64,000 nucleotides of DNA from Pseudoflavonifractor sp. An184. GTDB lineage: Bacteria > Bacillota > Clostridia > Oscillospirales > Oscillospiraceae. Below are positions 1-64,000 of this stretch, in pieces; position 1 is the stretch's first letter; each line of letters starts with the position of its first letter. The stretch is taken from NCBI RefSeq assembly GCF_002160305.1, contig NZ_NFKI01000006.1, positions 1-64,000 of the forward strand, given 5' to 3'. The position numbers and the translations under genes were made by a program. A model generated the notes under the pieces. The model did not search any database. It saw only the letters and a program-made list of their open reading frames with translations, and was not told the DNA's origin.

Positions 1-178
1 GCTCGATGGCAAAAGGATCGGTCATGCCGATTCCCACGGGGCGGGCCCCGTGGGAGCCCTTTTGATTTTAAATGCTCGGGCGAAGTGAATTCGCCCCACG
101 CCAAGGTTTTCGCCTGCGGCGAAAACGCTTGTACGCGCTGCGCGCGCCCCATCTGCGATGGGGCCCCCATCGCCGGCC
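1..178. repeat. Intergenic region with a duplicated dgt fragment and hairpins
   Basis: No gene is supported here. Bases 1-29 are identical to bases 223-251, which lie inside the 3' end of dgt and encode the GMTDPFAIEQ stretch. The duplication is cut by the window edge, so its full length is unknown. Three hairpins follow: a perfect 10-bp stem at 33-42/45-54 followed by a T-rich run (terminator-like on the plus strand), a stem around 104-127, and a stem around 154-174. The hairpins resemble the palindromic units found in other intergenic gaps of this window. Confidence 0.6.
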
Positions 179-1183
179 CTATTTGACGGTCCAGGCCATG
201 GGAATAAACAGCTTCGTAAACTGCTCGATGGCAAAAGGATCGGTCATGCCGGCGATGTAGTCGCACACGGCCCGGTCCACACCCTCCTCCAGGCGGATCT
301 CCTGAAAGTCGGGGGGAAGCTCGTCCGGGTTTTTCTGGTAGTGCTCGAACAGCCGCCGGAGCATCTCCTGGGCCTTGCCCTCCTCGCCCTTGGCCAGGGG
401 GTTGGTGTAGACGCTCTCGAACATGAACTCCCGCAGGGCGGCCATGGCCTCGCCCACCTCCGGGGACTGGCAGATGGCGTCCTGGTCCCGGCTGGCGGTG
501 ATCACGTCCTCCACCAGGGCGTTGATCCGCTCCCCGTGGGTGAAGCCCAGAATTTTGGAGATGGCCAGGGGGATGTCCATGGGGTAGATGATCCCGCCCC
601 GGAGGGCGTCCTCAATGTCGTGGTTGATGTAGGCGATCTGGTCAGCCAGGCGGACCACCTGGCCCTCCAGGGTGGCGGCCTGCCGGCCCTTGGTGTGGCA
701 GACGATGCCGTTGCGCACCTCCCAGGTGAGGTTCAGCCCCTCGCCCTCCTTTTCCAGCCGGTCCACCACCCGCAAAGACTGCTGGTAGTGGGCGAAGCCC
801 CCGGGCATAATGGAGTTGAGCAGCCGCTCTCCGGCGTGGCCGAAGGGGGTGTGGCCCAGGTCGTGGCCCAGGGCGACGGCCTCGGTGAGGTCCTCGTTCA
901 GGGAGAGGGCCCGGGCGATGGTCCGGGCGATGCGGTTGACCTCCAGGGTGTGGGTCATGCGGGTGCGGTAGTGGTCCCCCTCCGGCTGGAGGAATACCTG
1001 GGTCTTGTGCTTCAGCCTCCGGAAGGACTTGCTGTATACGATGCGGTCAATGTCCCGCTGGAAGCAGGTGCGGATGGAACACTCCTCCTCCGGGCGCTGG
1101 CGGCCGCGGCTGTCTTTGGCCTGACAGGCGCGGGGGCCCAGGAGGGACGCCTCCACCTGCTCCCGGTGTTCCCGGGGCGTCAT
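179..1183 (-). CDS. dgt: Deoxyguanosinetriphosphate triphosphohydrolase-like protein (HD domain)
   Basis: Predicted to hydrolyse dNTPs to deoxynucleoside and triphosphate, a soluble nucleotide-pool enzyme. The 334-residue product carries the dGTPase N-terminal signature (FRRLKHKTQVF), an HTLEV motif and the metal-binding GHDLGHTPFGH motif of HD phosphohydrolases. The length fits the short bacterial dGTPase-like family. The start was set at the ATG at 1183 because an AGGAGG lies 8 nt upstream; a start 27 bases further upstream lacks this site. It lies about 105 bp downstream of rodA on the same strand. The substrate cannot be told from sequence, since this family includes enzymes acting on several dNTPs. 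Confidence 0.9.
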   Translation of the reverse strand: MTPREHREQVEASLLGPRACQAKDSRGRQRPEEECSIRTCFQRDIDRIVYSKSFRRLKHKTQVFLQPEGDHYRTRMTHTLEVNRIARTIARALSLNEDLTEAVALGHDLGHTPFGHAGERLLNSIMPGGFAHYQQSLRVVDRLEKEGEGLNLTWEVRNGIVCHTKGRQAATLEGQVVRLADQIAYINHDIEDALRGGIIYPMDIPLAISKILGFTHGERINALVEDVITASRDQDAICQSPEVGEAMAALREFMFESVYTNPLAKGEEGKAQEMLRRLFEHYQKNPDELPPDFQEIRLEEGVDRAVCDYIAGMTDPFAIEQFTKLFIPMAWTVK

Positions 1184-1288
1184 AGGCAGAACCTCCTTTC
1201 CCACGGGCAAAAACCCTTCTACTACAATATACGAAAAAACAAGGGAATTTCCTTCTTGGTTCCGAAAAAAATTTGAAAATTTTTCGCC

Positions 1289-2470
1289 TCACTGACCGGA
1301 GCGGTCCCGCAGCCAGCTGGGCAGGTTCCGGGCCTTGATGCTGGAGACGATGCCCATGGCGGCGTACAGGGTGATGATAGAGGAGCCGCCGTAGCTGAAG
1401 AAGGGGAGGGTGAGGCCCATCACGGGGAAGACGAACAGGCACATCCCCACATTGGCCGCCACCTGAATGAGCAGCATACCCGCCATCCCCATGGCCACAT
1501 AGGCGTGGAAGGGGGAGTTGGCGTTTCGGGCCACCCAGATGCACCGGAGGATGATGAGGGAGAGGAGGAGCAGCAGGGCCAGACAGCCCACCATGCCCAG
1601 CTCCTCGCCGCACACGGCGAAAATAAAGTCGGTGTCCCGGGCGGGGAGCGCGCCGGTGGTGGACTGGGTCATGCTCCCTTGCAGGTAGCCCTTGCCGAAG
1701 ATCTGGCCGGAGCCGATGGCCAGGAGGGAGCGGGTCTGCTGGAGGCCCACCCCCAGGGGCTCAAAGCTGTGGTCAAAGAGTACCCGGATGCGCTTGATGA
1801 AATATACGCTGTCCCAGGCGGCTGTGTTGGGCAGCACAAAGATCCAGAGTACCGCAAAGCCAATGACAACGGCGCCGATTGCCAGCACGAACCAGCGCAG
1901 CTTCACCCCAGCGCTCCATGCCATGGTGACGAAAATAAAGGTATACACCACGCACATGCCCATGTCGCCGCACACGGCGGCGATGAGCCCCAGCATAAAG
2001 ACGGTATAAGCGCCGATTTGGAGGACCGAGAGGACTGAGCCGATGTCCCGGCCCTGATCCTGAATCTTGGTAATCAACAGGGCCAGAAGAAGGATGAAGG
2101 GAATCTTATCAATCTCGTTGGGTTGAATGTTGATAGGGAGAAAAGGAAGGTCCAACCAGTTCCGGTTGCCGCCCACATTACTGCCAAAGGGAGTGAGCAG
2201 CAGCAGGATAAACAGGACGCTGCCCACAAAGAGCCACTTCCAGTTTTTCTCCACGAACAGCTGAAAGTCCACAAAGGTACAAAGGATATAGACCACCACC
2301 CCCAATAGGATGGCGATGATCTGGATGATCACCTCCCGGTCATTCTCATTGTACCGGGTGGCGGAATAGATCAGAGCCACGCCATAGGCGCTGGCCAGCA
2401 GACACAGGAGCAGAAGGAGCTTGTCCCCTTTTTTCCAGAACTCCTGAAGGGGGGAGAACAGGGTATTCAC
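1289..2470 (-). CDS. rodA: RodA/FtsW/SpoVE-family peptidoglycan glycosyltransferase
   Basis: A SEDS-family polytopic membrane protein that polymerises lipid II into glycan strands, usually with a class b PBP. The product (393 aa) has about ten hydrophobic segments, the conserved GxGxxQ-like region (GSGQIFGKGYLQGS), the FIFAVCGEELG motif and the C-terminal LPFFSYGGSS motif, all SEDS hallmarks. The start is a GTG at 2470, preceded by GGAGGTGA with 7-nt spacing; longer in-frame starts lack such a site. RodA (elongation) is favoured over FtsW by the compact length and lack of division genes nearby, but SpoVE cannot be excluded. It is divergent from tsaE. Confidence 0.88.
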   Translation of the reverse strand: MNTLFSPLQEFWKKGDKLLLLLCLLASAYGVALIYSATRYNENDREVIIQIIAILLGVVVYILCTFVDFQLFVEKNWKWLFVGSVLFILLLLTPFGSNVGGNRNWLDLPFLPINIQPNEIDKIPFILLLALLITKIQDQGRDIGSVLSVLQIGAYTVFMLGLIAAVCGDMGMCVVYTFIFVTMAWSAGVKLRWFVLAIGAVVIGFAVLWIFVLPNTAAWDSVYFIKRIRVLFDHSFEPLGVGLQQTRSLLAIGSGQIFGKGYLQGSMTQSTTGALPARDTDFIFAVCGEELGMVGCLALLLLLSLIILRCIWVARNANSPFHAYVAMGMAGMLLIQVAANVGMCLFVFPVMGLTLPFFSYGGSSIITLYAAMGIVSSIKARNLPSWLRDRSGQ

Positions 2471-2543
2471 AGGTTCACCTCCGGTCAAATGGAATACGGC
2501 CCTATATTTTATCACTTTTTTGTGGAAAGGGGAAGGGTATCTG

Positions 2544-2552
2544 TGTTATAAT
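2544..2552 (+). promoter_or_regulatory. Extended -10 promoter for tsaE
   Basis: TGTTATAAT is an exact extended -10 element (TGn plus TATAAT) about 45 bp before the tsaE ATG. No good -35 lies at 17 bp, which is common for extended -10 promoters. It sits in the 125-bp gap between the divergent rodA and tsaE genes. Confidence 0.6.
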
Positions 2553-2595
2553 CAAAAAGATTCTGAAAACATTTTGTGAACGCGGGGGAGATCCC

Positions 2596-3027
2596 ATGGA
2601 GTATATTTCCAACAGCGCCCAGGAGACCGAGGCCCTGGGGGAGCGACTGGCCGCCCGGCTGCGGCCGGGGGACGTAATCGCCTACACCGGCGACCTGGGG
2701 GCGGGCAAGACCGCCTTTACCCGGGGGCTGGCCCGGGGTCTGGGGGTCATCGACCGGGTGACCAGCCCTACCTTTACCATTGTCAACGAGTACGAGGGGG
2801 GGCGGCTGCCCCTGTTCCACTTCGATTTGTACCGCATGGACTCCCCGGAGGAGCTCTTTGACATCGGCTGGGAGGACTACCTGGCCCGGGGCGGCGTGTG
2901 CGCCGTGGAGTGGAGCGAGCACGCCGAGGGCGCTTTTGAGGAGGAGCCCATCTGGGTGGACATCCGGCGGGGGGAGAGCGATGAGCAGAGGGTTATCTCC
3001 ATCCGCAATGCTCCAGACCTTCTTTAA
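2596..3027 (+). CDS. tsaE: tRNA threonylcarbamoyladenosine biosynthesis ATPase TsaE
   Basis: TsaE is the P-loop ATPase that drives turnover of the TsaB-TsaD complex making t6A37 on ANN-decoding tRNAs. The 143-residue protein has the Walker A sequence GDLGAGKT near residue 33, the family motif [10 protein letters not shown], and the HFDLYR segment with its conserved Asp. Its length is typical. The ribosome binding site is a GGGGGAGA just before the ATG. tsaB follows about 680 bp downstream, beyond a hairpin-rich repeat region, so the pair may not be one simple operon. A Sua5 domain making the TC-AMP substrate is encoded at 14.1 kb. Confidence 0.93.
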
Positions 3028-3059
3028 AAAGGAAGTTTGGAAAGAAATTTTGTGCGGGA

Positions 3060-3660
3060 CGGCGTTTCACAAGGGTTTCGCCCTGCGGGGCGAGGTTCTT
3101 CTCTGTGATTCAAGGGGGAGTTTCGCCGCCTGCGGGCGGCGAGTGACTTTCTGGCCGTCCAGAAAGTCACCAAAGAACCGCTGGGGACGCGGCCGACGGG
3201 CACTTCGTGCCCATAGGACCGCTTTCCCCAGACCCCGTTTACGGGGGATGCGCACCTGCGAGTCGGCAGAAAATTTCCGGCGCGCAAAATCTGAGTGACT
3301 TTCTGCCTCTCCTTCCGGCCCACTGGGGCCTGACTGTTCCAAAATTGCGGCCAGTGCGGTTTCCCTTCCGCGCCTGGCTTTGCCGAGCCAACGCTCCCGG
3401 TGCGTATTTGGGAGGGAGCCCCAAGGGGCTCCCCTACCCAAATTCAGAAAAAGTGTCCTTGAAACCCGTAGGGGAGGGGCTCGCCCCTCCCGACGTTCCA
3501 AGATACGGCGGGCCGGTCTGGGACCGGCCCCTGCGAAATGGGGGACGGCTTCTGTGTTCGCCGTAGGGGCGGCTATCAGCCGCCCGAGCCTTCCCCTTTA
3601 GGGGCCGACTCCCCTTATCAAGGGGACGATTCCCCCTGGGGGGAAGGCTTATAAAAAGCA
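3060..3660 (+). repeat. Hairpin-rich intergenic repeat, copy A (forward)
   Basis: A 680-bp gap without a supported gene. It carries the forward copy of a repeat family seen five times in the window. Recognisable parts in order: GCCGCC/GGCGGC stem near 3126-3140; a 12-bp stem at 3143-3154/3159-3170; a GGGCAC/GTGCCC hairpin at 3198-3212; a CCCCAGACCCCGTTTACGGG block at 3223-3248; and GCGCGCAAAATCTGAGTGAC near 3281-3300. The second half holds GTAGGGG-type palindromes at about 3466-3535 and 3560-3590. Open frames here are not conserved as proteins. Confidence 0.8.
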
Positions 3661-3706
3661 GACGGCGCAGCTCCCCCTTGAAAAAAGACAAAGAAGGAAT
3701 ACAACC

Positions 3707-4417
3707 ATGAAAATTTTAGCCTTAGAATCCTCCGCCACCGCCTGCTCGGCGGCCCTGTGGGGGGAGGATGGGCTCATCGCCCAGAACTTTCAGAACAGCG
3801 GCCTCACCCACAGCCGCACCCTGCTGCCCATGGCCCGGGACCTGCTGAAAAACTGCGGGACCTCCCTGGAGGAGGTGGACGTGATCGCGGTGGCGGCGGG
3901 GCCGGGGTCCTTCACCGGACTGCGCATCGGGGTGGCCACCGCCAAGGGGTTATCTTGGGGGGCGGACAAGGACTGCGCGGCCTGCTCCACCCTGGAGTCC
4001 ATGGCCTGGCCCCTGGCCTTTTATGAGGACGCGGTCATCGTGTGCGCCATGGACGCCCGGCGCAAGCAGGTGTATAACGCCCTGTTCCAGACCGGCGGGG
4101 AAAAGCTGGAGCGGCTGACCCCCGACCGTGCCATCTCCCTGGAGGAGCTGGGGGAGGAGCTGAAAAAAATCCAAAAACGGAAAATTGTCGTTGGAGACGG
4201 GGCCAAGCTGTGTTATAATACCCTTCGAGAGGCCGGGCTCCAGCTGGAGCTGGCCCCCGAGCCCCTGCGCATGCAGAGCGCGTGGGGGGTGGCCCGGGCA
4301 GCGGTGGAGCTGGCCCGGGCCGGAGAGCTGGTCAAAGGACAGGACCTGGTCCCGGTGTACCACCGCCTGTCTCAGGCGGAGCGGGAACGGCTGGAACGGG
4401 AGCGGCAGGGCCGCTGA
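3707..4417 (+). CDS. tsaB: tRNA threonylcarbamoyladenosine biosynthesis protein TsaB
   Basis: TsaB is the ASKHA-fold partner that dimerises with TsaD in t6A synthesis and has no catalytic activity of its own. The 236-aa product begins MKILALESSA, carries the GPGSFTGLRIGVATAKGL signature near residues 66-83 and the MDARRKQVY motif near residue 116, which together identify TsaB. A moderate AAGGA site precedes the ATG. RimI, which often follows tsaB, is absent here; instead upp follows after a short gap, and a GNAT domain is fused to Sua5 at 14.1 kb. Confidence 0.93.
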   Translation: MKILALESSATACSAALWGEDGLIAQNFQNSGLTHSRTLLPMARDLLKNCGTSLEEVDVIAVAAGPGSFTGLRIGVATAKGLSWGADKDCAACSTLESMAWPLAFYEDAVIVCAMDARRKQVYNALFQTGGEKLERLTPDRAISLEELGEELKKIQKRKIVVGDGAKLCYNTLREAGLQLELAPEPLRMQSAWGVARAAVELARAGELVKGQDLVPVYHRLSQAERERLERERQGR

Positions 4418-4453
4418 CCCAAGAAAATGAACCAAAGAAGGGGCTTGATTGCA

Positions 4454-5095
4454 ATGTATGAAAATGACAGCAAAGTACATGTGTTAGACCATCCGCTGCT
4501 GCAGCACAAGCTGAGCATCCTCCGGGACGAGCGCACCGGCGTGAAGGAGTTCCGGGAGATCGTCTCCGAGATCGCCACCCTGGAGTGCTATGAGGCCACC
4601 CGGGACCTGCCCACGGAAGAGGTGGAGATCAAGACCCCCGTGGCCACCGGGACCTTCCGGGTGCTGGCCGGCAAGAAGCTGGCCATCGTCCCCATCCTGC
4701 GGGCCGGCCTGGGCATGGTGGAGGGTATCCTCACCCTGATCCCCTCGGCCAAGGTGGGCCACATCGGCCTGTACCGGGACCCGGAGACCCTGGCTCCCGT
4801 GGAGTACTACTGCAAGATGCCCAACGACATCGCCGAGCGGGACGTGATCGTCCTGGACCCCATGCTGGCCACCGGCGGCTCCGCCGTGGCGGCCATCCAC
4901 TTTATGAAGAACTACGGCTGCAAGCACATCAAGCTCATGAACATCCTGGCCGCCCCCGAGGGCATCAAAGCCGTGCGGGAGGCCCACCCCGACGTGGACA
5001 TCTACGTGGCCGGCGTGGACGAGAAGCTCAACGACCACGGCTACATCGTCCCCGGTCTGGGGGACGCCGGCGACCGGATCTTCGGCACCAAGTAA
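4454..5095 (+). CDS. upp: Uracil phosphoribosyltransferase
   Basis: Converts uracil and PRPP to UMP in pyrimidine salvage. The 213-aa cytoplasmic protein shows the family N-terminus ([13 protein letters not shown]), the RAGLGM segment and the PRPP-binding loop [12 protein letters not shown], plus the C-terminal [14 protein letters not shown]. An ATG 27 bases upstream exists, but the start at 4454 aligns with the family and has GAAGGGG about 10 nt before it. It is followed by a strong hairpin. It lies 36 bp after tsaB and may be cotranscribed with it. Confidence 0.96.
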
Positions 5096-5107
5096 ATTGC
5101 TTTGGAC

Positions 5108-5149
5108 AACTACCAGCGGGGCGGACTTCTGCTCCGCTGGTAGTTTCTG
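5108..5149 (+). terminator. Hairpin terminator after upp
   Basis: A 12-bp stem (AACTACCAGCGG at 5108-5119 with its complement at 5134-5145) with a loop of 14 nt, followed by a short T-containing run. It lies 12 bp after the upp stop. Confidence 0.7.
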
Positions 5150-5212
5150 CGTCTGGGAGCTGGACGCCCGCGCTCCTTCCAAAAGCAGGCGGTCCAAAAT
5201 GCGCCTGTTGTC

Positions 5213-5241
5213 TTGAGTATTTCAAAGGAATGTGATAAAAT
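5213..5241 (+). promoter_or_regulatory. Promoter for ddl-murF
   Basis: TTGAGT (5213-5218) and TAAAAT (5236-5241) are separated by 17 bp. The pair lies about 80 bp before the ddl ATG and after the upp terminator. Confidence 0.5.
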
Positions 5242-5321
5242 ACATGGTCAGCGTGTAGACTGTGAGAAGAAGGAATTCCAAATTTCCCAAGAACCAAATC
5301 AGGTATAAGGTGGTTGATACC

Positions 5322-6371
5322 ATGAAAATTGTCGTACTGGCCGGCGGCCTGAGCCCGGAGCGGAACGTCTCCCTGTCCTCCGGCGCCATGGTGTGCGAGG
5401 CCCTGCGGTCCAAGGGGCACCGGACGGCCCTGGTGGACCTGTTTTTCGGCATGGAGGGGCGCGACCCCGCCGTGGACCCCTATGAGGCCCCCGTCCCCCA
5501 GGAGTTTAAAAAGGTGAGCCCTCAGGCCCCCGACCTGAACGAGGTGCGCCGGAGCCGGAAGGACCAGAGCCCCTCCGCCATCGGCCCCGGGGTGCTGGAG
5601 CTGTGCGCCGGAGCCGACGTGGTGTTCCTGGCCCTCCACGGCTCCTGCGGGGAGGACGGCCGCATCCAGGCCGCCCTGGACCTGCTGGGCGTGCCCTACA
5701 CCGGGGCGGGCTGCCTGGCCTCCGCCATCGCCATGGACAAGGACATGACCAAGCGCCTGGTGTCCGGTCTGGTGACCACCCCCCGGTGGGAGACGGTCAC
5801 CGTCACGGCGGACAACCTGGAGGAGCTGGTGGAGCAGACCCCTCTGCCCGCGGTGGTCAAGCCCATCGCCAGCGGCTCCTCCATCGGGGTGACCATCGCC
5901 CACGACCGGGCGGCCCTGCGCCGCGGCCTGGAGGAGAGCATGGCCCTGGGCGGCCGCACCGTCCTGGAGCAGTACATCAAGGGGCGGGAGATCCAGGTGG
6001 CCGTGCTGGACGGCAAGGCCCTGCCCTCCATTGAGATCATTCCCCAGGCGGACTTCTACGACTATGAGAACAAGTACCAGCCCGGCGCCGCCAAAGAGGT
6101 GTGCCCCTCGGAGATCCCCCCGGAGTGGGAGGAGAAGGTGGGCCAGGCGGCTCAGACCGTCTTCCAGGCCATCGGGCTGTCGGTGTACGCCCGGGCGGAC
6201 TTCATCGTCACCCAGGACGGCACCCCCTACTTTTTGGAGATCAACACCCTGCCCGGCATGACCCCCACCAGCCTGGTGCCCCAGGAGGCGGCGGCGGTGG
6301 GCATTGACTACGCCGCGCTGTGCGAGACCATCGTGGAGGTCTCCCTCCGGGTGCGGAAGGAAGGAGCGTAA
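5322..6371 (+). CDS. ddl: D-alanine--D-alanine ligase
   Basis: ATP-grasp enzyme that joins two D-Ala for peptidoglycan precursors. The 349-aa product has the N-terminal GGLSPERNVSLSSG motif, HGSCGEDG, the ATP-grasp stretch VVKPIASGSSIGV, and the metal/substrate segment FLEINTLPGMTPTSLVPQEA. An internal stretch of about 30 residues (around 55-95) is longer than in minimal Ddl. The start at 5322 was chosen because AAGGTGG lies 8 nt upstream; the frame is open for 20 more codons without a site. murF starts 6 bp after the stop, so ligation of D-Ala-D-Ala and its addition to UDP-MurNAc-tripeptide are coupled. Confidence 0.93.
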   Translation: MKIVVLAGGLSPERNVSLSSGAMVCEALRSKGHRTALVDLFFGMEGRDPAVDPYEAPVPQEFKKVSPQAPDLNEVRRSRKDQSPSAIGPGVLELCAGADVVFLALHGSCGEDGRIQAALDLLGVPYTGAGCLASAIAMDKDMTKRLVSGLVTTPRWETVTVTADNLEELVEQTPLPAVVKPIASGSSIGVTIAHDRAALRRGLEESMALGGRTVLEQYIKGREIQVAVLDGKALPSIEIIPQADFYDYENKYQPGAAKEVCPSEIPPEWEEKVGQAAQTVFQAIGLSVYARADFIVTQDGTPYFLEINTLPGMTPTSLVPQEAAAVGIDYAALCETIVEVSLRVRKEGA

Positions 6372-6377
6372 CGGCCC

Positions 6378-7772
6378 ATGGAAGCCATTACTCTGCGGGA
6401 GCTGCTGGAGGCGGTGGGGGGGACCCTCATCGGCCCGGCGGCCGGTCTGGAGCAGACGGTCTCCCATGTGGACACCGACAGCCGGAACATCCACCCCGGC
6501 TCCCTGTTCATCCCCCTGGTGGGGGAGCGCTTTGACGGCCACGCCTACATCAACTCCGCCCTGGAGGGGGGAGCGGCGGGCTGCCTCACCCAGCGGGAGC
6601 GGGAGAGCTATCGGGAGGACCGCTTTTATATTAAGGTAAAGGACACCCAGCGGGCCCTGCGGGACCTGGCCGCCTGGTACAAGGACCGCTTCCCCATCCC
6701 CTTCGTTGGGGTGACGGGCAGCGTGGGCAAGACCACCGCCAAGGATATGATCGCCGCCGTACTGGGGGTGAAGTACAAGGTCCTGAAGACCGAGGGCAAC
6801 TTCAACAACAACATCGGCCTGCCCCTGACCCTGCTCCGCCTGGACCGCACCTACCAGATGGGGGTGCTGGAGATGGGAATGGACAAGTTCGGGGAGATCG
6901 ACTACCTGGGGGACATCGTCCGGCCCGAAGTGGGGGTCATCACCAACATCGGCGACGCCCACATTGAGAAGCTGGGCAGCCGGGAGAACATCTTCAAGGC
7001 CAAGTGCGAGCTGCTGCCCCACATCCGGAAGGAGAACGGCCTGCTCATCCTCAACGCCGACGACGGGCTGCTGGTCACCCTCCGGGGGAACACCCCGGTA
7101 AAGACCGTCTTCTGCGGCAGGAGCGAGGGGGCGGAGTACCGGGCTCAGGTCACCGGCGGGGATGGGGTGAGTCACATCCACTGCCACCTCACCACCCCGG
7201 CCATGGACCGGGAGGTGAAGATCCCCGCCCTGGGGGAGCACATGATCTACCCCACCCTCATCGCCGCGGCGGTGGGGGAGCACTTCGGCCTCACCGCCTG
7301 CGAGATCGAGAAGGGGATCTCCCGCTTTGTCCCCACCCGCATGCGCATGAACCTGGTGCAGCGGGGGGAGAACATCACCATTCTGGACGACACCTACAAC
7401 GCCAACCCCCAGTCCATGCGGGCGGCCATCCGGGTGCTCTCCGACAGCCACAGCAGCTATAAGGCCGCCGTGCTGGGGGATATGTTTGAGCTGGGGCCCT
7501 ACTCGCCCGCCCTCCACACCGAGGTGGGGGAGTGCCTGGGCAAGCAGAACATCCACTGCCTGGTGGCGGTGGGGGACGAGGCCAGGCACATCGCCCAGGG
7601 GGCCAAGACAAGCGGCGTGCCCCAGGTCTATTACTGCAAAGACAAGGAGGAGGCCAAAAAAATCCTTCCGGAGATCGTCCGGCCGGACAGCACCATCCTG
7701 GTGAAAGCCTCCCGGGGCATGAAGATGGAGGAGCTGGTGGCCCGGCTGGTGGAGCTGACCCCTGAGGGGTAA
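6378..7772 (+). CDS. murF: UDP-N-acetylmuramoyl-tripeptide--D-alanyl-D-alanine ligase MurF
   Basis: Adds D-Ala-D-Ala to UDP-MurNAc-tripeptide, the last cytoplasmic step of precursor synthesis. The 464-aa product has the N-terminal MurF domain (DTDSRNIHPGSLFIPLVGERFDGH), the Mur P-loop VTGSVGKTT at 112-120, the TEGNFNNNIGLPLTLL motif, EMGM, and the C-terminal DDTYNANPQSM motif. Its length is typical. It is tightly linked to ddl and followed by a small membrane protein with a good ribosome binding site. Confidence 0.96.
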   Translation: MEAITLRELLEAVGGTLIGPAAGLEQTVSHVDTDSRNIHPGSLFIPLVGERFDGHAYINSALEGGAAGCLTQRERESYREDRFYIKVKDTQRALRDLAAWYKDRFPIPFVGVTGSVGKTTAKDMIAAVLGVKYKVLKTEGNFNNNIGLPLTLLRLDRTYQMGVLEMGMDKFGEIDYLGDIVRPEVGVITNIGDAHIEKLGSRENIFKAKCELLPHIRKENGLLILNADDGLLVTLRGNTPVKTVFCGRSEGAEYRAQVTGGDGVSHIHCHLTTPAMDREVKIPALGEHMIYPTLIAAAVGEHFGLTACEIEKGISRFVPTRMRMNLVQRGENITILDDTYNANPQSMRAAIRVLSDSHSSYKAAVLGDMFELGPYSPALHTEVGECLGKQNIHCLVAVGDEARHIAQGAKTSGVPQVYYCKDKEEAKKILPEIVRPDSTILVKASRGMKMEELVARLVELTPEG

Positions 7773-7801
7773 CAGGGCCCTTTACAAAGGAGGAGACCGG
7801 C

Positions 7802-8131
7802 ATGAGAGCATGGACATGGAAAACGGCGGTCAAACTGACCGCCCTGATCTGCGGCATCCTGCTGCTGGGCTATTTCTTTCTCACCCCTATGGGAGCGCTG
7901 CGGCTGGCTGTGCTGTGGGGAGGACACCCCATCGTTGCGGCCACCATGCAGGTGCGGGAGGCTGTGCCGGAGGACGCTTTTTTGAAGTGGTTCGACAATC
8001 CGCCCAATACCACAATTTATCACATTGAGGACCCGGTCCCGGTGAGCCGTTTGACGCTGGTGCCCATGGAGAATTGGATTGTGACAGAGGTCGGTCCCTT
8101 CTACTGGGCGGACTACTATGGATATTGCTGA
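7802..8131 (+). CDS. Small single-pass membrane protein, unknown
   Basis: A 109-aa protein not recognised. It has a short positive N-terminus, one hydrophobic segment at about residues 8-30, and a C-terminal part of about 75 residues with several Trp and Tyr, likely outside the membrane. AAGGAGG stands 7-8 nt before the ATG, which supports real expression. It lies between murF and an ABC-F gene in the same direction with gaps of 29 and 22 bp, so it is probably part of the ddl-murF transcript. Confidence 0.6.
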   Translation: MRAWTWKTAVKLTALICGILLLGYFFLTPMGALRLAVLWGGHPIVAATMQVREAVPEDAFLKWFDNPPNTTIYHIEDPVPVSRLTLVPMENWIVTEVGPFYWADYYGYC

Positions 8132-8153
8132 GAAATAACGCGACGAGGACACT

Positions 8154-10073
8154 ATGATCGACATTTCAGTTTCCAACCTGGTGAAGGAGTTTGAGGTTGG
8201 ACATAAAATTTTAGACGGACTTACCTTCCAGGTGGACACTGGGGAGCGGGTGGGTCTGCTGGGCCCCAACGGCTGCGGCAAGACCACCCTGCTCCGCATT
8301 CTCACGGGGGTCATGGACTATGACGAGGGGGATGTGGTCATTGCGCCGGGCAAGCGCATGGGTCTCATCTCCCAGATCCCCGTCTACCCGGCGGGGTACA
8401 CCGTGGAGGATGTGCTGGCCACCGCCTTTGAGCCCCTGCGGGAGATGGAGCGGGAGATGGCCGCCCTGGCGGAGCAGATGGGGGAGGGGACCGACCCCGC
8501 CCTCCTGGCCCGGTACGACAAGCTCACCGCCGCCTTTGAGGCCGCCGGGGGCTATGAGACGGACACCAAGACCAACAAGGTGTGCAACGGCCTGACCATT
8601 CCCCAGAGCATGCGGGAGCAGCTCTTCGACAAGCTCTCCGGCGGGGAGAAGACGAGGGTGAACCTGGCCCGGCTCATTCTGGAGGACACGGACATCCTCC
8701 TGCTGGACGAGCCCACCAACCACCTGGACCTGCGGGCCACCGAGTGGCTGGAGGAGTACCTGGACAAGTTCAAGGGGACGGTGCTCACCGTCTCCCACGA
8801 CCGGTACTTTCTGGACAAGGTGGTAAACCGCATCGTGGAGATCCAGGCTGGGAAGGCGGAGTTCTACTCCGGCAATTACAGCTTCTACGTGGTGGAGAAG
8901 GAGCGCCGGTACGAGGAGAAGCTCCGCCAGTACGAGAAGGAGCAGGCCAAGATCGAGCAGCTGGAGAAGGCCGCCGAGCAGATGCGGGTCTGGGCCTACT
9001 CCGGCATGGACAAGACCTTCAAGCGGGTCAAGTCCATGGAGAAGCGCATCGAGCGCATGCGCACCACCGACCGCCCCACCAGGGAGCGGAAGATGGAGGT
9101 CCGCTTCGGGGAGCGGGAGTTCCGGGGGGACGAGGTGCTCACCATCAAGGGGCTGACCAAGTCCTTCGGGGAGCGCACTCTGTTCTCCAACCTGAGTTTG
9201 GAGGTGGCGGGGGGCGAGCGCATCGCCCTGCTGGGAGACAACGGCAGCGGAAAGACCACACTCCTGAAGATTCTCCTGGGGGAGGAGGAGCCGGACGCCG
9301 GAAAGGTCCGCATGGGGCCGACTGTAAAGGTGGGTTACCTGCCCCAGCGCGTCCACTTTGACCACCCGGAGCGGAACCTGGTGGACACCCTCATTTACGA
9401 GCAGGACTGCACCGCCCAGACTGCCCGGAACCGGCTGGCGGCCTTTAAGTTCCGGGGGGAGGACGTGTTCAAGCCCGTGTCCGCCCTGTCCGGCGGGGAG
9501 CAGAGCCGCCTGCGGCTGTGCATGCTCATGGACGAGAAGATCAACCTCCTGATTTTGGACGAGCCCACCAACCACCTGGACATCCAGAGCCGGGAGTGGA
9601 TCGAGGAGGCCGTGGAGGAGTACGAGGGCAACCTGCTCTTTGTCTCCCACGACCGCTATTTTATTGACCGCTTCGCCAGCCGCATCTGGATGCTGGAGGA
9701 CGGACATATCACCGATTTCCGGGGAAATTATCAGGAGTACCAGGCGGCCCGGGCCCGGGGGGCGGCGGGCAAGTCTGCCTCCGACGTGCAGGTTTCCGTG
9801 GAGAAGGCCCCGGAGCCCAAGGAGAAGAAGGAGAAGCCCAAGCGCCCCGGCGGCACCAAGAACCTGGAGAAAGAGGTGACCGCCGCCGAGCGGGCGGTGG
9901 CCAAGGCGGAGGAGCAGATGTACGACCTGGAGCAGCAGATCCAGGAGGCCTCCGCCGACTATTTAAAACTCCAGGAGCTGTATGAGCAGCGGGAGGCCCT
10001 GGAGGAGGAAATTTTGAAGCTGTACGGCGCCTGGGAGACCCTGTCCGCCCAGCTGGAAGAGGCTCGGGGCTGA
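8154..10073 (+). CDS. ABC-F family ATPase
   Basis: A 639-aa soluble protein with two ATP-binding cassettes and no membrane segments, as in ABC-F translation factors that act at the ribosomal E site. Domain 1 has Walker A GPNGCGKTT near residue 40 and LSGGEKTRV with LLLDEPTNHLD near 185-200. A charged linker of about 80 residues follows. Domain 2 has GDNGSGKTT near 360, LSGGEQSRL and LILDEPTNHLDIQS. The C-terminal 90 residues are a basic, Lys-rich linker and a coiled coil, as in the Uup/YdiF kind. No known resistance subfamily can be assigned from sequence alone. Confidence 0.9.
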   Translation: MIDISVSNLVKEFEVGHKILDGLTFQVDTGERVGLLGPNGCGKTTLLRILTGVMDYDEGDVVIAPGKRMGLISQIPVYPAGYTVEDVLATAFEPLREMEREMAALAEQMGEGTDPALLARYDKLTAAFEAAGGYETDTKTNKVCNGLTIPQSMREQLFDKLSGGEKTRVNLARLILEDTDILLLDEPTNHLDLRATEWLEEYLDKFKGTVLTVSHDRYFLDKVVNRIVEIQAGKAEFYSGNYSFYVVEKERRYEEKLRQYEKEQAKIEQLEKAAEQMRVWAYSGMDKTFKRVKSMEKRIERMRTTDRPTRERKMEVRFGEREFRGDEVLTIKGLTKSFGERTLFSNLSLEVAGGERIALLGDNGSGKTTLLKILLGEEEPDAGKVRMGPTVKVGYLPQRVHFDHPERNLVDTLIYEQDCTAQTARNRLAAFKFRGEDVFKPVSALSGGEQSRLRLCMLMDEKINLLILDEPTNHLDIQSREWIEEAVEEYEGNLLFVSHDRYFIDRFASRIWMLEDGHITDFRGNYQEYQAARARGAAGKSASDVQVSVEKAPEPKEKKEKPKRPGGTKNLEKEVTAAERAVAKAEEQMYDLEQQIQEASADYLKLQELYEQREALEEEILKLYGAWETLSAQLEEARG

Positions 10074-10104
10074 ACAAGGCCCCAGGCCGTGGAGGGATGA
10101 GCCG

Positions 10105-10743
10105 ATGAAATTACAGAGAAAACGTCCCTATGCCTATCGGGGCAAGCGCCGCATCACCTGGTGGAAGGCCCTGGCCGCCCTGGCGCTGGCCGGAATTTTG
10201 GTGTTTGCCGGACTGTTCGGCGCGGTGATGTACGGCTCCTACGACCACATCCAGGACGACCCCCAGGTGATGGTCGTTTTGGGCTGCCGTGTAATGCCGG
10301 AGGGGCACCCCTCCATTCTGCTCCAGGACCGGCTGGACACCGCCCTGGACTACTGGGAGGAGCACCCGGACGTCACCATCGTCACCTCCGGGGGCCAGGG
10401 GAGCAACGAGCCGGTCTCCGAGGCCCGGTGCATGGCCGACTATCTGATGGAGGGCGGCGTGCCGGAGGACCGGATTCTCCTGGAGGACCAGTCCCACAAT
10501 ACGAAAGAGAATTTCCTTTACAGCAAAGAGCTGCTGGCGGATGAGGGGATCGACGTGGGAGAGACGGACGTGCTGGTGGTCTCCAACGGCTTCCACCTCA
10601 CCCGGGCCCGGATGCTGGCGGAGCGATTCGGATACGGGGAGGTCTCCACCCTGGCCGCCCCCACCTCCCACCTCCCGTCCAGGATTCAAATGTACATCCG
10701 GGAGCCGCTGGCCCTGGTCAAATCCTTCCTCCTGGACCGATAG
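10105..10743 (+). CDS. YdcF/SanA-like membrane protein (DUF218)
   Basis: A 212-aa protein with a basic N-terminus, one membrane segment at about residues 20-45 and an external DUF218 domain. Visible family features are VVLGCRV at the domain start, RLDTALDYW, VTSGGQGSNEPVSEA, EDQSHNTKENF and VVSNGFHLTRARML. DUF218 proteins include ElyC and SanA, linked to envelope integrity in other bacteria; the reaction is not established. It lies 31 bp after the ABC-F gene and 38 bp before an MBL gene in the same direction. Confidence 0.82.
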   Translation: MKLQRKRPYAYRGKRRITWWKALAALALAGILVFAGLFGAVMYGSYDHIQDDPQVMVVLGCRVMPEGHPSILLQDRLDTALDYWEEHPDVTIVTSGGQGSNEPVSEARCMADYLMEGGVPEDRILLEDQSHNTKENFLYSKELLADEGIDVGETDVLVVSNGFHLTRARMLAERFGYGEVSTLAAPTSHLPSRIQMYIREPLALVKSFLLDR

Positions 10744-10781
10744 GAGAACAGTCCCAGGTTGAGGCAAACAGGAGAAAAACG

Positions 10782-11477
10782 ATGGAACGCTATCGTATAC
10801 TGCCCATAACAGAGTGTTACGGCGGGATGGAGCACCGCCTGTACCCGGTGGTGCTGTTTGGCCCGGAGGACGCGGTCCTGGTGGACTGCGGCTATCCAGG
10901 ATGCTCCGCCGCTCTGGAGGAGGCGCTGACCCAGGCGGGCGTCCGGCCGGAGCAGCTGACCAAGCTGCTGCTGACCCACCAGGACGACGACCACATGGGG
11001 GCGGCTTTTGAGCTGGTCCAACGATATCCCCGGCTCCAGGTGGCCGCTTCCAGGACCGAGCGCCCCTTCCTTTCCGGAGAGAAAAAGAACCTGCGCTTGG
11101 AGCAGGCGGAACAGCTCCAGGAGCACCTTCCGGAGGAGCAGAAGGCCTTTGGCCTCCAGTTCTGCCAGCGGCTCCGGGCGGCCCGGCCGGTGAAGGTGGA
11201 CCTGGAGGTGGAGGAGGGGGACTGGTTCCCCTGGGCCGGCGGGTGCCGGGTCCTGGCCACCCCGGGACACACCCCGGGGCATATCTCCCTCTACCTGGAG
11301 CAGGAGCAGGTGCTGATTACCGGAGACGCCGCCGTGGCGGAGGGGGGGCGGCTGGAGGTGGCCAATCCCCAGTTCTGCCTGGACCCGGAGCAGGCGGAGC
11401 GCTCCCTGGAGCGGCTCCGGGGCGTCCCCTGCGCCCGGTATATTTGCTACCACGGAGGCGTGCTGGAGAAGGGGTGA
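10782..11477 (+). CDS. Metallo-beta-lactamase-fold hydrolase
   Basis: A 231-aa soluble MBL-fold protein. The metal motif reads THQDDDHMG near residue 65, so the second His of the usual HxHxDH motif is replaced by Asp. This HxDxDH variant is known in some MBL families. The later metal ligands are present as ATPGHTPGHIS (near 163) and ITGDAA (near 182), and a C-terminal His stands in CYHGG. The substrate is unknown; hydroxyacylglutathione hydrolase-like activity is possible. It closes a run of co-directional genes and is followed by the copy B repeat region. Confidence 0.8.
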   Translation: MERYRILPITECYGGMEHRLYPVVLFGPEDAVLVDCGYPGCSAALEEALTQAGVRPEQLTKLLLTHQDDDHMGAAFELVQRYPRLQVAASRTERPFLSGEKKNLRLEQAEQLQEHLPEEQKAFGLQFCQRLRAARPVKVDLEVEEGDWFPWAGGCRVLATPGHTPGHISLYLEQEQVLITGDAAVAEGGRLEVANPQFCLDPEQAERSLERLRGVPCARYICYHGGVLEKG

Positions 11478-11479
11478 CG

Positions 11480-12003
11480 TTCCCTTTCCGCCGGGGATTC
11501 CGCCGTCTGCGGACGGCGGGCGGCCCGGTGTGCCGCCCTACGTCGTTTTGCGTGTAAGCGGAACAGGCCGTGTCCTACAAAAGAAGATTCCCCCAGGGCG
11601 GGCGGGTGAGGACACCCGCCCCTACGGCGGATGTAGAAACGTTCTGTCCTTTCGTAGGGGCCGGACACTGGCCGGCCCGCGGGCGCATATCATGCGCCCG
11701 CCCGTATACGCTCCAGGAACGATAGCCCGGTAAAGTCAGGCGCAGCTGTGGGACCGCACCAGCGGCAATTTTTGCAACCCCAGGGCCCAGTGGCCCGGAA
11801 GAAATTGCGGAAAGCTACTCAAATTTTGCGCGACGAAAATTCGGCACAACCGATCAGTAGGGCGTCCCCCGTAACGGGGTCCGGGGTGCAGTGACTATGA
11901 GCACGAAGTGCTCATCGGAGCGAACCCCGGGGGCGTTTTGCCTTCTTTTTCGCCATGGAAAAAGAAGGTCGCCGCCCGCAGGCGGCGAAATCCCCCGCAA
12001 AGA
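11480..12003 (-). repeat. Hairpin-rich intergenic repeat, copy B (reverse)
   Basis: A 550-bp gap before prfA with no supported gene. The first part (11500-11720) is a run of GTAGGGG-type palindromes, including one at 11607-11635 and one at 11656-11680 that recur almost unchanged at 33350-33428. The second part (11767-12000) is the reverse-oriented repeat core, with hairpins ATGAGCAC/GTGCTCAT at 11897-11915 and an 11-bp stem at 11941-11951/11958-11968, then the GCCGCC/GGCGGC stem. prfA starts about 25 bp beyond. Confidence 0.8.
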
Positions 12004-12025
12004 ACCAAATGAAAGGAACAAGCCT

Positions 12026-13090
12026 ATGCTGGACAAGCTGGCGGCCATTGAGGCCAAATACAGTCAAATCGAGGCCCGCCTGGCCGCCCCGGAGACCTAC
12101 GACGATCCCGCCCAGGTGGCCAAGCTGAACAAGGAGCAGAACGAGCTCGCTCCGGTGGTGGAGACCTACCGGCAGTACCTGCGGGCCCAGGCGCAGAAGG
12201 AGGAGTCCGAGGCACTCCTGTCCGACCCGGAGATGAAGGAGCTGGCCCAGGAGGAGTTTCACCAGGCCAAGGCCGACCTGGAGCGGCTGGAGCAGGAGCT
12301 GCAGATCCTGCTTCTCCCCAAGGACCCCAACGACGGGAAAAACGTCATCATGGAGATCCGGGCCGGAGTGGGGGGCGAGGAGGCCGCCCTGTTCGCCCAC
12401 TCCCTGTACCGTATGTACTCCATGTACGCCGAGTCCCGCCGGTGGAAGACCGAGATCAACAGCGTCAACGAGACGGAGCTGGGCGGCGTGAAGGAGATCT
12501 CCTTTACTATCGAGGGGGAGGGGGTCTACTCCCGCCTGAAGTTTGAGAGCGGGGTCCACCGGGTCCAGCGGGTGCCGGAGACCGAGTCGGGCGGCCGGGT
12601 CCACACCTCCACCGCCACGGTGGCGGTGCTGCCTGAGATGGAGGAGGTGGACGTGCAGCTTGACCCGGCGGACGTGGAGATGCAGGTGTTCCGGGCCTCG
12701 GGAGCCGGCGGCCAGCACGTGAACAAGACCTCGTCGGCGGTGCGGCTCATTCACAAGCCCACCGGCATGGTGGTGGAGTGCCAGCAGGAGCGCAGCCAGT
12801 TCCAGAACCGGGACAAGGCCATGCGCATCCTGGCCTCCCGGCTGTACGAGGCGGAACAGGAGAAGATCGCCGGGGAGTTCACCGCCGAGCGGCGCAGCCA
12901 GGTGGGCACCGGCATGCGCAACGAGCGCATCCGCACCTATAACTTCCCCCAGGGCCGGGTGACCGACCACCGCATCGGCTTGACGCTGTACAAAATTGAG
13001 AGTATCATGGACGGCGGCCTGGACGAGGTCATCGACGCCCTGGTCACCGCCGACCGGGCGGAACGCCTCAAGTCGGAACAGACCGAATAA
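12026..13090 (+). CDS. prfA: Peptide chain release factor 1
   Basis: Recognises UAA and UAG stop codons and triggers hydrolysis of peptidyl-tRNA. The 354-aa product has the RF1 N-terminal helices, the tripeptide anticodon region (RVPETESGGRVHTS around residues 180-195) and the catalytic GGQ loop GAGGQHVNKTSSAVR near residue 230. The start at 12026 matches the family and has AAGGA 9 nt upstream; the frame is open further upstream into the repeat, which is not part of the protein. The methyltransferase prmC that often follows prfA is absent here. Confidence 0.95.
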   Translation: MLDKLAAIEAKYSQIEARLAAPETYDDPAQVAKLNKEQNELAPVVETYRQYLRAQAQKEESEALLSDPEMKELAQEEFHQAKADLERLEQELQILLLPKDPNDGKNVIMEIRAGVGGEEAALFAHSLYRMYSMYAESRRWKTEINSVNETELGGVKEISFTIEGEGVYSRLKFESGVHRVQRVPETESGGRVHTSTATVAVLPEMEEVDVQLDPADVEMQVFRASGAGGQHVNKTSSAVRLIHKPTGMVVECQQERSQFQNRDKAMRILASRLYEAEQEKIAGEFTAERRSQVGTGMRNERIRTYNFPQGRVTDHRIGLTLYKIESIMDGGLDEVIDALVTADRAERLKSEQTE

Positions 13091-13185
13091 GCTGTGGTTC
13101 AAACTCGAACACTGTCAAAGTAGCAGACCTTCAAAAGACAATTCTTCATTCTTAATTCTTAATTCAAAAAGATTGGAGCGTAATT

Positions 13186-13443
13186 ATGGACCTTTATATT
13201 CACTATACAGAACTGCCCCAGGGCAAGGAGCTGGCCGACATCGTGGGCGAGCTCAACGAGGTGCTGGACGAGCACGGGGCCGTGTGCGGCGGCGCCGCCG
13301 GGCGCATCGACCTGGACCTGGAGGACGAGCGCATCAACCCCAAGTACGCCCAGATCGCGGTGAAGAGCTACCTCCAGCGCTCGGGCTTTTCCAAGGACAC
13401 CGCCATCGAGATCGGCGGCATGGAGATCGGCATTTACGAGTGA
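13186..13443 (+). CDS. Conserved small protein, unknown
   Basis: An 85-aa acidic soluble protein not recognised. It has no signal or membrane segment and reads as one small alpha/beta domain. Codon use is like its neighbours. The start ATG follows a GGAGCG site. Its stop overlaps the ribosome binding region of the HAD gene 11 bp downstream, so the two are probably cotranscribed. The 95 bp upstream contains an AT-rich tandem of ATTCTTAATTC-like words of unknown meaning. Confidence 0.65.
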   Translation: MDLYIHYTELPQGKELADIVGELNEVLDEHGAVCGGAAGRIDLDLEDERINPKYAQIAVKSYLQRSGFSKDTAIEIGGMEIGIYE

Positions 13444-13454
13444 GGTTTTCTTCC

Positions 13455-14108
13455 ATGTATTCCTATGTGATTTTTGATCTGGACGGCACCCTGCTGAACA
13501 CCATCGACGACCTGGCGGACACGGGGAACCACGTGTGCGCCCTCCACGGCTGGCCCGCCCACTCGGTGGAGGAGTATAAGCACATGGTGGGCAACGGCAT
13601 CCCCAAGCTGGTGGAGCGGTTCGCCCCGGCGGGGACGGACCAGCCCACCCTGGACCAGGCCTTTGAGGAGTTCATGGCCTGGTACGGCGTCCACAAGGAG
13701 GACAAGACCGCCCCATACCCCGGCATGAACGAGGCCGCCCTGCGGCTGAAGGAGGCTGGGGTGTCCATCGCGGTGCTGTCCAACAAGGCCGACGAGATGG
13801 CCGGGCCGGTGGTGGAGCACTACTACCCCGGGGTGTTCCCTCTGGTGCAGGGGGCCCTCTCCGGCGTCCCCACCAAGCCGGACCCCACCCTCCTCTATAA
13901 GCTGATGGAGCGGATGGGGGCCAAGCCGGAGCAGACCCTCTTTGTGGGGGACAGCAACGTGGACATCCGCACGGCCAAGAACGGAAATCTGACCAGCTGC
14001 GGCGTGCTGTGGGGCTTCCGCTCCCGGCAGGAGCTGGAGGACGAGGGGGCCGGCTATCTGGCCGAGACCCCGGCGGAGCTGATAAAGGTGGTGCTGGGAG
14101 ATGGCTGA
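13455..14108 (+). CDS. HAD-superfamily phosphatase (phosphoglycolate phosphatase-like)
   Basis: A 217-aa soluble HAD subfamily IA hydrolase. Motif I is FDLDGTLLNT at the N-terminus, motif II is the VLSNK segment near residue 110, the Lys of motif III is in TKPDP, and motif IV is FVGDSNVDIRTA near residue 160. A helical cap lies between motifs I and II. This is the Gph/PGP pattern, but substrates in this family are broad. The ATG at 13455 has GAGG 9 nt upstream. Its 3' end overlaps the next gene by 8 bp, which suggests translational coupling. Confidence 0.85.
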   Translation: MYSYVIFDLDGTLLNTIDDLADTGNHVCALHGWPAHSVEEYKHMVGNGIPKLVERFAPAGTDQPTLDQAFEEFMAWYGVHKEDKTAPYPGMNEAALRLKEAGVSIAVLSNKADEMAGPVVEHYYPGVFPLVQGALSGVPTKPDPTLLYKLMERMGAKPEQTLFVGDSNVDIRTAKNGNLTSCGVLWGFRSRQELEDEGAGYLAETPAELIKVVLGDG

Positions 14109-15648
14109 GAATATCTTGGAGACCGACCGCCTGGCGCTGCGGGAGATGACCGACGGGGATTTTCCCGCCCTGTGCCGGATGCTCCAGGACGGGGAGGTCA
14201 TGTACGCCTATGAGCACGCCTTCTCGGACCAGGAGGCCTGGGACTGGCTCCGCCGCCAGCAGGAGCGCTACCGGACCGACGGGTTCGGCCTGTGGGCGGT
14301 GGTGGAGAAATGTTCCGGGGAGATGGTGGGCCAGTGCGGCCTCACCTGGCAGGAGCTGGGGGACGGAACGCGGGTGCCCGAGGTGGGCTATCTGCTGGAA
14401 AAGGCCGCCTGGCACAAGGGCTACGCCGCCGAGGCGGCCCGGGCCTGCCGGGACTACGCCATGGACCGCCTGGGCTTCGAAGAGGTGTACTCCATCATCC
14501 GGGACAACAATCTGGCCTCCCAGAAGGTGGCCCGGCGTAATGGGATGCGGGAGCGGGGCTCCTTTGTGAAGCACTACTACGGGATGGACATGCCTCACAT
14601 TGTATTCTCCGTCCGGCGGGAGGAGCGGCCCCGGCTGGAGACCCGGGACCTGACCGCCGGAGAGGCGGACCAGGCGGCTCAAATTCTCCGGGAGGGGGGG
14701 CTGGTGGGTATCCCCACCGAGACGGTGTACGGCCTGGGGGCAAACGGCCTGGACCCGGACGCGGTGGCCCGTATCTTTGAGGCCAAGGGCCGCCCTCAGG
14801 ACAACCCCCTGATCCTGCACATCCCCTCGGCGGACCACCTGGAGCGGTACTGCCAGGAGATTCCGGACAGCGCTTACGCCCTGGCGGAGGCCTGCTGGCC
14901 GGGACCCCTCACCATGATTTTACGGCGGAAGCCCATCGTCCCCGACGTGGTGACGGCGGGGCTGGACACGGTGGGCATGCGGTGCCCCTCCCATCCCGTG
15001 TGCCACGCCATTTTGGAGGCGGCGGATGTGCCGGTGGCGGCCCCCTCTGGGAACACCTCCGGACGGCCCAGCCCCACCACCGCCGCCCACATGTGGGAGG
15101 ACATGGACGGGAAGATCGACGCCATCGTGGACGGCGGTCCCTGCACCGTGGGGGTGGAGTCCACCATCATCGACCTGACCTGTACGCCGCCCCGGCTCCT
15201 GCGGCCGGGGGGGATCACCCTGGAGCAGCTCCAGGCCGTCCTGGGGACGGTGGAGGTGGACCCGGCGGTGACCCGGCTCATGGGGGCGGGGGAGAAGCCC
15301 AAGGCCCCCGGCATGAAGTACCGCCACTACGCCCCCAAGGCGCCGGTGACGGTGGTGGCCGGGGAGCCGGCCCAGAGCGCCGCGTACATTCGGGCCCACG
15401 CCCAGCCGGAGGACGGGATCATCTGCTTTGACGAGTTTGCCTCCCGCTTTGGGGCACACTATGTGGAGAAGCTGGGGCCCACCGCCGACAAGGGGGAGCA
15501 GGCCCGGCACATCTTCGACGCTCTCCGGGCCTTCGACCACACCCCCGTGAAGGCCATCTGGGCCCAGTGCCCGGACCCCTCCGGGCTGGGGCTGGCCATC
15601 GCCAACCGGCTCAATAAGGCGGCGGGGTTTCATATCGTGCGTGTTTGA
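14101..15648 (+). CDS. GNAT acetyltransferase fused to Sua5/TsaC threonylcarbamoyl-AMP synthase
   Basis: A 515-aa two-domain protein. Residues 1-175 are a RimJ/RimL-type GNAT domain (LETDRLALREMTDGDF, EVGYLLEKAAWHKGYAAEA, NLASQKVARRNGM). Residues about 185-515 are a full YwlC/Sua5 protein: GGLVGIPTETVYGLGAN, KGRPQDNPLILHI, PSGNTSGRPSPTTA, and the C-terminal Sua5 domain starting at PGMKYRHYAPKAPV. Sua5 makes threonylcarbamoyl-AMP from Thr, bicarbonate and ATP, the substrate for TsaB/D/E. No stop or frameshift separates the halves. The role of the acetyltransferase half is unknown. The start overlaps the HAD gene by 8 bp. Confidence 0.9.
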   Translation: MAENILETDRLALREMTDGDFPALCRMLQDGEVMYAYEHAFSDQEAWDWLRRQQERYRTDGFGLWAVVEKCSGEMVGQCGLTWQELGDGTRVPEVGYLLEKAAWHKGYAAEAARACRDYAMDRLGFEEVYSIIRDNNLASQKVARRNGMRERGSFVKHYYGMDMPHIVFSVRREERPRLETRDLTAGEADQAAQILREGGLVGIPTETVYGLGANGLDPDAVARIFEAKGRPQDNPLILHIPSADHLERYCQEIPDSAYALAEACWPGPLTMILRRKPIVPDVVTAGLDTVGMRCPSHPVCHAILEAADVPVAAPSGNTSGRPSPTTAAHMWEDMDGKIDAIVDGGPCTVGVESTIIDLTCTPPRLLRPGGITLEQLQAVLGTVEVDPAVTRLMGAGEKPKAPGMKYRHYAPKAPVTVVAGEPAQSAAYIRAHAQPEDGIICFDEFASRFGAHYVEKLGPTADKGEQARHIFDALRAFDHTPVKAIWAQCPDPSGLGLAIANRLNKAAGFHIVRV

Positions 15649-15659
15649 GTATTGTTTTC

Positions 15660-16570
15660 TTTCCCTCAAAAGCCTTCCCCCTGGGGGCGGCTCCCCTTGT
15701 CAAGGGGAGATGTCGCGAAGCGACAGAGGGGATAGGGACAGGTGGCCTCGAAGGGGACGGATGAGGGGGCCATATTTGCTCCAGTTTGACCGAACGAATC
15801 CGGTAGGGCGGGGGCTTGCCCCCGCCGCCCTTTCGGTTTTTGCTTACTCCGTAGGGCGCAAGAAGGTGAATTGCCCAGAAGGGGCAAGAGAAGCTGGCCT
15901 GGGCCACGACCCGGCGCGCCGTTTTACAGGGTTTCACCCTGCGGGGCGAGGTGCTTTCCCAGTGATGGGAAAGTACCCAAAGGATCACTGGGGACGGCTC
16001 CGATGAGCACTTTGTGCTCATAGTTGCCTTTCCCCAGACCCCGTTTACGGGGGACGCGTACCTGCAAGGTGGAGCAAAATTTCCGGCGCGCAAAATCTGA
16101 GTGACGTTTCTCATTCAATCCGGCCCACTGGGGCCTGGTATTCCCAAAATTGAAACTAATGCGGTTCCCGTTCCGCGCCTGGCTTTGCTGAGCAGAGGGA
16201 GTTTGGTGCGAATCCCAGCGGGAGGCCCAAGGGCCTCCCCCACCCAATTTCGGAAGAATTTTTTGAGAGTTGTAGGGGAGGGGCTGAAGGTGAATCGGCC
16301 GAAGGCCGAGAGAAGCCACCCTGGGGTGTGCCTCTCCCGCAGGCCGGTCTGGGACCGGCCCCTACGATCAAGAAGGGACGACTTCTCTGCAAGCCGTAGG
16401 GGCGGGCGTCCTCACCCGCCCGCCAGGTTTCAGACAAGGTCCCCATAAAGCCGTAGGGGCGACCCTTGCGGTCGCCCGTGCCGGATACGGAATCAGGTTT
16501 CGGACCCCTTTGCAGGGGCGGCTCGCTGGGCCGCCCGCCGTATTCCGCCGCTGCGGCGGAACTCTCCCCA
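15660..16570 (+). repeat. Hairpin-rich intergenic repeat, copy C (forward), with palindrome array
   Basis: A 970-bp gap with no supported gene. 15665-15800 holds a different repeat type with a GTCGCGAAGCGAC palindrome at 15712-15725. 15920-16105 is the forward repeat core, with stem 15951-15960/15967-15976, hairpin ATGAGCAC/GTGCTCAT at 16003-16021, and the CCCCAGACCCCG and GCGCGCAAAATCTGAGTGAC blocks. 16268-16560 is a run of GTAGGGG-type palindromes (about 16335-16370, 16396-16425, 16450-16482, 16513-16545). This is the longest of the five copies. Confidence 0.8.
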
Positions 16571-16624
16571 TCATAATTTTAAAACAACCAACTTCAAATC
16601 CAAAAGAAATGAGTGTAGAATACT

Positions 16625-16978
16625 ATGGTAAACATTGAGATCAAGGAAAACGTGGCCATTGTCCGGCCTGCCCGCCCCATCGCCGACAGCAAGGACGCCC
16701 TGGACGTGATTCACTCCGTCCGCTTCCAGACGGGGCGGAACAACATGCTCCTGGAGCGCGGCGCCTTTGTGCCCGAGATGTTCGACCTGTCCACCGGCGT
16801 GGTGACCCAGGTGCTCAAGGCCTTTGTGGACGAGAAGATGCGCCTGGCCATCGTGGGCGACCTGTACGACTGCTACCAGTCCTCCATGCGGGACGTGATC
16901 TTCACCTGCAACCGGAGCAACCAGGTGAGCTTCTGGGAGACCGAGGCCGAGGGCCTGGCCTGGCTGAACAAGAGGTAA
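16625..16978 (+). CDS. DUF4180 domain protein
   Basis: A 117-aa soluble protein. The segment from RPIADSKDALDVIHSVRFQTG through FVPEMFDLSTGVV to RLAIVGDLYDCYQSSMRDVIF is the pattern of the DUF4180 family, in which the role is unknown; the protein is often encoded alone. The ribosome binding site is weak. It lies alone after a repeat region. The 195 bp downstream, before coaE, hold two hairpins (around 17007-17029 and 17050-17085) without a clear T-tract. Confidence 0.75.
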   Translation: MVNIEIKENVAIVRPARPIADSKDALDVIHSVRFQTGRNNMLLERGAFVPEMFDLSTGVVTQVLKAFVDEKMRLAIVGDLYDCYQSSMRDVIFTCNRSNQVSFWETEAEGLAWLNKR

Positions 16979-17174
16979 GTTTCCCGCCAAACGCCTGAGC
17001 CCCAAGGGGCGCAACCTCACGTTGCGCGGGAAGTGCTTTACAAAATAAAAGACGCGGTCCGGCGCCTATCTGTTCTGGACCGCGCTGCCGGCTCTGGCCG
17101 TGAACGGCAGCGATCTCTTGGTCATGTACAGTCCATCCATTCGGAGGCGGTTTTGTATGCTGGAGAGGAAACCA

Positions 17175-17780
17175 ATGAAGATTTTAGGCATCACCGGCCC
17201 CACCGGGGCGGGGAAGACCACCGCCCTCAACGAGGTGGAGAAGCTGGGCGGCGCGGTCATCGACTGCGACGCGGTGTACCATGAATTGCTGGAAAGCGAC
17301 ATTGCTTTACAGAGCGAATTAGAGGAGCTGTTCGGCCCCCTGCGGGGGGAGGACGGGGCCATCGACCGGAAGAAGCTGGGGACCATCGTCTTCGGCGACC
17401 CCGAGAAGCTGGAGCTCCTCAACACGGTGGCCCAGAGGGCCACGGTGGCGAAAACCCGGGAGCTGGTAGACGGATGCGAGCGCGAGGGGAGACCCCTGGC
17501 GGCCATCGACGCCATCGCCCTGCTGGAGAGCGGCCTGAAGGAGCTCTGCCACGCCACTGTCGCGGTGATCGCGCCCCCGGAGGTGCGGGTGCGGCGCATC
17601 ATGGCCCGGGAGGGCATTTCAGAGGACTACGCCTGGGCCCGGGTGCGGGCCCAGAAGCCGGACGATTACTTTATAAAGGGGTGCGACTACACCCTTTGGA
17701 ACGACTGTGCCGGCCCGGAGGAATTTGGAGCCCGGGTGCGGGCGCTTTTGGAGAAACTATTTGCGGACAAGGAGGTCTGA
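17175..17780 (+). CDS. coaE: Dephospho-CoA kinase
   Basis: Phosphorylates the 3'-OH of dephospho-CoA, the last step of CoA synthesis. The 201-aa protein begins MKILGITGPTGAGKTT, giving the P-loop, and has the CoaE motif IDCDAVYHELLE (Asp near 33) and a lid region with RIMAREGISEDYAWARVRAQ. The ATG at 17175 has AGAGGA about 5 nt upstream. The M18 aminopeptidase starts 3 bp after the stop, so the two are an operon. Confidence 0.92.
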   Translation: MKILGITGPTGAGKTTALNEVEKLGGAVIDCDAVYHELLESDIALQSELEELFGPLRGEDGAIDRKKLGTIVFGDPEKLELLNTVAQRATVAKTRELVDGCEREGRPLAAIDAIALLESGLKELCHATVAVIAPPEVRVRRIMAREGISEDYAWARVRAQKPDDYFIKGCDYTLWNDCAGPEEFGARVRALLEKLFADKEV

Positions 17781-17783
17781 ACC

Positions 17784-19193
17784 ATGAAGGACAAGGAAAA
17801 GAGCCTGGGCGATCAGCTGCGGGAGGCCCTGTGCTATGACAAGAAAAACGGCTATGACCGGGTGAACCGGGAGGAGCTGGAGGCCATGGAGGCCTACTGC
17901 ACCGGCTACAAGCAGTTTTTGGACGCGGGCAAGACCGAGCGGGAGTGCGTGGACCGGGCCGTGGCCCTGGCGGAGGCCGCCGGCTTCCGGGAGTACAAGC
18001 GGGGCATGGATCTGAAGCCCGGGGACAAGGTGTACCGGGTGAACCGGGGCAAGTCCGTCATGCTGGCGGTGATGGGCCGGAAAGGCCTGGAGGAGGGCGT
18101 GAACATCGGAGCCGCCCACATCGACTCCCCCCGCCTGGATTTGAAGCAGAACCCCCTCTATGAGGCGGACGATCTGGCCTTTTTGAAGACCCACTACTAC
18201 GGCGGCCTGCGGAAGTACCAGTGGGTGACCATCCCCCTGGAGCTCCACGGGGTGGTGGCCCTGAAAAACGGCCAGGTGGTCCGGGTGTCCATCGGCAACG
18301 GGGCGGGGGACCCCCTGTTCACCATCGACGACCTGCTGCCCCACCTGGGGGTGGAGCAGTCCCGGAAGCCCCTGGGGGAGGCCATCCCCGCCGAGAGCCT
18401 GAACATCCTGGTGGGCAGCCGCCCCCTGCTGGACGACGAGGGCAAGGACCGGGTGAAGCTGTCCGTTCTGGAGCTGCTGAACCGGAAGTACGGCATCGTG
18501 GAGGAGGACTTTATCTCCGCCGAGCTGTCCGCGGTGCCCGCCTTCAACGCCAGCGACATCGGCTTTGACCGCTCTCTCATCGGGGCCTACGGCCACGACG
18601 ACCGGGTGTGCGCCTACGCCTGCTTTGCCGCCCTGCTCCAGCTGGGCACCCCGGAGCGCACCGCCGTGTGCATGCTGGCCGACAAGGAGGAGATCGGCTC
18701 CGAGGGCGTCACCGGCATGAAGTCCGCCGCCTTCGACACCTTTATGGAGGACCTGTGCGAGAGCCGGAACGTCCCCCTGCGGGTGTGCTATGAGAAGTCC
18801 TTCTGCCTGTCCGCCGACGTGACGGCGGCCTACGACCCCAACTTTGCCGACGTGTACGAGAAGCGCAACAGCGCCCTGGTAAACGGCGGCGTGGGCCTGT
18901 GCAAGTACACCGGCTCCCGGGGCAAGTCCGGGGCCTCCGACGCCTCCGCCGAGCTGGTGGCCTATGTGCGGAAGGTGCTGGATGAAAACGGCGTGATCTG
19001 GCAGATGGCCGAGCTGGGCAAGGTGGACGCCGGCGGCGGCGGCACCGTGGCCATGTTCATGGCCGAGCGGAACATCGACACCCTGGACGCGGGGGTGCCC
19101 GTGCTCTCCATGCACTCCCCCTTCGAGACGGTGGGCAAGCTGGACTGCTATATGACCTTTAAGGGCATGAAGGCCATTTACGAGGCCCGGTAA
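17784..19193 (+). CDS. M18 family aminopeptidase
   Basis: A 469-aa zinc aminopeptidase of family M18 (aspartyl aminopeptidase type), which removes N-terminal residues, often acidic ones, from peptides in the cytoplasm. Visible metal and catalytic motifs are GAAHIDSPRLD near residue 111, DKEEIGSEG near residue 298, and SMHSPFE near the C-terminus. The internal proximal domain with GNGAGDPLFTIDDLLPHL is also typical. AAGGAGG lies 8 nt before the ATG. It is coupled to coaE, with no obvious functional link. Confidence 0.92.
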   Translation: MKDKEKSLGDQLREALCYDKKNGYDRVNREELEAMEAYCTGYKQFLDAGKTERECVDRAVALAEAAGFREYKRGMDLKPGDKVYRVNRGKSVMLAVMGRKGLEEGVNIGAAHIDSPRLDLKQNPLYEADDLAFLKTHYYGGLRKYQWVTIPLELHGVVALKNGQVVRVSIGNGAGDPLFTIDDLLPHLGVEQSRKPLGEAIPAESLNILVGSRPLLDDEGKDRVKLSVLELLNRKYGIVEEDFISAELSAVPAFNASDIGFDRSLIGAYGHDDRVCAYACFAALLQLGTPERTAVCMLADKEEIGSEGVTGMKSAAFDTFMEDLCESRNVPLRVCYEKSFCLSADVTAAYDPNFADVYEKRNSALVNGGVGLCKYTGSRGKSGASDASAELVAYVRKVLDENGVIWQMAELGKVDAGGGGTVAMFMAERNIDTLDAGVPVLSMHSPFETVGKLDCYMTFKGMKAIYEAR

Positions 19194-19199
19194 GGGCCG

Positions 19200-19690
19200 T
19201 CAGAGGCGCCCTGTGTTCTTTCGGGCCGCCTCCCCTGGGGGAGAGGCTTGCGGGCAGTTGGTAGCCACCCCTGCGAAATATGGGGACTCTCCGAATTTTT
19301 TGCAGGGCCCCACGGGCGCGCCCTGTGCACTCCTACGGCAGTGACCACACGGGCAGCATGGATCGGAAACCCAGGCGCAGAAATTGGATTGCATCAGCCC
19401 CAATTTTGGGAAGATCAGGCCCCCAGTGGGGCCGGGGTGAATTCAGATTGTCACACAGATTTCCACGCGCCGGAAGGGTTATCGCGAGCCTAAAGGAGAA
19501 TACCCTCGTAATAGGGGGACCGGGGGAAAGCGGCCTATGGACCTAGGCGGAGCCGTAGTCCATCGGACGCGTCCCCCGGCGATTCTTTGGTTCCTTTCTC
19601 ATCAATGAGAAAGGAACTCGCCGCCCGGGACACGTCCCGAAGGAATGAGAGGGAATTTTTGGCGGCGAAATCCAGCCCTCTCATTCCAAA
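19200..19690 (-). repeat. Hairpin-rich intergenic repeat, copy D (reverse, diverged)
   Basis: A 520-bp gap without a supported gene. It is the most diverged copy of the family, in reverse orientation. Its ATGGAC/GTCCAT arms at 19537-19542/19558-19563 occupy the place of ATGAGCAC/GTGCTCAT in the others but enclose a longer loop. A perfect 13-bp stem lies at 19590-19602/19605-19617. A direct or inverted repeat of the word around CTCTCATTCC occurs at 19641-19650 and 19676-19686. Confidence 0.7.
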
Positions 19691-19716
19691 AAGATTCCAT
19701 ATAGGGAGGAAACACG

Positions 19717-20814
19717 GTGAGGAAACGAATTCTGGACATGTTCCGCCGGGATGTGGTGCTGACGGTCTCGCTGGTGCTGGCGGCGCTGTCCTGTCTCATT
19801 GCGCCGCCCAGTCCGGCCTATGTGGGGTACATTGACTTCAATACCCTCATTGTGCTCTTCTGCCTGATGCTGTTGGTGGAGGGGCTGCGGGAGGAGAATT
19901 TCCTCCAGTACATCGCCGCCAAGGTGCTCTCCCGGGTGGGGACCATGCGGGGGATGGCGGCCACCCTGATCTTTCTCTGCTTTTTCAGCAGTATGTTCAT
20001 CACCAACGACGTGTCCCTCATCACCTTCGTCCCCCTGGGGGTGATGATGCTGCGGATGGCCTCCCTGCGCCGGAAGCTGTGCTATACCGTCACCCTGATG
20101 ACCATTGCCGCCAATCTGGGCAGCATGTTCACCCCCATCGGCAACCCCCAGAACCTGTACTTATTCGCCCTGTCCGGCCTGAGCCTGCCGGAGTTTCTGC
20201 TCCTCACCGGCCCCTACGCCGCGGGGGCGGCGCTGCTGCTGGGGGTGTGCGTGCTCTTTGGCTACCGCCACCGCCGGCTGTCCATCCGCATGGGGGAGAC
20301 CGCCCCTCTGCGCCGGGGAAACATCGCCTTTTATCTGGTCCTCTTTCTGCTGTGCGTGCTCACGGTGGCGGGCTTTCTGCCCCACCCGGCACTGCTGGCG
20401 GTGGTGGGGATTCTGCTGCTGTGGCGGAACCGGGGGCTGTTTGTCCGCATCGACTACTCCCTGATCCTCACCTTTGTGTTCTTTTTTATCTTTGTGGGTA
20501 ATTTGAAGCAGCTGGATGCGCTCCAGACCTGGATCGGCGGGGCTATGGCCGGCCGGGACCGGCTCATCGGGGTACTGGTCAGCCAGGTCATCAGCAATGT
20601 GCCCGCCGCCATGCTCCTGTCCGGGTACAGCAGCGATCTGCGGGAGCTCATCGTGGGGGTGAACGTGGGAGGCCTGGGGACCCTGATCGCCTCCATGGCC
20701 AGCCTCATCTCCTACAAGCAGGTGGCGGGGCAGTACCCCAGTCTGAGAAAGCGGTATTTGATCCTGTTCACCCTCCTGAACCTGGGCTTTTTGGTGCTGC
20801 TGTACCTGATTTGA
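19717..20814 (+). CDS. ArsB/NhaD/CitMHS-type anion permease
   Basis: A 365-aa polytopic inner-membrane protein of the ion transporter superfamily, with about ten hydrophobic segments. Family features are LMLLVEGLREENFLQYIAAKVL, FITNDVSLITFVPLGVMML near residue 95, and NLGSMFTPIGNPQNLYLF near 130, the GNPQN motif of this superfamily; the second half repeats the pattern at QVISNVPAAMLLSGYS. The substrate could be a carboxylate, arsenite or another anion. The start is a GTG with GGGAGGA 6-7 nt upstream. It is followed by a strong bidirectional terminator. Confidence 0.82.
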   Translation: MRKRILDMFRRDVVLTVSLVLAALSCLIAPPSPAYVGYIDFNTLIVLFCLMLLVEGLREENFLQYIAAKVLSRVGTMRGMAATLIFLCFFSSMFITNDVSLITFVPLGVMMLRMASLRRKLCYTVTLMTIAANLGSMFTPIGNPQNLYLFALSGLSLPEFLLLTGPYAAGAALLLGVCVLFGYRHRRLSIRMGETAPLRRGNIAFYLVLFLLCVLTVAGFLPHPALLAVVGILLLWRNRGLFVRIDYSLILTFVFFFIFVGNLKQLDALQTWIGGAMAGRDRLIGVLVSQVISNVPAAMLLSGYSSDLRELIVGVNVGGLGTLIASMASLISYKQVAGQYPSLRKRYLILFTLLNLGFLVLLYLI

Positions 20815-20879
20815 TTATGTGCACGCACAACAGCCTGCTCTGATTCTGGGAGCCCCGTGGAACTCTCTGGCACAAATCG

Positions 20880-20921
20880 AAAAAGAGATGGAAAGTGAAT
20901 TTACTTTCCATCTCTTTTTAT
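20880..20921. terminator. Bidirectional terminator
   Basis: A perfect long stem (AAAAAGAGATGGAAAGT and its complement) with a 6-nt loop ends in A/T tracts on both sides. It separates the convergent permease gene and lipoprotein gene and can serve both. Confidence 0.92.
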
Positions 20922-20924
20922 TTC

Positions 20925-21362
20925 TCATGTTTCGCTCAGAGGGGCGGTGAGACACAGGGTCTGTGCGTTGATGGTCAGATACAGGGTGGCGTCCCGGCTC
21001 CCATCGGCGTATTCTGTGACCCCGTACACCCCATAGCCCTCCGGCTGGCCCGGAAACGCCAGGGTGTAGACCTGGGCGTTGGGATCTGCGTCCTCAGCGG
21101 GATAGAGGGTCCCGGTGCAGGTCTCCCCGGCGGCGTGGTCGGTGAGGGTGATGGTCCCGCCCTCTACCTGGGCTGTGAGGTTCAGCGAGGGGACGTTTTG
21201 GATGGAGGTCCCCTCCGCCGCGGCCAGAATATCTCCGTCCTCCTGGGACTGGAGGGTCTGGGCAGTCCAGGTCAGGCCCTCCGGGATGCCGGAGGCGGAA
21301 GCTCCGCCACACCCGGTCAGGAGCACCAGAGCAAAGGCACATAAAAGAGTGCGCAGTTTCAT
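20925..21362 (-). CDS. Small lipoprotein, unknown
   Basis: A 145-aa secreted protein with a lipoprotein signal peptide; the lipobox is LLTGC, with Cys near residue 18. The mature part is rich in Gly, Thr and Ala with repeated short strands and looks like a small beta-rich domain; no family was recognised. The start ATG overlaps the TGA of the upstream XRE-type regulator gene (ATGA), with AGGAG just before it, so translation is coupled and the two products probably work together. Confidence 0.75.
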   Translation of the reverse strand: MKLRTLLCAFALVLLTGCGGASASGIPEGLTWTAQTLQSQEDGDILAAAEGTSIQNVPSLNLTAQVEGGTITLTDHAAGETCTGTLYPAEDADPNAQVYTLAFPGQPEGYGVYGVTEYADGSRDATLYLTINAQTLCLTAPLSET

Positions 21363-21940
21363 TTCAGTCTCCTTTCCAGCCGCCAGACCTGGACGGCCAG
21401 TACAATGCAGACAATCAGGGCAGCCAGCTGGGTGAGCAGATAGAACTGGGGTGGAAAGGCAGTATCCGAGGCAGATACATAGATCTGAGTGGGGCCGTCG
21501 GCGCCGCCGATCACGCCGATGCTGGTAGACGGAAGGATCTGAGCCAGGAGAATGGTACCCCAGGGCAGACAAGAGAGCAGACACCAGACTCCAATTCCCG
21601 TGAGCAGCCACCGGAACAGCTTTAAATACCGCCGGGCGGTGTTTTTCTGGGACTGCTCCATGGCCTGGACCGCCGCCTGGCCCGCCTCCTCCTTGGTGAG
21701 GGTGGGGGAGGGGGTGCGCTCCCCCTGGAGGAGCTCCACCAGGGAGACCCCCAGCTCCTGGGCCAGGGGCTCCAGCAGCTTCAGGTCCGGAAACCCCTTG
21801 CCCGTCTCCCACTTGCTGACCGCCTTGTCGGTGACGTGGAGCCGCTCCGCCAGCTCCTTTTGGGTGAGATTCTGTTCCTTGCGGAGCTGGGCCACAAAGC
21901 GGCCGAACTGGATGTTGTCCAAGGAAATCGCTCCTTTCAT
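21359..21940 (-). CDS. XRE-family regulator with membrane domain and GGADGPT motif
   Basis: A 193-aa protein. Residues about 10-70 are a Cro/C1-type helix-turn-helix (LRKEQNLTQKELAERLHVTD followed by KAVSKWETGKGFPDL). A linker rich in Glu and Gln leads to two hydrophobic segments at about 108-132 and 165-185. Between them lies SIGVIGGADGPTQIYVS. The GGADGPT sequence is a hallmark of OadB/GcdB-type sodium-pump decarboxylase beta subunits and also occurs in small clostridial membrane proteins. A membrane-bound sensor-regulator is likely. The ATG has an AAGGAG site. The coupled lipoprotein gene follows. Confidence 0.82.
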   Translation of the reverse strand: MKGAISLDNIQFGRFVAQLRKEQNLTQKELAERLHVTDKAVSKWETGKGFPDLKLLEPLAQELGVSLVELLQGERTPSPTLTKEEAGQAAVQAMEQSQKNTARRYLKLFRWLLTGIGVWCLLSCLPWGTILLAQILPSTSIGVIGGADGPTQIYVSASDTAFPPQFYLLTQLAALIVCIVLAVQVWRLERRLK

Positions 21941-22084
21941 TCCCTGCTATCATAGCGTATCGCCTGAAAAATGGCAACCTACCAAAAGTAGAGCGGCGCA
22001 TTTTGGACAGAAGCGGGAATAAGATGCCCCCTTTTTGTCCACGCTATGGAGGTATGCGGAAGCGAATGAAGGAGGCGTTTGAAG

Positions 22085-22789
22085 ATGGAAGAACAGCAGG
22101 CGATGGAGCCCAGGGGCGAGAGCGCTGGGAGCCAGTCCATTTTAGAATTCGGGTCTTCTCTGATCCAGTCCAAGCGGGGGACCATCCACGTGCTCACCAT
22201 CGTGGGGCAGATCGAGGGGCACCAAGTGCTGCCCCCCACCAGCAAGAGCACCAAGTATGAGCACGTCATGCCCCTGCTGGCCCTGGTGGAGGAGAGCGAC
22301 GAGATCGACGGCCTGCTGGTGCTGCTGAACACGGTGGGGGGCGACATTGAGGCGGGGCTGGGCATTGCGGAGCTCATCGCCAGCATGTCCAAGCCCACCG
22401 TCTCCCTGGTACTGGGGGGCGGGCACTCCATCGGCGTGCCCCTGGCGGTGTCCGCCAAGCGGTCCTTCATCGCCCCCTCGGCGGCCATGACCATCCACCC
22501 GGTGCGGCTCAACGGTCTGGTCATCGGGGTGCCCCAGACCTTCTATTACTTCGAGCGCATCCAGGAGCGCATCACCCAATTTGTAATTGCCAACAGCGGG
22601 ATAAAGCGGGAGGACTTTACAAAGCTGATGCTCCAGACCGGGGAGCTGGCCGCCGATGTGGGTAGCGTGATCTACGGCGAGGAGGCGGTGGAGCTGGGGC
22701 TGATTGATGAGATCGGGGGCCTGTCCGACGCGCTGACATATCTTCACAAGATGATCGAACAGCGGAAGCGGGCCGAACCGGCGGAATAG
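22085..22789 (+). CDS. ClpP-class serine protease, TepA type
   Basis: A 234-aa member of the ClpP/SppA/crotonase fold, closest to TepA (YmfB), which in Bacillus is tied to protein export and to spore proteins. The ClpP-like core has LLVLLNTVGGDIEAGLGIAELI, the catalytic-Ser region GGGHSIGVPLAVSA near residue 119, and SAAMTIHPVR with the His. The start ATG at 22085 has AAGGAGG 9 nt upstream; a TTG 6 bases earlier is too close to the site. The N-terminal 25 residues are low in conservation. Confidence 0.85.
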   Translation: MEEQQAMEPRGESAGSQSILEFGSSLIQSKRGTIHVLTIVGQIEGHQVLPPTSKSTKYEHVMPLLALVEESDEIDGLLVLLNTVGGDIEAGLGIAELIASMSKPTVSLVLGGGHSIGVPLAVSAKRSFIAPSAAMTIHPVRLNGLVIGVPQTFYYFERIQERITQFVIANSGIKREDFTKLMLQTGELAADVGSVIYGEEAVELGLIDEIGGLSDALTYLHKMIEQRKRAEPAE

Positions 22790-23035
22790 ATGGTCCGGCC
22801 ACCTGAACTGCCGCTGCAGAACAACCTCTGGGGCGGACAGAGAGGTTGGGCCGGGCCTGTCCCGCTGGGAGATGCGGTGCGGGAAAAAATTCAGAAGAGA
22901 GAGAAAAGAGACCGCCATAAACGGGGATTTTTTCCAAATAAGAGCGGGAGATTCTGAGTAAATCTGAGAGAAACAAAAACGGAACTCTAACTTGACAAGT
23001 AAAGACACTTTACAATCTGCGGTTGAGAAATGAAA

Positions 23036-23070
23036 TTGACAAATTTTTAAATGAGTGTATAATTTATACA
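23036..23070 (+). promoter_or_regulatory. Consensus promoter with overlapping 15-bp palindrome
   Basis: TTGACA (23036-23041), 16-bp spacer, TATAAT (23058-23063): both hexamers match consensus. A perfect 15-bp palindrome TGTATAATTTATACA (23056-23070) covers the -10 and the start region, as expected of a repressor site. It lies about 100 bp before the SLH-transglutaminase gene. The rest of the 378-bp gap (22790-23035) holds no supported gene; a second TTGACA at 22992 has no -10 at a good distance. Confidence 0.7.
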
Positions 23071-23167
23071 AACTTTGCCCCTTTTCGGCCAGATTCGACG
23101 GGGCAGGTGTGTGTTGTGTTTGATTTTGAAAAATGCCTACTGTTGCAGATTTGAGGAGAGTGTGTTT

Positions 23168-24931
23168 ATGAAGAAGCAAGCCCGAATGGGGACCTCGCTG
23201 TTCCTGTCCCTGCTGCTGTGCGGATGCAGCACTCTGCCAGCTCAGGCGGCGGAGGCGGCGCCGGAATCCCAGGACAGCGCCTATGTCCAGGAGGATGGAC
23301 GGGTCTGGGTCCGGTTCGACGCCAACGGCGGCTCCGGGACGGTTCCGGACGGCCTGGCCGCGCAGAGGGGAGAGGAAGTGACCCTGCCCTCAGCCCAGCT
23401 GTCCGTGCGGATGGAGGGGGATACCTGGCGCTTCGTGGGCTGGTCCACCAGTGAGACCGCCTCCCTTCCGGAATATGAGCCGGGCGGCAGCTTCACAGTG
23501 GGAGAGGATACCACCCTGTACGCGGTGTACGCCTCCGGGGATTGCCGTGTCACCTATCGGGTGGACGGCGTAACCACCACCGAAAAGGTGCAGCCGGGCG
23601 AGACCCCAAAGAAGGTCCCTGATCTGCCCGACGGCTATACGGGCTGGGTGAACGGAAACGGAGCGGCGGTGGACCCGGCCTCCGCCCAGATCTGGAGTGA
23701 CCAGACCTTTACCGCCTATGAGACCTTCACGCTGAACACCTGGGACCACGGAAAGTACATGGACGGCTCCAGCGACGGTCTGTTCCATCCCGGCCAGTAC
23801 ATGACCCGGGCTGAGGTGGCTCAGGTGCTCTACGGTCTGCTGGCGGAGAAACCGGAGGCTGGAGTGTCTTTCTCGGACGTATCCGGCGACATGTGGTACG
23901 CCGAGGCCGTTGAGACTTTGGGCGCTATGGGAGTTCTGGACTGTGAGGCGGGCTCCGCCTTCCGGCCCGATGCCGCCATCTCCCGGGGAGAATTTGCTTT
24001 GATGCTCAGTCATTTTATCTCCGGGACCGGGGATTTGGAGTCCTTTGCAGATGTGCCTGCCGGAAGCCGGTACTATGAGGCTGCCGGCGCGGCGGCGGCG
24101 GAGGGACTGTTCAGCGGCTATGCCGACGGTACCTTCCGCCCGGACGATGCCCTGACCCGGGCTCAGGCCGCAGTGGTATTCAATAATCTGCTCCACCGGG
24201 AGGCGGACGCCTCGGCCATCGCCGGCAACCCCAACGTCCGCCTGTTCCCCGACGTGCCCACCACCTACTGGGCCTACGGGGAGATCATGGAGGCCACCAT
24301 CTCCCACACCTATGACGGCAGCACGGGGCGGGAGGTCTGGACCCAGGTGACCGCCGAGCGCACTGCCTTACCCGACGGTTACTACCGAATCAACGGCCGG
24401 CTCTACCGGGTGCAGGACGGCATGTTCCTCCACAACACCACGGTGGACGGCTTTACATACGACGCCCAGGGCCGCTACACCACCGGTTCGGCCACCCTGG
24501 ATACCAAGCTGAACAACATTGTGGAGACCTATACCAACAGCTCCATGACCCGGGACCAGAAGCTGCGGGCCCTCTATAACTATGTGCGGGATAATTTCAC
24601 CTATCTGAAGCGGCCCCTGGTGTCCAAGGGACAGACCGGCTGGGAGGCCGCCTACGCCGAGGAGTTCCTGAACCTGGGCCGGGGCAACTGTTACAGCTTC
24701 TCCGCCACTTACTGCCTGCTGGCCCGGGAGCTGGGCCTGCCGGCCTACACGGTGGTGGGCGGTCTGGGGGCCAGCAACAGCCCCCACGGCTGGGTGGAGA
24801 TGGAACTGGACGGCACGGTCTACATGTTCGATCCCCAGTTGGAGTGGCGGTATCTCCACGACTACGGGCGCACAGGCTATAACCTGTTCAAGATGCTCCC
24901 CAGCCATGCCCGGTTCACCTATATCCGCTGA
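23168..24931 (+). CDS. Secreted protein with InlB-type repeat, SLH domains and transglutaminase domain
   Basis: A 587-aa surface protein. A signal peptide with a possible lipobox (LCGC, Cys near residue 20) is followed by an InlB B-repeat-like domain (VRFDANGGSGTVPDG to TLYAVYA), a short linker, and two to three S-layer homology domains at about 195-360 (YMTRAEVAQVLYGLL, FSDVSGDMWYAEAVETL, ADGTFRPDDALTRAQAAVVF). The C-terminal 150 residues form a transglutaminase-like core with Cys in GRGNCYSFSATY, His in SPHGWVEM and Asp in YMFDPQ. GAGGAG lies 9 nt before the ATG. Likely function: wall-bound protein processing or crosslinking. It opens the MBOAT cluster. Confidence 0.87.
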   Translation: MKKQARMGTSLFLSLLLCGCSTLPAQAAEAAPESQDSAYVQEDGRVWVRFDANGGSGTVPDGLAAQRGEEVTLPSAQLSVRMEGDTWRFVGWSTSETASLPEYEPGGSFTVGEDTTLYAVYASGDCRVTYRVDGVTTTEKVQPGETPKKVPDLPDGYTGWVNGNGAAVDPASAQIWSDQTFTAYETFTLNTWDHGKYMDGSSDGLFHPGQYMTRAEVAQVLYGLLAEKPEAGVSFSDVSGDMWYAEAVETLGAMGVLDCEAGSAFRPDAAISRGEFALMLSHFISGTGDLESFADVPAGSRYYEAAGAAAAEGLFSGYADGTFRPDDALTRAQAAVVFNNLLHREADASAIAGNPNVRLFPDVPTTYWAYGEIMEATISHTYDGSTGREVWTQVTAERTALPDGYYRINGRLYRVQDGMFLHNTTVDGFTYDAQGRYTTGSATLDTKLNNIVETYTNSSMTRDQKLRALYNYVRDNFTYLKRPLVSKGQTGWEAAYAEEFLNLGRGNCYSFSATYCLLARELGLPAYTVVGGLGASNSPHGWVEMELDGTVYMFDPQLEWRYLHDYGRTGYNLFKMLPSHARFTYIR

Positions 24932-24958
24932 GCGGCCGTGTGAGGATATTGTCGAGAA

Positions 24959-26368
24959 ATGGTATTTAGTTCACCTGTTTTTCTGTTCGCCTTTCTGCCG
25001 GTGACGTATCTGGGGTACCGGCTCCTGCCTGGGCTGCCTCTGCGCAACGCCTGGCTCACCCTGGCCAGCCTGGTGTTTTTCTCCTTTGGACAGCTGCCCT
25101 ACCTGGTACTGCTGCTCATCAGTGTATTGCTCAACTATCTCTTCGGGCTGTGGCTGCAGTCCGGGGGGCGTTATCGCCGTCTGGCCGCAGGTCTGGCGGC
25201 GGGGACCAATCTGGCCCTACTGGGCGTGTTCAAGTACATAGACTTTGTCATCGGGACCTTTAACAGCCTGTCCGGGGCGGATCTGGCCCTCACAGGCATC
25301 GTGCTGCCCATCGGGATCTCCTTCTATACCTTCCAGGGGATGAGCTACGTCATCGACGTTTACCGCCATCCTGAGTGGGGGACCCGGAACCCCGGTAAGC
25401 TGCTGCTGTACATCTCTTTCTTTCCTCAGCTTATCGCCGGTCCCATCGTCATCTATCACGACGTAGCCGGCCAGATCGACCGGCGGGAGATGACCCCGGA
25501 ACTGACCCTGTCCGGTCTGCGCCGGTTTATTCTCGGCCTGGGGAAGAAGATGCTCCTGGCAAACTCCATGGGGGAGATCGCCGACGCGGTGTTTGCCATG
25601 ACGGCCGCCGAGCTGGATTTCCGCCTGGCCTGGCTGGGAGCGGTGTGCTACACCCTGCAAATCTACTTCGACTTCAGCGGATACAGCGACATGGCCATCG
25701 GCCTGGGCCGGATGTTCGGCTTCCGGTTTTTGGAGAACTTCAACCTGCCCTATGCCTCCAAGTCCATCAAGGAGTTCTGGCGGCGGTGGCACATCTCCCT
25801 CAGCTCCTGGTTCCGGGACTATCTGTACATCCCCCTGGGGGGCAACCGGAAGGGGGCGGCCCGCACCAATCTCAATAAATTCATCGTCTTTTTCGCCACA
25901 GGCCTTTGGCATGGGGCCAACTGGACCTTTGTGCTGTGGGGCCTGTGGCATGGTCTGTTCTCCACCCTGGAGGGGGTGGGGGCCATCCCCAAGCGCCTGC
26001 GGGAGTCCCGGCTGGGCCATGTGTACACCATGCTGGTGGTCATCCTGGGCTTCACCCTGTTCCGGGCGGACACCCTCGCCGGCGCGGGGGTGATGTTTGC
26101 GGCCATGTTCACCGGATTTTCCATTGCACCGGCCAACACTCTGGCCCTCATCGCACTGCTGGACGCCAAGGCGGTGTTCCTGCTGGTGACCGCCCTGCTC
26201 TTTGCCTTTGGCGTCCCCCAGTGGGCGTGGCGGCAGCTTCAGCAGCGGGGCCTGCCCCAGTGTGCGGGGGCGGCGGCCGCGGCCGTGGGGTACAGCGCCC
26301 TGTTCGGCGTGAGCGTGCTCACCCTGGCGGGGGCCACCTTCAACCCCTTCATCTATTTTCAGTTTTAA
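24959..26368 (+). CDS. MBOAT-family O-acyltransferase (AlgI/DltB-like)
   Basis: A 469-aa polytopic membrane protein that moves acyl groups across or at the membrane onto polymers or proteins. The MBOAT pattern is clear: LPIGISFYTFQGMSYVIDVYR near residue 115, FFPQLIAGPI, IYFDFSGYSDMAIGLGRMFGF, KEFWRRWHISLSSWFRDYLYIPLGGNRKG, and the catalytic His in GLWHGANWTFVLWG near residue 320. It closely resembles AlgI. The gene for a DHHW/AlgJ-like partner starts 15 bp downstream. The acceptor polymer is not known. It begins 27 bp after the SLH gene. Confidence 0.93.
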   Translation: MVFSSPVFLFAFLPVTYLGYRLLPGLPLRNAWLTLASLVFFSFGQLPYLVLLLISVLLNYLFGLWLQSGGRYRRLAAGLAAGTNLALLGVFKYIDFVIGTFNSLSGADLALTGIVLPIGISFYTFQGMSYVIDVYRHPEWGTRNPGKLLLYISFFPQLIAGPIVIYHDVAGQIDRREMTPELTLSGLRRFILGLGKKMLLANSMGEIADAVFAMTAAELDFRLAWLGAVCYTLQIYFDFSGYSDMAIGLGRMFGFRFLENFNLPYASKSIKEFWRRWHISLSSWFRDYLYIPLGGNRKGAARTNLNKFIVFFATGLWHGANWTFVLWGLWHGLFSTLEGVGAIPKRLRESRLGHVYTMLVVILGFTLFRADTLAGAGVMFAAMFTGFSIAPANTLALIALLDAKAVFLLVTALLFAFGVPQWAWRQLQQRGLPQCAGAAAAAVGYSALFGVSVLTLAGATFNPFIYFQF

Positions 26369-26383
26369 GGAGGGGGACAGGAC

Positions 26384-27766
26384 ATGACACAAAAGACCAA
26401 GGCGCGCATTGCGCTCACCGCCTTTCTGGCGGCCTGCCTGATCCCCTCGGCGGGGATGCTTCTGCTGCCCCAGGGGGAGGCGGCGGCCAACCAGACCCTG
26501 GCCCCCGCGCCCCGGCTCTTTCTGGAGGACGGCAGCTTCAACACCCAGGTGCTGGACGAGGTCACCGACTATGTGGCCGACCACTTCGCCTTCCGGCAGG
26601 AGATGATCACCGCCGGAGCCGCCCTGGACGCGGCGGTGTTCCACGTGTCGTCCGAGGAGGACGTGGTGCTGGGGCGGGAGGACTGGCTCTTCTACCGGGA
26701 GACCCTGGACGACTACCTGCACACCAACCCATTGAGCGAGCAGCAGCTCTTCGGGGCGGCCCGGACCCTGGCCCTGCTCCAGGAGTACGCCCAGAGCCGG
26801 GGGGCCCGGCTGTATGTCACCGTGGCCCCCAACAAGGCCTCCCTGTACCCGGAGTACCTGCCCCATGTGGGGACGCCTCTGGAGGGGGAGGACGACATCG
26901 ACCGGCTGATCCCCTATCTGGAGGGACAGGGGGTGTCCTACATCGACCTGTTTGCCCCCTTCCGGGAGACGGACGAGGTCCTCTACTACCACACCGACTC
27001 CCACTGGAACATGCGGGGGGCGGCCCTGGCCCACGATACCCTCATCGCCGGGCTGGGCAAGACCGACCAGGAGCCCTTCTTTGACGGCTCTTACCACCTG
27101 GGGGAGCCCCACTTGGGAGACCTCTATGAGATGGTTTTCCCCACCGGAATGAAAACGGAGGAGGACGCGGCCTACGACCGGGAATTTGCCTTCTCCTACG
27201 CCCGGCCCATCCGCAGCGCCGAGGACCAGTTCATTCAGACGGAGAACCCGGACCGGAGCGGGAACCTGCTCATGTTCCGGGACTCCTTCGGCAACCTGCT
27301 GCACCCCTATTTGGCGGACGCCTACGGCCAGGCCGCCTTCTCCCGGGCCATGCCCTATACCATGTCCCTGCTGGACCAGACCGGGGCGGACACGGTGCTC
27401 ATTGAGATCGTGGAGCGCAACCTGGACTGGTGGGCCACCCAGGCCCCCATTTTCCCGGCCCCGGAGCGGGTCCTGAACGGCGTGCCCCCCCAGGGGACGG
27501 CCCAGGCCCGGCTCACCGCCGCGGAGGACGGCCTGCTGGAGGGGTACACCCGGCTGGAGGGACGCCTTACCGGAGACGTGGACGGCGATTCCCCCATCTA
27601 TGTCCAGCTGGGGGATATGCTCTATGAGGCCAGCCCGGTGGGCGAGGCGGGGGAGGGGGTTCCCTTCACCCTGTACGTCCCGGCGGAGCAGGCCCAGGCG
27701 GACACGGAGATTTTGTATCAGTTTGAGGGACAGCTCTATACAACCGGAGCGGTTTCCCGGCAATAA
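26384..27766 (+). CDS. DHHW/AlgJ-AlgX-like secreted acetyltransferase partner
   Basis: A 460-aa protein with an N-terminal membrane anchor or signal (residues 8-30) and an extracytoplasmic SGNH-like domain. The motif YYHTDSHWNMRGA near residue 205 and LMFRDSFGNLLHPYLA near 305 are the catalytic Asp-His and Ser elements of the AlgJ/DHHW family; EIVERN and a C-terminal beta-rich region follow. In alginate systems AlgJ works with the MBOAT AlgI to O-acetylate polymer. GGAGGGGGA precedes the ATG, and the gene is tightly linked to the MBOAT gene. Confidence 0.85.
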   Translation: MTQKTKARIALTAFLAACLIPSAGMLLLPQGEAAANQTLAPAPRLFLEDGSFNTQVLDEVTDYVADHFAFRQEMITAGAALDAAVFHVSSEEDVVLGREDWLFYRETLDDYLHTNPLSEQQLFGAARTLALLQEYAQSRGARLYVTVAPNKASLYPEYLPHVGTPLEGEDDIDRLIPYLEGQGVSYIDLFAPFRETDEVLYYHTDSHWNMRGAALAHDTLIAGLGKTDQEPFFDGSYHLGEPHLGDLYEMVFPTGMKTEEDAAYDREFAFSYARPIRSAEDQFIQTENPDRSGNLLMFRDSFGNLLHPYLADAYGQAAFSRAMPYTMSLLDQTGADTVLIEIVERNLDWWATQAPIFPAPERVLNGVPPQGTAQARLTAAEDGLLEGYTRLEGRLTGDVDGDSPIYVQLGDMLYEASPVGEAGEGVPFTLYVPAEQAQADTEILYQFEGQLYTTGAVSRQ

Positions 27767-27797
27767 ACGACAAATTCAGAAAGGATTTGGATGTAAG

Positions 27798-28442
27798 ATG
27801 AAAAAGAGAACCATTGCCCTGCTCTTGGCTGCAACCCTGGCGGGCGGCCTCACCGCCTGCGGCGGGACCCCCTCTGATGCCTCCAGCGCCCAGGATGGAA
27901 GCGGCAGCCAGTCTGTCTCCTCCAGCCAGGAGGAGATCGCCTCGGTGGAGGACCGCTCCGCCGGCGGAGACGTGTCTGTGACCGCCCCCGAGGACAGCCC
28001 GGCCGGAGACAGCAGTTCCAGCGCCTCGGCAGGGGATGCCTCCACCCAGGACCAGGAGGACGCCTCCGCAAGTACAACCACCCAGACTCAGCAGTCCTCC
28101 GGACAGCCTGCGGTGACCCAGCCCTCGGTCCAGCAGCCTCAGACCCCCACGGTGACTGCGCCGGAGTCTGAGCCCGAACCCGATCCGGAACCCGCTTCGG
28201 AGCCCGCTTCGGAGCCCGCCGCCGACCCGGAGCCCGAGCCCGTGGCCGCCACGGCGGACGCCGCCCGGGCCTACATCGGACAGAGCGCCTCCAGCCTGAT
28301 TGCCGCCATCGGCTCCCCCATCAGCAGCTCCTATGCCCCCAGCTGCCTGGGCCCGGGGGAGGACGGGGAGCTGGTCTATGACGGCTTCACCGTGTACACC
28401 TACCGGGAGAACGGCGTGGAGACGGTGGAGGACGTGCTGTAA
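27798..28442 (+). CDS. Lipoprotein with low-complexity linker, unknown
   Basis: A 214-aa lipoprotein: signal peptide ending in LTACGG (lipobox Cys near residue 21), then about 130 residues of Ser, Gln, Thr, Asp, Pro and Glu, including PEPDPEPASEPASEP-like repeats, and a C-terminal domain of about 60 residues (ARAYIGQSASSLIAAIGSPI to YRENGVETVEDVL). That tail is the only likely globular part and recalls small SmpA-like lipoprotein domains, but no family was proven. AAAGGA lies 13 nt before the chosen ATG; an ATG-TAA lies in between at 27791. Confidence 0.7.
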   Translation: MKKRTIALLLAATLAGGLTACGGTPSDASSAQDGSGSQSVSSSQEEIASVEDRSAGGDVSVTAPEDSPAGDSSSSASAGDASTQDQEDASASTTTQTQQSSGQPAVTQPSVQQPQTPTVTAPESEPEPDPEPASEPASEPAADPEPEPVAATADAARAYIGQSASSLIAAIGSPISSSYAPSCLGPGEDGELVYDGFTVYTYRENGVETVEDVL

Positions 28443-28524
28443 GAGAAAACCTCTTGGCGGGAGTTCCGTCCGGTCCGGATGATCGTGGACCGGGCGGCAG
28501 CTTCCGAGATAGAAGGAGAGCGCT

Positions 28525-30243
28525 ATGCAGAAACGATGGACCGCTTTGATTTTGGCGGCGCTGATGCTGGTCACCACCTCCTGCGGCCGGACGGCCCAGC
28601 CCCAGGAGGACGTGTCCGGCTCCGCGCCCGACCCCTGGACCCCGCCGGCCAGCTCCTCCCAAGTGGAGGAGGAGCCGGAGCCTGTGAAGGAGCCCCCGGC
28701 CTGGGAGACGGGCCGCACGGTGGAGCACCTGCCGGACAACTACAACGGTCTGGAGCTGCCCATTCAGGGGGCCACCGGCTACACCTCGGTGGAGCTGCCC
28801 CTGTGGGCCGACCCGGCCGACCAGGAGGCCGCCGCCACGGCGGTGGAGGAGTGGGAGAAGGCCGAGGAGGAGCGAAAGCGGCTGGAGGAGGAACAGAAGC
28901 GCTTAGAGGAGGAGCGGGCCCGCGCAGAGGCGGAGGCCGCCGCTCAGGCTCAGGCGCAGGGGGAGACCAGTTCCCCCTCGGCCTCTTCCAGTGCGAGCGC
29001 CGCCCCGGCGGAGCAGACCACTCCGGCCCCCGACGCGTCCGGCGGCGGGGAGACTGCGCCGGCAGCGGGGGAGACGGAGACGGCGCAGTCCCAGGAGGGG
29101 ACAAGCTCCGCCCAGACGGGAACAGACCCGGCCCAGCCCGGAGAAACTCCGGCGGCGGAGACCCCCGCCGTCCAGGAGCCCGCCCCGGAGACTCCGGCCG
29201 ATACGCCGGACCCCTCCGGTTCTGCTGAGACTCCGGCCGCGGAGCCCCAGACCCCGGCGGAGACCGAGCCGGTGGAAGAGGAGGAGCCCCCCACCCTCAC
29301 CGACGGGGCCCTGGCCCTGGTGGCCTCCGGAACCCCCTTCACGGTGCTCCGGGAGGAGGGGGGCTGGTGGCAGGTGGCGGTGACCACAGACTACTTCACC
29401 GACGAGGAGCAGACCCAGACCCAGCGCGGGGAGATCACCGGCTGGCTGGAGCACAAGTACTGTCTGGTGAACCTGCCCGACGTGATCCCCTCCATCATCT
29501 ATGACGCCACCAACAGCTACTCCTCCCACTTCCGGTCCTGCGGCAAGGTCATCCCCGAGGTCACCGGCGAGGCCTTCTACCCCAGCAAGACCTACAACGA
29601 GCGGCTGGGCAAGATGGAGTTTATGATGCCGGTACTCTACTCCATGGCCTTCAAGCTGTGCGAGGCCCAGCAGAGCGCCCTGGCCGAGGGCAACAGCCTG
29701 ATCCTGTACGAGGGCTACCGCCCCCACGAGGTACAGACCAAGGTGCTCAACTCCCTGTCCGCCATGACCCGCACCGATCCGGAGGTGAAGGAGGCGGTAA
29801 CCGGGGCCCCCTGGCGGATCTCCTGGTTCATCTCCGGGGGCTACTCCAACCACCAGCGGGGCTACGCGGTGGATATGGGGCTGGCCAAGGTGAGCGAGAC
29901 CAAGGAGTACACCACCGGCGGGTACCGCTATGTGCGGGTGTGGAACTATGAGCGCTATGAGATGCCCACCCCCATCCACGAGCTCAGCCGGGCGGCGGCT
30001 ACCTACACCGCCCCGGTGACCATCAACTCCACCACCGCCTGGAAGAATGCGGAGATGACCCAGGCCATGGCCTCCAATAAGCCCGCCCTGGGGCTCCAGC
30101 GGTACTGCACCGGCGCGGAGCTCACCCCCCTGGCCTCGGAGTGGTGGCACTTCAACGACCTGTCCACCCGCAGCCAGGTGCTGGACAACCAAGGGATCGG
30201 GGATTTCCTCATCTCCAGCGTCCGAAGCGCCGCCCCCGCGTAA
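28525..30243 (+). CDS. Lipoprotein with M15 D-Ala-D-Ala peptidase domain
   Basis: A 572-aa lipoprotein (lipobox TTSC, Cys near residue 20). Residues about 110-150 form a charged EEERKRLEEEQKRLEEERAR coiled coil, followed by about 120 residues rich in Ala, Pro, Glu and Thr, and an SH3-like region near 255-310. The C-terminal 230 residues are an M15 zinc peptidase of the VanX/VanY type, with YEGYRPHEVQTKV, the SNHQRGYAVDMGL metal motif and the catalytic SEWWHFND. It probably trims D-Ala from peptidoglycan or cleaves D-Ala-D-Ala. A strong terminator follows. Confidence 0.87.
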   Translation: MQKRWTALILAALMLVTTSCGRTAQPQEDVSGSAPDPWTPPASSSQVEEEPEPVKEPPAWETGRTVEHLPDNYNGLELPIQGATGYTSVELPLWADPADQEAAATAVEEWEKAEEERKRLEEEQKRLEEERARAEAEAAAQAQAQGETSSPSASSSASAAPAEQTTPAPDASGGGETAPAAGETETAQSQEGTSSAQTGTDPAQPGETPAAETPAVQEPAPETPADTPDPSGSAETPAAEPQTPAETEPVEEEEPPTLTDGALALVASGTPFTVLREEGGWWQVAVTTDYFTDEEQTQTQRGEITGWLEHKYCLVNLPDVIPSIIYDATNSYSSHFRSCGKVIPEVTGEAFYPSKTYNERLGKMEFMMPVLYSMAFKLCEAQQSALAEGNSLILYEGYRPHEVQTKVLNSLSAMTRTDPEVKEAVTGAPWRISWFISGGYSNHQRGYAVDMGLAKVSETKEYTTGGYRYVRVWNYERYEMPTPIHELSRAAATYTAPVTINSTTAWKNAEMTQAMASNKPALGLQRYCTGAELTPLASEWWHFNDLSTRSQVLDNQGIGDFLISSVRSAAPA

Positions 30244-30262
30244 TACATCAATCAGCAGAACA

Positions 30263-30295
30263 AACCGGCCCGCCGAATCGGCGGGCCGGTTTTTG
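30263..30295 (+). terminator. Rho-independent terminator
   Basis: AACCGGCCCGCCGA and its complement form a GC-rich stem with a tiny loop, followed by TTTTTGTGTT. It closes the surface gene cluster and lies between convergent genes. Confidence 0.95.
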
Positions 30296-30303
30296 TGTTA
30301 AGC

Positions 30304-31029
30304 CTAATTCAAATTCAGAAGATATGCCTGATAGGGGGCGCGCAACCGGTACCCCAGCTTTTCCGCCAGGGCAACCGAGGGCAGATTGTGGGCGTCCCAG
30401 CTGGGGACGAGCCCCCGGTCCAGACAGTCCAGAATCAGCCGCGCCCCGCAGGAGAGGGCCAGCCCCTTCCGCCGCTGGCCGGGCCGGGTGTCGATCTCGA
30501 TCTCGACGCCTCCGTCACAGATGGTGTAGGAGGAGGCGCCGGCCACTGGGACACCCTCCAACAGGACAATTACCCCCAGCCCCCGGCGGACAAAGTCGTC
30601 CCCGTCCCGGAAGTTGCCGCACAGGTCCTTGGACCACGCCTGTCCCATGAGGACGGGGTAGTGCTGAGGCAGGATAGGGGAGAGGGCGTACCCCTCCGGC
30701 AGGGCGGCGGCGTACGCGGCCAGCCGCTCCCGGTCAAACGCCTCCGGCCCATCCATGGCATAGCGGGGAAAGGGAGACGCCTTTTCACCAAAAACAGACC
30801 GGAGCACAGGCTCCCAGTCCGGGGTGCGGGGGATCAGGATGGGGCGGTCGGCCTGGCGGGCCAGCTCCGGGTCGGGTCTCCCGGCCAGAAAACAGAAGTC
30901 CCCCACCGCGCACAGGGCGCTCTCCGGGGGCGTGCGCCCGTCGGTGACCACCGTGCCCATGTGGCCCTGGAGGCAGCTCCGCACCATGGTTTTCTTCCAA
31001 CCGGCGAACAGGGGGGCGGCGCTATCCAT
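30304..31029 (-). CDS. GNAT-family acetyltransferase
   Basis: A 241-aa soluble protein. The C-terminal half carries the GNAT fold: GVIVLLEGVPVAGASSYTIC, the acetyl-CoA loop TRPGQRRKGLALSCGARLIL near residue 180, and a final WDAHNLPSVALAEKLGY. This is the pattern of the GNAT_acetyltran (27-kDa) subgroup. The start at 31029 was chosen for its GGAGGGGG site; it overlaps the 3' end of the sensor kinase gene by 8 bp, so the gene is the third member of the VanR-VanS-like operon. The substrate is unknown. Confidence 0.8.
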   Translation of the reverse strand: MDSAAPLFAGWKKTMVRSCLQGHMGTVVTDGRTPPESALCAVGDFCFLAGRPDPELARQADRPILIPRTPDWEPVLRSVFGEKASPFPRYAMDGPEAFDRERLAAYAAALPEGYALSPILPQHYPVLMGQAWSKDLCGNFRDGDDFVRRGLGVIVLLEGVPVAGASSYTICDGGVEIEIDTRPGQRRKGLALSCGARLILDCLDRGLVPSWDAHNLPSVALAEKLGYRLRAPYQAYLLNLN

Positions 31030-32155
31030 GGAAATCCCCCTCCCGCCCCGCCTTGGGCAGGGTGACCTGGAACTCCACCTGGTTGTCCCAGCTCCGGGCG
31101 GAGATGGTCCCCCCGTGGAGCTCCACAATCTCCTTGGCGATGGCCAAGCCAAGGCCCGCGCCCCCCGTGCGGGTGGCGCGGGAGCTGTCCAGGCGGAAGA
31201 ACTGCTCAAAGATGCGCTCCAGCTTCTCCGGAGGGATGGTCCTCCCCTCATTATGGAAGCTGAGAACGATAGATGCGCCGGTCTCCGCTCCGGAGATCTG
31301 AACCTCCGTCCCCGGCGTGCTGTAATGGCAGGCGTTGCGCAGCAGGTTGTCAAACACCCGGGCCAGCTTGTCCGGGTCGCAGGGGTAGTCCATCCGTGGC
31401 GGCAGGTCCAGGGTGCAGGTGAGCTGCTCCTCCGCGAGCATGGGCTCAAACTCGCTGACCACCTGCTGGAGCATGCGGCTTAAATCCACCGTCTGCTTCT
31501 CCAACTCCAGGTGGCTCAGGTTGAAGCGGGTGATGTCGAAAAATTCGTTGATCAGGTCCTCCAGCCGCTCCGCCTTTTCTAAGGCGATGCCGGTGTACCG
31601 CGCCCGCAGCTCCGGGGAGATCTGGGGCTCGTCCCGCAGGAGGGTCAGATAGCCGATGACGCTGGTGAGGGGCGTTTTCAGGTCGTGGGCCAGATAGACC
31701 ACCAGATCGTTTTTCCGCTGTTCCGCCTCCCGGGCGGCCTGCTGGGCCCGGAGGGCCTCCTCCCGAGCCAGATTCAGCTGGTCCTCCACGCTCTTCATGG
31801 CGGGAGGGAGGCGGATGGGCTCCTCCGTCGGCTGGGAGAGCTGTCCGGAGGCCTCCACCAGTGCCTGGAGCTGCTGGTTGGGCCGGGCGATGAAGTAGTA
31901 GCTGATGACCACCCACCCCACCAGAATGACAAAGGCAAACACAAAGAAGTAATAGTCCCGCACCCAGTTGAGCAGATGGTAGAGGGGGTTGGTCTCGTAC
32001 CAGATCAGGCTGCGGCAGATAATAAAGCCCAGCACGCTGACCACCAGCACAATGGTCACCCAGGCCATCAGGGCAAGCAGATAGTAGCCCCAGGCCTGGA
32101 GGGTGGAGCGGCGGGAGCGCCTCTGGCCGCCGCCCATTTGTCTTTGCTTACTCAA
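31022..32155 (-). CDS. VanS-like sensor histidine kinase
   Basis: A 377-aa kinase with two membrane segments (about 22-50 and 68-90) around a short external loop of about 18 residues, a linker coiled coil, the phospho-acceptor motif YLAHDLKTPLTSVIGYL (His near 157), and a catalytic domain with DNLLRNACHYS, FHNEGRTI and GGAGLGLAIAKEI. The layout and motif wording are those of VanS-type kinases. The start is taken as the TTG overlapping the stop of the regulator gene; an ATG six codons later is an alternative. With so short a sensor loop the signal may lie in the membrane. Confidence 0.9.
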   Translation of the reverse strand: MSKQRQMGGGQRRSRRSTLQAWGYYLLALMAWVTIVLVVSVLGFIICRSLIWYETNPLYHLLNWVRDYYFFVFAFVILVGWVVISYYFIARPNQQLQALVEASGQLSQPTEEPIRLPPAMKSVEDQLNLAREEALRAQQAAREAEQRKNDLVVYLAHDLKTPLTSVIGYLTLLRDEPQISPELRARYTGIALEKAERLEDLINEFFDITRFNLSHLELEKQTVDLSRMLQQVVSEFEPMLAEEQLTCTLDLPPRMDYPCDPDKLARVFDNLLRNACHYSTPGTEVQISGAETGASIVLSFHNEGRTIPPEKLERIFEQFFRLDSSRATRTGGAGLGLAIAKEIVELHGGTISARSWDNQVEFQVTLPKAGREGDFHG

Positions 32156-32846
32156 TGGTATACCCCACCCCCCAAACGGTCTTGATGAATTTCGGCTTCC
32201 GGCTGGGCTCGTGCATCTTCTCCCGCAGCCGGGCGATGTGGCTCATCACGGTGTTGTTGCTCTCAAAGTACCGCTCCCCCCACACCGCCTCAAAGAGGGC
32301 CTCGCTGGACACCACCTGCCCCCGGTGCTGGCACAGGTACCAGAGGATGGAGAACTCCAACGGGGTGAGGGAGAGCTCCTCCCCAAAGAGGACGCACTTG
32401 TGGTTCACTTTGGAAATTTGAAGCCCCCGGAAGTCGTACTCCTGGGGTCCGCCCCCCTCGGCGGGGGCGGAGGGGTTGTAGCGGGTGTACCGCCGCAGCT
32501 GGGTTTTCACCCGGGCCACCAGCTCCAGGGGGTTGAAGGGCTTTGTGAGGTAGTCGTCAGCCCCCAGGGTCAGCCCCATGATCTTGTCCATGTCCTCCAC
32601 CTTGGCGGTGAGCATGAGAATGGGGAACAGGTGGTCCTCCCGGATCTTCTGGCACAGGGTGAACCCGTCCACGTCCGGGAGCATCACGTCCAGAATGGCC
32701 AGGTCCAGGTGGGTGCTCTCCACACAGGAGAGGGCCTCCTTTCCGGTATAGAACTTGTGGACGGTGTAGCCCTCGTTTTTCAGGCAGATCTCCACCAGGT
32801 CGGCGATGGCCGCCTCGTCGTCTACCACTAAAATGTCGGTGCTCAT
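32148..32846 (-). CDS. VanR-like response regulator (OmpR family)
   Basis: A 232-aa two-domain regulator. The receiver has the acidic pair VVDDE, the phospho-acceptor Asp in LAILDVMLPDVDG near residue 51, and the KPF Lys near 101. The C-terminal winged helix ends WGERYFESNNTVMSHIARLREK and KTVWGVGYTIE. The ATG at 32846 has GGGAGG 8 nt upstream. An extended -10 (TGGTACAAT on the minus strand, around 32876-32884) lies just upstream. It overlaps the kinase gene by 8 bp. No vanHAX-type resistance genes are present nearby. Confidence 0.92.
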   Translation of the reverse strand: MSTDILVVDDEAAIADLVEICLKNEGYTVHKFYTGKEALSCVESTHLDLAILDVMLPDVDGFTLCQKIREDHLFPILMLTAKVEDMDKIMGLTLGADDYLTKPFNPLELVARVKTQLRRYTRYNPSAPAEGGGPQEYDFRGLQISKVNHKCVLFGEELSLTPLEFSILWYLCQHRGQVVSSEALFEAVWGERYFESNNTVMSHIARLREKMHEPSRKPKFIKTVWGVGYTIE

Positions 32847-32950
32847 GGAAGAAACCTCCCTTTCGGTTCCGTCCCATTGTACCATAGATTTTCAGGGGAG
32901 GGAAGCGGCGGGGGCGGGGGAGAAATCTTAAATTTCATGGGTGTTTGAAA

Positions 32951-33070
32951 CCTTTGGTCCCAGTTCTGCAATATGATATGTTCGGCACCCAGGTGGAACT
33001 GGAGGAGATCCACGCCATCTTGGATTCTCTGGAGCTGTCTCAGATGACCGGTGGTTTTACGGGAAATTGA
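32951..33070 (+). pseudogene. Possible 3' remnant of a lost gene
   Basis: A plus-strand frame of about 39 codons ending in TGA at 33068-33070 reads like the C-terminus of a real protein (QYDMFGTQVELEEIHAILDS and LELSQMTGG near the end), with codon use like core genes. It has no ribosome binding site and no conserved N-terminus. It may be what is left after repeat copy E arrived at 33.08 kb. The parent family was not recognised. Confidence 0.3.
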
Positions 33071-33079
33071 GGTTTGGGC

Positions 33080-33740
33080 GTTTTACGGACCCTCATCCGC
33101 CCCAGTGTGCGCACTGGGGCACCTTCCCCTAAAGGGGAAGGCTTTCGGGCGGCTGATAGCCGCCCCTACGAATAGGGGAGAGCGGTCCCAAAATCGGGCG
33201 GGCGGCCCAGGTGTGCCGCCCCTACGGGTGGAACGGTTTTCCCACAGTGGGCGACCGCAAGGGTCTCCCCTACGGCGTTTCTATGCGGCGATTCAGAACG
33301 GCGCGTCCAGGAGGCCGCGCCCTACAAAGGGAGAATCCCTCCAGAGCGGGCGGGTGAGGACACCCGCCCCTACGGCGGATGCGGAAGCGTCCTGTCCTTT
33401 CGTAGGGGCCGGACACTGGCCGGCCCGCCGATCACGGACCAGCAAACACCTGCTCGGCAAAGCCAGGCGCAGATGTAGAACCACACCAGCAGCAATTTTT
33501 GCAACCCCAGGGCCCAGTGGCCCGGGAGGAATCGCGGAGGTCACTCAGATTTTGCGCGCCGGAAATTCTCCTGAGACTGTCAAGTACGCGTCCCCCGTAA
33601 TGGGGTCCGGGGAAAGGCGACTATGAGCACGAAGTGCTCATCGGAGCCGTCCCCGGTGGCGTTTTGGTTACTTTGCCGCCATGGGCAAAGTAACTCGCCG
33701 CCCGCAGGCGGCGAAACTCCCCTGCGAACGAAACAAGGGC
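33080..33740 (-). repeat. Hairpin-rich intergenic repeat, copy E (reverse), with palindrome array
   Basis: A 770-bp gap with no supported gene. 33145-33430 is a run of palindromic units each bordered by CCTACG or CGTAGGGG (about 33150-33172, 33208-33226, 33249-33274, 33302-33326, 33350-33376, 33400-33428), with unlike arm sequences. 33494-33725 is the reverse repeat core, with hairpin ATGAGCAC/GTGCTCAT at 33623-33641 and an 11-bp stem at 33667-33677/33684-33694. It closely matches copy B. Confidence 0.8.
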
Positions 33741-33794
33741 GGCGGAGATGCGAAAAGACGAGGCAGGGGCAAAATCCCCTGAAAAATAAAACAA

Positions 33795-33830
33795 AAAGAC
33801 GGAGCGCCGCAGCGCTCCGTCTTTCACAAT
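33795..33830. terminator. Terminator of the phosphofructokinase gene
   Basis: AAAGACGGAGCGC and its complement form a 13-bp stem with a 4-nt loop, flanked by A and T tracts on both sides. It lies about 15 bp past the minus-strand pfp stop and can act in both directions. Confidence 0.9.
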
Positions 33831-33842
33831 ATGAGGAAATGA

Positions 33843-35084
33843 TTACATCTCGGTGGTGAGAACCTTCTTCAGGTGAGCGAACCGGGGCAGGCCGTTCTCC
33901 TTGGGAGCGTCGGTCTCACCCTGGATGAGGGGCAGGACGTAGTCGATGAACTCCTGCTTCACGCCGTTTCCGGCCTCGTTGATCCACTCGCGGGGGACCT
34001 TCTTCTCGAAGTTGGCCACGATGTCCAGGGGCTCCAGGGAGGTCTCGCAGGTGTAGCCGCCCTCGCGGGTGCACTTGAAGGCCACCATTTTGTCGGTGAC
34101 GCCCTCCACGGCGGCGTTGACGGCGGCGGCGCCGGCCTGCCAGGCCTCCTTCACATCGGTCTTGGAGGCCAGATGAGCGCCGCAGCGCTGGAGCAGGGAG
34201 AGCTCGATGCCGCGGACCTTGGCGCCGGTGGCCTGCTTCACGGTATCGGCCAGGTGAGCGGCCAGGCCGCCCAGCTGGGCGTGGCCGAAGCCGTCGGTGG
34301 CGGAGGTCTTGGCCTCGGACACGAAGGTGCCGTCGGCGTAGTGGATACCCTCGGACACGGCCACCATGCACTTGCCGGTCTTCTCATAGACGGCCTTCAC
34401 GTCGGCGAGGAACTTGTCCATGTCGAAGTCGGTCTCGGGCAGATACACCAGGTCGGGGCCGCAGCCGGTGAGGGAGGCCAGGGCGGCGGAACCGGCCAGC
34501 CAGCCGGCGTGGCGGCCCATGATCTCGATAATGGTAATCATGCCGGTGTCGTACACGTGGGCGTCCTGCCACACCTCGGCGCAGGAGGTGGCGATATACT
34601 TGGCGGCGGAGGCGAAGCCGGGGCAGTGGTCGGTGCCGTTCAGGTCGTTGTCGATGGTCTTGGGCACGCCCATGATGCGGCACTCATAGCCCACCTTCTG
34701 CATATACTTGGAGATCTTGTTGCAGGTGTCCATGGAGTCGTTGCCGCCGTTGTAGAAGAAGTAGCGCACATTGTACTTCTCAAAAATCTCCAGAATGCGC
34801 TTATAATCGGTATCGTCCACATCGGGGTCGGCCAGCTTATAGCGGCAGGAACCCAGGGCGGAGGAGGGGGTGTACTGGAGCAGGTCCAGCTCCGCGGGGT
34901 CCTCCTGGGACATGTCGTACAGCTTGTCCTCCAGAACGCCCTTGATGCCGTGGGCGGCGCCCAGCACCCGGGTGATGCAGTCCGCCTTCAAAGCGGTCTG
35001 GATGACGCCCTGAGCGCTGGCGTTAATGACGGCGGTAGGGCCGCCGGACTGGCCAATGATACATGCGCCGGTGAGTTTTTCCAT
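33843..35084 (-). CDS. pfp: Diphosphate-dependent phosphofructokinase
   Basis: Interconverts fructose 6-phosphate and fructose 1,6-bisphosphate in glycolysis. The 413-aa protein has the PFK fold with IIGQSGGPTAVINAS at the N-terminus, YNGGNDSMDT near residue 113, PKTIDNDLNGTDH near 143 and EIMGRHAGWLAG near 190. The GGNDS in place of the GGDGS of ATP enzymes and the Lys in PKTIDND indicate pyrophosphate as phosphoryl donor. TTTAGGAGGAA precedes the ATG. It is divergent from the aldolase gene, which uses its product. Confidence 0.9.
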   Translation of the reverse strand: MEKLTGACIIGQSGGPTAVINASAQGVIQTALKADCITRVLGAAHGIKGVLEDKLYDMSQEDPAELDLLQYTPSSALGSCRYKLADPDVDDTDYKRILEIFEKYNVRYFFYNGGNDSMDTCNKISKYMQKVGYECRIMGVPKTIDNDLNGTDHCPGFASAAKYIATSCAEVWQDAHVYDTGMITIIEIMGRHAGWLAGSAALASLTGCGPDLVYLPETDFDMDKFLADVKAVYEKTGKCMVAVSEGIHYADGTFVSEAKTSATDGFGHAQLGGLAAHLADTVKQATGAKVRGIELSLLQRCGAHLASKTDVKEAWQAGAAAVNAAVEGVTDKMVAFKCTREGGYTCETSLEPLDIVANFEKKVPREWINEAGNGVKQEFIDYVLPLIQGETDAPKENGLPRFAHLKKVLTTEM

Positions 35085-35149
35085 GTTTAGTTCCTCCTAA
35101 AGTGTTGTTGAGATACCCAAAACTAGTTTTACCTAAATTTCTCTTACAA

Positions 35150-35194
35150 ATCATACCACGTACCCTTGTATTTTTCAATCCACAATGGTACAAT
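35150..35194. promoter_or_regulatory. Divergent promoters of pfp and fba with interleaved -35 boxes
   Basis: For pfp (minus strand): TTGAAA at 35173-35178, 17-bp spacer, TATGAT at 35150-35155 with a TGn extension. For fba (plus strand): TTGTAT at 35166-35171, 17-bp spacer, TACAAT at 35189-35194. The two -35 boxes lie within 13 bp of each other, so RNA polymerase can probably occupy only one at a time. Confidence 0.7.
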
Positions 35195-35229
35195 ATGAGA
35201 CGTAAAAAACTTACAAGGAGATGGTCACT

Positions 35230-36198
35230 ATGCCATTAGTTACCTCCACCGAAATGTTCAAGAAGGCCTATGACGGCGGCTACGCCATCGGCGCCTTCAA
35301 CGTCAACAATATGGAGATCGTCCAGGGCATCACCGAGGCCGCCCGGGACCTGAATGCTCCCCTGATCCTTCAGGTGTCCAAGGGCGCCCGCGCCTACGCC
35401 AACCACACCTACCTGGTGAAGCTGGTGGAGGCCGCCGCCATCGAGTGCCCCAACATCCCCATCGTGCTGCATCTGGACCACGGCCCCGACTTTGAGACCT
35501 GCAAGTCCTGCATCGACGGCGGCTTCACCTCCGTTATGATCGACGCCTCCTCCAAGCCCTTCCAGGAGAACATCGAGATCACCAAGAAGGTCGTGGAGTA
35601 CGCCCACGACCACGGCGTGGTGGTAGAGGCCGAGCTGGGCGCTCTGGCCGGCATCGAGGACGACGTGAAGGTCTCCGCCGAGGAGTCCCACTACACCCAC
35701 CCCGAGGAGGTGGAGGAGTTCGTATCCAAGACCGGCTGCGACTCCCTGGCCATCGCCATCGGCACCAGCCACGGCGCCTACAAGTTCACCGCTGAGCAGT
35801 GCACCCGCAATGAGAAGGGCGAGCTGGTTCCGCCTCCCCTGCGCTTCGACATCCTGGAGGAGGTCACCAAGCGCCTGCCCGGGTTCCCCATCGTGCTCCA
35901 CGGCTCCTCCTCCGTGCCTCAGAACTTCGTGAAGATGATCAACGAGAACGGCGGCAAGATGCCCGACGCCGTGGGTATCCCCGAGGAGCAGCTGCGTCAG
36001 GCCGCCCGGAGCGCGGTGTGTAAGATCAACATCGACTCCGACCTGCGTCTGGCCATGACCGGCACCATCCGTCAGTTCTTCAACGAGCACCCCGACAAGT
36101 TCGACCCCCGCGAGTACCTCAAGCCCGCCCGGGCCGCCATCAAGGAGCTGGTCGCCCACAAGATCGTGGACGTGCTGGGCTGCGACGGCAAGGCATAA
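35230..36198 (+). CDS. fba: Class II fructose-bisphosphate aldolase
   Basis: Zinc-dependent cleavage of fructose 1,6-bisphosphate to DHAP and glyceraldehyde 3-phosphate. The 322-aa product has GAFNVNNME near residue 22, the zinc and catalytic motif HLDHGPDFETC near 80, VEAELGALAGIEDDV, GTSHGAYKF and the phosphate-binding VLHGSSSVP and NIDSDLRLA. The start at 35230 has AAGGAG 9 nt upstream; the ATG at 35221 abuts the site. It is divergent from pfp and ends in a strong terminator, so it is monocistronic. Confidence 0.96.
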   Translation: MPLVTSTEMFKKAYDGGYAIGAFNVNNMEIVQGITEAARDLNAPLILQVSKGARAYANHTYLVKLVEAAAIECPNIPIVLHLDHGPDFETCKSCIDGGFTSVMIDASSKPFQENIEITKKVVEYAHDHGVVVEAELGALAGIEDDVKVSAEESHYTHPEEVEEFVSKTGCDSLAIAIGTSHGAYKFTAEQCTRNEKGELVPPPLRFDILEEVTKRLPGFPIVLHGSSSVPQNFVKMINENGGKMPDAVGIPEEQLRQAARSAVCKINIDSDLRLAMTGTIRQFFNEHPDKFDPREYLKPARAAIKELVAHKIVDVLGCDGKA

Positions 36199-36217
36199 TT
36201 TCATCCGCTGTTACTTC

Positions 36218-36246
36218 AAAGGAGCGCCCATGGGCGCTCCTTTTTT
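36218..36246 (+). terminator. Terminator after fba
   Basis: AAAGGAGCGCCC and its complement form a 12-bp stem with almost no loop, followed by six T. It lies 20 bp past the fba stop. Confidence 0.95.
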
Positions 36247-36395
36247 GCCTGAAAATGCCGCAAACGGACCTAAAACCGCGCCGCCTTGCCATGGGGGAAA
36301 AATCATGCTACAATTTTACTGTCCGTCCTGCCGGGGCGGGCGGTTTTGATCCCCATGATATTTCCATGATTTGTTCTGTAAGGAGGCGCTTTCCC

Positions 36396-37718
36396 TTGTC
36401 GAAAACCCCTATGGTGAGCATCATCGTCCCTGTCTACAACGCGTCTAAAACTCTCCGCCGCTGTGTGGACAGCGTGCTGAAGCAGGAGTACACCGATTTT
36501 GAGCTGTTTTTGGTGGACGACGGCAGCCAGGACGACTCCGGGACCATCTGTGACGAGTACGCCCGGAAGGACCCGCGGGTCCGCGTGATCCACAAGGCCA
36601 ACGCCGGAGTCTCCGCCGCCCGCAACGATGCGCTGGATCAGGCGCTGGGGGAATACCTTCAGTTTTTGGACAGCGACGACTGGCTCAGCCCGGACGCCAC
36701 CCGGCTGCTGGTCCGCACCGCCCAGGAGACCCAGTGCGACCTGGTGATTGCGGATTTTTACCGGGTGTCCGGGGAGCGGGTCTCCCACAAGGGGGAGATC
36801 GACGAGGAGGGGGTCATGTCCCGGGAGACCTTTGCCGCCTATATGATGGAAAACCCCGCCGACTACTACTATGGGGTGCTGTGGAATAAGCTCTTCCGCC
36901 GGAAAATCGTGGAGGAGTACCGTCTCCGTATGAACGAGGACCTGCGCTGGTGTGAGGATTTCCTGTTCAATCTGGAGTACATTCTCCACGGCGAGACCTT
37001 TGCCGCCCTCCGCGCCCCCATCTATTATTATGTGAAAACCAAGGGGTCCCTGGTGTCCCAGAGCATGAACCTGCCCAACATCATCCGCATGAAGCTGAGG
37101 GTGTTTGAATACTACAACGACTTCTACAAGCATGTGCTGGACGAGAGGGACTATGAGAAAAACCGGCTGAAGGTGTACCGCTTTCTGGTGGACGCGGCGG
37201 GGGACGAGAGCCTGCTGCCCAGCCTGAAGAAGCTGGGGGACGAGCGGCCCACCGTCTGCGCCCGGGCAGTGTCCGCCCAGGGGGCGGCAGCCGACGCCTA
37301 CCGGAGCCGGAAGCTGCTGGAGCACTACCTGGAGCCGGCGGCCCAAAAGCACGATCTCACCGGAGTGGAGGTGCGGGTGCTGCTGTGCCTCTGGTGCGCG
37401 GGAGAGATGAACAGCCGGAAGGAACTGGCCGACTTTGCCGGTGTGAACCGGGTGGGCCTGATCCTGCCGCTCCAGAAGCTGGCGCTCCGGGGCCTGATTC
37501 AGGCGGAAGGGAGCGTGGAGGGGGAGGACGACTCCGGAAAGGGGAAGCGGCTGCGGGTCTCCCTGCTCCCAGCCGCCCAGCCCATTCTGGATGACATTGC
37601 CCAGGGGCTGGAGGACTACGACCAGGCCCGCTTCGCCGGTTTCAGCCGGGAGGAGCTGGAGCGGTACTCCGACCTGTCCGGAAAGATCCAGGAAAACATG
37701 CGGCGGGTCCTGCAATAA
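36396..37718 (+). CDS. Family 2 glycosyltransferase fused to a MarR-like winged helix
   Basis: A 440-aa protein. Residues 5-230 are a GT-A glycosyltransferase: VSIIVPVYNASKTLRRCVDS, FLVDDGSQDDS, NAGVSAARNDAL, and the DxD-like FLDSDDWLSPD near residue 90. Residues about 305-420 read as a MarR-type winged helix: LTGVEVRVLLCLWCAGEMNS, RKELADFAGVNR, LPLQKLALRGLIQ, a charged wing, and a C-terminal dimer helix. No stop or frameshift lies between them. The start is a TTG at 36396 with AAGGAGG 9 nt upstream; the in-frame ATG five codons later is too far from it. Sugar and acceptor are unknown. Confidence 0.85.
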   Translation: MSKTPMVSIIVPVYNASKTLRRCVDSVLKQEYTDFELFLVDDGSQDDSGTICDEYARKDPRVRVIHKANAGVSAARNDALDQALGEYLQFLDSDDWLSPDATRLLVRTAQETQCDLVIADFYRVSGERVSHKGEIDEEGVMSRETFAAYMMENPADYYYGVLWNKLFRRKIVEEYRLRMNEDLRWCEDFLFNLEYILHGETFAALRAPIYYYVKTKGSLVSQSMNLPNIIRMKLRVFEYYNDFYKHVLDERDYEKNRLKVYRFLVDAAGDESLLPSLKKLGDERPTVCARAVSAQGAAADAYRSRKLLEHYLEPAAQKHDLTGVEVRVLLCLWCAGEMNSRKELADFAGVNRVGLILPLQKLALRGLIQAEGSVEGEDDSGKGKRLRVSLLPAAQPILDDIAQGLEDYDQARFAGFSREELERYSDLSGKIQENMRRVLQ

Positions 37719-37740
37719 GAAGCGCCGAGAGAGCTGGCGG

Positions 37741-38382
37741 CTATCCGCCCAGGGTCACATCCTGCTTTTGGTACCATTGAAGGGCCTGAAAGAAATCCTC
37801 CGGCTGAAAATCGGGCCAGAGCCGGTCCACAACGAAGAAATCCGCGTAGACCGACTGCACCGGCAGAAAGCCGGACAGACGCCGCATCCCACCCCAGCGG
37901 ATCACCAGATCCACCCGGGAGATATCCCGGGAGTTGAGCTGGGCGCAGATGGCTCCGCGGCGGATGCCGGGGTTGTTCAGGCAGGCCAGATCCCACTCCC
38001 AGCCGTAGTTGACCAGGAAATTGACCCGAGTGCCCCCGCCGTTCAAATCCCGCCGGGTTGTGTAGGGGAGCAGTGCCTGGGGAAACGCGGGCGCGTCCCG
38101 GTTGCCGGTCACCAGGAGAGAGACCGGCTCCGACGCGATCTGCTCCACCGCCTGGACGCACGCCCGGGAGAAGGCTTGGACCTGCTCCGGGGGCCGCCCG
38201 CAGTTGTCGGTGGTAAATCCATAAAACGTGAGCTCCTGGACTCCCGCGTCTCTGGCCAGCCGCAGCAGCTCCAGCCCCGGCTCCAGGCCGTGTGCGTAGC
38301 CGTCCTGCTTGGGCAGCCCGGCCCGCCTGGCCCAGCGCCGGTTTCCGTCCGGGATAATTCCGATGTGCTTTGGAATCCGCAT
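37741..38382 (-). CDS. Cis-isoprenyl diphosphate synthase family protein (UppS-like, short)
   Basis: Makes long-chain cis-polyprenyl diphosphates, in UppS the carrier for wall precursors. The 213-aa product has the family opening HIGIIPDGNRRWARRAGL with the catalytic Asp, GLELLRLARDAGVQELTFYGFTTDN, VNFLVNYGWEWDL and the C-terminal DLVIRWGGMRRLSGFLPVQSVYADF. It is 20-40 residues shorter than typical UppS, so it may be a paralogue. The ATG at 38382 has GGAAGGTGAT upstream. The frame stays open upstream into an integrase remnant, giving a fused frame of 298 codons. Confidence 0.85.
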   Translation of the reverse strand: MRIPKHIGIIPDGNRRWARRAGLPKQDGYAHGLEPGLELLRLARDAGVQELTFYGFTTDNCGRPPEQVQAFSRACVQAVEQIASEPVSLLVTGNRDAPAFPQALLPYTTRRDLNGGGTRVNFLVNYGWEWDLACLNNPGIRRGAICAQLNSRDISRVDLVIRWGGMRRLSGFLPVQSVYADFFVVDRLWPDFQPEDFFQALQWYQKQDVTLGG

Positions 38383-38399
38383 CGTATCACCTTCCTGCC

Positions 38400-38637
38400 T
38401 GCTAGGATTTTCTTTTGTCCCCAGAATTATGCAGAGCCCTTTAGATCTAATAAAGTATCTGTTGATGGAGTTGTGGGAGAGTTCGCTGTTCCTCATATCC
38501 ACGATCATTTTGTCCAGAACCAATTTTGTCAGGTCGCCTAGCTCCATTTGAGTATCAAGGAATTTTGAAATTGCGCTGAGATACTGGCGATAGGTAGTTA
38601 AAGTTTTTGCCGTCACACCCCCGGCCTGTCTGCTCAA
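38400..38637 (-). pseudogene. Tyrosine recombinase N-terminal fragment
   Basis: About 75 codons resemble the SAM-like core-binding domain of phage-type integrases (KTLTTYRQYLSAISKFLDTQ, LTKLVLDKMIVDMRN, SHNSINRYF). The catalytic domain is missing: the frame runs straight into the uppS leader near 38400. The remnant is evidence of an insertion and deletion next to uppS. Confidence 0.6.
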
Positions 38638-38743
38638 TAGGAAAGATTCAAAGTGTTCTGCGATGGTACCGTTCTCTGCACTCCTGGTTCGTCATTTTTT
38701 TAGAAAAAACCAAGCGTGCAAAATGAGGGCGCATGGAGCGGGT

Positions 38744-38790
38744 CAAAAAAAGAAAAACCGCTGAGACCTTTCAGGCTCAACGGTTTTCTC
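38744..38790 (-). terminator. Terminator downstream of the DUF262 gene
   Basis: On the minus strand, GAAAACCGTTGAG pairs with CTCAGCGGTTTTTC (one G-U pair) around a 10-nt loop, followed by a long T-rich run. The 190 bp between it and the DUF262 stop is AT-rich and holds nothing recognised. Confidence 0.8.
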
Positions 38791-38980
38791 ATAACTGGTC
38801 AGAGTGTAATTATAGGACTTGGAAAAATCCAGTCATATCAATGGTTTGCAAGCCGTCAGCAAGAGGTTTTATCCCCAATTATGCGTAAACTCCACAGGAA
38901 TAATATCGGCAACCGCCTTTCTATTACTTTGTTTATTTAAATACACTTTAATTATTACAAAACGTGCTTTGCAAACCGAA

Positions 38981-40984
38981 TCATTTAGACTTATCTAGAA
39001 AGTTCAGACCTAAAAATCGTATTTTATCATGTTTCGTATTTCCGATTTTGTATCCCCATCTATTCTGTAAAAAATTCACAAGTTTTAAACCACGTTTTAA
39101 AATTTCGTCAGCGCCCCAATTCTCAAATTCCGTTAATTCAATTTCTGCATATGTTCCATAGCGGTATCCTATATGATTTCCTTTGCCATCTCTTTTGTCA
39201 GGAAAAGGTAAATTTGCTAAACGACTATTTTTTATAGTTGAAACTGCTACAAAATTTCCAAGTGAGCTTCTAAGGGCGTGTTTTTGCTTTTGACTATATG
39301 GTTTGAAAGCATCTACCCAATATTGTTGACGTGCGCGTTGTGGATAAATATGCTCAATGGAATCATAGCCTTTCCCAAAATATACATCCCGATCTAACTT
39401 GCTAATATGAGATTTAGACATATTTTGTAGGCTAATTTCATACTCGCATAAGAAATACCTCAAAAAATTTCCCTCATAAAACCCGGTTTTACTATAATAA
39501 AGAATAATATTCCTATTAATATTTTCGTCAGCTATAAGGGCGTTGACTAACTTATCAATTTTTTCTTTTACCCCTGATACTACCATATCACCTCGATTTA
39601 ATTTCTTTAGAATATCCACAACCTCTAAATTAATCATATTATAGTTCCCATCGAGGCATTCAAAGGGAATAAAAATAACCAAAAACAAAAATTTTTCAAA
39701 CGATTTCAAAAACTTTAACAGTACGCCATCATCCCTACAATGTTGCAAACAAGATAATAAAAGAACTTTATGACTATCAACCTGCATTGCACTAAAACGA
39801 CGAGTTATGTTCGCTTTTCTGGGCATTAACAGATAGTGAATTTTGGTTATATATTCCACAATTTCTTCATTGTAAGATGAATCTGCTGGGTAATTGATGA
39901 TGTGCCATATTTTTATACAATTTTTTAAGCTTTCAATATACTCCATTACATTTTCTGTTGTAAGAGTACCTGATGGGATTTTATTAACAACAAAGTATTC
40001 CTCAAGCAAATAATTGTATAATGCAATACCAGGGCCGTAGAAAACAGAGCTTTTACGACGATAATTCTTATATATTTCACTTATTTGATCACAAAAATAA
40101 AGATGGAAATGAGCATCTAAGAACTCATCATCCGGGAGATAATTATTCTTGTCTTGCCCCAATATATGATATATATCTTTCCAACACTCATTAATATCTC
40201 TACGAAGTCGAGCTTTTATATCTGGAGAAACATCAAACAATGTCGATAGATATATGAGACGATTCTTTAGCAATTCCAGGTGTGACAAGGGTTTTCCACG
40301 GTTGTTCATGGTTTCAAAAGTAACATATACATCAATATCAGACGAGATTTCATATGTGTTAAAAAGGAATTGTTGAGTAATCTTTTTATATACTTTCTCA
40401 ATTTCTTTTTCATCCATCTTTTCTAGCTGTGTTTCAAAATACGATACAGCATTCATCAAATTAAGAGTATACGTTGTTTTTTGTATATCAGGTAACTCGT
40501 TTTTATTGTTGCTATAAATTTGATTAACAAGATAATTATAGCTTGGATTGTTTAATTCATATCCAAAAAGATAGGTGCAAGATTTGTTTTCATCTTTACT
40601 TTCCGAAATAAATCTCTTTCGTATCTCTGATATTCCCGTATAATTTAATTGGGAAATCCCTCTTTTTTCCATGATGTTGATTATAGATTTTATAAGCAGT
40701 ATGGATGTTGTTAGTCTCTGCTGTCCATCGACAATATAATATGGAGAGTATTTTTTAGACTCAATGAGCCAAACGTCATCTATCCAATTGCAATAAATCT
40801 TTTCTGAAACGGGTTCTAAAGTTAACACACCAACGTAGTGATTGTTTTGTCCGTCAAGCCGCATTAAATCATTCCAAAATTCTCCGACTTCTTTTTCTGT
40901 CCATGCAAAGCCTCTCTGATAGTCAGGAATTCTAAAGATTCTATCCGTAAATATTTTTGAGAGTGTCATCAGCTGATCGTTCAT
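38981..40984 (-). CDS. DUF262/DUF1524 (GmrSD-like) restriction-type protein
   Basis: A 667-aa soluble protein. The N-terminal DUF262 domain shows FRIPDYQRGFAWTEKEVGEFW near residue 17 and YYIVDGQQRLTTSILL near 82, a ParB-like NTPase fold. The C-terminal DUF1524 HNH-type nuclease shows SIEHIYPQRARQQYW and a later LGNFVAVSTIKNSRLANLPF. This pairing is that of GmrSD type IV restriction enzymes and related phage-defence proteins. The gene is AT-rich compared with the chromosome and is the only intact gene of the outer element. GGGAGGGAAG stands just upstream of the ATG. The target DNA modification cannot be told from sequence. Confidence 0.85.
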   Translation of the reverse strand: MNDQLMTLSKIFTDRIFRIPDYQRGFAWTEKEVGEFWNDLMRLDGQNNHYVGVLTLEPVSEKIYCNWIDDVWLIESKKYSPYYIVDGQQRLTTSILLIKSIINIMEKRGISQLNYTGISEIRKRFISESKDENKSCTYLFGYELNNPSYNYLVNQIYSNNKNELPDIQKTTYTLNLMNAVSYFETQLEKMDEKEIEKVYKKITQQFLFNTYEISSDIDVYVTFETMNNRGKPLSHLELLKNRLIYLSTLFDVSPDIKARLRRDINECWKDIYHILGQDKNNYLPDDEFLDAHFHLYFCDQISEIYKNYRRKSSVFYGPGIALYNYLLEEYFVVNKIPSGTLTTENVMEYIESLKNCIKIWHIINYPADSSYNEEIVEYITKIHYLLMPRKANITRRFSAMQVDSHKVLLLSCLQHCRDDGVLLKFLKSFEKFLFLVIFIPFECLDGNYNMINLEVVDILKKLNRGDMVVSGVKEKIDKLVNALIADENINRNIILYYSKTGFYEGNFLRYFLCEYEISLQNMSKSHISKLDRDVYFGKGYDSIEHIYPQRARQQYWVDAFKPYSQKQKHALRSSLGNFVAVSTIKNSRLANLPFPDKRDGKGNHIGYRYGTYAEIELTEFENWGADEILKRGLKLVNFLQNRWGYKIGNTKHDKIRFLGLNFLDKSK

Positions 40985-41240
40985 ACTCTTCCCTCCTTAT
41001 GGTACAACACTCCAAGGCGAAAAATGTTATAGCGCATAGTATTTTGTCAAAATCAATTATATATGATTTTATGGAAATGTGCAAAGCTTTTGGAAGAATT
41101 CGGAGAGTCATGGGTTGTAGCATACCATAGGCGAGAGTTTGAGATTTTACTATGTATATCCTGTTAGATATTCGCCTCCAATGAGACTTACAGGTGGCGT
41201 TTTCATATAGAAAAATCCGAAGGGAGGAGATAACCCCACC

Positions 41241-41264
41241 GGCCAGCCGTGAGGCTGGCTTTTT
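41241..41264 (+). terminator. Terminator in the outer element
   Basis: GCCAGCC-GTGA-GGCTGGC followed by TTTTT. It has no intact gene upstream on the plus strand; the 250 bp between it and the DUF262 start are AT-rich with nothing recognised. It may be a relic of a gene now lost. Confidence 0.75.
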
Positions 41265-41290
41265 CCATTTCACGACAAAGGAGGTTTTTC

Positions 41291-41906
41291 ATTTGCAACC
41301 ATGTCCCTGGAGAATGGGATGGATGTGAAAACGCTCTCAACGATCATCAGCCATGTGTCGTCGGCCACGACACTGAATACCTACACCCACATCACCGACG
41401 AGATGTGGCAGAAAGCGGCGGTGAACATTGACCGAGGCATCGCAAAGGCGGAGGCGCAGCCAGAGCCGGAACAGGAGACGGAGAAGTCCCATGCACAAGA
41501 ACCATTCACCCCTGTTTTCCCAGTCCGCCGCAGGCCGGGAACCGGATATGTCAAGCAGCTCAACGACCACCTCTGGGAGGGGAGATACTCCCCGGTGTGG
41601 CCGGACGGGAAAAAGCACTCCCGGAATGTCTATGGCCGTACGGAGGAGGAGTGTGAGGAGAAACTGAAAGCGCTGATCCTAGAAATGAAGGCGGAGATCG
41701 CCGCCCTGCGCTCGGGGGCCAGCACGGAGTACCCAGACGGGGTAAGCCCCAAGAAGAAAGCCATTGCCGCCTACCTGCGGGAGAATCCCGGTGTAACCAG
41801 CAAGTCCAGGATCGCCAGAGAGCTGAACATTGACCGGTCTACCGTACAGAAATATTACGACGAAATTCGGTCAGAGATTAGGGAGGGGAAAGTCCAGGCA
41901 TCATGA
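41291..41906 (+). pseudogene. Integrase C-terminal fragment, related to the 56.4-kb integrase
   Basis: From TTTGCAACCATGTCCCTGG on, this copy matches the last 197 codons of the integrase at 56407-57981: the final part of the catalytic domain (with GH changed to SH in TLSTIISHVSS), the Tyr region NTYTHIT, and the whole extra C-terminal region. The Arg and HxxR parts are absent. The missing catalytic His and domains mean it cannot recombine alone. An AAAGGAGG lies 15 nt before the first in-frame ATG, so a C-terminal peptide might still be made. Confidence 0.85.
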
Positions 41907-41942
41907 AAAGTCAAAACCAGATGTAAAAGTACCCCCTCAAAT

Positions 41943-42125
41943 TCTGCGCCGCTGTAAACAAGAAGAAGGGCCCCCTTAAAAAAGGGCGGCCCTTCCTGTG
42001 GTCAAAGTAAAAATCCGTCTGTGGTATTTCTGTGGTCAGATCAAAGGCGACAGTTTTTGATGATACTTTTCAAAGTAAGAAGTAAAGAAAAAGTGCTGTT
42101 TTCTTGCAAAAACAGCACTTTTTTG
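41943..42125. promoter_or_regulatory. Att-flanking block of the outer element with arm-like sites
   Basis: This block matches 59787-59966 at the right end. It has a hairpin with GGGC-rich arms at about 41965-41994, TGTGGTCA at 41997-42004, the composite site TGTGGTATTTCTGTGGTCA at 42020-42038, and a hairpin AAAAAGTGCTGTTTT with its complement just before the att core. Repeated TGTGGT words beside an att core are expected of integrase arm-binding sites. Confidence 0.6.
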
Positions 42126-42170
42126 GTCGGAGTGCCGGGATTCGAACCCGGGGCCTCTTGGACCCGAAGG
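42126..42170 (-). other. Attachment site: 3' half of tRNA-Pro
   Basis: 45 bp identical to 59967-60011, which is the 3' part of the tRNA-Pro(CGG) gene from the anticodon loop to the encoded CCA. Identity ends at GGACCCGAA in the anticodon loop. The 5' half of the tRNA is missing, so this is a duplicated att core and not a gene. Confidence 0.92.
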
Positions 42171-42476
42171 CCGATTTCAAACTTTTTCTGGGTATTTTAT
42201 GTGGTTTTTAACCCTTTTTGCTCCAATCCAATTCATCTTCAGACCTCTTTGACCACCCGGTTTCCATGTGTTCCGAAGCGGTGTGTGGTATGTCCTGTGG
42301 TCAGAAACGCGCCCCCAGCCCCTGCCGGTGTTTTTCACCGACAAGGAGGGGGGAGCGCTTTTTTGCTTCCGGCTGCCTGTATTATAACTCGGATGGAAGG
42401 ATGAAACAAGTTATTTCTACGCTGTCCACGGCTCAGGAATTGGGGGGCTGTAAACAAAGAATAAGTGCAGCCGCGG
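42171..42476. promoter_or_regulatory. Left end of the element with arm-like sites
   Basis: About 300 bp without a supported gene. It holds TGTGGTATGTCCTGTGGTCA at 42284-42303, the same composite site as at the other end but with one more base between the halves, and an inverted GTGGTCAAA at 42248-42256. These are likely integrase or excisionase binding sites. Confidence 0.5.
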
Positions 42477-42812
42477 TTAACCTTGATCCTTCGGCATATT
42501 CCGAAGCGCTTGGAGTTGGTCCCTTCGGCCATAGACAACAACGGTGACCCATACGATTCTCTGACTTTCATTGATGCAATAATACACCAGAAAGTTTTCC
42601 ACCGGCATTTTATGGATTCCCTCGGAACGCCACGGTTCTTCCGGCGTCAGAGGGTAGCGATTTGGCATCGTGCGCAGGGAAGAGATTTCCAACTTGACTC
42701 TTTCCAGCCATCGGCGGGCAGTCTCTGGAGACTGCAGCACGTTAGAGATATAGCTGACGATTTCCTGCAGCTGTTCCACTGCGTAGTCGGTCAGTTTGAC
42801 TTGATACTCCAT
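42477..42812 (-). CDS. RelE/ParE-family toxin
   Basis: A 111-aa protein of the RelE/ParE superfamily, likely an mRNA interferase or a gyrase poison. Visible are VKLTDYAVEQLQEIVSYISN at the N-terminus, RWLERVKLEISSLRTMPNRYPL and the strand pair FLVYYCINESQRIVWVTVVVYGRRD. The gene starts 2 bp after the antitoxin stop, so the two are coupled. RelE- or ParE-type action cannot be separated by eye. Confidence 0.85.
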   Translation of the reverse strand: MEYQVKLTDYAVEQLQEIVSYISNVLQSPETARRWLERVKLEISSLRTMPNRYPLTPEEPWRSEGIHKMPVENFLVYYCINESQRIVWVTVVVYGRRDQLQALRNMPKDQG

Positions 42813-42814
42813 CC

Positions 42815-43111
42815 TCAGATACTCTTACTGATACGGGCAAACGCGGCGTCCAGATCCATCCCCTGGCCTACCTTAGCCTGTTTCAGTCCCTTCTCCATCA
42901 TCTGGTCAAATTGTTCCTCCGACAGTCCGTCCCGCGTCGGGAGCGTAGGGATCCGGAAGGAATAGGGGATACTGTTCGTCATGATAATTTGTCGATAAAG
43001 GGAATCGATCAGCACAGACACCGGAATACCCAACTGATCCAGAATTGCCTCCGCTTTCTGCTTGATCTCCGGTTGAACCCGCGCCGTTACATTGGCCGTT
43101 TTGCCCGCCAT
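42815..43111 (-). CDS. RelB/DinJ-family antitoxin
   Basis: A 98-aa antitoxin: a ribbon-helix-helix N-terminus (NVTARVQPEIKQKAEAILDQ followed by LGIPVSVLIDSLYRQII) binds DNA, and the C-terminal part (LSEEQFDQMMEKGLKQAK) would wrap the toxin. The ATG at 43111 has AAAGGCGGTG upstream; a start three codons earlier is possible. The pair is probably autoregulated through its own promoter. Confidence 0.87.
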   Translation of the reverse strand: MAGKTANVTARVQPEIKQKAEAILDQLGIPVSVLIDSLYRQIIMTNSIPYSFRIPTLPTRDGLSEEQFDQMMEKGLKQAKVGQGMDLDAAFARISKSI

Positions 43112-43135
43112 AGGAAACACCGCCTTTCTGTCATG

Positions 43136-43164
43136 ATTATACTATCTTGTGTGGCGTTTTGCAA
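43136..43164 (-). promoter_or_regulatory. Toxin-antitoxin promoter
   Basis: On the minus strand TTGCAA (43159-43164), 17-bp spacer, TATAAT (43136-43141), 25 bp before the antitoxin start. Confidence 0.8.
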
Positions 43165-43375
43165 TACATTTTATTCTGTGAGTACGGAGCCAGTGGTGAC
43201 TGGAATGGTTTCAATTAGGGAGAGCAGCTAACCGGATGTGTCCGTCTGGAAATAAAATGAAATTCAAAAATCCTTTGGTAGATTCATTGCGGATGTTATG
43301 TTATACTATGATAAAATCAGGAAGTTTTGCAGCGAAAAGTTCTGTTGTAAGAAAAAAGATCTGTTTCACGAAGGT

Positions 43376-43543
43376 CTCAGAGACAAGTTGACCGGCGGCG
43401 AGGCCCGGTAGCTCCTGGCCCAGTGGGAGCGGGTGGAGAAGGAGATCGCAGCCCTGCGGGTGGAGCTGAAAAAGGAGACCCAGTTCAGCCGGAAAGTGGA
43501 GCTGAATATGAAGATCAAGAAATTGGAGAACTCGGGTAAATAA
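43376..43543 (+). pseudogene. DUF4391-like 3' remnant
   Basis: The last 45 codons (AQWERVEKEIAALRVELKKE, then TQFSRKVELNMKIKKLEN) are the Lys/Glu-rich C-terminus typical of DUF4391 proteins, which often accompany type III restriction and helicase islands. An in-frame TAG at 43409-43411 and the absence of the domain itself show that only the tail survives. The gap before it (43165-43375) is AT-rich with nothing recognised. Confidence 0.55.
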
Positions 43544-43545
43544 AA

Positions 43546-44364
43546 ATGAATGAGAAATTAAAGGAGCTATGTGAAAGTATTACACAGCATATAAGACGAG
43601 CGCCATATAAATGGGGCTTCTGGTGCGTTACAATCACTTTTATTTTGATTCCATTACTTATCTGGATCTTATATTTTATAGGTGATAATTGCCGTATCTT
43701 GATAAATACAAGTTTATCTGTCGGAGAGGCGCTTGGATTCTATGGCGCATCATTAGCAGCTATAGGAACAATCGCTTTAGGTGTTGTATCAATTATACAG
43801 AATAATCGAGCCACGCAGCTAAACTTGAAATTGATAGAAGAGCAACACAGGGCACAACTCCCTGTTTTCAGCGTCTTAAATACTACAGATTTAAGATACA
43901 AAATTGAAGATCAAAAATGGGATATTGGTTTTTTACACGGAGCTGATATTGGCTTTGAACTACAGAATAGTGCTATTGGCGGGCATGAAATAGGGTATAT
44001 TACATTTGGGCTAAAAAATATTTCAAATTTCCAGATCTATGGGCTTAAAATTGTGAAAGCTACGCTCCATACGATAGGAGGAACTGATTTCCAAAGGTTT
44101 ATGCCTGTATTTGAAGCACAAAATGGTATGGCGTCGGAGGAAACGAAAAAAATTAGTGTTTCATTTATTGCTTCATCCCACAATTTTATGGGGATAGATA
44201 AGAACAAGGTTCAAATCAATCTTGCTTTTGAGTGTTATAACCCCCAGAACTATCGAGTCCAATTTCATATAAGTTTTATAATTTATAACGGAAAACTCAG
44301 AAGCCTTGGAGAACAAGTACTTTCAGAATATTGCAAGGAGGCCACCACAGATGACAAAACTTGA
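43546..44364 (+). CDS. Two-pass membrane protein of the restriction locus, unknown
   Basis: A 272-aa AT-rich gene. The product has two hydrophobic segments (about 25-48 and 60-85), a short coiled stretch, then about 180 residues probably on one side of the membrane, with many strands and no known motif. Such N-terminal membrane pairs with a soluble domain occur in phage-defence effectors, but no family was recognised. Its 3' end overlaps the mod gene by 14 bp, so it is likely cotranscribed. It lies directly after the DUF4391 remnant and differs from its GC-rich neighbours in base use. Confidence 0.7.
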   Translation: MNEKLKELCESITQHIRRAPYKWGFWCVTITFILIPLLIWILYFIGDNCRILINTSLSVGEALGFYGASLAAIGTIALGVVSIIQNNRATQLNLKLIEEQHRAQLPVFSVLNTTDLRYKIEDQKWDIGFLHGADIGFELQNSAIGGHEIGYITFGLKNISNFQIYGLKIVKATLHTIGGTDFQRFMPVFEAQNGMASEETKKISVSFIASSHNFMGIDKNKVQINLAFECYNPQNYRVQFHISFIIYNGKLRSLGEQVLSEYCKEATTDDKT

Positions 44365-46306
44365 CGGCAAAACGCCGGATTTGGCGGCGGAGAATATAGA
44401 GCAGCTGCGGCAGATCTTCCCGGATGTGTTTGAGGAGGGAAAGATCGACTTTGACAAGCTCAAGCAGGTGCTGGGAGAGTATGTGGACGACGAAAAGGAG
44501 CGCTACAACTTCACCTGGAACGGCAAGGGAAAGGCCCTGCGGCTGGCGCAGGCCCCCACTACCGGCACCCTGCGCCCCTGTGAGGCAGAGAGCAAAAACT
44601 GGGACGACACCCAGAACCTCTACATTGAGGGCGACAATCTGGAAGTGCTCAAACTGCTGCAGAAGAGTTACCATGGGAAGATCAAGATGATCTATATCGA
44701 TCCGCCCTACAACACCGGCGGTGACTTTATCTATCCAGATGACTTCGTTGACAGCGTTGAGAATTACAAGCGCATTACCAGCCAGGTGGATGATGAAGGT
44801 AGAAATACGGGAACAAATACAGAATCCAATGGACGCTACCACACTGACTGGCTTAACATGATGTACCCTCGCTTGCGGTTAGCCCGTAATTTACTTAAGG
44901 AAAATGGGACGATTTTTATCAGCATTGATGAGCATGAGGTCAATAATTTGAAGAAGCTGTGCAATGAAGTTTTTGGTGAGATGAACTTCCTTGCGTGTAT
45001 TGCTAATATTAACAATCCAAAGGGACGCTCGGACGAGAAAAACTTTGCGACCGCTTTTGAATATATTATGGTTTATCAAAAGAGAGAGGCGTCGCTGATA
45101 GGATTTGCCCCTGAGGAAAATGTGATAAAACGATACAATAAAATTGACGATGACGGAAGGCGCTATAGACACATTGATTTACGCAAGACCGGAGATAGTG
45201 ATAAGCGCTCTGATAGACCTAATATGTTCTATTATTTTATGTATTGTGAAAAAACAGGCGATTTCTATCCAACTTATGAAAGTACCATTCCGGAAGGCTA
45301 TATAAAGATTGCTCCAATGAAAGATGATGGAACAGAAGGCCGATGGCGTGTGGGATTAGAAACTGCGCTTGAGAGAAAAAGTGTACTGCTTCCCAATTAT
45401 ATGCAGATTAAAAATAGATGGACGATTGTAGAAAAAGACTATCTCACAGACGATTTGCGTGTTAAACCTACTACTGCATGGACTTTTAAAGATGTGAATA
45501 GTGAAAGAGGTACAGAGCAGTTTATTGATTTGAAATTTGATAAAGAGGTTTTTCCGAGGCCAAAACCACTTGGAACAATAATGCGGCCACTTACATTGGC
45601 TACAAATGGGAATGATATTATACTCGATTTTTTCTCCGGTTCATCCACCACTGCTCACGCAGTCATGCAGATCAATGCTGAGGACGGTGGTAATCGCAAA
45701 TTCATCATGGTGCAGCTACCGGAACCCTGTGCGGATGGCACCGAGGCAGCCAATGCAGGCTTTGAAAACATCTGTGAGATCGGCAAGGAACGCATCCGCC
45801 GGGCCGGAGAGAAGATCAAGGCGGAGGTCGAGGAGCAGAACGCCCAGTTAAAAATTGACGAGGAACCCAGGAAAGTCCCGGACATCGGCTTTAAGGTGTT
45901 CAAACTGGACAGCTCCAACCTGAAACAGTGGCAGCCGGACTATGACGACCTGGAGACCACCCTCTTTGACAGCATCAGCAACTATGTGGAGGGCCGCAGC
46001 GAGCTGGATGTGGTCTATGAGATCATGCTGAAAATGGGCATGGAGCTCACCTGGCCCCTGGAGACCCACATCATCGCCAGCCGGAATGTGTACGACATCG
46101 GCATGGGCGCCCTGATGATCTGCCTGGACGACCACATCACCGCCGAAGTGGCCGAAGGCATGGCGGCGCTCCGCCAGGAGGAGTCCTCCGAGGTCTGGCG
46201 GGTCGTGTTCAAAGACAACGGCTTTGAAAGCGACAGCGCCAAGGTCAACATCAAGGAGATTCTCAAACGCGCCGGCCTGGAAGAGGACGCGTTTACGACA
46301 GTGTGA
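44351..46306 (+). CDS. mod: Type III restriction-modification Mod subunit (adenine methyltransferase)
   Basis: A 651-aa beta-class N6-adenine methyltransferase that gives a type III system its target. The catalytic DPPYNTGGD lies near residue 117 and the SAM-binding DFFSGSSTTAHAVM near 425, with YIEGDNLEVLKLLQ before the first. Bases 44351-44735 and 45660-46306 are GC-rich, whereas 44740-45655, which holds the target recognition domain, is AT-rich: the gene is a mosaic, as after exchange of the recognition domain. AAGGAGG lies 9 nt before the ATG. The res gene follows after one inserted gene. Confidence 0.95.
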   Translation: MTKLDGKTPDLAAENIEQLRQIFPDVFEEGKIDFDKLKQVLGEYVDDEKERYNFTWNGKGKALRLAQAPTTGTLRPCEAESKNWDDTQNLYIEGDNLEVLKLLQKSYHGKIKMIYIDPPYNTGGDFIYPDDFVDSVENYKRITSQVDDEGRNTGTNTESNGRYHTDWLNMMYPRLRLARNLLKENGTIFISIDEHEVNNLKKLCNEVFGEMNFLACIANINNPKGRSDEKNFATAFEYIMVYQKREASLIGFAPEENVIKRYNKIDDDGRRYRHIDLRKTGDSDKRSDRPNMFYYFMYCEKTGDFYPTYESTIPEGYIKIAPMKDDGTEGRWRVGLETALERKSVLLPNYMQIKNRWTIVEKDYLTDDLRVKPTTAWTFKDVNSERGTEQFIDLKFDKEVFPRPKPLGTIMRPLTLATNGNDIILDFFSGSSTTAHAVMQINAEDGGNRKFIMVQLPEPCADGTEAANAGFENICEIGKERIRRAGEKIKAEVEEQNAQLKIDEEPRKVPDIGFKVFKLDSSNLKQWQPDYDDLETTLFDSISNYVEGRSELDVVYEIMLKMGMELTWPLETHIIASRNVYDIGMGALMICLDDHITAEVAEGMAALRQEESSEVWRVVFKDNGFESDSAKVNIKEILKRAGLEEDAFTTV

Positions 46307-46317
46307 GGAAAGAAAGT

Positions 46318-47196
46318 ATGAGACAGAGAATTTCAGAAAAAAATAAATTCCCTTCCTTTGATTTATTTGATGAATATCAAAAGTTGGAAGCTATTTTTTC
46401 AAATTGGCGCACCATGGGTACATATGATGAATGGAGAACTCGAAAGCCGCCTATGTATACTTTTGAGGACTATATTCGCGATCTGCAATTTGAAAACTGG
46501 AATCTGCGGGGAACATTTATCAATTTACAGGAGATGCGTTCCAAACTCAACATTGCGCCAGAAGATTTTGTAGAAAAAAAGGTTTCTGAAGAACAATTAT
46601 TAGATTTCATACAATTTCTCTTGAATTGTTGGTTGCGGATTCACGCAACTATCGAAACAGCACAAGCACATGCAATAGCATATATCGCAGACAAAAATGC
46701 GCTTGAAATGCTATTCCAAAATTGTAAATATCTTTTGGAAAAATTTCATTGCAAATGTCAGGTAGACGAAGAAAACAATGAAGTATATGTGATTTTCAAA
46801 GATGATTTAGCGACAATCATTTCCCAGAAAGATCCTGATGTTGAACCCAGCCTGACCGAATATAATCGAATTGATAATTGTGGAAATATAAGGCGAAAAG
46901 GTGAGATACTTTGTACGCTATCTAAGAAATTAGAAGCTGTAGAATCGCAAATCAAAGGAACAGAATTTTATCCTCTCTATAACGATACTACCTTTTTGCT
47001 TAACAAAATCGGCGCCCGACATTGGACGGGAAAAGATAAATTAGCCAATGCTACTTTTATGAAAATGTCACCAGACGAACTTGAAAAATGGTATGATACA
47101 ACATTCAACTTAGTTGTGTCTTGCCTTGCTGCAGTTCCATATTTAACGGCTAAGGATAAAATCAAGGAAATTAAGCAGACGGGGGTTGACAAATGA
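46318..47196 (+). CDS. Unknown protein between mod and res
   Basis: A 292-aa soluble protein not recognised. It is AT-rich and predicted mostly helical, with Trp/Tyr-rich stretches (WRTMGTYDEWRTRKPPMYTF) and no signal, membrane segment or nuclease motif that can be seen. The ATG at 46318 has GAGG 9 nt upstream; a GTG overlapping the mod stop is an alternative. Its stop overlaps the res start (ATGA), so the three genes are translated together. It may be a specificity, regulatory or extra defence subunit. Confidence 0.75.
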   Translation: MRQRISEKNKFPSFDLFDEYQKLEAIFSNWRTMGTYDEWRTRKPPMYTFEDYIRDLQFENWNLRGTFINLQEMRSKLNIAPEDFVEKKVSEEQLLDFIQFLLNCWLRIHATIETAQAHAIAYIADKNALEMLFQNCKYLLEKFHCKCQVDEENNEVYVIFKDDLATIISQKDPDVEPSLTEYNRIDNCGNIRRKGEILCTLSKKLEAVESQIKGTEFYPLYNDTTFLLNKIGARHWTGKDKLANATFMKMSPDELEKWYDTTFNLVVSCLAAVPYLTAKDKIKEIKQTGVDK

Positions 47197-50183
47197 AACT
47201 CCAATTTGAAGCCAACCTCCAATATCAGGAGCAAGCAGTTTCCGCTGTGGTAGATCTCTTTCGCGGCCAGACGCCAAAACGGAGCGTATTCACCGTCACA
47301 ATGGAGGATGACGCAGGGCAGATGACCACAGATAACGGTATTGCCAACAAGCTGGAACTGATCGAGGATGAGATCCTGGAAAACCTCCAGGCGGTGCAGT
47401 TGCGCAACGGCCTGCCCCAGGCCAAGATGCTGAAAAAAGGGGCCTGTGATTTTGACATTGAGATGGAGACTGGCACCGGAAAGACCTATGTCTATCTGCG
47501 CACCATCTTTGAACTGAACAAGGCCTACGGTTTTAAAAAGTTCATCATTGTGGTGCCAAGCATCGCAATTAAAGAGGGAGTGGCCAAGTCCCTGGAGATC
47601 ACCAAGGAACACTTCCAGACCATCTATAACAATGTGGTCTATGACACCTATATTTACGATGGCAGCAAGCCGGAGGAGGTACGCTCTTTCGCTGTCAATG
47701 ATAACATCTCCATTATGGTCATCAATATCGCCGCCTTTCGAAAGAGCTTTGACGATCCGGAGAAAGAAAATAAGGCCAATATTATCCACCGGGCCATTGA
47801 CAAACTTAACGGAATGCGCCCCATCAGCCTGATCCAGGAGACCAATCCAATCGTCATCGTGGACGAGCCCCAGAGCGTAGAGGGCAAAGGCGCCACGGCC
47901 TCTAAAAAAGCTATGGAATCCCTCAACGCCCTGTGTACCCTGCGTTACTCCGCCACCCATGTGGAAAAGCACAATTTGGTATACAAACTGGACGCGGTGG
48001 ACGCCTTCGATCTGGAGTTGGTAAAGCAGATCGAGGTAGCCAGCTTTGAGAGTCTGGACTACCACAACAAGGCGTATATGAAACTGTTGTCGGTGGACAA
48101 CAAGAAGTCTCCCATTACGGCCAAAATCGAGTTGGACTGTGAGGTCAAGGGTACGATCAAGCGCAAAGCGGTAACCGTGCGCCAGGGGGACGACCTGTCC
48201 GAGAAGCTGTCCGGCTATCGGGAAGTGTACAACGGCTATGTGGTAGACGACATCTATTGTGAGAAGGGCAATGAGTATGTCAGCTTTACCACCAAACCGG
48301 AGATCCTGCGGATCGGTGAGGCGGTGGGCGACATTGATGACCGGGCCATCAAGGAACAGCAGATCCGCAAGACCATTGAGGAGCACCTGAACAAGGAACT
48401 GGTTCTGAACCGCCGGGGCATTAAGGTGCTGAGCCTATTCTTCATCGACAAAGTGTCCAACTACCGCTATTACGACACTGATGGGGTGCGCCACAACGGT
48501 ATCTACGCCGACATGTTTGAGAAGAACTATCGGGAACTGATCCAGCGGCCCAAGTATCGGACGCTGTTTCAGGATCAGGACATTGATTTGGAGTCCCTGC
48601 CCCATGAGGTGCATGGAGGATATTTTTCCGGCGACAAGAAGGGCGGAAACTCTGACAAGGAGTGGAAGGACACCAGCGGCACTACGGCTGTAGACGAGTC
48701 GGCCTACAACTTGATCATGCGCGACAAAGAAAAGCTACTGTCCTTTGACAGTAAGCTCCGTTTCATTTTCTCTCACTCAGCCTTGCGGGAGGGCTGGGAT
48801 AACCCCAATGTATTTCAGATCTGCACCTTGAATGAGACGAAAAGCGAAGTTAAAAAGCGTCAGGAAATTGGACGTGGCCTACGGTTATGTGTCAATCAGA
48901 ACGGTGAGCGGCAGCATGGTTTTGCTATCAACACGCTGACTGTCATGGCCAATGAGAGTTATGAAAGGTTTGCCGCAACCTTGCAGAAAGAATATGAGCA
49001 GGATGAGGGTATCCGCTTTGGCCTTCTGGAAAGCCACAGCTTTGCCAATATTCCCATTCAGCAGCCGGACGGTTCTATGGCTTATCTGGGTGCTGAGAAG
49101 TCAGAACATATCTATCAGGCATTCAAAGAGTGCGGCTACCTGGACGAAAAGGACAAGGTGACCGATGCGCTGAAGATTGCACTGAAAATGAATACCCTGC
49201 AGGTTCCAGTGGAGCTGGTCGAGCATAAGCATGCCATCGCCGGTGTATGCAAGAAGGCTGCCAGTGGCCTGAATATCAAACCTGCAAATGATAAGCGGAC
49301 AGTTCACCTGAACAAAGAGCGTTTTCTGAGCGAGGAATTCAAGGAACTCTGGGATCGAATCAAATACAAGACGACATACAGGGTAGATTTTGACTCTGAA
49401 AAGCTGGTAGAACAGTGCTGCGAGAAGATGCAGTTGGATCTGGATGTAGGGGCGGCCAAGTTGATGTACACCAAAGCGAAGGTGCAGGTGTCCGAGGGCG
49501 GTGTGGACACCACTGAAACCCAACGGCTCTCCGTAAAGACCACCGATGGCAAGGAGCAGTTGCCTGACATCATCACTTATCTGCAAAATCGAACTGGCCT
49601 GACCCGCAGAACCATCGTAAAGATCCTGACTGAGAGCAAGACGCTTAATCTGTTCAAAAAGAATCCCCAGGCGTATATGGATCAAGTAGCGAAGTTGATC
49701 AGTTCCACTATGCAACTCTTCATTTTGGATGGCATCAAATACACAAAATTGGGGGACACAGAGTTCTATGCCCAGGAACTCTTTGACTCAGAGGAACTCA
49801 CCGGATACCTTGAGCGAAATATGTTTGAGAGCCATCGTTCTGTCTATGACTATGTGGTCTATGACAGCGATGTGGAACACGGATTTGCGGAAAAGCTTGA
49901 AAGCAACGAAAGTGTAAAAGTATATGCCAAACTTCCCAATTGGTTCAAGGTTCCCACGCCCCTCGGTAGCTACAACCCGGATTGGGCTGTCGTCATTGAG
50001 GATAATGGACTCAATAAACTCTACTTTGTTGTAGAAACGAAGGGAAGTATTGAGGGCAAGGATCTTCGTCCTAAAGAACAAGCAAAGATTCGGTGCGGAG
50101 AAAAACATTTTGCCGCTCTTGGTAATGATGCAAAGTTCATGAAAGCTGATAGTTTCCAAAGGTTTACCGAGCGTTTGGTTTAA
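47193..50183 (+). CDS. res: Type III restriction-modification Res subunit
   Basis: A 996-aa helicase-nuclease that, with Mod, translocates or slides on DNA and cuts unmodified phage DNA. Superfamily 2 motifs are visible: Walker A METGTGKT at 91-98, DEPQ near 226, a Ser-Ala-Thr region (LRYSATHV), and motif VI QEIGRGLRL near 570. The C-terminal PD-(D/E)xK nuclease shows NPDWAVVIEDNG and FVVETKGS near 930-950. Length and order match intact Res subunits, so the system is probably active. Confidence 0.95.
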   Translation: MKLQFEANLQYQEQAVSAVVDLFRGQTPKRSVFTVTMEDDAGQMTTDNGIANKLELIEDEILENLQAVQLRNGLPQAKMLKKGACDFDIEMETGTGKTYVYLRTIFELNKAYGFKKFIIVVPSIAIKEGVAKSLEITKEHFQTIYNNVVYDTYIYDGSKPEEVRSFAVNDNISIMVINIAAFRKSFDDPEKENKANIIHRAIDKLNGMRPISLIQETNPIVIVDEPQSVEGKGATASKKAMESLNALCTLRYSATHVEKHNLVYKLDAVDAFDLELVKQIEVASFESLDYHNKAYMKLLSVDNKKSPITAKIELDCEVKGTIKRKAVTVRQGDDLSEKLSGYREVYNGYVVDDIYCEKGNEYVSFTTKPEILRIGEAVGDIDDRAIKEQQIRKTIEEHLNKELVLNRRGIKVLSLFFIDKVSNYRYYDTDGVRHNGIYADMFEKNYRELIQRPKYRTLFQDQDIDLESLPHEVHGGYFSGDKKGGNSDKEWKDTSGTTAVDESAYNLIMRDKEKLLSFDSKLRFIFSHSALREGWDNPNVFQICTLNETKSEVKKRQEIGRGLRLCVNQNGERQHGFAINTLTVMANESYERFAATLQKEYEQDEGIRFGLLESHSFANIPIQQPDGSMAYLGAEKSEHIYQAFKECGYLDEKDKVTDALKIALKMNTLQVPVELVEHKHAIAGVCKKAASGLNIKPANDKRTVHLNKERFLSEEFKELWDRIKYKTTYRVDFDSEKLVEQCCEKMQLDLDVGAAKLMYTKAKVQVSEGGVDTTETQRLSVKTTDGKEQLPDIITYLQNRTGLTRRTIVKILTESKTLNLFKKNPQAYMDQVAKLISSTMQLFILDGIKYTKLGDTEFYAQELFDSEELTGYLERNMFESHRSVYDYVVYDSDVEHGFAEKLESNESVKVYAKLPNWFKVPTPLGSYNPDWAVVIEDNGLNKLYFVVETKGSIEGKDLRPKEQAKIRCGEKHFAALGNDAKFMKADSFQRFTERLV

Positions 50184-50521
50184 GAATTGCACTGCTGAAA
50201 CGAAGGATTGAGGTACATTATGTATCCCAATCCTTTGTTCTGCCAGAAGGGGGCGATTCACTTTCCGCCGTGACAAAGAGAAAGTGCAAATTCAAATATT
50301 GACGGCAGGGAACGCTTGTTCTAAAATATGATCAGGCGAAAGCCTAAAACTCGTAGCTTTCCGGTGAGGTCCACACCCCGGTGGGACCTCAGACATTCAT
50401 GGGCCTCGTAGGGCACCACAACCACCCTGTACGAAGGGAACTTCCATGAAGGTCTTCAGTATTTGGCGCTGTGCCGGCAGCGCGGGTGTGCGCCTTTCCG
50501 TGGAAAGCGGAAAGGATGCAA
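50184..50521 (+). promoter_or_regulatory. Structured leader with a hidden ribosome binding site
   Basis: A 340-bp gap with several hairpins before the sigma-like gene: GAGGTCC/GGACCTC near 50373-50394; a long stem formed by TTCATGG near 50397 and CCATGAA near 50452, containing CGTAGGG and CCCTGTACG; GCGCTG/CAGCGC near 50467-50483; and CCTTTCCG (50493-50500) paired with CGGAAAGG (50508-50515). The last hairpin contains the ribosome binding site of the next gene, so translation is probably controlled. Confidence 0.6.
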
Positions 50522-50911
50522 ATGAACGACTCTGTCGCGATTACCTATAGTGGCCAGCAAGTATCAGTGCCAAAGGAGGTCGCAGACTTCCTGGAGCAGG
50601 ATCGGAAGCGGGAACAGGCGCAGGAGAAACGGGACCAAAGGCATCTGAGTAGAAGTGAGTTTGAAACGGTGCTGTTCTGTTCGGATTGTGTCAGGCGTCC
50701 CGTGGAGGATGCTGTACTCCGGAACCTCCAGCTTGAAACTCTGCGGAAAGCCGTCGGTGATCTTGGTGACCAGGGCCGGGATCTGATCCAGCTCCGATAT
50801 GGCAGAGGCCTGACCATGGAGGAGATCGGGACGATCTACGGCGTATCCAAGGCGTCGGTATCAAAGCGGCTGAAAAAGCTCCACGAACAGCTGAGGGGCT
50901 CTGTCTCATGA
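50522..50911 (+). CDS. Sigma-70-like helix-turn-helix regulator
   Basis: A 129-aa soluble protein. The C-terminal 60 residues form a sigma region 4-like helix-turn-helix (LETLRKAVGDLGDQGRDLIQ, LRYGRGLTMEEIGTIYG, VSKASVSKRLKKL). Such small sigma-like proteins are common regulators in clostridial integrative elements. The ATG at 50522 is 6 nt after AAAGG, which lies in a hairpin. A strong terminator overlaps its 3' end. Confidence 0.78.
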   Translation: MNDSVAITYSGQQVSVPKEVADFLEQDRKREQAQEKRDQRHLSRSEFETVLFCSDCVRRPVEDAVLRNLQLETLRKAVGDLGDQGRDLIQLRYGRGLTMEEIGTIYGVSKASVSKRLKKLHEQLRGSVS

Positions 50912-50932
50912 CAGAGTCCCTCAGCTATTTTT
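50889..50932 (+). terminator. Terminator after the sigma-like gene
   Basis: AGCTGAGGGGCTCTGT and ACAGAGTCCCTCAGCT form a long stem (one mismatch) with a 6-nt loop, followed by ATTTTT. It overlaps the stop codon. Confidence 0.9.
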
Positions 50933-51135
50933 GTTCTCTGAATTGTATTGTTCCAAGGCTCCGCTCCTGTCCACACTGGACGGGAGCAAAATTTTTAAAA
51001 ATATTTTTTATTTTTGGGTTTACAAACCGCCTCTAAGTGTCCTGATAAGTAGAGGGTGATTTTCCGGCACTCGGAAACCTGACCTTGGCCGTAGTCAGGG
51101 GAACCCAGATCAAAATACACAGAGGAGCGATGACG

Positions 51136-51498
51136 ATGGATTTATTTGGTACAAGGCAAAAACAACTGCTGCATTTCCTGACTGCCGATGCTGAGAAGGA
51201 AACTCTGGACTATGTCCTTCAGGAGATGCGGGAAGTTCTGGGGGAAGAGATGCCGGAGGAGGACGCGGTGCGAGCCTATCTGCAAGACCCGGACAAACCC
51301 ACGAAGCTCAGCACAGAACAACAGATCGTGGTGATCGATAAGCTGCTGGAGTGTGCGGAGGTCAATCTCCGAACACTCTGTGATCTGATTCGTTACCAGC
51401 AACTCAAAGATGCCGGTGTAGTCAACTCCGTAAGGGAGTTCCTGCGTCTGGTCCATCCAGATGATGTCCGCGATATTTCAAAGGAGGATGCCGATTGA
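51136..51498 (+). CDS. Small acidic element protein, unknown
   Basis: A 120-aa acidic helical protein not recognised; no motif or membrane segment is seen. The start was set at 51136 because GAGGAG lies 8 nt upstream; an ATG 6 bases earlier is too near. It opens a three-gene run with overlapping stops and starts (this gene, an excisionase-like gene and a winged-helix gene), so it is likely part of the replication or excision control of the element. Confidence 0.6.
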   Translation: MDLFGTRQKQLLHFLTADAEKETLDYVLQEMREVLGEEMPEEDAVRAYLQDPDKPTKLSTEQQIVVIDKLLECAEVNLRTLCDLIRYQQLKDAGVVNSVREFLRLVHPDDVRDISKEDAD

Positions 51499-51704
51499 AA
51501 GAATCCGAATACAAGTTCTACGATGACCTGCCGCTGTTTCTCAACGCGGATACAGTAGGGAAGGTGCTGGGAGTGTTGCCCGCCAGTACCTATGAACTGA
51601 TGCACGAGCCGGACTTCCCGATGCTGCGCGTCGGCAGCAGGATGGTAGTACCAAAGGAACAGTTCATCCAGTGGGTGAACGAGCACACGGGAGGCGGCGT
51701 ATGA
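51495..51704 (+). CDS. Excisionase-like helix-turn-helix protein
   Basis: A 69-aa DNA-binding protein of the AlpA/Xis-like HTH_17 kind: a MerR-like fold with LFLNADTVGKVLGVLPASTY, the second helix YELMHEPDFPMLRVG and the tail VVPKEQFIQWVNEH. Such proteins direct excision or act as small regulators in elements. The start is a TTG, with AAAGGAGG 7 nt upstream, overlapping the stop of the previous gene; its own stop overlaps the next start. Confidence 0.75.
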   Translation: MKESEYKFYDDLPLFLNADTVGKVLGVLPASTYELMHEPDFPMLRVGSRMVVPKEQFIQWVNEHTGGGV

Positions 51705-52075
51705 GGTACAGCAAGTACAGTGGCCGGGGTAATTTTTTCTCTCTGCCCAATGAGATTTTCCAGCTTGGACTGAACGCCGGTGAACTGTCGGTGTACTGCT
51801 TTCTGCGTCGGTGTGAAAACCACAGGACCCACCAGTGCTGGCCCAGCATCCGAACCATCGGAGAAGCAGTGGGCATGAGTGAAAACACTGTCCGCAAGTA
51901 CATCCGGCAGCTGGAGGAGCGTGGATTCGTCACCACAGAACCCACAGAGGTAATCACTAAACACAACGGCCGGCGCAATGGCAATCTGCTGTTCACCCTC
52001 CGTCCGATCCAGGAGGTGGTCGACCAGTATTACGACCGGCAGATGGAGGAACTGGAACTGGCCACCGAGCGCTAG
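51701..52075 (+). CDS. Winged-helix protein, replication-initiator-like
   Basis: A 124-aa soluble protein with a helix-turn-helix of the HTH_36 kind (LPNEIFQLGLNAGELSVYCF, then CWPSIRTIGEAVGMSENTVR and KYIRQLEERGFV). This domain is common in replication initiators and element regulators. The ATG has GGAGG 6-8 nt upstream and overlaps the excisionase-like gene by 4 bp. Without the catalytic parts of a Rep protein, its role as initiator is uncertain. Confidence 0.7.
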   Translation: MRYSKYSGRGNFFSLPNEIFQLGLNAGELSVYCFLRRCENHRTHQCWPSIRTIGEAVGMSENTVRKYIRQLEERGFVTTEPTEVITKHNGRRNGNLLFTLRPIQEVVDQYYDRQMEELELATER

Positions 52076-52431
52076 CGTGTGGCGAAGCTCCTGCGAGAAC
52101 AGGAAAGCCCAGCGTGACTGCTTGCGGGCCCCTGTGTGCCCTGATTGCGGGAGGGGCAGAGTCCCTGCCCCTCCCGGCGGTTCCAAGCCGGATTTGGGGC
52201 AGTTTCACGGCCCTTATAGGGGACGAAAGGAAAAGCAGGATAAAGGACAGGCGTCAAGACCGCCGCTCTGCCCAGTCACATCTGCCCGCAGTGCGGGCAG
52301 TTCCGAGCGTTTCCCAGGTGGTCGGAATTGGGGTCAAATCCAGAAAGAAAAAATGATTCTGCGGTCACATTCCCCGAACGCCTACTGCCATAAGAAGAAA
52401 ATAGGGGTCATACCCCGGAAAGGAGCCTATT
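52076..52431. other. Candidate oriT region
   Basis: A 356-bp gap directly upstream of the mobilisation genes. It holds a 10-bp stem GGGAGGGGCA/TGCCCCTCCC (about 52149-52175), a near-perfect palindrome CTGCCCGCAGTGCGGGCAG (about 52281-52299), and GGGGTCATACCCC at about 52406-52418 just before the accessory protein gene. Inverted repeats next to mob genes are the usual layout of an origin of transfer. The nick site cannot be placed from sequence alone. Confidence 0.45.
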
Positions 52432-52851
52432 TTGAGCCGAAAAGAGAAGTTTGCCTTTTACCTGACGCCGGAGAAGAAAGTACTCCTGGAACGACGGTAT
52501 CAGGAGGACGGAAGCCGGAGTCTCACTGCTTTTATCGAAAACGCCGTGGACTTTTACCTGGACTACCTCAGCGCCAACAGTGCCGGACTATTCCTCCCTA
52601 CTTCCCTCAAGTCCTATCTGGACGGGCGGCTGGGACGGTTGGAGGACCGGCTGTCCTCGCTCATATTCAAACAGGCGGTGGAGCAGGACATGGTAGCCGG
52701 CATCCTGGCAGATGCGTTTCAGTTCAGCGAAGATGACTTGCACCGCCGGCGAGCGGAGAGTGTTAACAATGTGAAGAAGACCAACGGTCGCATCTCACTG
52801 GAGCAGCGGGTGCGGGAAGCTTGGGAGGAGGACAATGAGTGGCAAGACTGA
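52432..52851 (+). CDS. Mobilisation accessory protein (MobC/NikA-like)
   Basis: A 139-aa protein with an N-terminal ribbon-helix-helix-like segment (KFAFYLTPEKKVLLERRYQE) and a helical C-terminus. It stands just before the relaxase gene and overlaps it by 13 bp, the usual place for the relaxosome accessory protein that bends oriT. The start is a TTG with AAAGGAG 7 nt upstream. The family was inferred mainly from context. Confidence 0.6.
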   Translation: MSRKEKFAFYLTPEKKVLLERRYQEDGSRSLTAFIENAVDFYLDYLSANSAGLFLPTSLKSYLDGRLGRLEDRLSSLIFKQAVEQDMVAGILADAFQFSEDDLHRRRAESVNNVKKTNGRISLEQRVREAWEEDNEWQD

Positions 52852-54794
52852 TTGTCAAAAGCCCATACCTCAAATGCGGTGGGAGCAATTCTGTCAGCGG
52901 CTACCTGCGGTACATCGGAACCAGAGAGCGTGTAGAGCTACTCCCAGGTAACCGTCCGCCCACCAGAAAACAGGAGCAGCTCATCACAAAACTGGTAAAG
53001 GATTTTCCTAATAGCCAAGAGTTGGATGAGTATTCTGACTACGCAACCAAGCACACCAAAGCCAATGCCTCGACGTTCATCACAAGAGCACTGGAAGAAA
53101 ACTGGGCAGCGGTGCAGCAGTCGGAGGGCTACATGAAGTACATCGCCACCCGACCAAGGGCGGAGCGGCTGGGGGATCACGGTCTCTTTGGTGACGAGGA
53201 TGGCGTTGACTTGGCAACAACAATGGATGAATTAGATCGCTACACCGGAAATGTGTGGACGCACATTCTCTCCCTGAAACGGGAGGATGCTGCTCGCCTT
53301 GGCTATGACAACGCCAAAGCGTGGATGAATCTACTCCGGGCCAACCGCAATGACATCGCCGCCGCTATGAACATCCCGCCGAATCACTTCCGCTGGTACG
53401 CTGCCTACCACGATGAGGGCAAGCACCCCCATGTCCATATGATGGCATGGTCGACGGTGCCAGATGAAGCCTATCTGACGCGGGAGGGCATCCGCAAGAT
53501 CAAGTCCACACTGGCCAATCAAATATTTAGGCAGGAGATGCTGCACACCTATGAGCAAAAGTCCTACTCCCGGGATGAACTGGTGTGGGAAGCCCGCCGT
53601 GCAATCCATCGTCTTATCCAGGAGATGGCCCGGAGCATCTACACCTACCCGGAGGCGGAAGAACTGATGCAGACGCTCTCTGCACAATTGGAAACGGTCA
53701 AGGGAAAGAAGTCCTACGGCTACCTCCCCAAGCCGGTGAAGAAAACCGTGAATGAGGTGGTGGACCGGCTGGAGGAGCTGCCGGTAGTCCGGGAGTGCTA
53801 CAATCAGTGGTGTGCCCTCCAAAGTGAAGTCGACAGCTACTACCACGACAAGACTAGAGAAAAGAAAAAGCTGTCCCAGGAGAAAGAGTTCCGGCAGATC
53901 AAGAACGCCGTCATCCAGGAGGCGGAGCGCATCCGGCTGGGGGAAATCACCTTCGAGGATGCCGACCTGACTGGCCATGATGAACCAGAACAGGGGTGGG
54001 GAGAGTCCTATGCCTGCTGGGAACTGCGGCAGATCATCCGGGACGAGTCCCTTTCTCTGGCAGACCGGGACGACGCGGTGGAGGAATTGGAGCGGCTGGC
54101 AGAGCGAGGCGACGCCTATGCTCAATACTTGATGGGTCAGCTCTATCGGGACGGCCATCTGCTGATCCCGGACAGTCAAAAGGCGAAAGACTGGTTCACC
54201 CAGGCGTCAGGGCATGGCCTGCCGGAGGCCCAGTATGCCCTGGGTAAGATTCTTCTCTCTAATGATCCCGAAGTCCGAGAACCGGACGAGGGCATCCGTT
54301 GGTTGAAAGAAGCGGCGGCCCAGGGAAATTCCTGGGCCGCCTACCGGCTGGGCAAGGAGTATCTCGGCGGCGAGGTTGTGTCAAAAGATGCAACCAGAGC
54401 CACAGCGTGGCTCACCCAGTCAGCGGAGGCGGGCAACCAGTACGCCCAGTACATGCTGGGCAAGCTGTACCTGACAGGGCAGGGAGTGACTCACGACCAG
54501 ACCCAGGCAATGGTTTGGTTCGGCCGTTCCGCCGCCCAAGGAAACCAGTATGCCCAACTCTTCCTGGAGCGGCAAAATGAAATCCGTCCGCCCTCCGTAA
54601 TGCTGGCGGCCACCCGCCTGCTCTACCACATGAGCCGGATCTTTGAGAACCACTCTCTGCCCCAGTCCGGTGCCGGCCTGCACATCGACCGAAAGCGCCG
54701 CCAGCAGCTCCGGGAAAAGAGGATCGCGCTGGGCCACAAGCCAAACGACCATGAGGAAGAACAAAGCCAGGGTATGACTATGAAGGGGTGGTAA
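52839..54794 (+). CDS. MobP-type relaxase with Sel1-like repeats
   Basis: A 651-aa conjugative relaxase that would nick oriT and bind the cut strand. The three-His metal motif is in YAAYHDEGKHPHVHMMAWS (His 196, 198 and 200 region), with an N-terminal SVSGYLRYIGTRERVE block; the likely nicking Tyr lies early (YLRYIG). After a helical middle, residues about 420-590 hold about five Sel1-like repeats (RGDAYAQYLMGQLYRDGHL, AGNQYAQYMLGKLYLTGQGV), which usually bind proteins and are an unusual addition. The start is a GTG with GGAGGAGG upstream. Confidence 0.88.
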   Translation: MARLIVKSPYLKCGGSNSVSGYLRYIGTRERVELLPGNRPPTRKQEQLITKLVKDFPNSQELDEYSDYATKHTKANASTFITRALEENWAAVQQSEGYMKYIATRPRAERLGDHGLFGDEDGVDLATTMDELDRYTGNVWTHILSLKREDAARLGYDNAKAWMNLLRANRNDIAAAMNIPPNHFRWYAAYHDEGKHPHVHMMAWSTVPDEAYLTREGIRKIKSTLANQIFRQEMLHTYEQKSYSRDELVWEARRAIHRLIQEMARSIYTYPEAEELMQTLSAQLETVKGKKSYGYLPKPVKKTVNEVVDRLEELPVVRECYNQWCALQSEVDSYYHDKTREKKKLSQEKEFRQIKNAVIQEAERIRLGEITFEDADLTGHDEPEQGWGESYACWELRQIIRDESLSLADRDDAVEELERLAERGDAYAQYLMGQLYRDGHLLIPDSQKAKDWFTQASGHGLPEAQYALGKILLSNDPEVREPDEGIRWLKEAAAQGNSWAAYRLGKEYLGGEVVSKDATRATAWLTQSAEAGNQYAQYMLGKLYLTGQGVTHDQTQAMVWFGRSAAQGNQYAQLFLERQNEIRPPSVMLAATRLLYHMSRIFENHSLPQSGAGLHIDRKRRQQLREKRIALGHKPNDHEEEQSQGMTMKGW

Positions 54795-54938
54795 CTCTCA
54801 AAATTATGATGCGGTTAACAATGAATACAGCGGCAGGCCGGAGTGCCTAAATGATAACAGTTTGATAACTATGCGCCGAGATACTAGCTATTTCCTGTTT
54901 CTGTGGTATGTTGTGTCGTTGAAAAGGAGGCGGCACAC

Positions 54939-55241
54939 ATGAGAGACACCCTGGAGAATCTGTACTTTGGAAAAATCACACCCAATGAGCAAGACATCAC
55001 ACCAGGTTCGGTCCTGGCAGATGCTATGGGCCGGGCGGAACAGTGCGAGGAGAGGCTCACTGCCCGGCTGGAAGGGGAGGAGAAGACTATGCTGCTCCGG
55101 CTCCTCAACGCCGAGAACGAGATCAGCAGCACCATGGCTCTGGAGAATTTTATCCTGGGTTTCCGGCTGGGGATGAGAATCGCTATCGACTCCTTGGACG
55201 AGGATGACGGGAGCCTGACTATGAACCGAGAGGAGGGATGA
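54939..55241 (+). CDS. DUF6809-like small protein
   Basis: A 100-aa acidic helical protein that starts MRDTLENLYFGKITPNEQ and ends with FILGFRLGMRIAIDSL, the pattern of the small DUF6809 family found in clostridial elements; function unknown. AAAAGGAGG lies 8 nt before the ATG at 54939. The gene precedes the integrase by 3 bp and is certainly cotranscribed with it, so it may help recombination. A TGTGGTATGTTGTG word at 54903 resembles the arm sites at the element ends. Confidence 0.72.
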   Translation: MRDTLENLYFGKITPNEQDITPGSVLADAMGRAEQCEERLTARLEGEEKTMLLRLLNAENEISSTMALENFILGFRLGMRIAIDSLDEDDGSLTMNREEG

Positions 55242-55244
55242 ACT

Positions 55245-56402
55245 ATGGGAAAGAGACGGCCGTCCGGCGACGGCATGGTGCGGAAACGGGAGGACGGACG
55301 GTGGGAAGGCCGCATCGTCATCGGTCACAAGGACAACGGAGAGCCCATCTTCCGGTATGTATCGGCCAAGACACAAAAGGATCTGCTGAAAAAACTCCAT
55401 CAGAATATCGAGGAGTACCGGGATGTGAATCTGTGTGAGGACAGCAAGATGTCCCTGAGGGAATGGCTGGACCGCTGGCTGGAGGAGTATGTCGCCCCAT
55501 CGGTGCGGCCCTCCACCCTGGAGGGATATCGAGGATACATCCAACGAAACATCAAGCCACACCTGGGGGATAAGCCGGTGGGAAAGATTACCACAGAGGA
55601 CATCCGGAAGTTGTACCGGGAGCTCCAGGCCCACGGGCGGCAGGAGGAGCACCCTCAATATGGGTACCGGCTGGCAGGCTCCACCATCCGCCGCATCCAT
55701 GGCGTCCTGCATGAAGCTCTGGATGCGGCGGTGCGGGAAAATATGATTGCCCGCAACCCCACCGAAGGCGTCACCCTGCCTAAGAAGAAAGCGGTCCCCA
55801 AACAGATCCTCAACGATGCACAGCTGGAGAGGTTTATGAAAGTCATTCAGGAGGACAAAATCTGGCACGACTTCTTCTACACGGAGTTGACCACCGGACT
55901 GCGGCGGGGTGAGATCTGCGGCCTCATGTGGTCGGATTTCGACGAGGCTCACGGGACGCTCTCCATCCGCCGCACTGTCCACGCCCAGAAGGGTGGCAGG
56001 TTGACCACTGGTGAGACTAAGACCGGCACTGGAAAGCGGACCATCACCCTGCCGCCCAGCACGGCCAAACTGCTGGCAGAGCGCAAGACAAAATCATACT
56101 CGGAGTGGATCTTTCCGGACCCACTGCGTCCCGAGCGCCCCATGCGACCCAATGCCGCTTACATCTACCTGAAAGAACTGCTGAAACAGGCCGGACTGCC
56201 TAGCATCCGATTCCACGATTTGAGGCATACATTTGCCACCCACGCTCTGGCCTCCGGAGTGGACGCCAAGACCCTCTCGGGTATCCTGGGCCATACCCAG
56301 GCCTCCTTCACCCTGGACACCTACACCCATGTGACCGGGGATATGCAGAAGCGGGCCAGCGAGATCGTGGGCAGCTTTATGGAAAACATCATGGTGAGGT
56401 GA
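55245..56402 (+). CDS. Tyrosine recombinase (integrase 1)
   Basis: A 385-aa phage-type integrase. Residues 1-60 are an arm-type DNA-binding domain (GDGMVRKREDGRWEGRIVIG), 70-170 the core-binding domain, and 185-385 the catalytic domain with Arg 220 in TTGLRRGEI, HDLRHTFA (His 324, Arg 327), GH at 349-350 and the nucleophile Tyr 360 in DTYTHVT. All catalytic residues are present. A second integrase gene starts 5 bp downstream, and a DUF6809-like gene ends 3 bp upstream. Confidence 0.95.
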   Translation: MGKRRPSGDGMVRKREDGRWEGRIVIGHKDNGEPIFRYVSAKTQKDLLKKLHQNIEEYRDVNLCEDSKMSLREWLDRWLEEYVAPSVRPSTLEGYRGYIQRNIKPHLGDKPVGKITTEDIRKLYRELQAHGRQEEHPQYGYRLAGSTIRRIHGVLHEALDAAVRENMIARNPTEGVTLPKKKAVPKQILNDAQLERFMKVIQEDKIWHDFFYTELTTGLRRGEICGLMWSDFDEAHGTLSIRRTVHAQKGGRLTTGETKTGTGKRTITLPPSTAKLLAERKTKSYSEWIFPDPLRPERPMRPNAAYIYLKELLKQAGLPSIRFHDLRHTFATHALASGVDAKTLSGILGHTQASFTLDTYTHVTGDMQKRASEIVGSFMENIMVR

Positions 56403-56406
56403 GCGC

Positions 56407-57981
56407 ATGTCGGGAAAGAGAAAGAAAGGGTCGGGAACCATCCGCCTTCGGAAAGACGGCCGCTGGGAGGGGCGGGTAGTTATCGGCTATGATGAGGCGG
56501 GCAGTCCAAAAACAAAAAATGTACTGGCAAAGACGAAGCGGGAGTGCGCGGAAAAGCTGAAGAAGCTGAAAGAGCAGTGCGGCGGCTTCCGCCCTGTTCA
56601 AGTCCGGCCTGAGATGCGGTTCGGGGACTGGTTAGAGTACTGGTACCAGAACTTCTCCAAGCCAAAGCTGCGGCAAAGTACACAACTTAGTTACGAGGGA
56701 TGGATCTACAACCGCCTGATCCCCGGCGTGGGAGACATCCCTCTGAACAAACTGACCCAGGCAGATCTCCAGACCTTCTTCCGCAGTATGAAAGAAGCCG
56801 GTCGGATGACTAATGTAGACAAATGCGGGAAGGGGCTGTCAGACCGCTCAGTGCGAAGCTGCTACGCCGTCTGCCAGATGGCGCTGGACAAGGCAGTAGA
56901 GGAGCGGCTGATCCACAGCAACCCGGCCATCGGGTGCAAGCTGCCGCCCCTGAAGGGCAAGGAGATGAAAATCCTGACCCAAGAGGAGATCCAGCGGTTC
57001 CTCATTCAGGCCAAGGCGGAGGGAATGTACGAGCTGTTCCTGCTGGAGCTGACCACCGGAATGCGCCGGGGGGAACTGCTGGCCCTTCGCTGGGAGGACC
57101 TGGACTTCGCCACCGGAAAGCTCCGCATCGACAAACAGGTCAACCCGGTAGGCGGCAAGCTAGTCATCAGCGAACCGAAAACAAAGGCCGCCAACCGCAC
57201 CATTATCCTGCCGCCTGCCATGTTGGAGGTGCTGGCGGAGTACAAGAGGGGCATCTTCTCGGACTTGATGTTTCCCTCCCGCACGAAACCGAACCAGCCC
57301 ATCGACCCGGGCTATGTGCGCAAACGGCTCCAGGTGATCTTAAAGCGGGCAGAGTGCAAGAGGATAAGATTCCACGCTTTACGCCATACTTTTGCAACCA
57401 TGTCCCTGGAGAATGGGATGGATGTGAAAACGCTCTCAACGATCATCGGCCATGTGTCGTCGGCCACGACACTGAATACCTACACCCACATCACCGACGA
57501 GATGTGGCAGAAAGCGGCGGTGAACATTGACCGAGGCATCGCCAAGGCGGAGGTGCAGTCAGAGCCGGAGCAGAAGGTGGAGAGACCCCATGCACAGGAA
57601 ACATTCACCCCGATCCTTCCGGCCCGCCGCAGACCCGGCACGGGCTATGTCAAGCAGCTCAACGACCACCTCTGGGAGGGCAGATACTCTCCGGTGTGGC
57701 CGGACGGGAAAAAGCACTCCCGGAATGTCTATGGCCGTACGGAGGAGGAGTGTGAGGAGAAACTGAAAGCGCTGATCCTGGAAATGAATGCGGAGATCGC
57801 CGCCCTGCGTTCTGGGGCCAGCACGGAGTACCCCGACGGGGTAAGCCCCAAGAAGAAAGCCATTGCCGCATACCTGCGGGAGAATCCCGGCGTAACAAAT
57901 AAATCCAAAATCGCAAGGGATTTGAACATGAATCGCACGACAGTGCAGAAATACTATGACGAGGTTCAGGCGGAGTTTTAA
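56407..57981 (+). CDS. Tyrosine recombinase with extra C-terminal DNA-binding domains (integrase 2)
   Basis: A 524-aa integrase. Arm-binding domain 1-50 (GSGTIRLRKDGRWEGRVVIG), core-binding domain 70-175, catalytic domain 185-375 with Arg 220/221 in TTGMRRGEL, HALRHTFA (His 323, Arg 326), GH 348-349 and Tyr 359. Beyond the usual end, residues 405-460 (GTGYVKQLNDHLWEGRYSPV followed by a TEEECEEKLKAL helix) look like a second copy of the arm-binding domain, and 480-520 form a helix-turn-helix (NKSKIARDLNMNRTTVQKYY). The last 197 codons recur at 41.3 kb. Confidence 0.93.
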   Translation: MSGKRKKGSGTIRLRKDGRWEGRVVIGYDEAGSPKTKNVLAKTKRECAEKLKKLKEQCGGFRPVQVRPEMRFGDWLEYWYQNFSKPKLRQSTQLSYEGWIYNRLIPGVGDIPLNKLTQADLQTFFRSMKEAGRMTNVDKCGKGLSDRSVRSCYAVCQMALDKAVEERLIHSNPAIGCKLPPLKGKEMKILTQEEIQRFLIQAKAEGMYELFLLELTTGMRRGELLALRWEDLDFATGKLRIDKQVNPVGGKLVISEPKTKAANRTIILPPAMLEVLAEYKRGIFSDLMFPSRTKPNQPIDPGYVRKRLQVILKRAECKRIRFHALRHTFATMSLENGMDVKTLSTIIGHVSSATTLNTYTHITDEMWQKAAVNIDRGIAKAEVQSEPEQKVERPHAQETFTPILPARRRPGTGYVKQLNDHLWEGRYSPVWPDGKKHSRNVYGRTEEECEEKLKALILEMNAEIAALRSGASTEYPDGVSPKKKAIAAYLRENPGVTNKSKIARDLNMNRTTVQKYYDEVQAEF

Positions 57982-58054
57982 CGGCAGGGCACAGAGTAAG
58001 TTTAAAGAAATGTAAATAATTTGTAAAATAGCACTCGTGACTGGTGAGTGCCAG

Positions 58055-58083
58055 TTGACATGATCGAAAAAATGTTCTATAAT
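58055..58083 (+). promoter_or_regulatory. Consensus promoter of the RT-associated RNA
   Basis: TTGACA (58055-58060), 17-bp spacer, TATAAT (58078-58083): an exact sigma-70 consensus with ideal spacing. The start site is expected near 58090, more than 320 nt before the RT ATG, which leaves room for a long non-coding RNA. A GCACTC/GAGTGC hairpin lies just upstream at 58031-58051. Confidence 0.85.
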
Positions 58084-58089
58084 AAAAAT

Positions 58090-58400
58090 GCCTCACACGA
58101 AAGGTGTGGGGGAGGAATATTGTTGTCAACCCTTTCTTCATAATTTCTGTCAGGAGACTGCACAGGAGAGCTTGAAGTTGGAGTGACTGACTGGGATCCC
58201 ACCAGATGGTGGCCGCCGCCAGACACATCCAGAAGGTAGTGACACAAGCTTCCCGCTCAATTATAACATGATTGAGCATTGCAAACTGGGCAGTCGGTTT
58301 CCTTAGACACACACCAAACGGGTGAAGCAGGAGACTGCGTCAAACTGTATATCCGCCGACTGAGGGATGCTGCCCCCCGTGTCGGCGGATATTGCAATTG
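58090..58400 (+). ncRNA. Structured RNA upstream of the reverse transcriptase, DRT-like
   Basis: No plus-strand gene fits here, but stems do: CCTCACAC paired with GTGTGGGG at 58091-58111; CCACC/GGTGG at 58199-58212; GCTCAAT/ATTGAGC at 58255-58277; and a perfect 12-bp stem 58349-58360/58381-58392 that ends just before the RT ribosome binding site. The word CAGGAGACTGC occurs at 58151-58161 and 58328-58338, a direct repeat with a period of 177 nt. On the antisense strand the unit between them has one fully open frame. The layout resembles the template RNA of DRT2-type defence systems; the boundaries are estimates. Confidence 0.7.
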
Positions 58401-58412
58401 TAAGGAGATTTC

Positions 58413-59777
58413 ATGACAAAACAGGAATGGTTGACCTCGGAAACTGTGATAGAGAAAAGTCGAAGATCATACGCGCATTTTGATTGTCGAACGGATATTG
58501 CCCAGCAGCGGTCCTATATATCCGTCCCCCAAAATATAGAACAGCATGGGTTTTACCCATTCATACATTATCAGCAGAGACAAGTTAAATTTAATAAAGA
58601 GACTGGACCAAAAGAGAAAAAACGAGATATTTGCTATGCGTCGCATATTGATCGCTGCATTTATCAGTATTATAGTTTCTTATTGGGGGAAAAATACAAC
58701 CAGCGCGTAGTGAAAGATGGGCTATCAAATGTCGCTGTAGCATATCGGACAGATTTACATAAAAACAATATTCATTTTGCTAAGCGAGTAATCCAGTTTA
58801 TTCGTAACAACTCGCCCTGCTACATTATGATAGGAGATTTCACTGGTTTCTTTGACCACCTGGATCATGGATATTTGAAGCAGCAATGGTGCTCGCTGAT
58901 GGGGGTGTCTGAACTCCCGAAAGACCACTATAAAGTGTTTCGAAGTGTGACCCGTTACAGTACATGGGAATTATCAGATTTATTAGCTTTGAACAGCCTA
59001 AAAGATAACCGGGCAGGACGTAGAACGCTGAATTCGATGTTGCGTGTGCTGACACCAGAAGAATATAAGGCTAATTCTAATAGGAAACATATCAAACCGA
59101 ATCCAGATGCATTTGGGATACCACAAGGTTCCCCAATCAGTGGACTACTTGCAAATGTTTACATGTTGGAAATAGACAAGACAGTCAATGATTTGATAAC
59201 AGAGAAAAATGGCCTATATATGCGGTACAGTGATGACTTTATTGTTGTGTTGCCAGATACGGAATCAACAACTCGCCAAATTCTCAAGAATGTATCTACC
59301 AGCTTCAATAGCATTCCTGGTTTGGCATTGGAACCGAATAAGACTCAGTATTTCCGATATGAGGACACGAAGTTAGAGAACTGCGGCTCTTTGTTTGGGG
59401 TTCCTTTGGAAGGGCAAAAGAGATTCATTAACTTCCTTGGGTTTACTTTTGATGGTAAAACTGTATCGATTCGAATGAAAACTCTGGGTAAGTATTATTA
59501 TCGAATGTACAGTAAGGCAAAGACGATACAGAAAAGTGGCAATTATTCCCCCAAAGGAAAACACATTAGCAATAAAAATTTATATGCTCTTTATTCAATC
59601 AAAGGTGCAAAGGGAAGCTGGATTACTCAAGTGGATGGAACGCAAAAATGGCATTCAGGAAACTTCCTATCGTATGTTCAACGAGCAACAAAAGAATTTG
59701 GATCACATGAATCACTGGAACGAGGTACTAAAAACCATATGGCAAAAATACGAAGGGCACTAGAAGGGAAAAAATAA
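58413..59777 (+). CDS. Reverse transcriptase of the defence-associated (DRT/UG) kind
   Basis: A 454-aa RNA-directed DNA polymerase. Motif A is CYIMIGDFTGFFDHLDH (Asp 142), motif B FGIPQGSPISGLLANVYM near 235-251, motif C YMRYSDDFIVVLP with YSDD at 272-275, and motif D/E INFLGFTFDGK near 339-349. There is no maturase or HNH domain, no intron structure follows, and the retron VTG-type region is not seen. AAGGAG lies 5 nt before the ATG. It is AT-rich and preceded by a structured RNA with its own promoter. Likely role: phage defence by copying the upstream RNA. The exact UG class needs a tree. Confidence 0.85.
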   Translation: MTKQEWLTSETVIEKSRRSYAHFDCRTDIAQQRSYISVPQNIEQHGFYPFIHYQQRQVKFNKETGPKEKKRDICYASHIDRCIYQYYSFLLGEKYNQRVVKDGLSNVAVAYRTDLHKNNIHFAKRVIQFIRNNSPCYIMIGDFTGFFDHLDHGYLKQQWCSLMGVSELPKDHYKVFRSVTRYSTWELSDLLALNSLKDNRAGRRTLNSMLRVLTPEEYKANSNRKHIKPNPDAFGIPQGSPISGLLANVYMLEIDKTVNDLITEKNGLYMRYSDDFIVVLPDTESTTRQILKNVSTSFNSIPGLALEPNKTQYFRYEDTKLENCGSLFGVPLEGQKRFINFLGFTFDGKTVSIRMKTLGKYYYRMYSKAKTIQKSGNYSPKGKHISNKNLYALYSIKGAKGSWITQVDGTQKWHSGNFLSYVQRATKEFGSHESLERGTKNHMAKIRRALEGKK

Positions 59778-59966
59778 TACTCAGAATCTGCGCCGCTGTA
59801 AACAAGAAGAAGGGCCCCTTGAAAAAGGGCGGCCCTTCAAGTGGTCAAAGCTAAGAACCGTTTGTGGTATTTCTGTGGTCAAAACAAAAACACCTATTTT
59901 TGATAACACTTTTCGGAGGAAAAAGTAAAGAAAAAGTGCTGTTTTCGCAAGAAAACAGCACTTTTT
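59778..59966. promoter_or_regulatory. Right att-flanking block with arm-like sites and terminator hairpins
   Basis: From 59787 this matches the block at 41943-42125. It contains a GGGC-rich hairpin (about 59808-59838), GTGGTCAAA at 59841-59849, the composite site TGTGGTATTTCTGTGGTCA at 59863-59881, and a perfect hairpin AAAAAGTGCTGTTTTC with its complement (about 59931-59966) that acts as the terminator of the tRNA on the minus strand. Confidence 0.7.
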
Positions 59967-60043
59967 TGGTCGGAGTGCCGGGATTCGAACCCGGGGCCTC
60001 TTGGACCCGAACCAAGCGCGATACCAAGCTTCGCCACACCCCG
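59967..60043 (-). tRNA. tRNA-Pro(CGG)
   Basis: On the minus strand the sequence folds as a full cloverleaf: acceptor CGGGGTG with CACTCCG (one G-U), D arm, anticodon stem CTTGG/CCAAG with loop TTCGGGT (anticodon CGG), variable loop, and T arm CCGGG-TTCGAAT-CCCGG. Discriminator A and an encoded CCA follow. It is the integration site of the element: its 3' half is duplicated at 42126-42170. Confidence 0.95.
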
Positions 60044-60060
60044 ATTGTGACAGCTATCTA

Positions 60061-60089
60061 ATTATAGTGATTTTCCCTTCTCCTGTCAA
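60061..60089 (-). promoter_or_regulatory. tRNA-Pro promoter
   Basis: On the minus strand TTGACA (60084-60089), 17-bp spacer, TATAAT (60061-60066): exact consensus, about 10 bp before the expected transcript start and 18 bp from the mature 5' end. Confidence 0.9.
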
Positions 60090-60157
60090 GAGGAATATCC
60101 CAAACTTATCAGGAATAACCTTACTCTATCCAAAGTGTTGCACGGGAGGGAATGCAG

Positions 60158-61150
60158 ATGTACAGAACTGTCCAGCGATCCAGCCGGAGGACGTACGGCT
60201 ATACTGTCCGGGAAGGGAACCGGCGGCAGAGAACCGCGTCCCGGGAGCGGGTGCGTCTGACGCAGCTGGCGGTGTGCGCCGTCCTGTTCGCGGTGGTCTT
60301 TATCGGCAAGGGTGTCTTTCCCCAGCGTCTGACCCAGCTCAAGGGGGATCTGCAGGCCCTCCTGTCCTCGGACACCGATTTCCGGGCGGCTCTGGCGGAC
60401 CTGGGGGAGAACCTGGCCGGTAAGGGGCCGGTTTTAGGGGAGCTGGGGGACTTCTGCGTCCAGGTGTTCGGCCCCTCCCAGGAGGAGAAACTTCTGGACC
60501 CGTCGGTGCAGGTCCAGGCGGCCCAGGACTTTTTGAACCAGCAGGCGGGGACGGCAGAGCAGGCGGCCTACTACCTGCACCTGGACCAGGTGCCCGAGGA
60601 GTGGCTTCAGACGGAGGTCCAGGCGGAGGAGCCGGTCTCTGAGCCGGCAGCGGAGGAGACTATTCCGGCGGTGGGTACCGTGGTATGGAAGTCAGATTAC
60701 AGCGGCGAGCCCCTGCCGGAGAACTACACCATGGACTGCATCTCCCTGGGCGGCCTTGAGACCATAAACCCCATCCTTGGTCATCTGCGCTCGGAGTACG
60801 GTTACCGGGACCACCCGGTGGACGGGGAGTACAAGTTCCACAACGGGGTGGACATCGGCGGCCAGATCGGGGACCCCATCGGGGCCTTCGCGGCGGGCAC
60901 TGTGGACTACATCGGGGAGAACGACGACCACGGACTCTACCTGCAAATTGACCACGGCAACGGCATCAAATCCTTCTACGCCCACTGCAGCAAGCTGTGC
61001 GTCTCCCAGGGGCAGGTGGTGGCGGCGGGGGAGAAGGTGGCTGAGGTGGGCTCCACCGGGGTGTCCACCGGCCCCCACCTGCATCTGGAGCTGAAATGGA
61101 ACGGACTGCATCTCAATCCCGCCTACTACGTGGAATTTTTGACCGGCTGA
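60158..61150 (+). CDS. M23/LytM-domain membrane protein, SpoIVFA-like
   Basis: A 330-aa protein with a basic N-terminus, one membrane segment (about 36-55), a helical and acidic linker, and a C-terminal M23 peptidase domain: GYRDHPVDGEYKFHNGVDIGG, DHGLYLQIDHGNGIKSFYAH and STGVSTGPHLHLELKWNG. The HNGVD and HLHLE motifs give the zinc ligands. The next gene encodes a site-2 protease like SpoIVFB, and SpoIVFA, its regulator in the forespore outer membrane, has just this layout. The start at 60158 has GGGAGGGA about 7 nt upstream; an ATG two codons earlier is closer. Confidence 0.85.
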   Translation: MYRTVQRSSRRTYGYTVREGNRRQRTASRERVRLTQLAVCAVLFAVVFIGKGVFPQRLTQLKGDLQALLSSDTDFRAALADLGENLAGKGPVLGELGDFCVQVFGPSQEEKLLDPSVQVQAAQDFLNQQAGTAEQAAYYLHLDQVPEEWLQTEVQAEEPVSEPAAEETIPAVGTVVWKSDYSGEPLPENYTMDCISLGGLETINPILGHLRSEYGYRDHPVDGEYKFHNGVDIGGQIGDPIGAFAAGTVDYIGENDDHGLYLQIDHGNGIKSFYAHCSKLCVSQGQVVAAGEKVAEVGSTGVSTGPHLHLELKWNGLHLNPAYYVEFLTG

Positions 61151-61161
61151 GGCCTGGGAGG

Positions 61162-61767
61162 GTGGAGGTCACCGGAGGCTTCCTTCTGCTGGCCGCCTGG
61201 CTCAACTACCTGGACCGCCAGGGGATCGTCCCTCTGGCGCTGCTCTCCTGCGCCCTCCATGAGCTGGGCCACCTGCTGGTCCTCCGTCTGCTGGGGGTGC
61301 GGGTGCGGCGGCTGTCCATTACCGCCGTGGGGGCGGAGATGGAGACCGACCGGTCCCTGTCCTACGGCGGGGAGATTCTGGCCGCCCTGGCCGGCCCTCT
61401 GGTCAATCTGGTCCTGGCTCTGACGTTCTGCCGGTTCTCCCGGGGCTGGGTGTTTGCCGGGCTGAACCTGGTGCTGTGCTGCTTCAACCTGCTGCCGGTG
61501 GGGCGGCTGGACGGGGGGCGGGTGCTCCGGTGTGTTCTGGCCTGGCTGCTGGGGCCGGAGGCGGCCTGGCGGGCGGGCTGGTGGCTGGACCGGCTTCTGG
61601 CGGGGGCGCTGGCCGCCCTGGGGCTGGTCCTGGTGGGGGCGGGGGCCGGTCCCACGCTGCTCCTCACCGCGGCGTGGCTGTGCTCCAACCTGCTCCGGGA
61701 GGGGCGCTTTGAGGGAAAGAGAAAACCCCTCCGCCGGAGAAAACGGCGGAGGGGTGAAGCTGAATAG
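61162..61767 (+). CDS. M50 site-2 protease, SpoIVFB-like
   Basis: A 201-aa intramembrane zinc metalloprotease with four to five hydrophobic segments. The metal motif HELGH is in ALHELGHLLVLRLLG near residue 34, and the third ligand in NLLPVGRLDGGRVL near 115. Together with the M23 protein before it, this matches the SpoIVFA-SpoIVFB pair that processes pro-sigma-K in the mother cell. The start is uncertain: a GTG at 61162 has GAGG 9 nt upstream; an ATG at 61096 would overlap the previous gene by 55 bp. The 3' end holds a hairpin. Confidence 0.85.
   Translation: MEVTGGFLLLAAWLNYLDRQGIVPLALLSCALHELGHLLVLRLLGVRVRRLSITAVGAEMETDRSLSYGGEILAALAGPLVNLVLALTFCRFSRGWVFAGLNLVLCCFNLLPVGRLDGGRVLRCVLAWLLGPEAAWRAGWWLDRLLAGALAALGLVLVGAGAGPTLLLTAAWLCSNLLREGRFEGKRKPLRRRKRRRGEAE
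61715..61754 (-). terminator. Terminator of ybaK inside the 3' end of the M50 gene
   Basis: On the minus strand CCCCTCCGCCG (61744-61754) pairs with CGGCGGAGGGG (61726-61736) around a 7-nt loop, and TTTTCTCTTTCC follows. It lies 23 bp past the ybaK stop and inside the codons of the convergent gene. Confidence 0.75.
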
Positions 61768-61776
61768 GAGAGCGGG

Positions 61777-62256
61777 TCAGGTCTCCTCCTGCCAGCCCTT
61801 GCACACGTCGATCCAGCCCAAGCTGCGGGAGTACTCCTCCAGCTCATCGCAGGTGAGCTCAATGGCGGAGTTGGAGCTGCCAGCGGCGGGGAAAACGGTG
61901 TCGAAGCGCTTGAGGGACACATCCAGGTAGGTCTTGACCCCCTCGGGGTTGGCAAAGGGACACACGCCGCCCACGGCGTGGCCGGTCATCTCCTGGGCCT
62001 GCTCCGGGGTGAGCATCTTGGCCTTGGTGTGAAACATGGCCTTGTACTTGGGGTTGTCGATCTTGGCGTCCCCGGCGGCCACGATGAGGACGCAGCCGTC
62101 GTCCACCAGGAAGGACAGGGTTTTGGCGATGCGGGCGGGGATGACGCCCGCCGCCTGGGCGGCCAGCTCCACGGTGGCGCTGGAGACGGGGAACTCCAGA
62201 ATGTCACTCTCCCGGCCCAGTGTGCGGAAATACTCCCGGACACGTTCAATGGACAT
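61777..62256 (-). CDS. ybaK: YbaK/EbsC-family aminoacyl-tRNA deacylase
   Basis: A 159-aa YbaK/ProX-fold protein that hydrolyses mischarged tRNA such as Cys-tRNA-Pro. The family pattern is seen in ARIAKTLSFLVDDGCVLIVAAGDAKID (with the catalytic Lys near 45), KMLTPEQAQEMTGHAVGGVCPF and FDTVFPAAGSSNSAIELT. GGAGGG precedes the ATG. It starts 3 bp after a thioesterase-like gene. Substrate class (YbaK, YeaK or ProX) cannot be told by eye. Confidence 0.85.
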   Translation of the reverse strand: MSIERVREYFRTLGRESDILEFPVSSATVELAAQAAGVIPARIAKTLSFLVDDGCVLIVAAGDAKIDNPKYKAMFHTKAKMLTPEQAQEMTGHAVGGVCPFANPEGVKTYLDVSLKRFDTVFPAAGSSNSAIELTCDELEEYSRSLGWIDVCKGWQEET

Positions 62257-62259
62257 GGC

Positions 62260-62652
62260 TCAGCCCTCCAGCTTCCGTCCGGCCTTGGCCAGGAAGCGGT
62301 CGTTGGTGATGATGAAGCGCTCATGCACGCCCTGGCCGATGAGGCCCTTCTCGTCGTAGGCGGCCACCTTCAGAACGATGCGCTTGCCGTCCACCTGGGT
62401 GACCTCGCTCTCGGCCCACACCTTGATCCCCAGGGGTGAGGCGGAGTCGTGGGTGATCTCCAGCTTGGTGCCCACGGTGCTCTCGCCCTCGCTGAGATAG
62501 GGGGCCAGGGAGGTCCAGGCGGCCTTCTCCATGAGGGCGGTCATGGCGGGGGTGGCAAAGACGGGCAGGGTGCCGGAGCCCACCGCCTGGGCAGTGTTCT
62601 CCTCCCGGACCACGTCTTCGGCCCGGCCCTTGATTCCAATTTCAATGGACAT
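62260..62652 (-). CDS. FlK-like hotdog thioesterase
   Basis: A 130-aa hotdog-fold protein of the FlK-like thioesterase family: GSGTLPVFATPAMTALMEKAAW with the Thr and Glu of the active site, then TVGTKLEITHDSASPLGIKV with the catalytic His, and IGQGVHERFII. Named for fluoroacetyl-CoA thioesterase, but members in gut Firmicutes are probably general acyl-CoA thioesterases. It is cotranscribed with ybaK. Upstream, at 62681-62724, its leader has a 12-bp GC-rich stem like the palindromic units of the repeat regions. Confidence 0.82.
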   Translation of the reverse strand: MSIEIGIKGRAEDVVREENTAQAVGSGTLPVFATPAMTALMEKAAWTSLAPYLSEGESTVGTKLEITHDSASPLGIKVWAESEVTQVDGKRIVLKVAAYDEKGLIGQGVHERFIITNDRFLAKAGRKLEG

Positions 62653-62824
62653 GGGTGATTTCTCCTTTGTATCCAGTGTTCCGGCCCCTGGGAGCGCTGA
62701 AGCGCCATTGCCCCCAGGGGCCGGTTTGCATACTGCATTTTACCCCAAGTTTCGGGAAAAATCTAGGCCTTGTTTGAAAATCGGGAAAGGTCCGCCCTTT
62801 GAGCGGGCGCTTTCAGAATAAGGT

Positions 62825-64000
62825 CTAGTCTCCCGGCGGAATTTCATATAAGCTGTTCAGCAGGGCCCAGTTCTGAGGGAAGGGGCGCATGAGATTCCAG
62901 TAGCCCACCCCGTACAGGCCGCGGGAGCGGGCCAGCTCCAGCTTGGCACGGATGCTCCGGGCGTCCTCGAACCACACCTCGTGCTCCCGGCCCTGGCCAT
63001 CCACGTACCGGAACCAGGGGGACTGGGCTGCCTGGTCGAAGCGGATGGCCGCCCGGTTTTGGATGGCCAGAGTCACCGCCTCCTGGTTGGAGATGGACCG
63101 GGCACGGCTCCCCTGCCGGAAGGGTAGAGTCCAGTCATAGCCGTAATTGGGAATGCCCATCCAGATCTTCTCCGCCGGGATCTCGCTCAGGGCGTAGTCC
63201 ACCACCAGCTCTACATTGCGCAGGGGGGCCACCGCCATAGGCGGACCGTAGGTATAGCCCCACTCGTAGGTCATCAGGAACACAAAATCCGCAGCCGCAC
63301 CCAGCAGGCGGTAGTCGTGGCCCTCGTACAGGTCTCCATGCTGGTCGGCGGAGGTCTTGGGGACCAGGGCTGCAAAGACCGGGAGGCCCAGGGGGGACAG
63401 GCTTTCACGCATGCGGGCGATGAAGGCGGCGTAGGCCGCGGCGTCCTCCGGGTAGATAAACTCGAAGTCCACGTCCAGCCCCCGGTACCCCTTCTGCTGA
63501 ATGGTCTCCAGCAGGCTGGCCGCCAGGCGGTTCTGCACCGCCCCGTCGGTGAGGACAGTGTGGGCCAGCTCGTTGGAGAAGGTGCCCTCCTGGGTGAGGG
63601 TGGACAGGTGAAGCAGGGGCCGCACCCGCATGGACTTGGCCGCGTCGATGAGGGCCTGGTCGTCCAAGGGGACAAGTCCGCCCTGGGGGGTGATGCCGTA
63701 GGTGAAGGGGGCCATGGTGGTGAGGAAGGGGAGAGTCTGGCGCAGAAGGGCCGGGTCGATCTCCGGGTAGGCGTAGCCGCCCACCGAGAGGGAGCCCTCC
63801 TTCTCCTGCTGGAAGGAGAGGACCAGCTCCTGGCCGGGGAGGGCGGTTTCCCCGCCCTCCAGCTGGGGGTTGTTCCGCAGAAGCTGGCGCAGGGAGATCC
63901 CGCCCCGCTGGGCGGCCTGGGCCAGGGTCTCCCCCGGCTGGAGGATCAGGGTCTCCTGGGGGTACTGGACCACCAGTGACTGCCCCACCGCCAGCCGGCC
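62825..64000 (-). CDS. LysM and GH18 spore-type glycosidase (5' end outside window)
   Basis: At least 391 codons, open to the window edge. The part seen starts inside one LysM repeat (LAVGQSLVVQYPQET), has a second LysM (LQPGETLAQAAQRGGISLRQ and LLRNNPQL), and a GH18 domain with GYRGLDVDFEFIYPED, whose DxxDxDxE motif gives the catalytic Glu, plus GIPNYGYDW and GVGYWNLM. This is the YaaH/SleL/CwlX layout of spore-cortex N-acetylglucosaminidases. No start codon was assigned because the frame continues past 64000. Confidence 0.9.
   Translation of the reverse strand, partial: GRLAVGQSLVVQYPQETLILQPGETLAQAAQRGGISLRQLLRNNPQLEGGETALPGQELVLSFQQEKEGSLSVGGYAYPEIDPALLRQTLPFLTTMAPFTYGITPQGGLVPLDDQALIDAAKSMRVRPLLHLSTLTQEGTFSNELAHTVLTDGAVQNRLAASLLETIQQKGYRGLDVDFEFIYPEDAAAYAAFIARMRESLSPLGLPVFAALVPKTSADQHGDLYEGHDYRLLGAAADFVFLMTYEWGYTYGPPMAVAPLRNVELVVDYALSEIPAEKIWMGIPNYGYDWTLPFRQGSRARSISNQEAVTLAIQNRAAIRFDQAAQSPWFRYVDGQGREHEVWFEDARSIRAKLELARSRGLYGVGYWNLMRPFPQNWALLNSLYEIPPGD

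Follow-up and report, generated by a model that had tools for sequence, protein, structure and literature searches.

The stretch of Pseudoflavonifractor sp. An184 DNA that was analyzed, referred to below as the window, comprises the first 64,000 nucleotides of contig NZ_NFKI01000006.1. Near its right end stand a promoter, a structured noncoding RNA (ncRNA) and a reverse transcriptase (RT) gene, which an earlier note, made from the sequence alone, had described as ~310 nt of hairpin-rich sequence between a perfect promoter and a 454-aa RT. The sigma-70-type promoter was found at 58055-58083 (plus strand) as an exact match to TTGACA-17-TATAAT; perfect TTGACA/TATAAT pairs with a spacing of 16-18 occur three times in the 64-kb window versus 0.00 expected in shuffles, and a promoter-like sequence is seen by eye (uncounted) at the same place 5′ of homologous RNAs. 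Judging by its position, this promoter probably serves both the RNA and the RT. The ncRNA, supported by Rfam, fold and covariation, occupies about 58090-58398 (plus strand), its likely 5′ end lying ~7 nt past the -10 element and its likely 3′ end at a short tail. The RT gene (58413-59777, plus strand) encodes 454 aa with PQGSPIS and YSDD motifs; RVT_1 is its sole Pfam match at E 0.01, in line with the claim that it carries neither a maturase nor a nuclease domain, and Rfam at gathering scores places zero group II intron parts in the window, where the earlier note had seen no intron ends. The upstream stretch had also been said to hold no plus-strand gene, which is true for ORFs of at least 80 aa; a minus-strand ORF (57659-58312) overlaps it, and its frame there is that of the predicted neo gene described below.

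Family of the reverse transcriptase

Profile searches, structure matches and phylogeny assign the window RT to DRT2 (UG2). Against the NCBIfam Drt2 equivalog NF041746.1 it scores 394.1 bits (393.8 in the genome search), just above the cut-off of 390; in PADLOC, Drt2 (5e-145) is followed by RT_UG39 as the next class (1.6e-21), and Drt2 outscores Drt9 by 482 to 72 bits (DRT9 and DRT10 are taken here to be classes UG28 and UG17). A PDB search returned the solved DRT2 chains at 1.7e-55 and the next match at 8e-9. The TIGR04416 group II maturase model gives 71.6 bits, below its cut-off of 300, and the retron models listed by NCBIfam give at most 43.4 bits; the RT is thus not seen among group II intron or retron enzymes, a placement that the earlier note had weighed against its own reading.

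The window RT is 36% identical to a piece of Klebsiella DRT2 over 274 aa. In a tree of 32 RTs, rooted on the Klebsiella-side group, a branch labeled 100/99 separates the DRT2 of Klebsiella, plus six more DRT2s carried on plasmids, from 25 rows; these are mostly Clostridia and Lactobacillus but include a Sporosarcina, a Lactiplantibacillus plasmid and three copies borne by phages. The tree neighbors of the window RT are L031, from a genome of the same genus (88% identity), and L005, from an uncultured Clostridia bacterium. A profile search of the window's genome found one full-length Drt2 and two weak RT matches. Across 394 genomes of the order, the Drt2 cut-off was exceeded in two, the window's own and G149, and the same-genus genome G331, which carries L031, falls slightly under it with 388.4 bits. 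Viral contigs scanned with the window RT yielded zero matches.

Structure and conservation of the ncRNA

The hairpin-rich character of the upstream stretch is borne out by its predicted fold, which for 58090-58400 reaches -123.1 kcal/mol compared with -95.1 ± 5.6 in 100 shuffles (z -5.0), and by a match of 58089-58162 to the Rfam family RT-6 (RF03027; 57.5 bits, cut-off 46.7). Of 14 further loci given to the Rfam search, eight match RT-6, and neither RT-6 nor RT-12 was found in L021, L022, L062, L066 or L067. The Photobacterium locus instead matches RT-12 (RF03016), which covers the 3′ part of its DRT2 ncRNA (L061:1340-1452), suggesting that RT-6 and RT-12 are pieces of DRT2 ncRNAs from different clades.

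Covariation was counted in a 17-row alignment of the 5′ part (excluding L004, L024, L028, L030, L031 and L062) and in 19-row alignments of the 3′ part (excluding L004, L017, L024 and L028); L017 was dropped from the latter because its 3′ part is longer and the same pseudoknot is not visible in it by eye. In the 5′ handle hairpin (58091-58111, plus strand; 58091-58098 pairing with 58104-58111), 89.7% of cells are paired across the 17 sequences and all eight pairs have changed on both sides, with four of five measures above all 500 shuffles and the fifth above all but 3. The hairpin over the -10 element of the template (58255-58277, plus strand; 58255-58264 with 58268-58277) belongs to the predicted fold and covaries more weakly: 83.9% of cells are paired and both-side changes occur in 5 of 10 pairs, and, while none of 500 shuffles had as many cells with a change, 123 of 500 had as many pairs with one.

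Downstream of the template, all on the plus strand, GGGCAGT (58288-58294) forms a seven-pair pseudoknot with GCTGCCC (58369-58375) in the loop of the 3′ hairpin; across 19 sequences 95.5% of its cells are paired and six of seven pairs have changed on both sides, with poor pairing as aligned in L021 (4/7) and L022 (3/7). Between the two strands lies a "tower"-like hairpin (58296-58336; 58296-58302 with 58330-58336; 77.4% paired, 7/7 pairs double-changed), and the 3′ hairpin itself (58349-58392; 58349-58360 with 58381-58392) is 96.9% paired with 10 of 12 pairs double-changed. Taken together, 90.8% of the cells of the 29 pairs of the 3′ part are paired in the 19 sequences, among which neither the L018 group of Lactobacillus nor an outgroup is represented; 25 pairs have changed on both sides, and none of 500 shuffles was as high on any measure. 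Slid controls were 33-49% paired. All these pairs were picked by visual inspection of the sequences or taken from the fold predicted for the window, a choice that biases the comparison with slid controls in their favor. The upstream RNA is therefore conserved in homologs with covariation, which, added to the NCBIfam, PADLOC and PDB results, upholds the earlier reading of the locus as a DRT2-type ncRNA and RT. That reading is right yet incomplete: the 3′ tail and the repeated ATTG of the proposed jump site escaped it, as did the neo frame and its junction promoter.

Predicted neo gene at the template junction

On the minus strand of the ncRNA template, the promoter elements TTGACA (58124-58129; TGTCAA on the plus strand) and TATAAT (58260-58265; ATTATA on the plus strand) are both exact and stand in the wrong order in the genome; only after a template jump would they lie 17 bp apart. 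Head-to-tail joining of copies at a 17-bp spacing gives a unit of 159 nt (58119-58277, minus strand), i.e., 53 codons, with one frame that is stop-free in tandem. Spacers of 15, 16, 18 and 19 do not give a stop-free window unit, and spacers of 14 and 20 do, so that the junction cannot be placed from the open frame by itself.

The same geometry recurs across homologous loci, among which the window is represented by L004. One scan gave 26 loci, 25 of them with upstream DNA (L027 was left out), and 19 of the 25 show both motifs; with the 17-bp spacer these 19 have units of 120-159 nt in nine lengths, all multiples of 3 and open in the same register, whereas shuffling the interior leaves this frame open in 4-20% of cases. 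Three further loci agree (L030, 126 nt; L031, 159 nt; L062, 165 nt), bringing the total to 22, mostly from Clostridia, with units of 120-165 nt that are all divisible by 3 and open in the same frame. Among the 22, TGTCAA is exact in 21, and ATTATA is exact in 13 and carries one mismatch in 9. A sense-strand reading of the repeats was rejected: in that direction only 6 of 19 loci give an open concatemer, versus 19 of 19 for the antisense. The idea of a sense-strand junction promoter was likewise dropped, the published neo being antisense.

A fixed rule was then applied to 36 loci including outgroups, of which 27 pass versus 40 of 1080 pieces of shuffled upstream DNA; near-copies (L004 and the window; L006 and L028; L011, L012 and L024) inflate such locus counts. 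At spacings of 15, 16, 18, 19 and 21, only 6, 2, 6, 2 and 3 of the 36 pass, compared with 21 and 25 at spacings of 14 and 20, which leave the same remainder modulo 3. Outside these counts stand L027 and L060 (without upstream DNA), L032 and L033 (partial matches) and weaker RT matches. Fewer than three junction bases are shared in four of the 27 passing loci: L029 and L069 pass with weaker motifs, L017 passes with exact motifs and one shared base in a row, and L020 probably passes with the wrong motif pair. In L016, the pair used (159 nt) ties on mismatches with another (87 nt) that is also open.

Nine of the 36 loci fail the rule. Four are from Lactobacillus (L018, L019, L023, L026) and give open units of 183 or 192 nt at a degraded -10, a post hoc choice that was not counted. 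L059, L064, L065 and L068 also fail, L065 and L068 being open at spacings of 16 and 18. The rule found no pair in L022, most likely because its upstream piece was cut at 340 nt and its -35 lies at -333; with 420 nt of upstream DNA it gives an open unit of 156 nt. Collectively, these comparisons provide strong evidence for a predicted hidden neo gene in a divergent, mostly Clostridia clade. As a separate observation, L018 and L023 are two DRT2 RT genes of Lactobacillus johnsonii (NZ_GG670120.1), each with its own ncRNA, on the same strand with ~5.7 kb between them. The -35 is degraded in one of them (AGTCAA), the RT frame of the other is only 366 aa, and their post hoc repeats are 183 and 192 nt.

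The amino acid sequence of the predicted Neo peptide is poorly conserved beyond the residues that the promoter forces, and its hydrophobicity exceeds the mean of its own interior shuffles in all 22 loci. Of 53 codons, 5 differ synonymously and 14 nonsynonymously between L004 and L031; by codon position the changes number 7/11/7, with no clear third-position excess in this pair. The start codon is not conserved: 11 of 22 loci have an ATG at the junction. By eye, the run most like a ribosome site in the window unit is AAAGGG, which precedes this ATG across the junction.

Proposed jump site and 3′ tail

Both ends of the template are marked by ATTG: ATTG-1 (58119-58122, plus strand), the proposed jump donor, where cDNA would end in ...CAAT, and the identical ATTG-2 (58278-58281, plus strand), 159 nt away, the proposed jump acceptor and primer binding site. 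ATTG stands at both template ends in 19 of the 22 neo-frame loci, the exceptions being L017, L022 and L025, and a shared ACA is absent from the window's junction diagonal. The Photobacterium locus, the nearest to Klebsiella here, has a unit of 111 nt and a shared run AGAT beside an ACA; the phage-borne copies L066 and L067, from a phage of Clostridioides and a phage scaffold of gut origin, have a GTAT junction repeat and stop-free units of 132 and 135 nt. Thus, the jump signal seems to vary from clade to clade against a constant spacing and frame, a generalization drawn from one or two loci for each type other than ATTG.

After the 3′ hairpin the ncRNA probably ends in a tail, TGCAAT (58393-58398, plus strand), that is complementary to ATTGCA at 58278-58283 and is also paired in the predicted fold, making it a candidate self-primer. 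Where the site is altered, the tail sometimes tracks it (ATTGGA/TCCAAT in L006, TTGAAA/TTTCAA in L021, CGAA/TTCG in L030). Summed over 19 sequences, of which 10 reach three bases only, the longest complementary run totals 79. Permuting the tails lowers this to 69.7, with 12 of 5000 permutations reaching the real value, and shuffling the letters lowers it to 55.2, with 0 of 5000 doing so; in the seven sequences without ATTGC the sum is 28 versus 22.5 (62 of 5000). On this basis, the tail could prime cDNA synthesis at ATTG-2.

Mobile element and genomic surroundings

The DRT2 locus is carried by an element at tRNA-Pro(cgg) (59967-60043, minus strand), which is the integration site and the right element end. 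A copy of the 3′ part of this tRNA (42109-42168) marks the left end within a 91-bp match (95.6%, 42080-42168), and the repetition of this 91-bp stretch at both ends indicates that the element spans about 42.1-60.0 kb (~18 kb). It contains two tyrosine integrases, a MobP3 relaxase and the methylase and restriction subunit of a type III system, with DRT2 last before the tRNA; the type III restriction-modification set accounts for the other defense genes said to lie in the element. This set (44306-50183) consists of an N6/N4 methylase of 666 aa and a Res subunit of 996 aa with RE_endonuc, and the 297-aa protein between them has no Pfam match at E 0.01. The MobP3-family relaxase (52839-54794) bears C-terminal Sel1 repeats, a tail that we know of in no other relaxase.

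To the left, an integrase fragment (ORF 41301-41906) runs straight into the same end sequence without a DRT2, which indicates that the place between integrase and attachment site can hold DRT2 as optional cargo and that elements have accumulated there. The two tandem ends at one tRNA-Pro (41301-42168 and 57900-60043), the left with a gap of ~70 bp and the right with DRT2 in that same gap, form a natural comparison with and without the cargo. A contig of Flavonifractor sp. An100 matches 57639-60100 at 99.3% and diverges past the tRNA, which points to recent transfer. The element is adjoined on the left by a 667-aa ORF (38981-40984, minus strand), the start of which presumably resembles DUF262-type restriction or defense proteins. 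Elsewhere, on the human-gut phage scaffold of L062, group II intron parts were identified by Rfam at 1460-1772 (minus strand), ~0.9 kb upstream of the DRT2 RT.

Proposed mechanism and alternative explanations

The preferred reading, held with a probability of roughly 0.9, is that the locus is a DRT2 (UG2) antiphage system of a Bacillota-type clade with a neo gene made at the repeat junction. It builds on the RT family, the RNA structure, the complementarities and the promoter and frame geometry described above, all of them conserved; cDNA synthesis, a phage trigger, transcription of the repeats, toxicity and defense would follow the Klebsiella model, and phage defense by the window locus itself is likewise suggested by analogy. 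One promoter would drive the ncRNA and the RT, and the RT would grip the ncRNA via the 5′ handle, the pseudoknot and the 3′ hairpin. The 3′ tail would anneal at ATTG-2 and prime cDNA synthesis as far as ATTG-1, whereupon the new cDNA 3′ end (...CAAT) could re-anneal to ATTG-2 and the template be recopied, yielding tandem 159-nt repeats. Once these were double-stranded, every junction would present TTGACA-17-TATAAT, RNA polymerase would transcribe the repeats into an mRNA with one never-stopping open frame, and the resulting repetitive hydrophobic protein, Neo, would halt the infected cell.

A different outcome would be that the RT is of the DRT2 family and the repetitive cDNA is itself the effector, acting as DNA in the manner of DRT9 and DRT10, the open frame being incidental. 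The reported repetitive DNA products of the DRT9 and DRT10 RTs (PMC12483538, PMC12632851) and the lack of conservation of the Neo amino acid sequence are consistent with this; it is nevertheless improbable, given that the junction promoter, the length of the frame and its stop-free register persist as the interior diverges, and that the RT resembles Drt2 far more than Drt9. Still smaller is the chance that the window holds a degenerate or inactive DRT2 copy, to which the ambiguous Neo start site might point: the RT is intact with its catalytic YSDD, the perfect promoters, RNA pairs and 3′ tail are kept, and the near-identical An100 copy (99.3% over 2.5 kb) suggests recent transfer.

There is a negligible prospect that the gene encodes the RT of a group II intron or a retron and that the RNA upstream is unrelated to it. 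The RVT_1 fold is common to these enzymes, and a score for TIGR04416 is indeed obtained, but that score is far below its cut-off, the listed retron models score lower still, Rfam at gathering scores detected no intron parts, and Drt2 models are ahead by hundreds of bits; the PADLOC, NCBIfam and PDB searches and the RT tree refute this identity.

Beyond the window, the evidence tips slightly toward a broader proposal, in which the Bacillota hold an ATTG-type DRT2 branch characterized by jumping at ATTG and by an encoded RNA tail that serves as primer and mimics the cDNA repeat end. Here, the jump would create the promoter and, in some members, also the ribosome-site/ATG pair of neo; jump signals (ACA, ATTG and, in two phage-borne copies, GTAT) would differ by clade, with promoter spacing and frame constant.

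Comparison with known systems

If correct, this interpretation makes the hidden gene readable in a divergent, mostly Clostridia clade and predicts how long its repeat is, where the jump occurs and what primes synthesis. A function is also suggested for Rfam RT-6, which would be the 5′ portion of this clade's DRT2 ncRNA, and such genes could be sought elsewhere by a simple rule: fixed promoter spacing, microhomology and a length that is a multiple of 3. A search by title and the start of abstracts found no paper on an ATTG-type DRT2 or on RT-6 as a DRT2 RNA; such clades may already be shown in the version of Tang et al. finally published in Science or in supplements, which lay outside that search. 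The 2024 preprint states that Neo could be annotated for the vast majority of KpnDRT2 relatives and that this was "more challenging" in divergent clades, which might therefore operate differently (PMC11100668).

The closest characterized system is KpnDRT2 of Klebsiella, in which neo is reported to lie on the strand opposite the ncRNA, with -35 and -10 elements that meet only when template copies join (PMC12039810, PMC11100668). The likeness to these accounts is extensive: both loci have a single RT after an ncRNA, under one promoter, and both ncRNAs have a 5′ handle, a 3′ hairpin and a pseudoknot, which in Klebsiella joins post-template RNA to the 3′ hairpin loop (PMC12039810). In both, the repeat junction forms a sigma-70 promoter with a 17-bp spacer (predicted from sequence in the window), the unit is divisible by 3 with one stop-free antisense frame, and the ncRNA 3′ end lies near the primer site. 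The two differ in the RT, that of the window being 36% identical and on the opposite side of the 100/99 branch, in the jump repeat (ATTG in the window versus ACA-1/ACA-2 in KpnDRT2) and in the unit (159 versus 120 nt). In the window, the primer site finds its complement in the 3′ tail itself; Klebsiella DRT2 is described as priming from a short DNA stretch on the ncRNA 3′ end (PMC12039810), a scheme of which an encoded tail would be a variation. Furthermore, a ribosome-site-like run and ATG meet (by eye) across the window junction, whereas the Klebsiella ribosome site and start are reported 13 nt downstream of the -10.

The Rfam RT-6 model is only 75 nt long and ends inside the template, without the pseudoknot or the 3′ hairpin of the window ncRNA. 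With DRT9 and DRT10 the window locus shares an RT and ncRNA and, as proposed here, repetitive cDNA; its RT scores far lower against them, and those systems are described as making homopolymers or short repeats by protein-primed synthesis (PMC12632851). Judged from its sequence, the window DRT2 is thus a variant of the known system, set apart by its jump motif and its 3′ tail.
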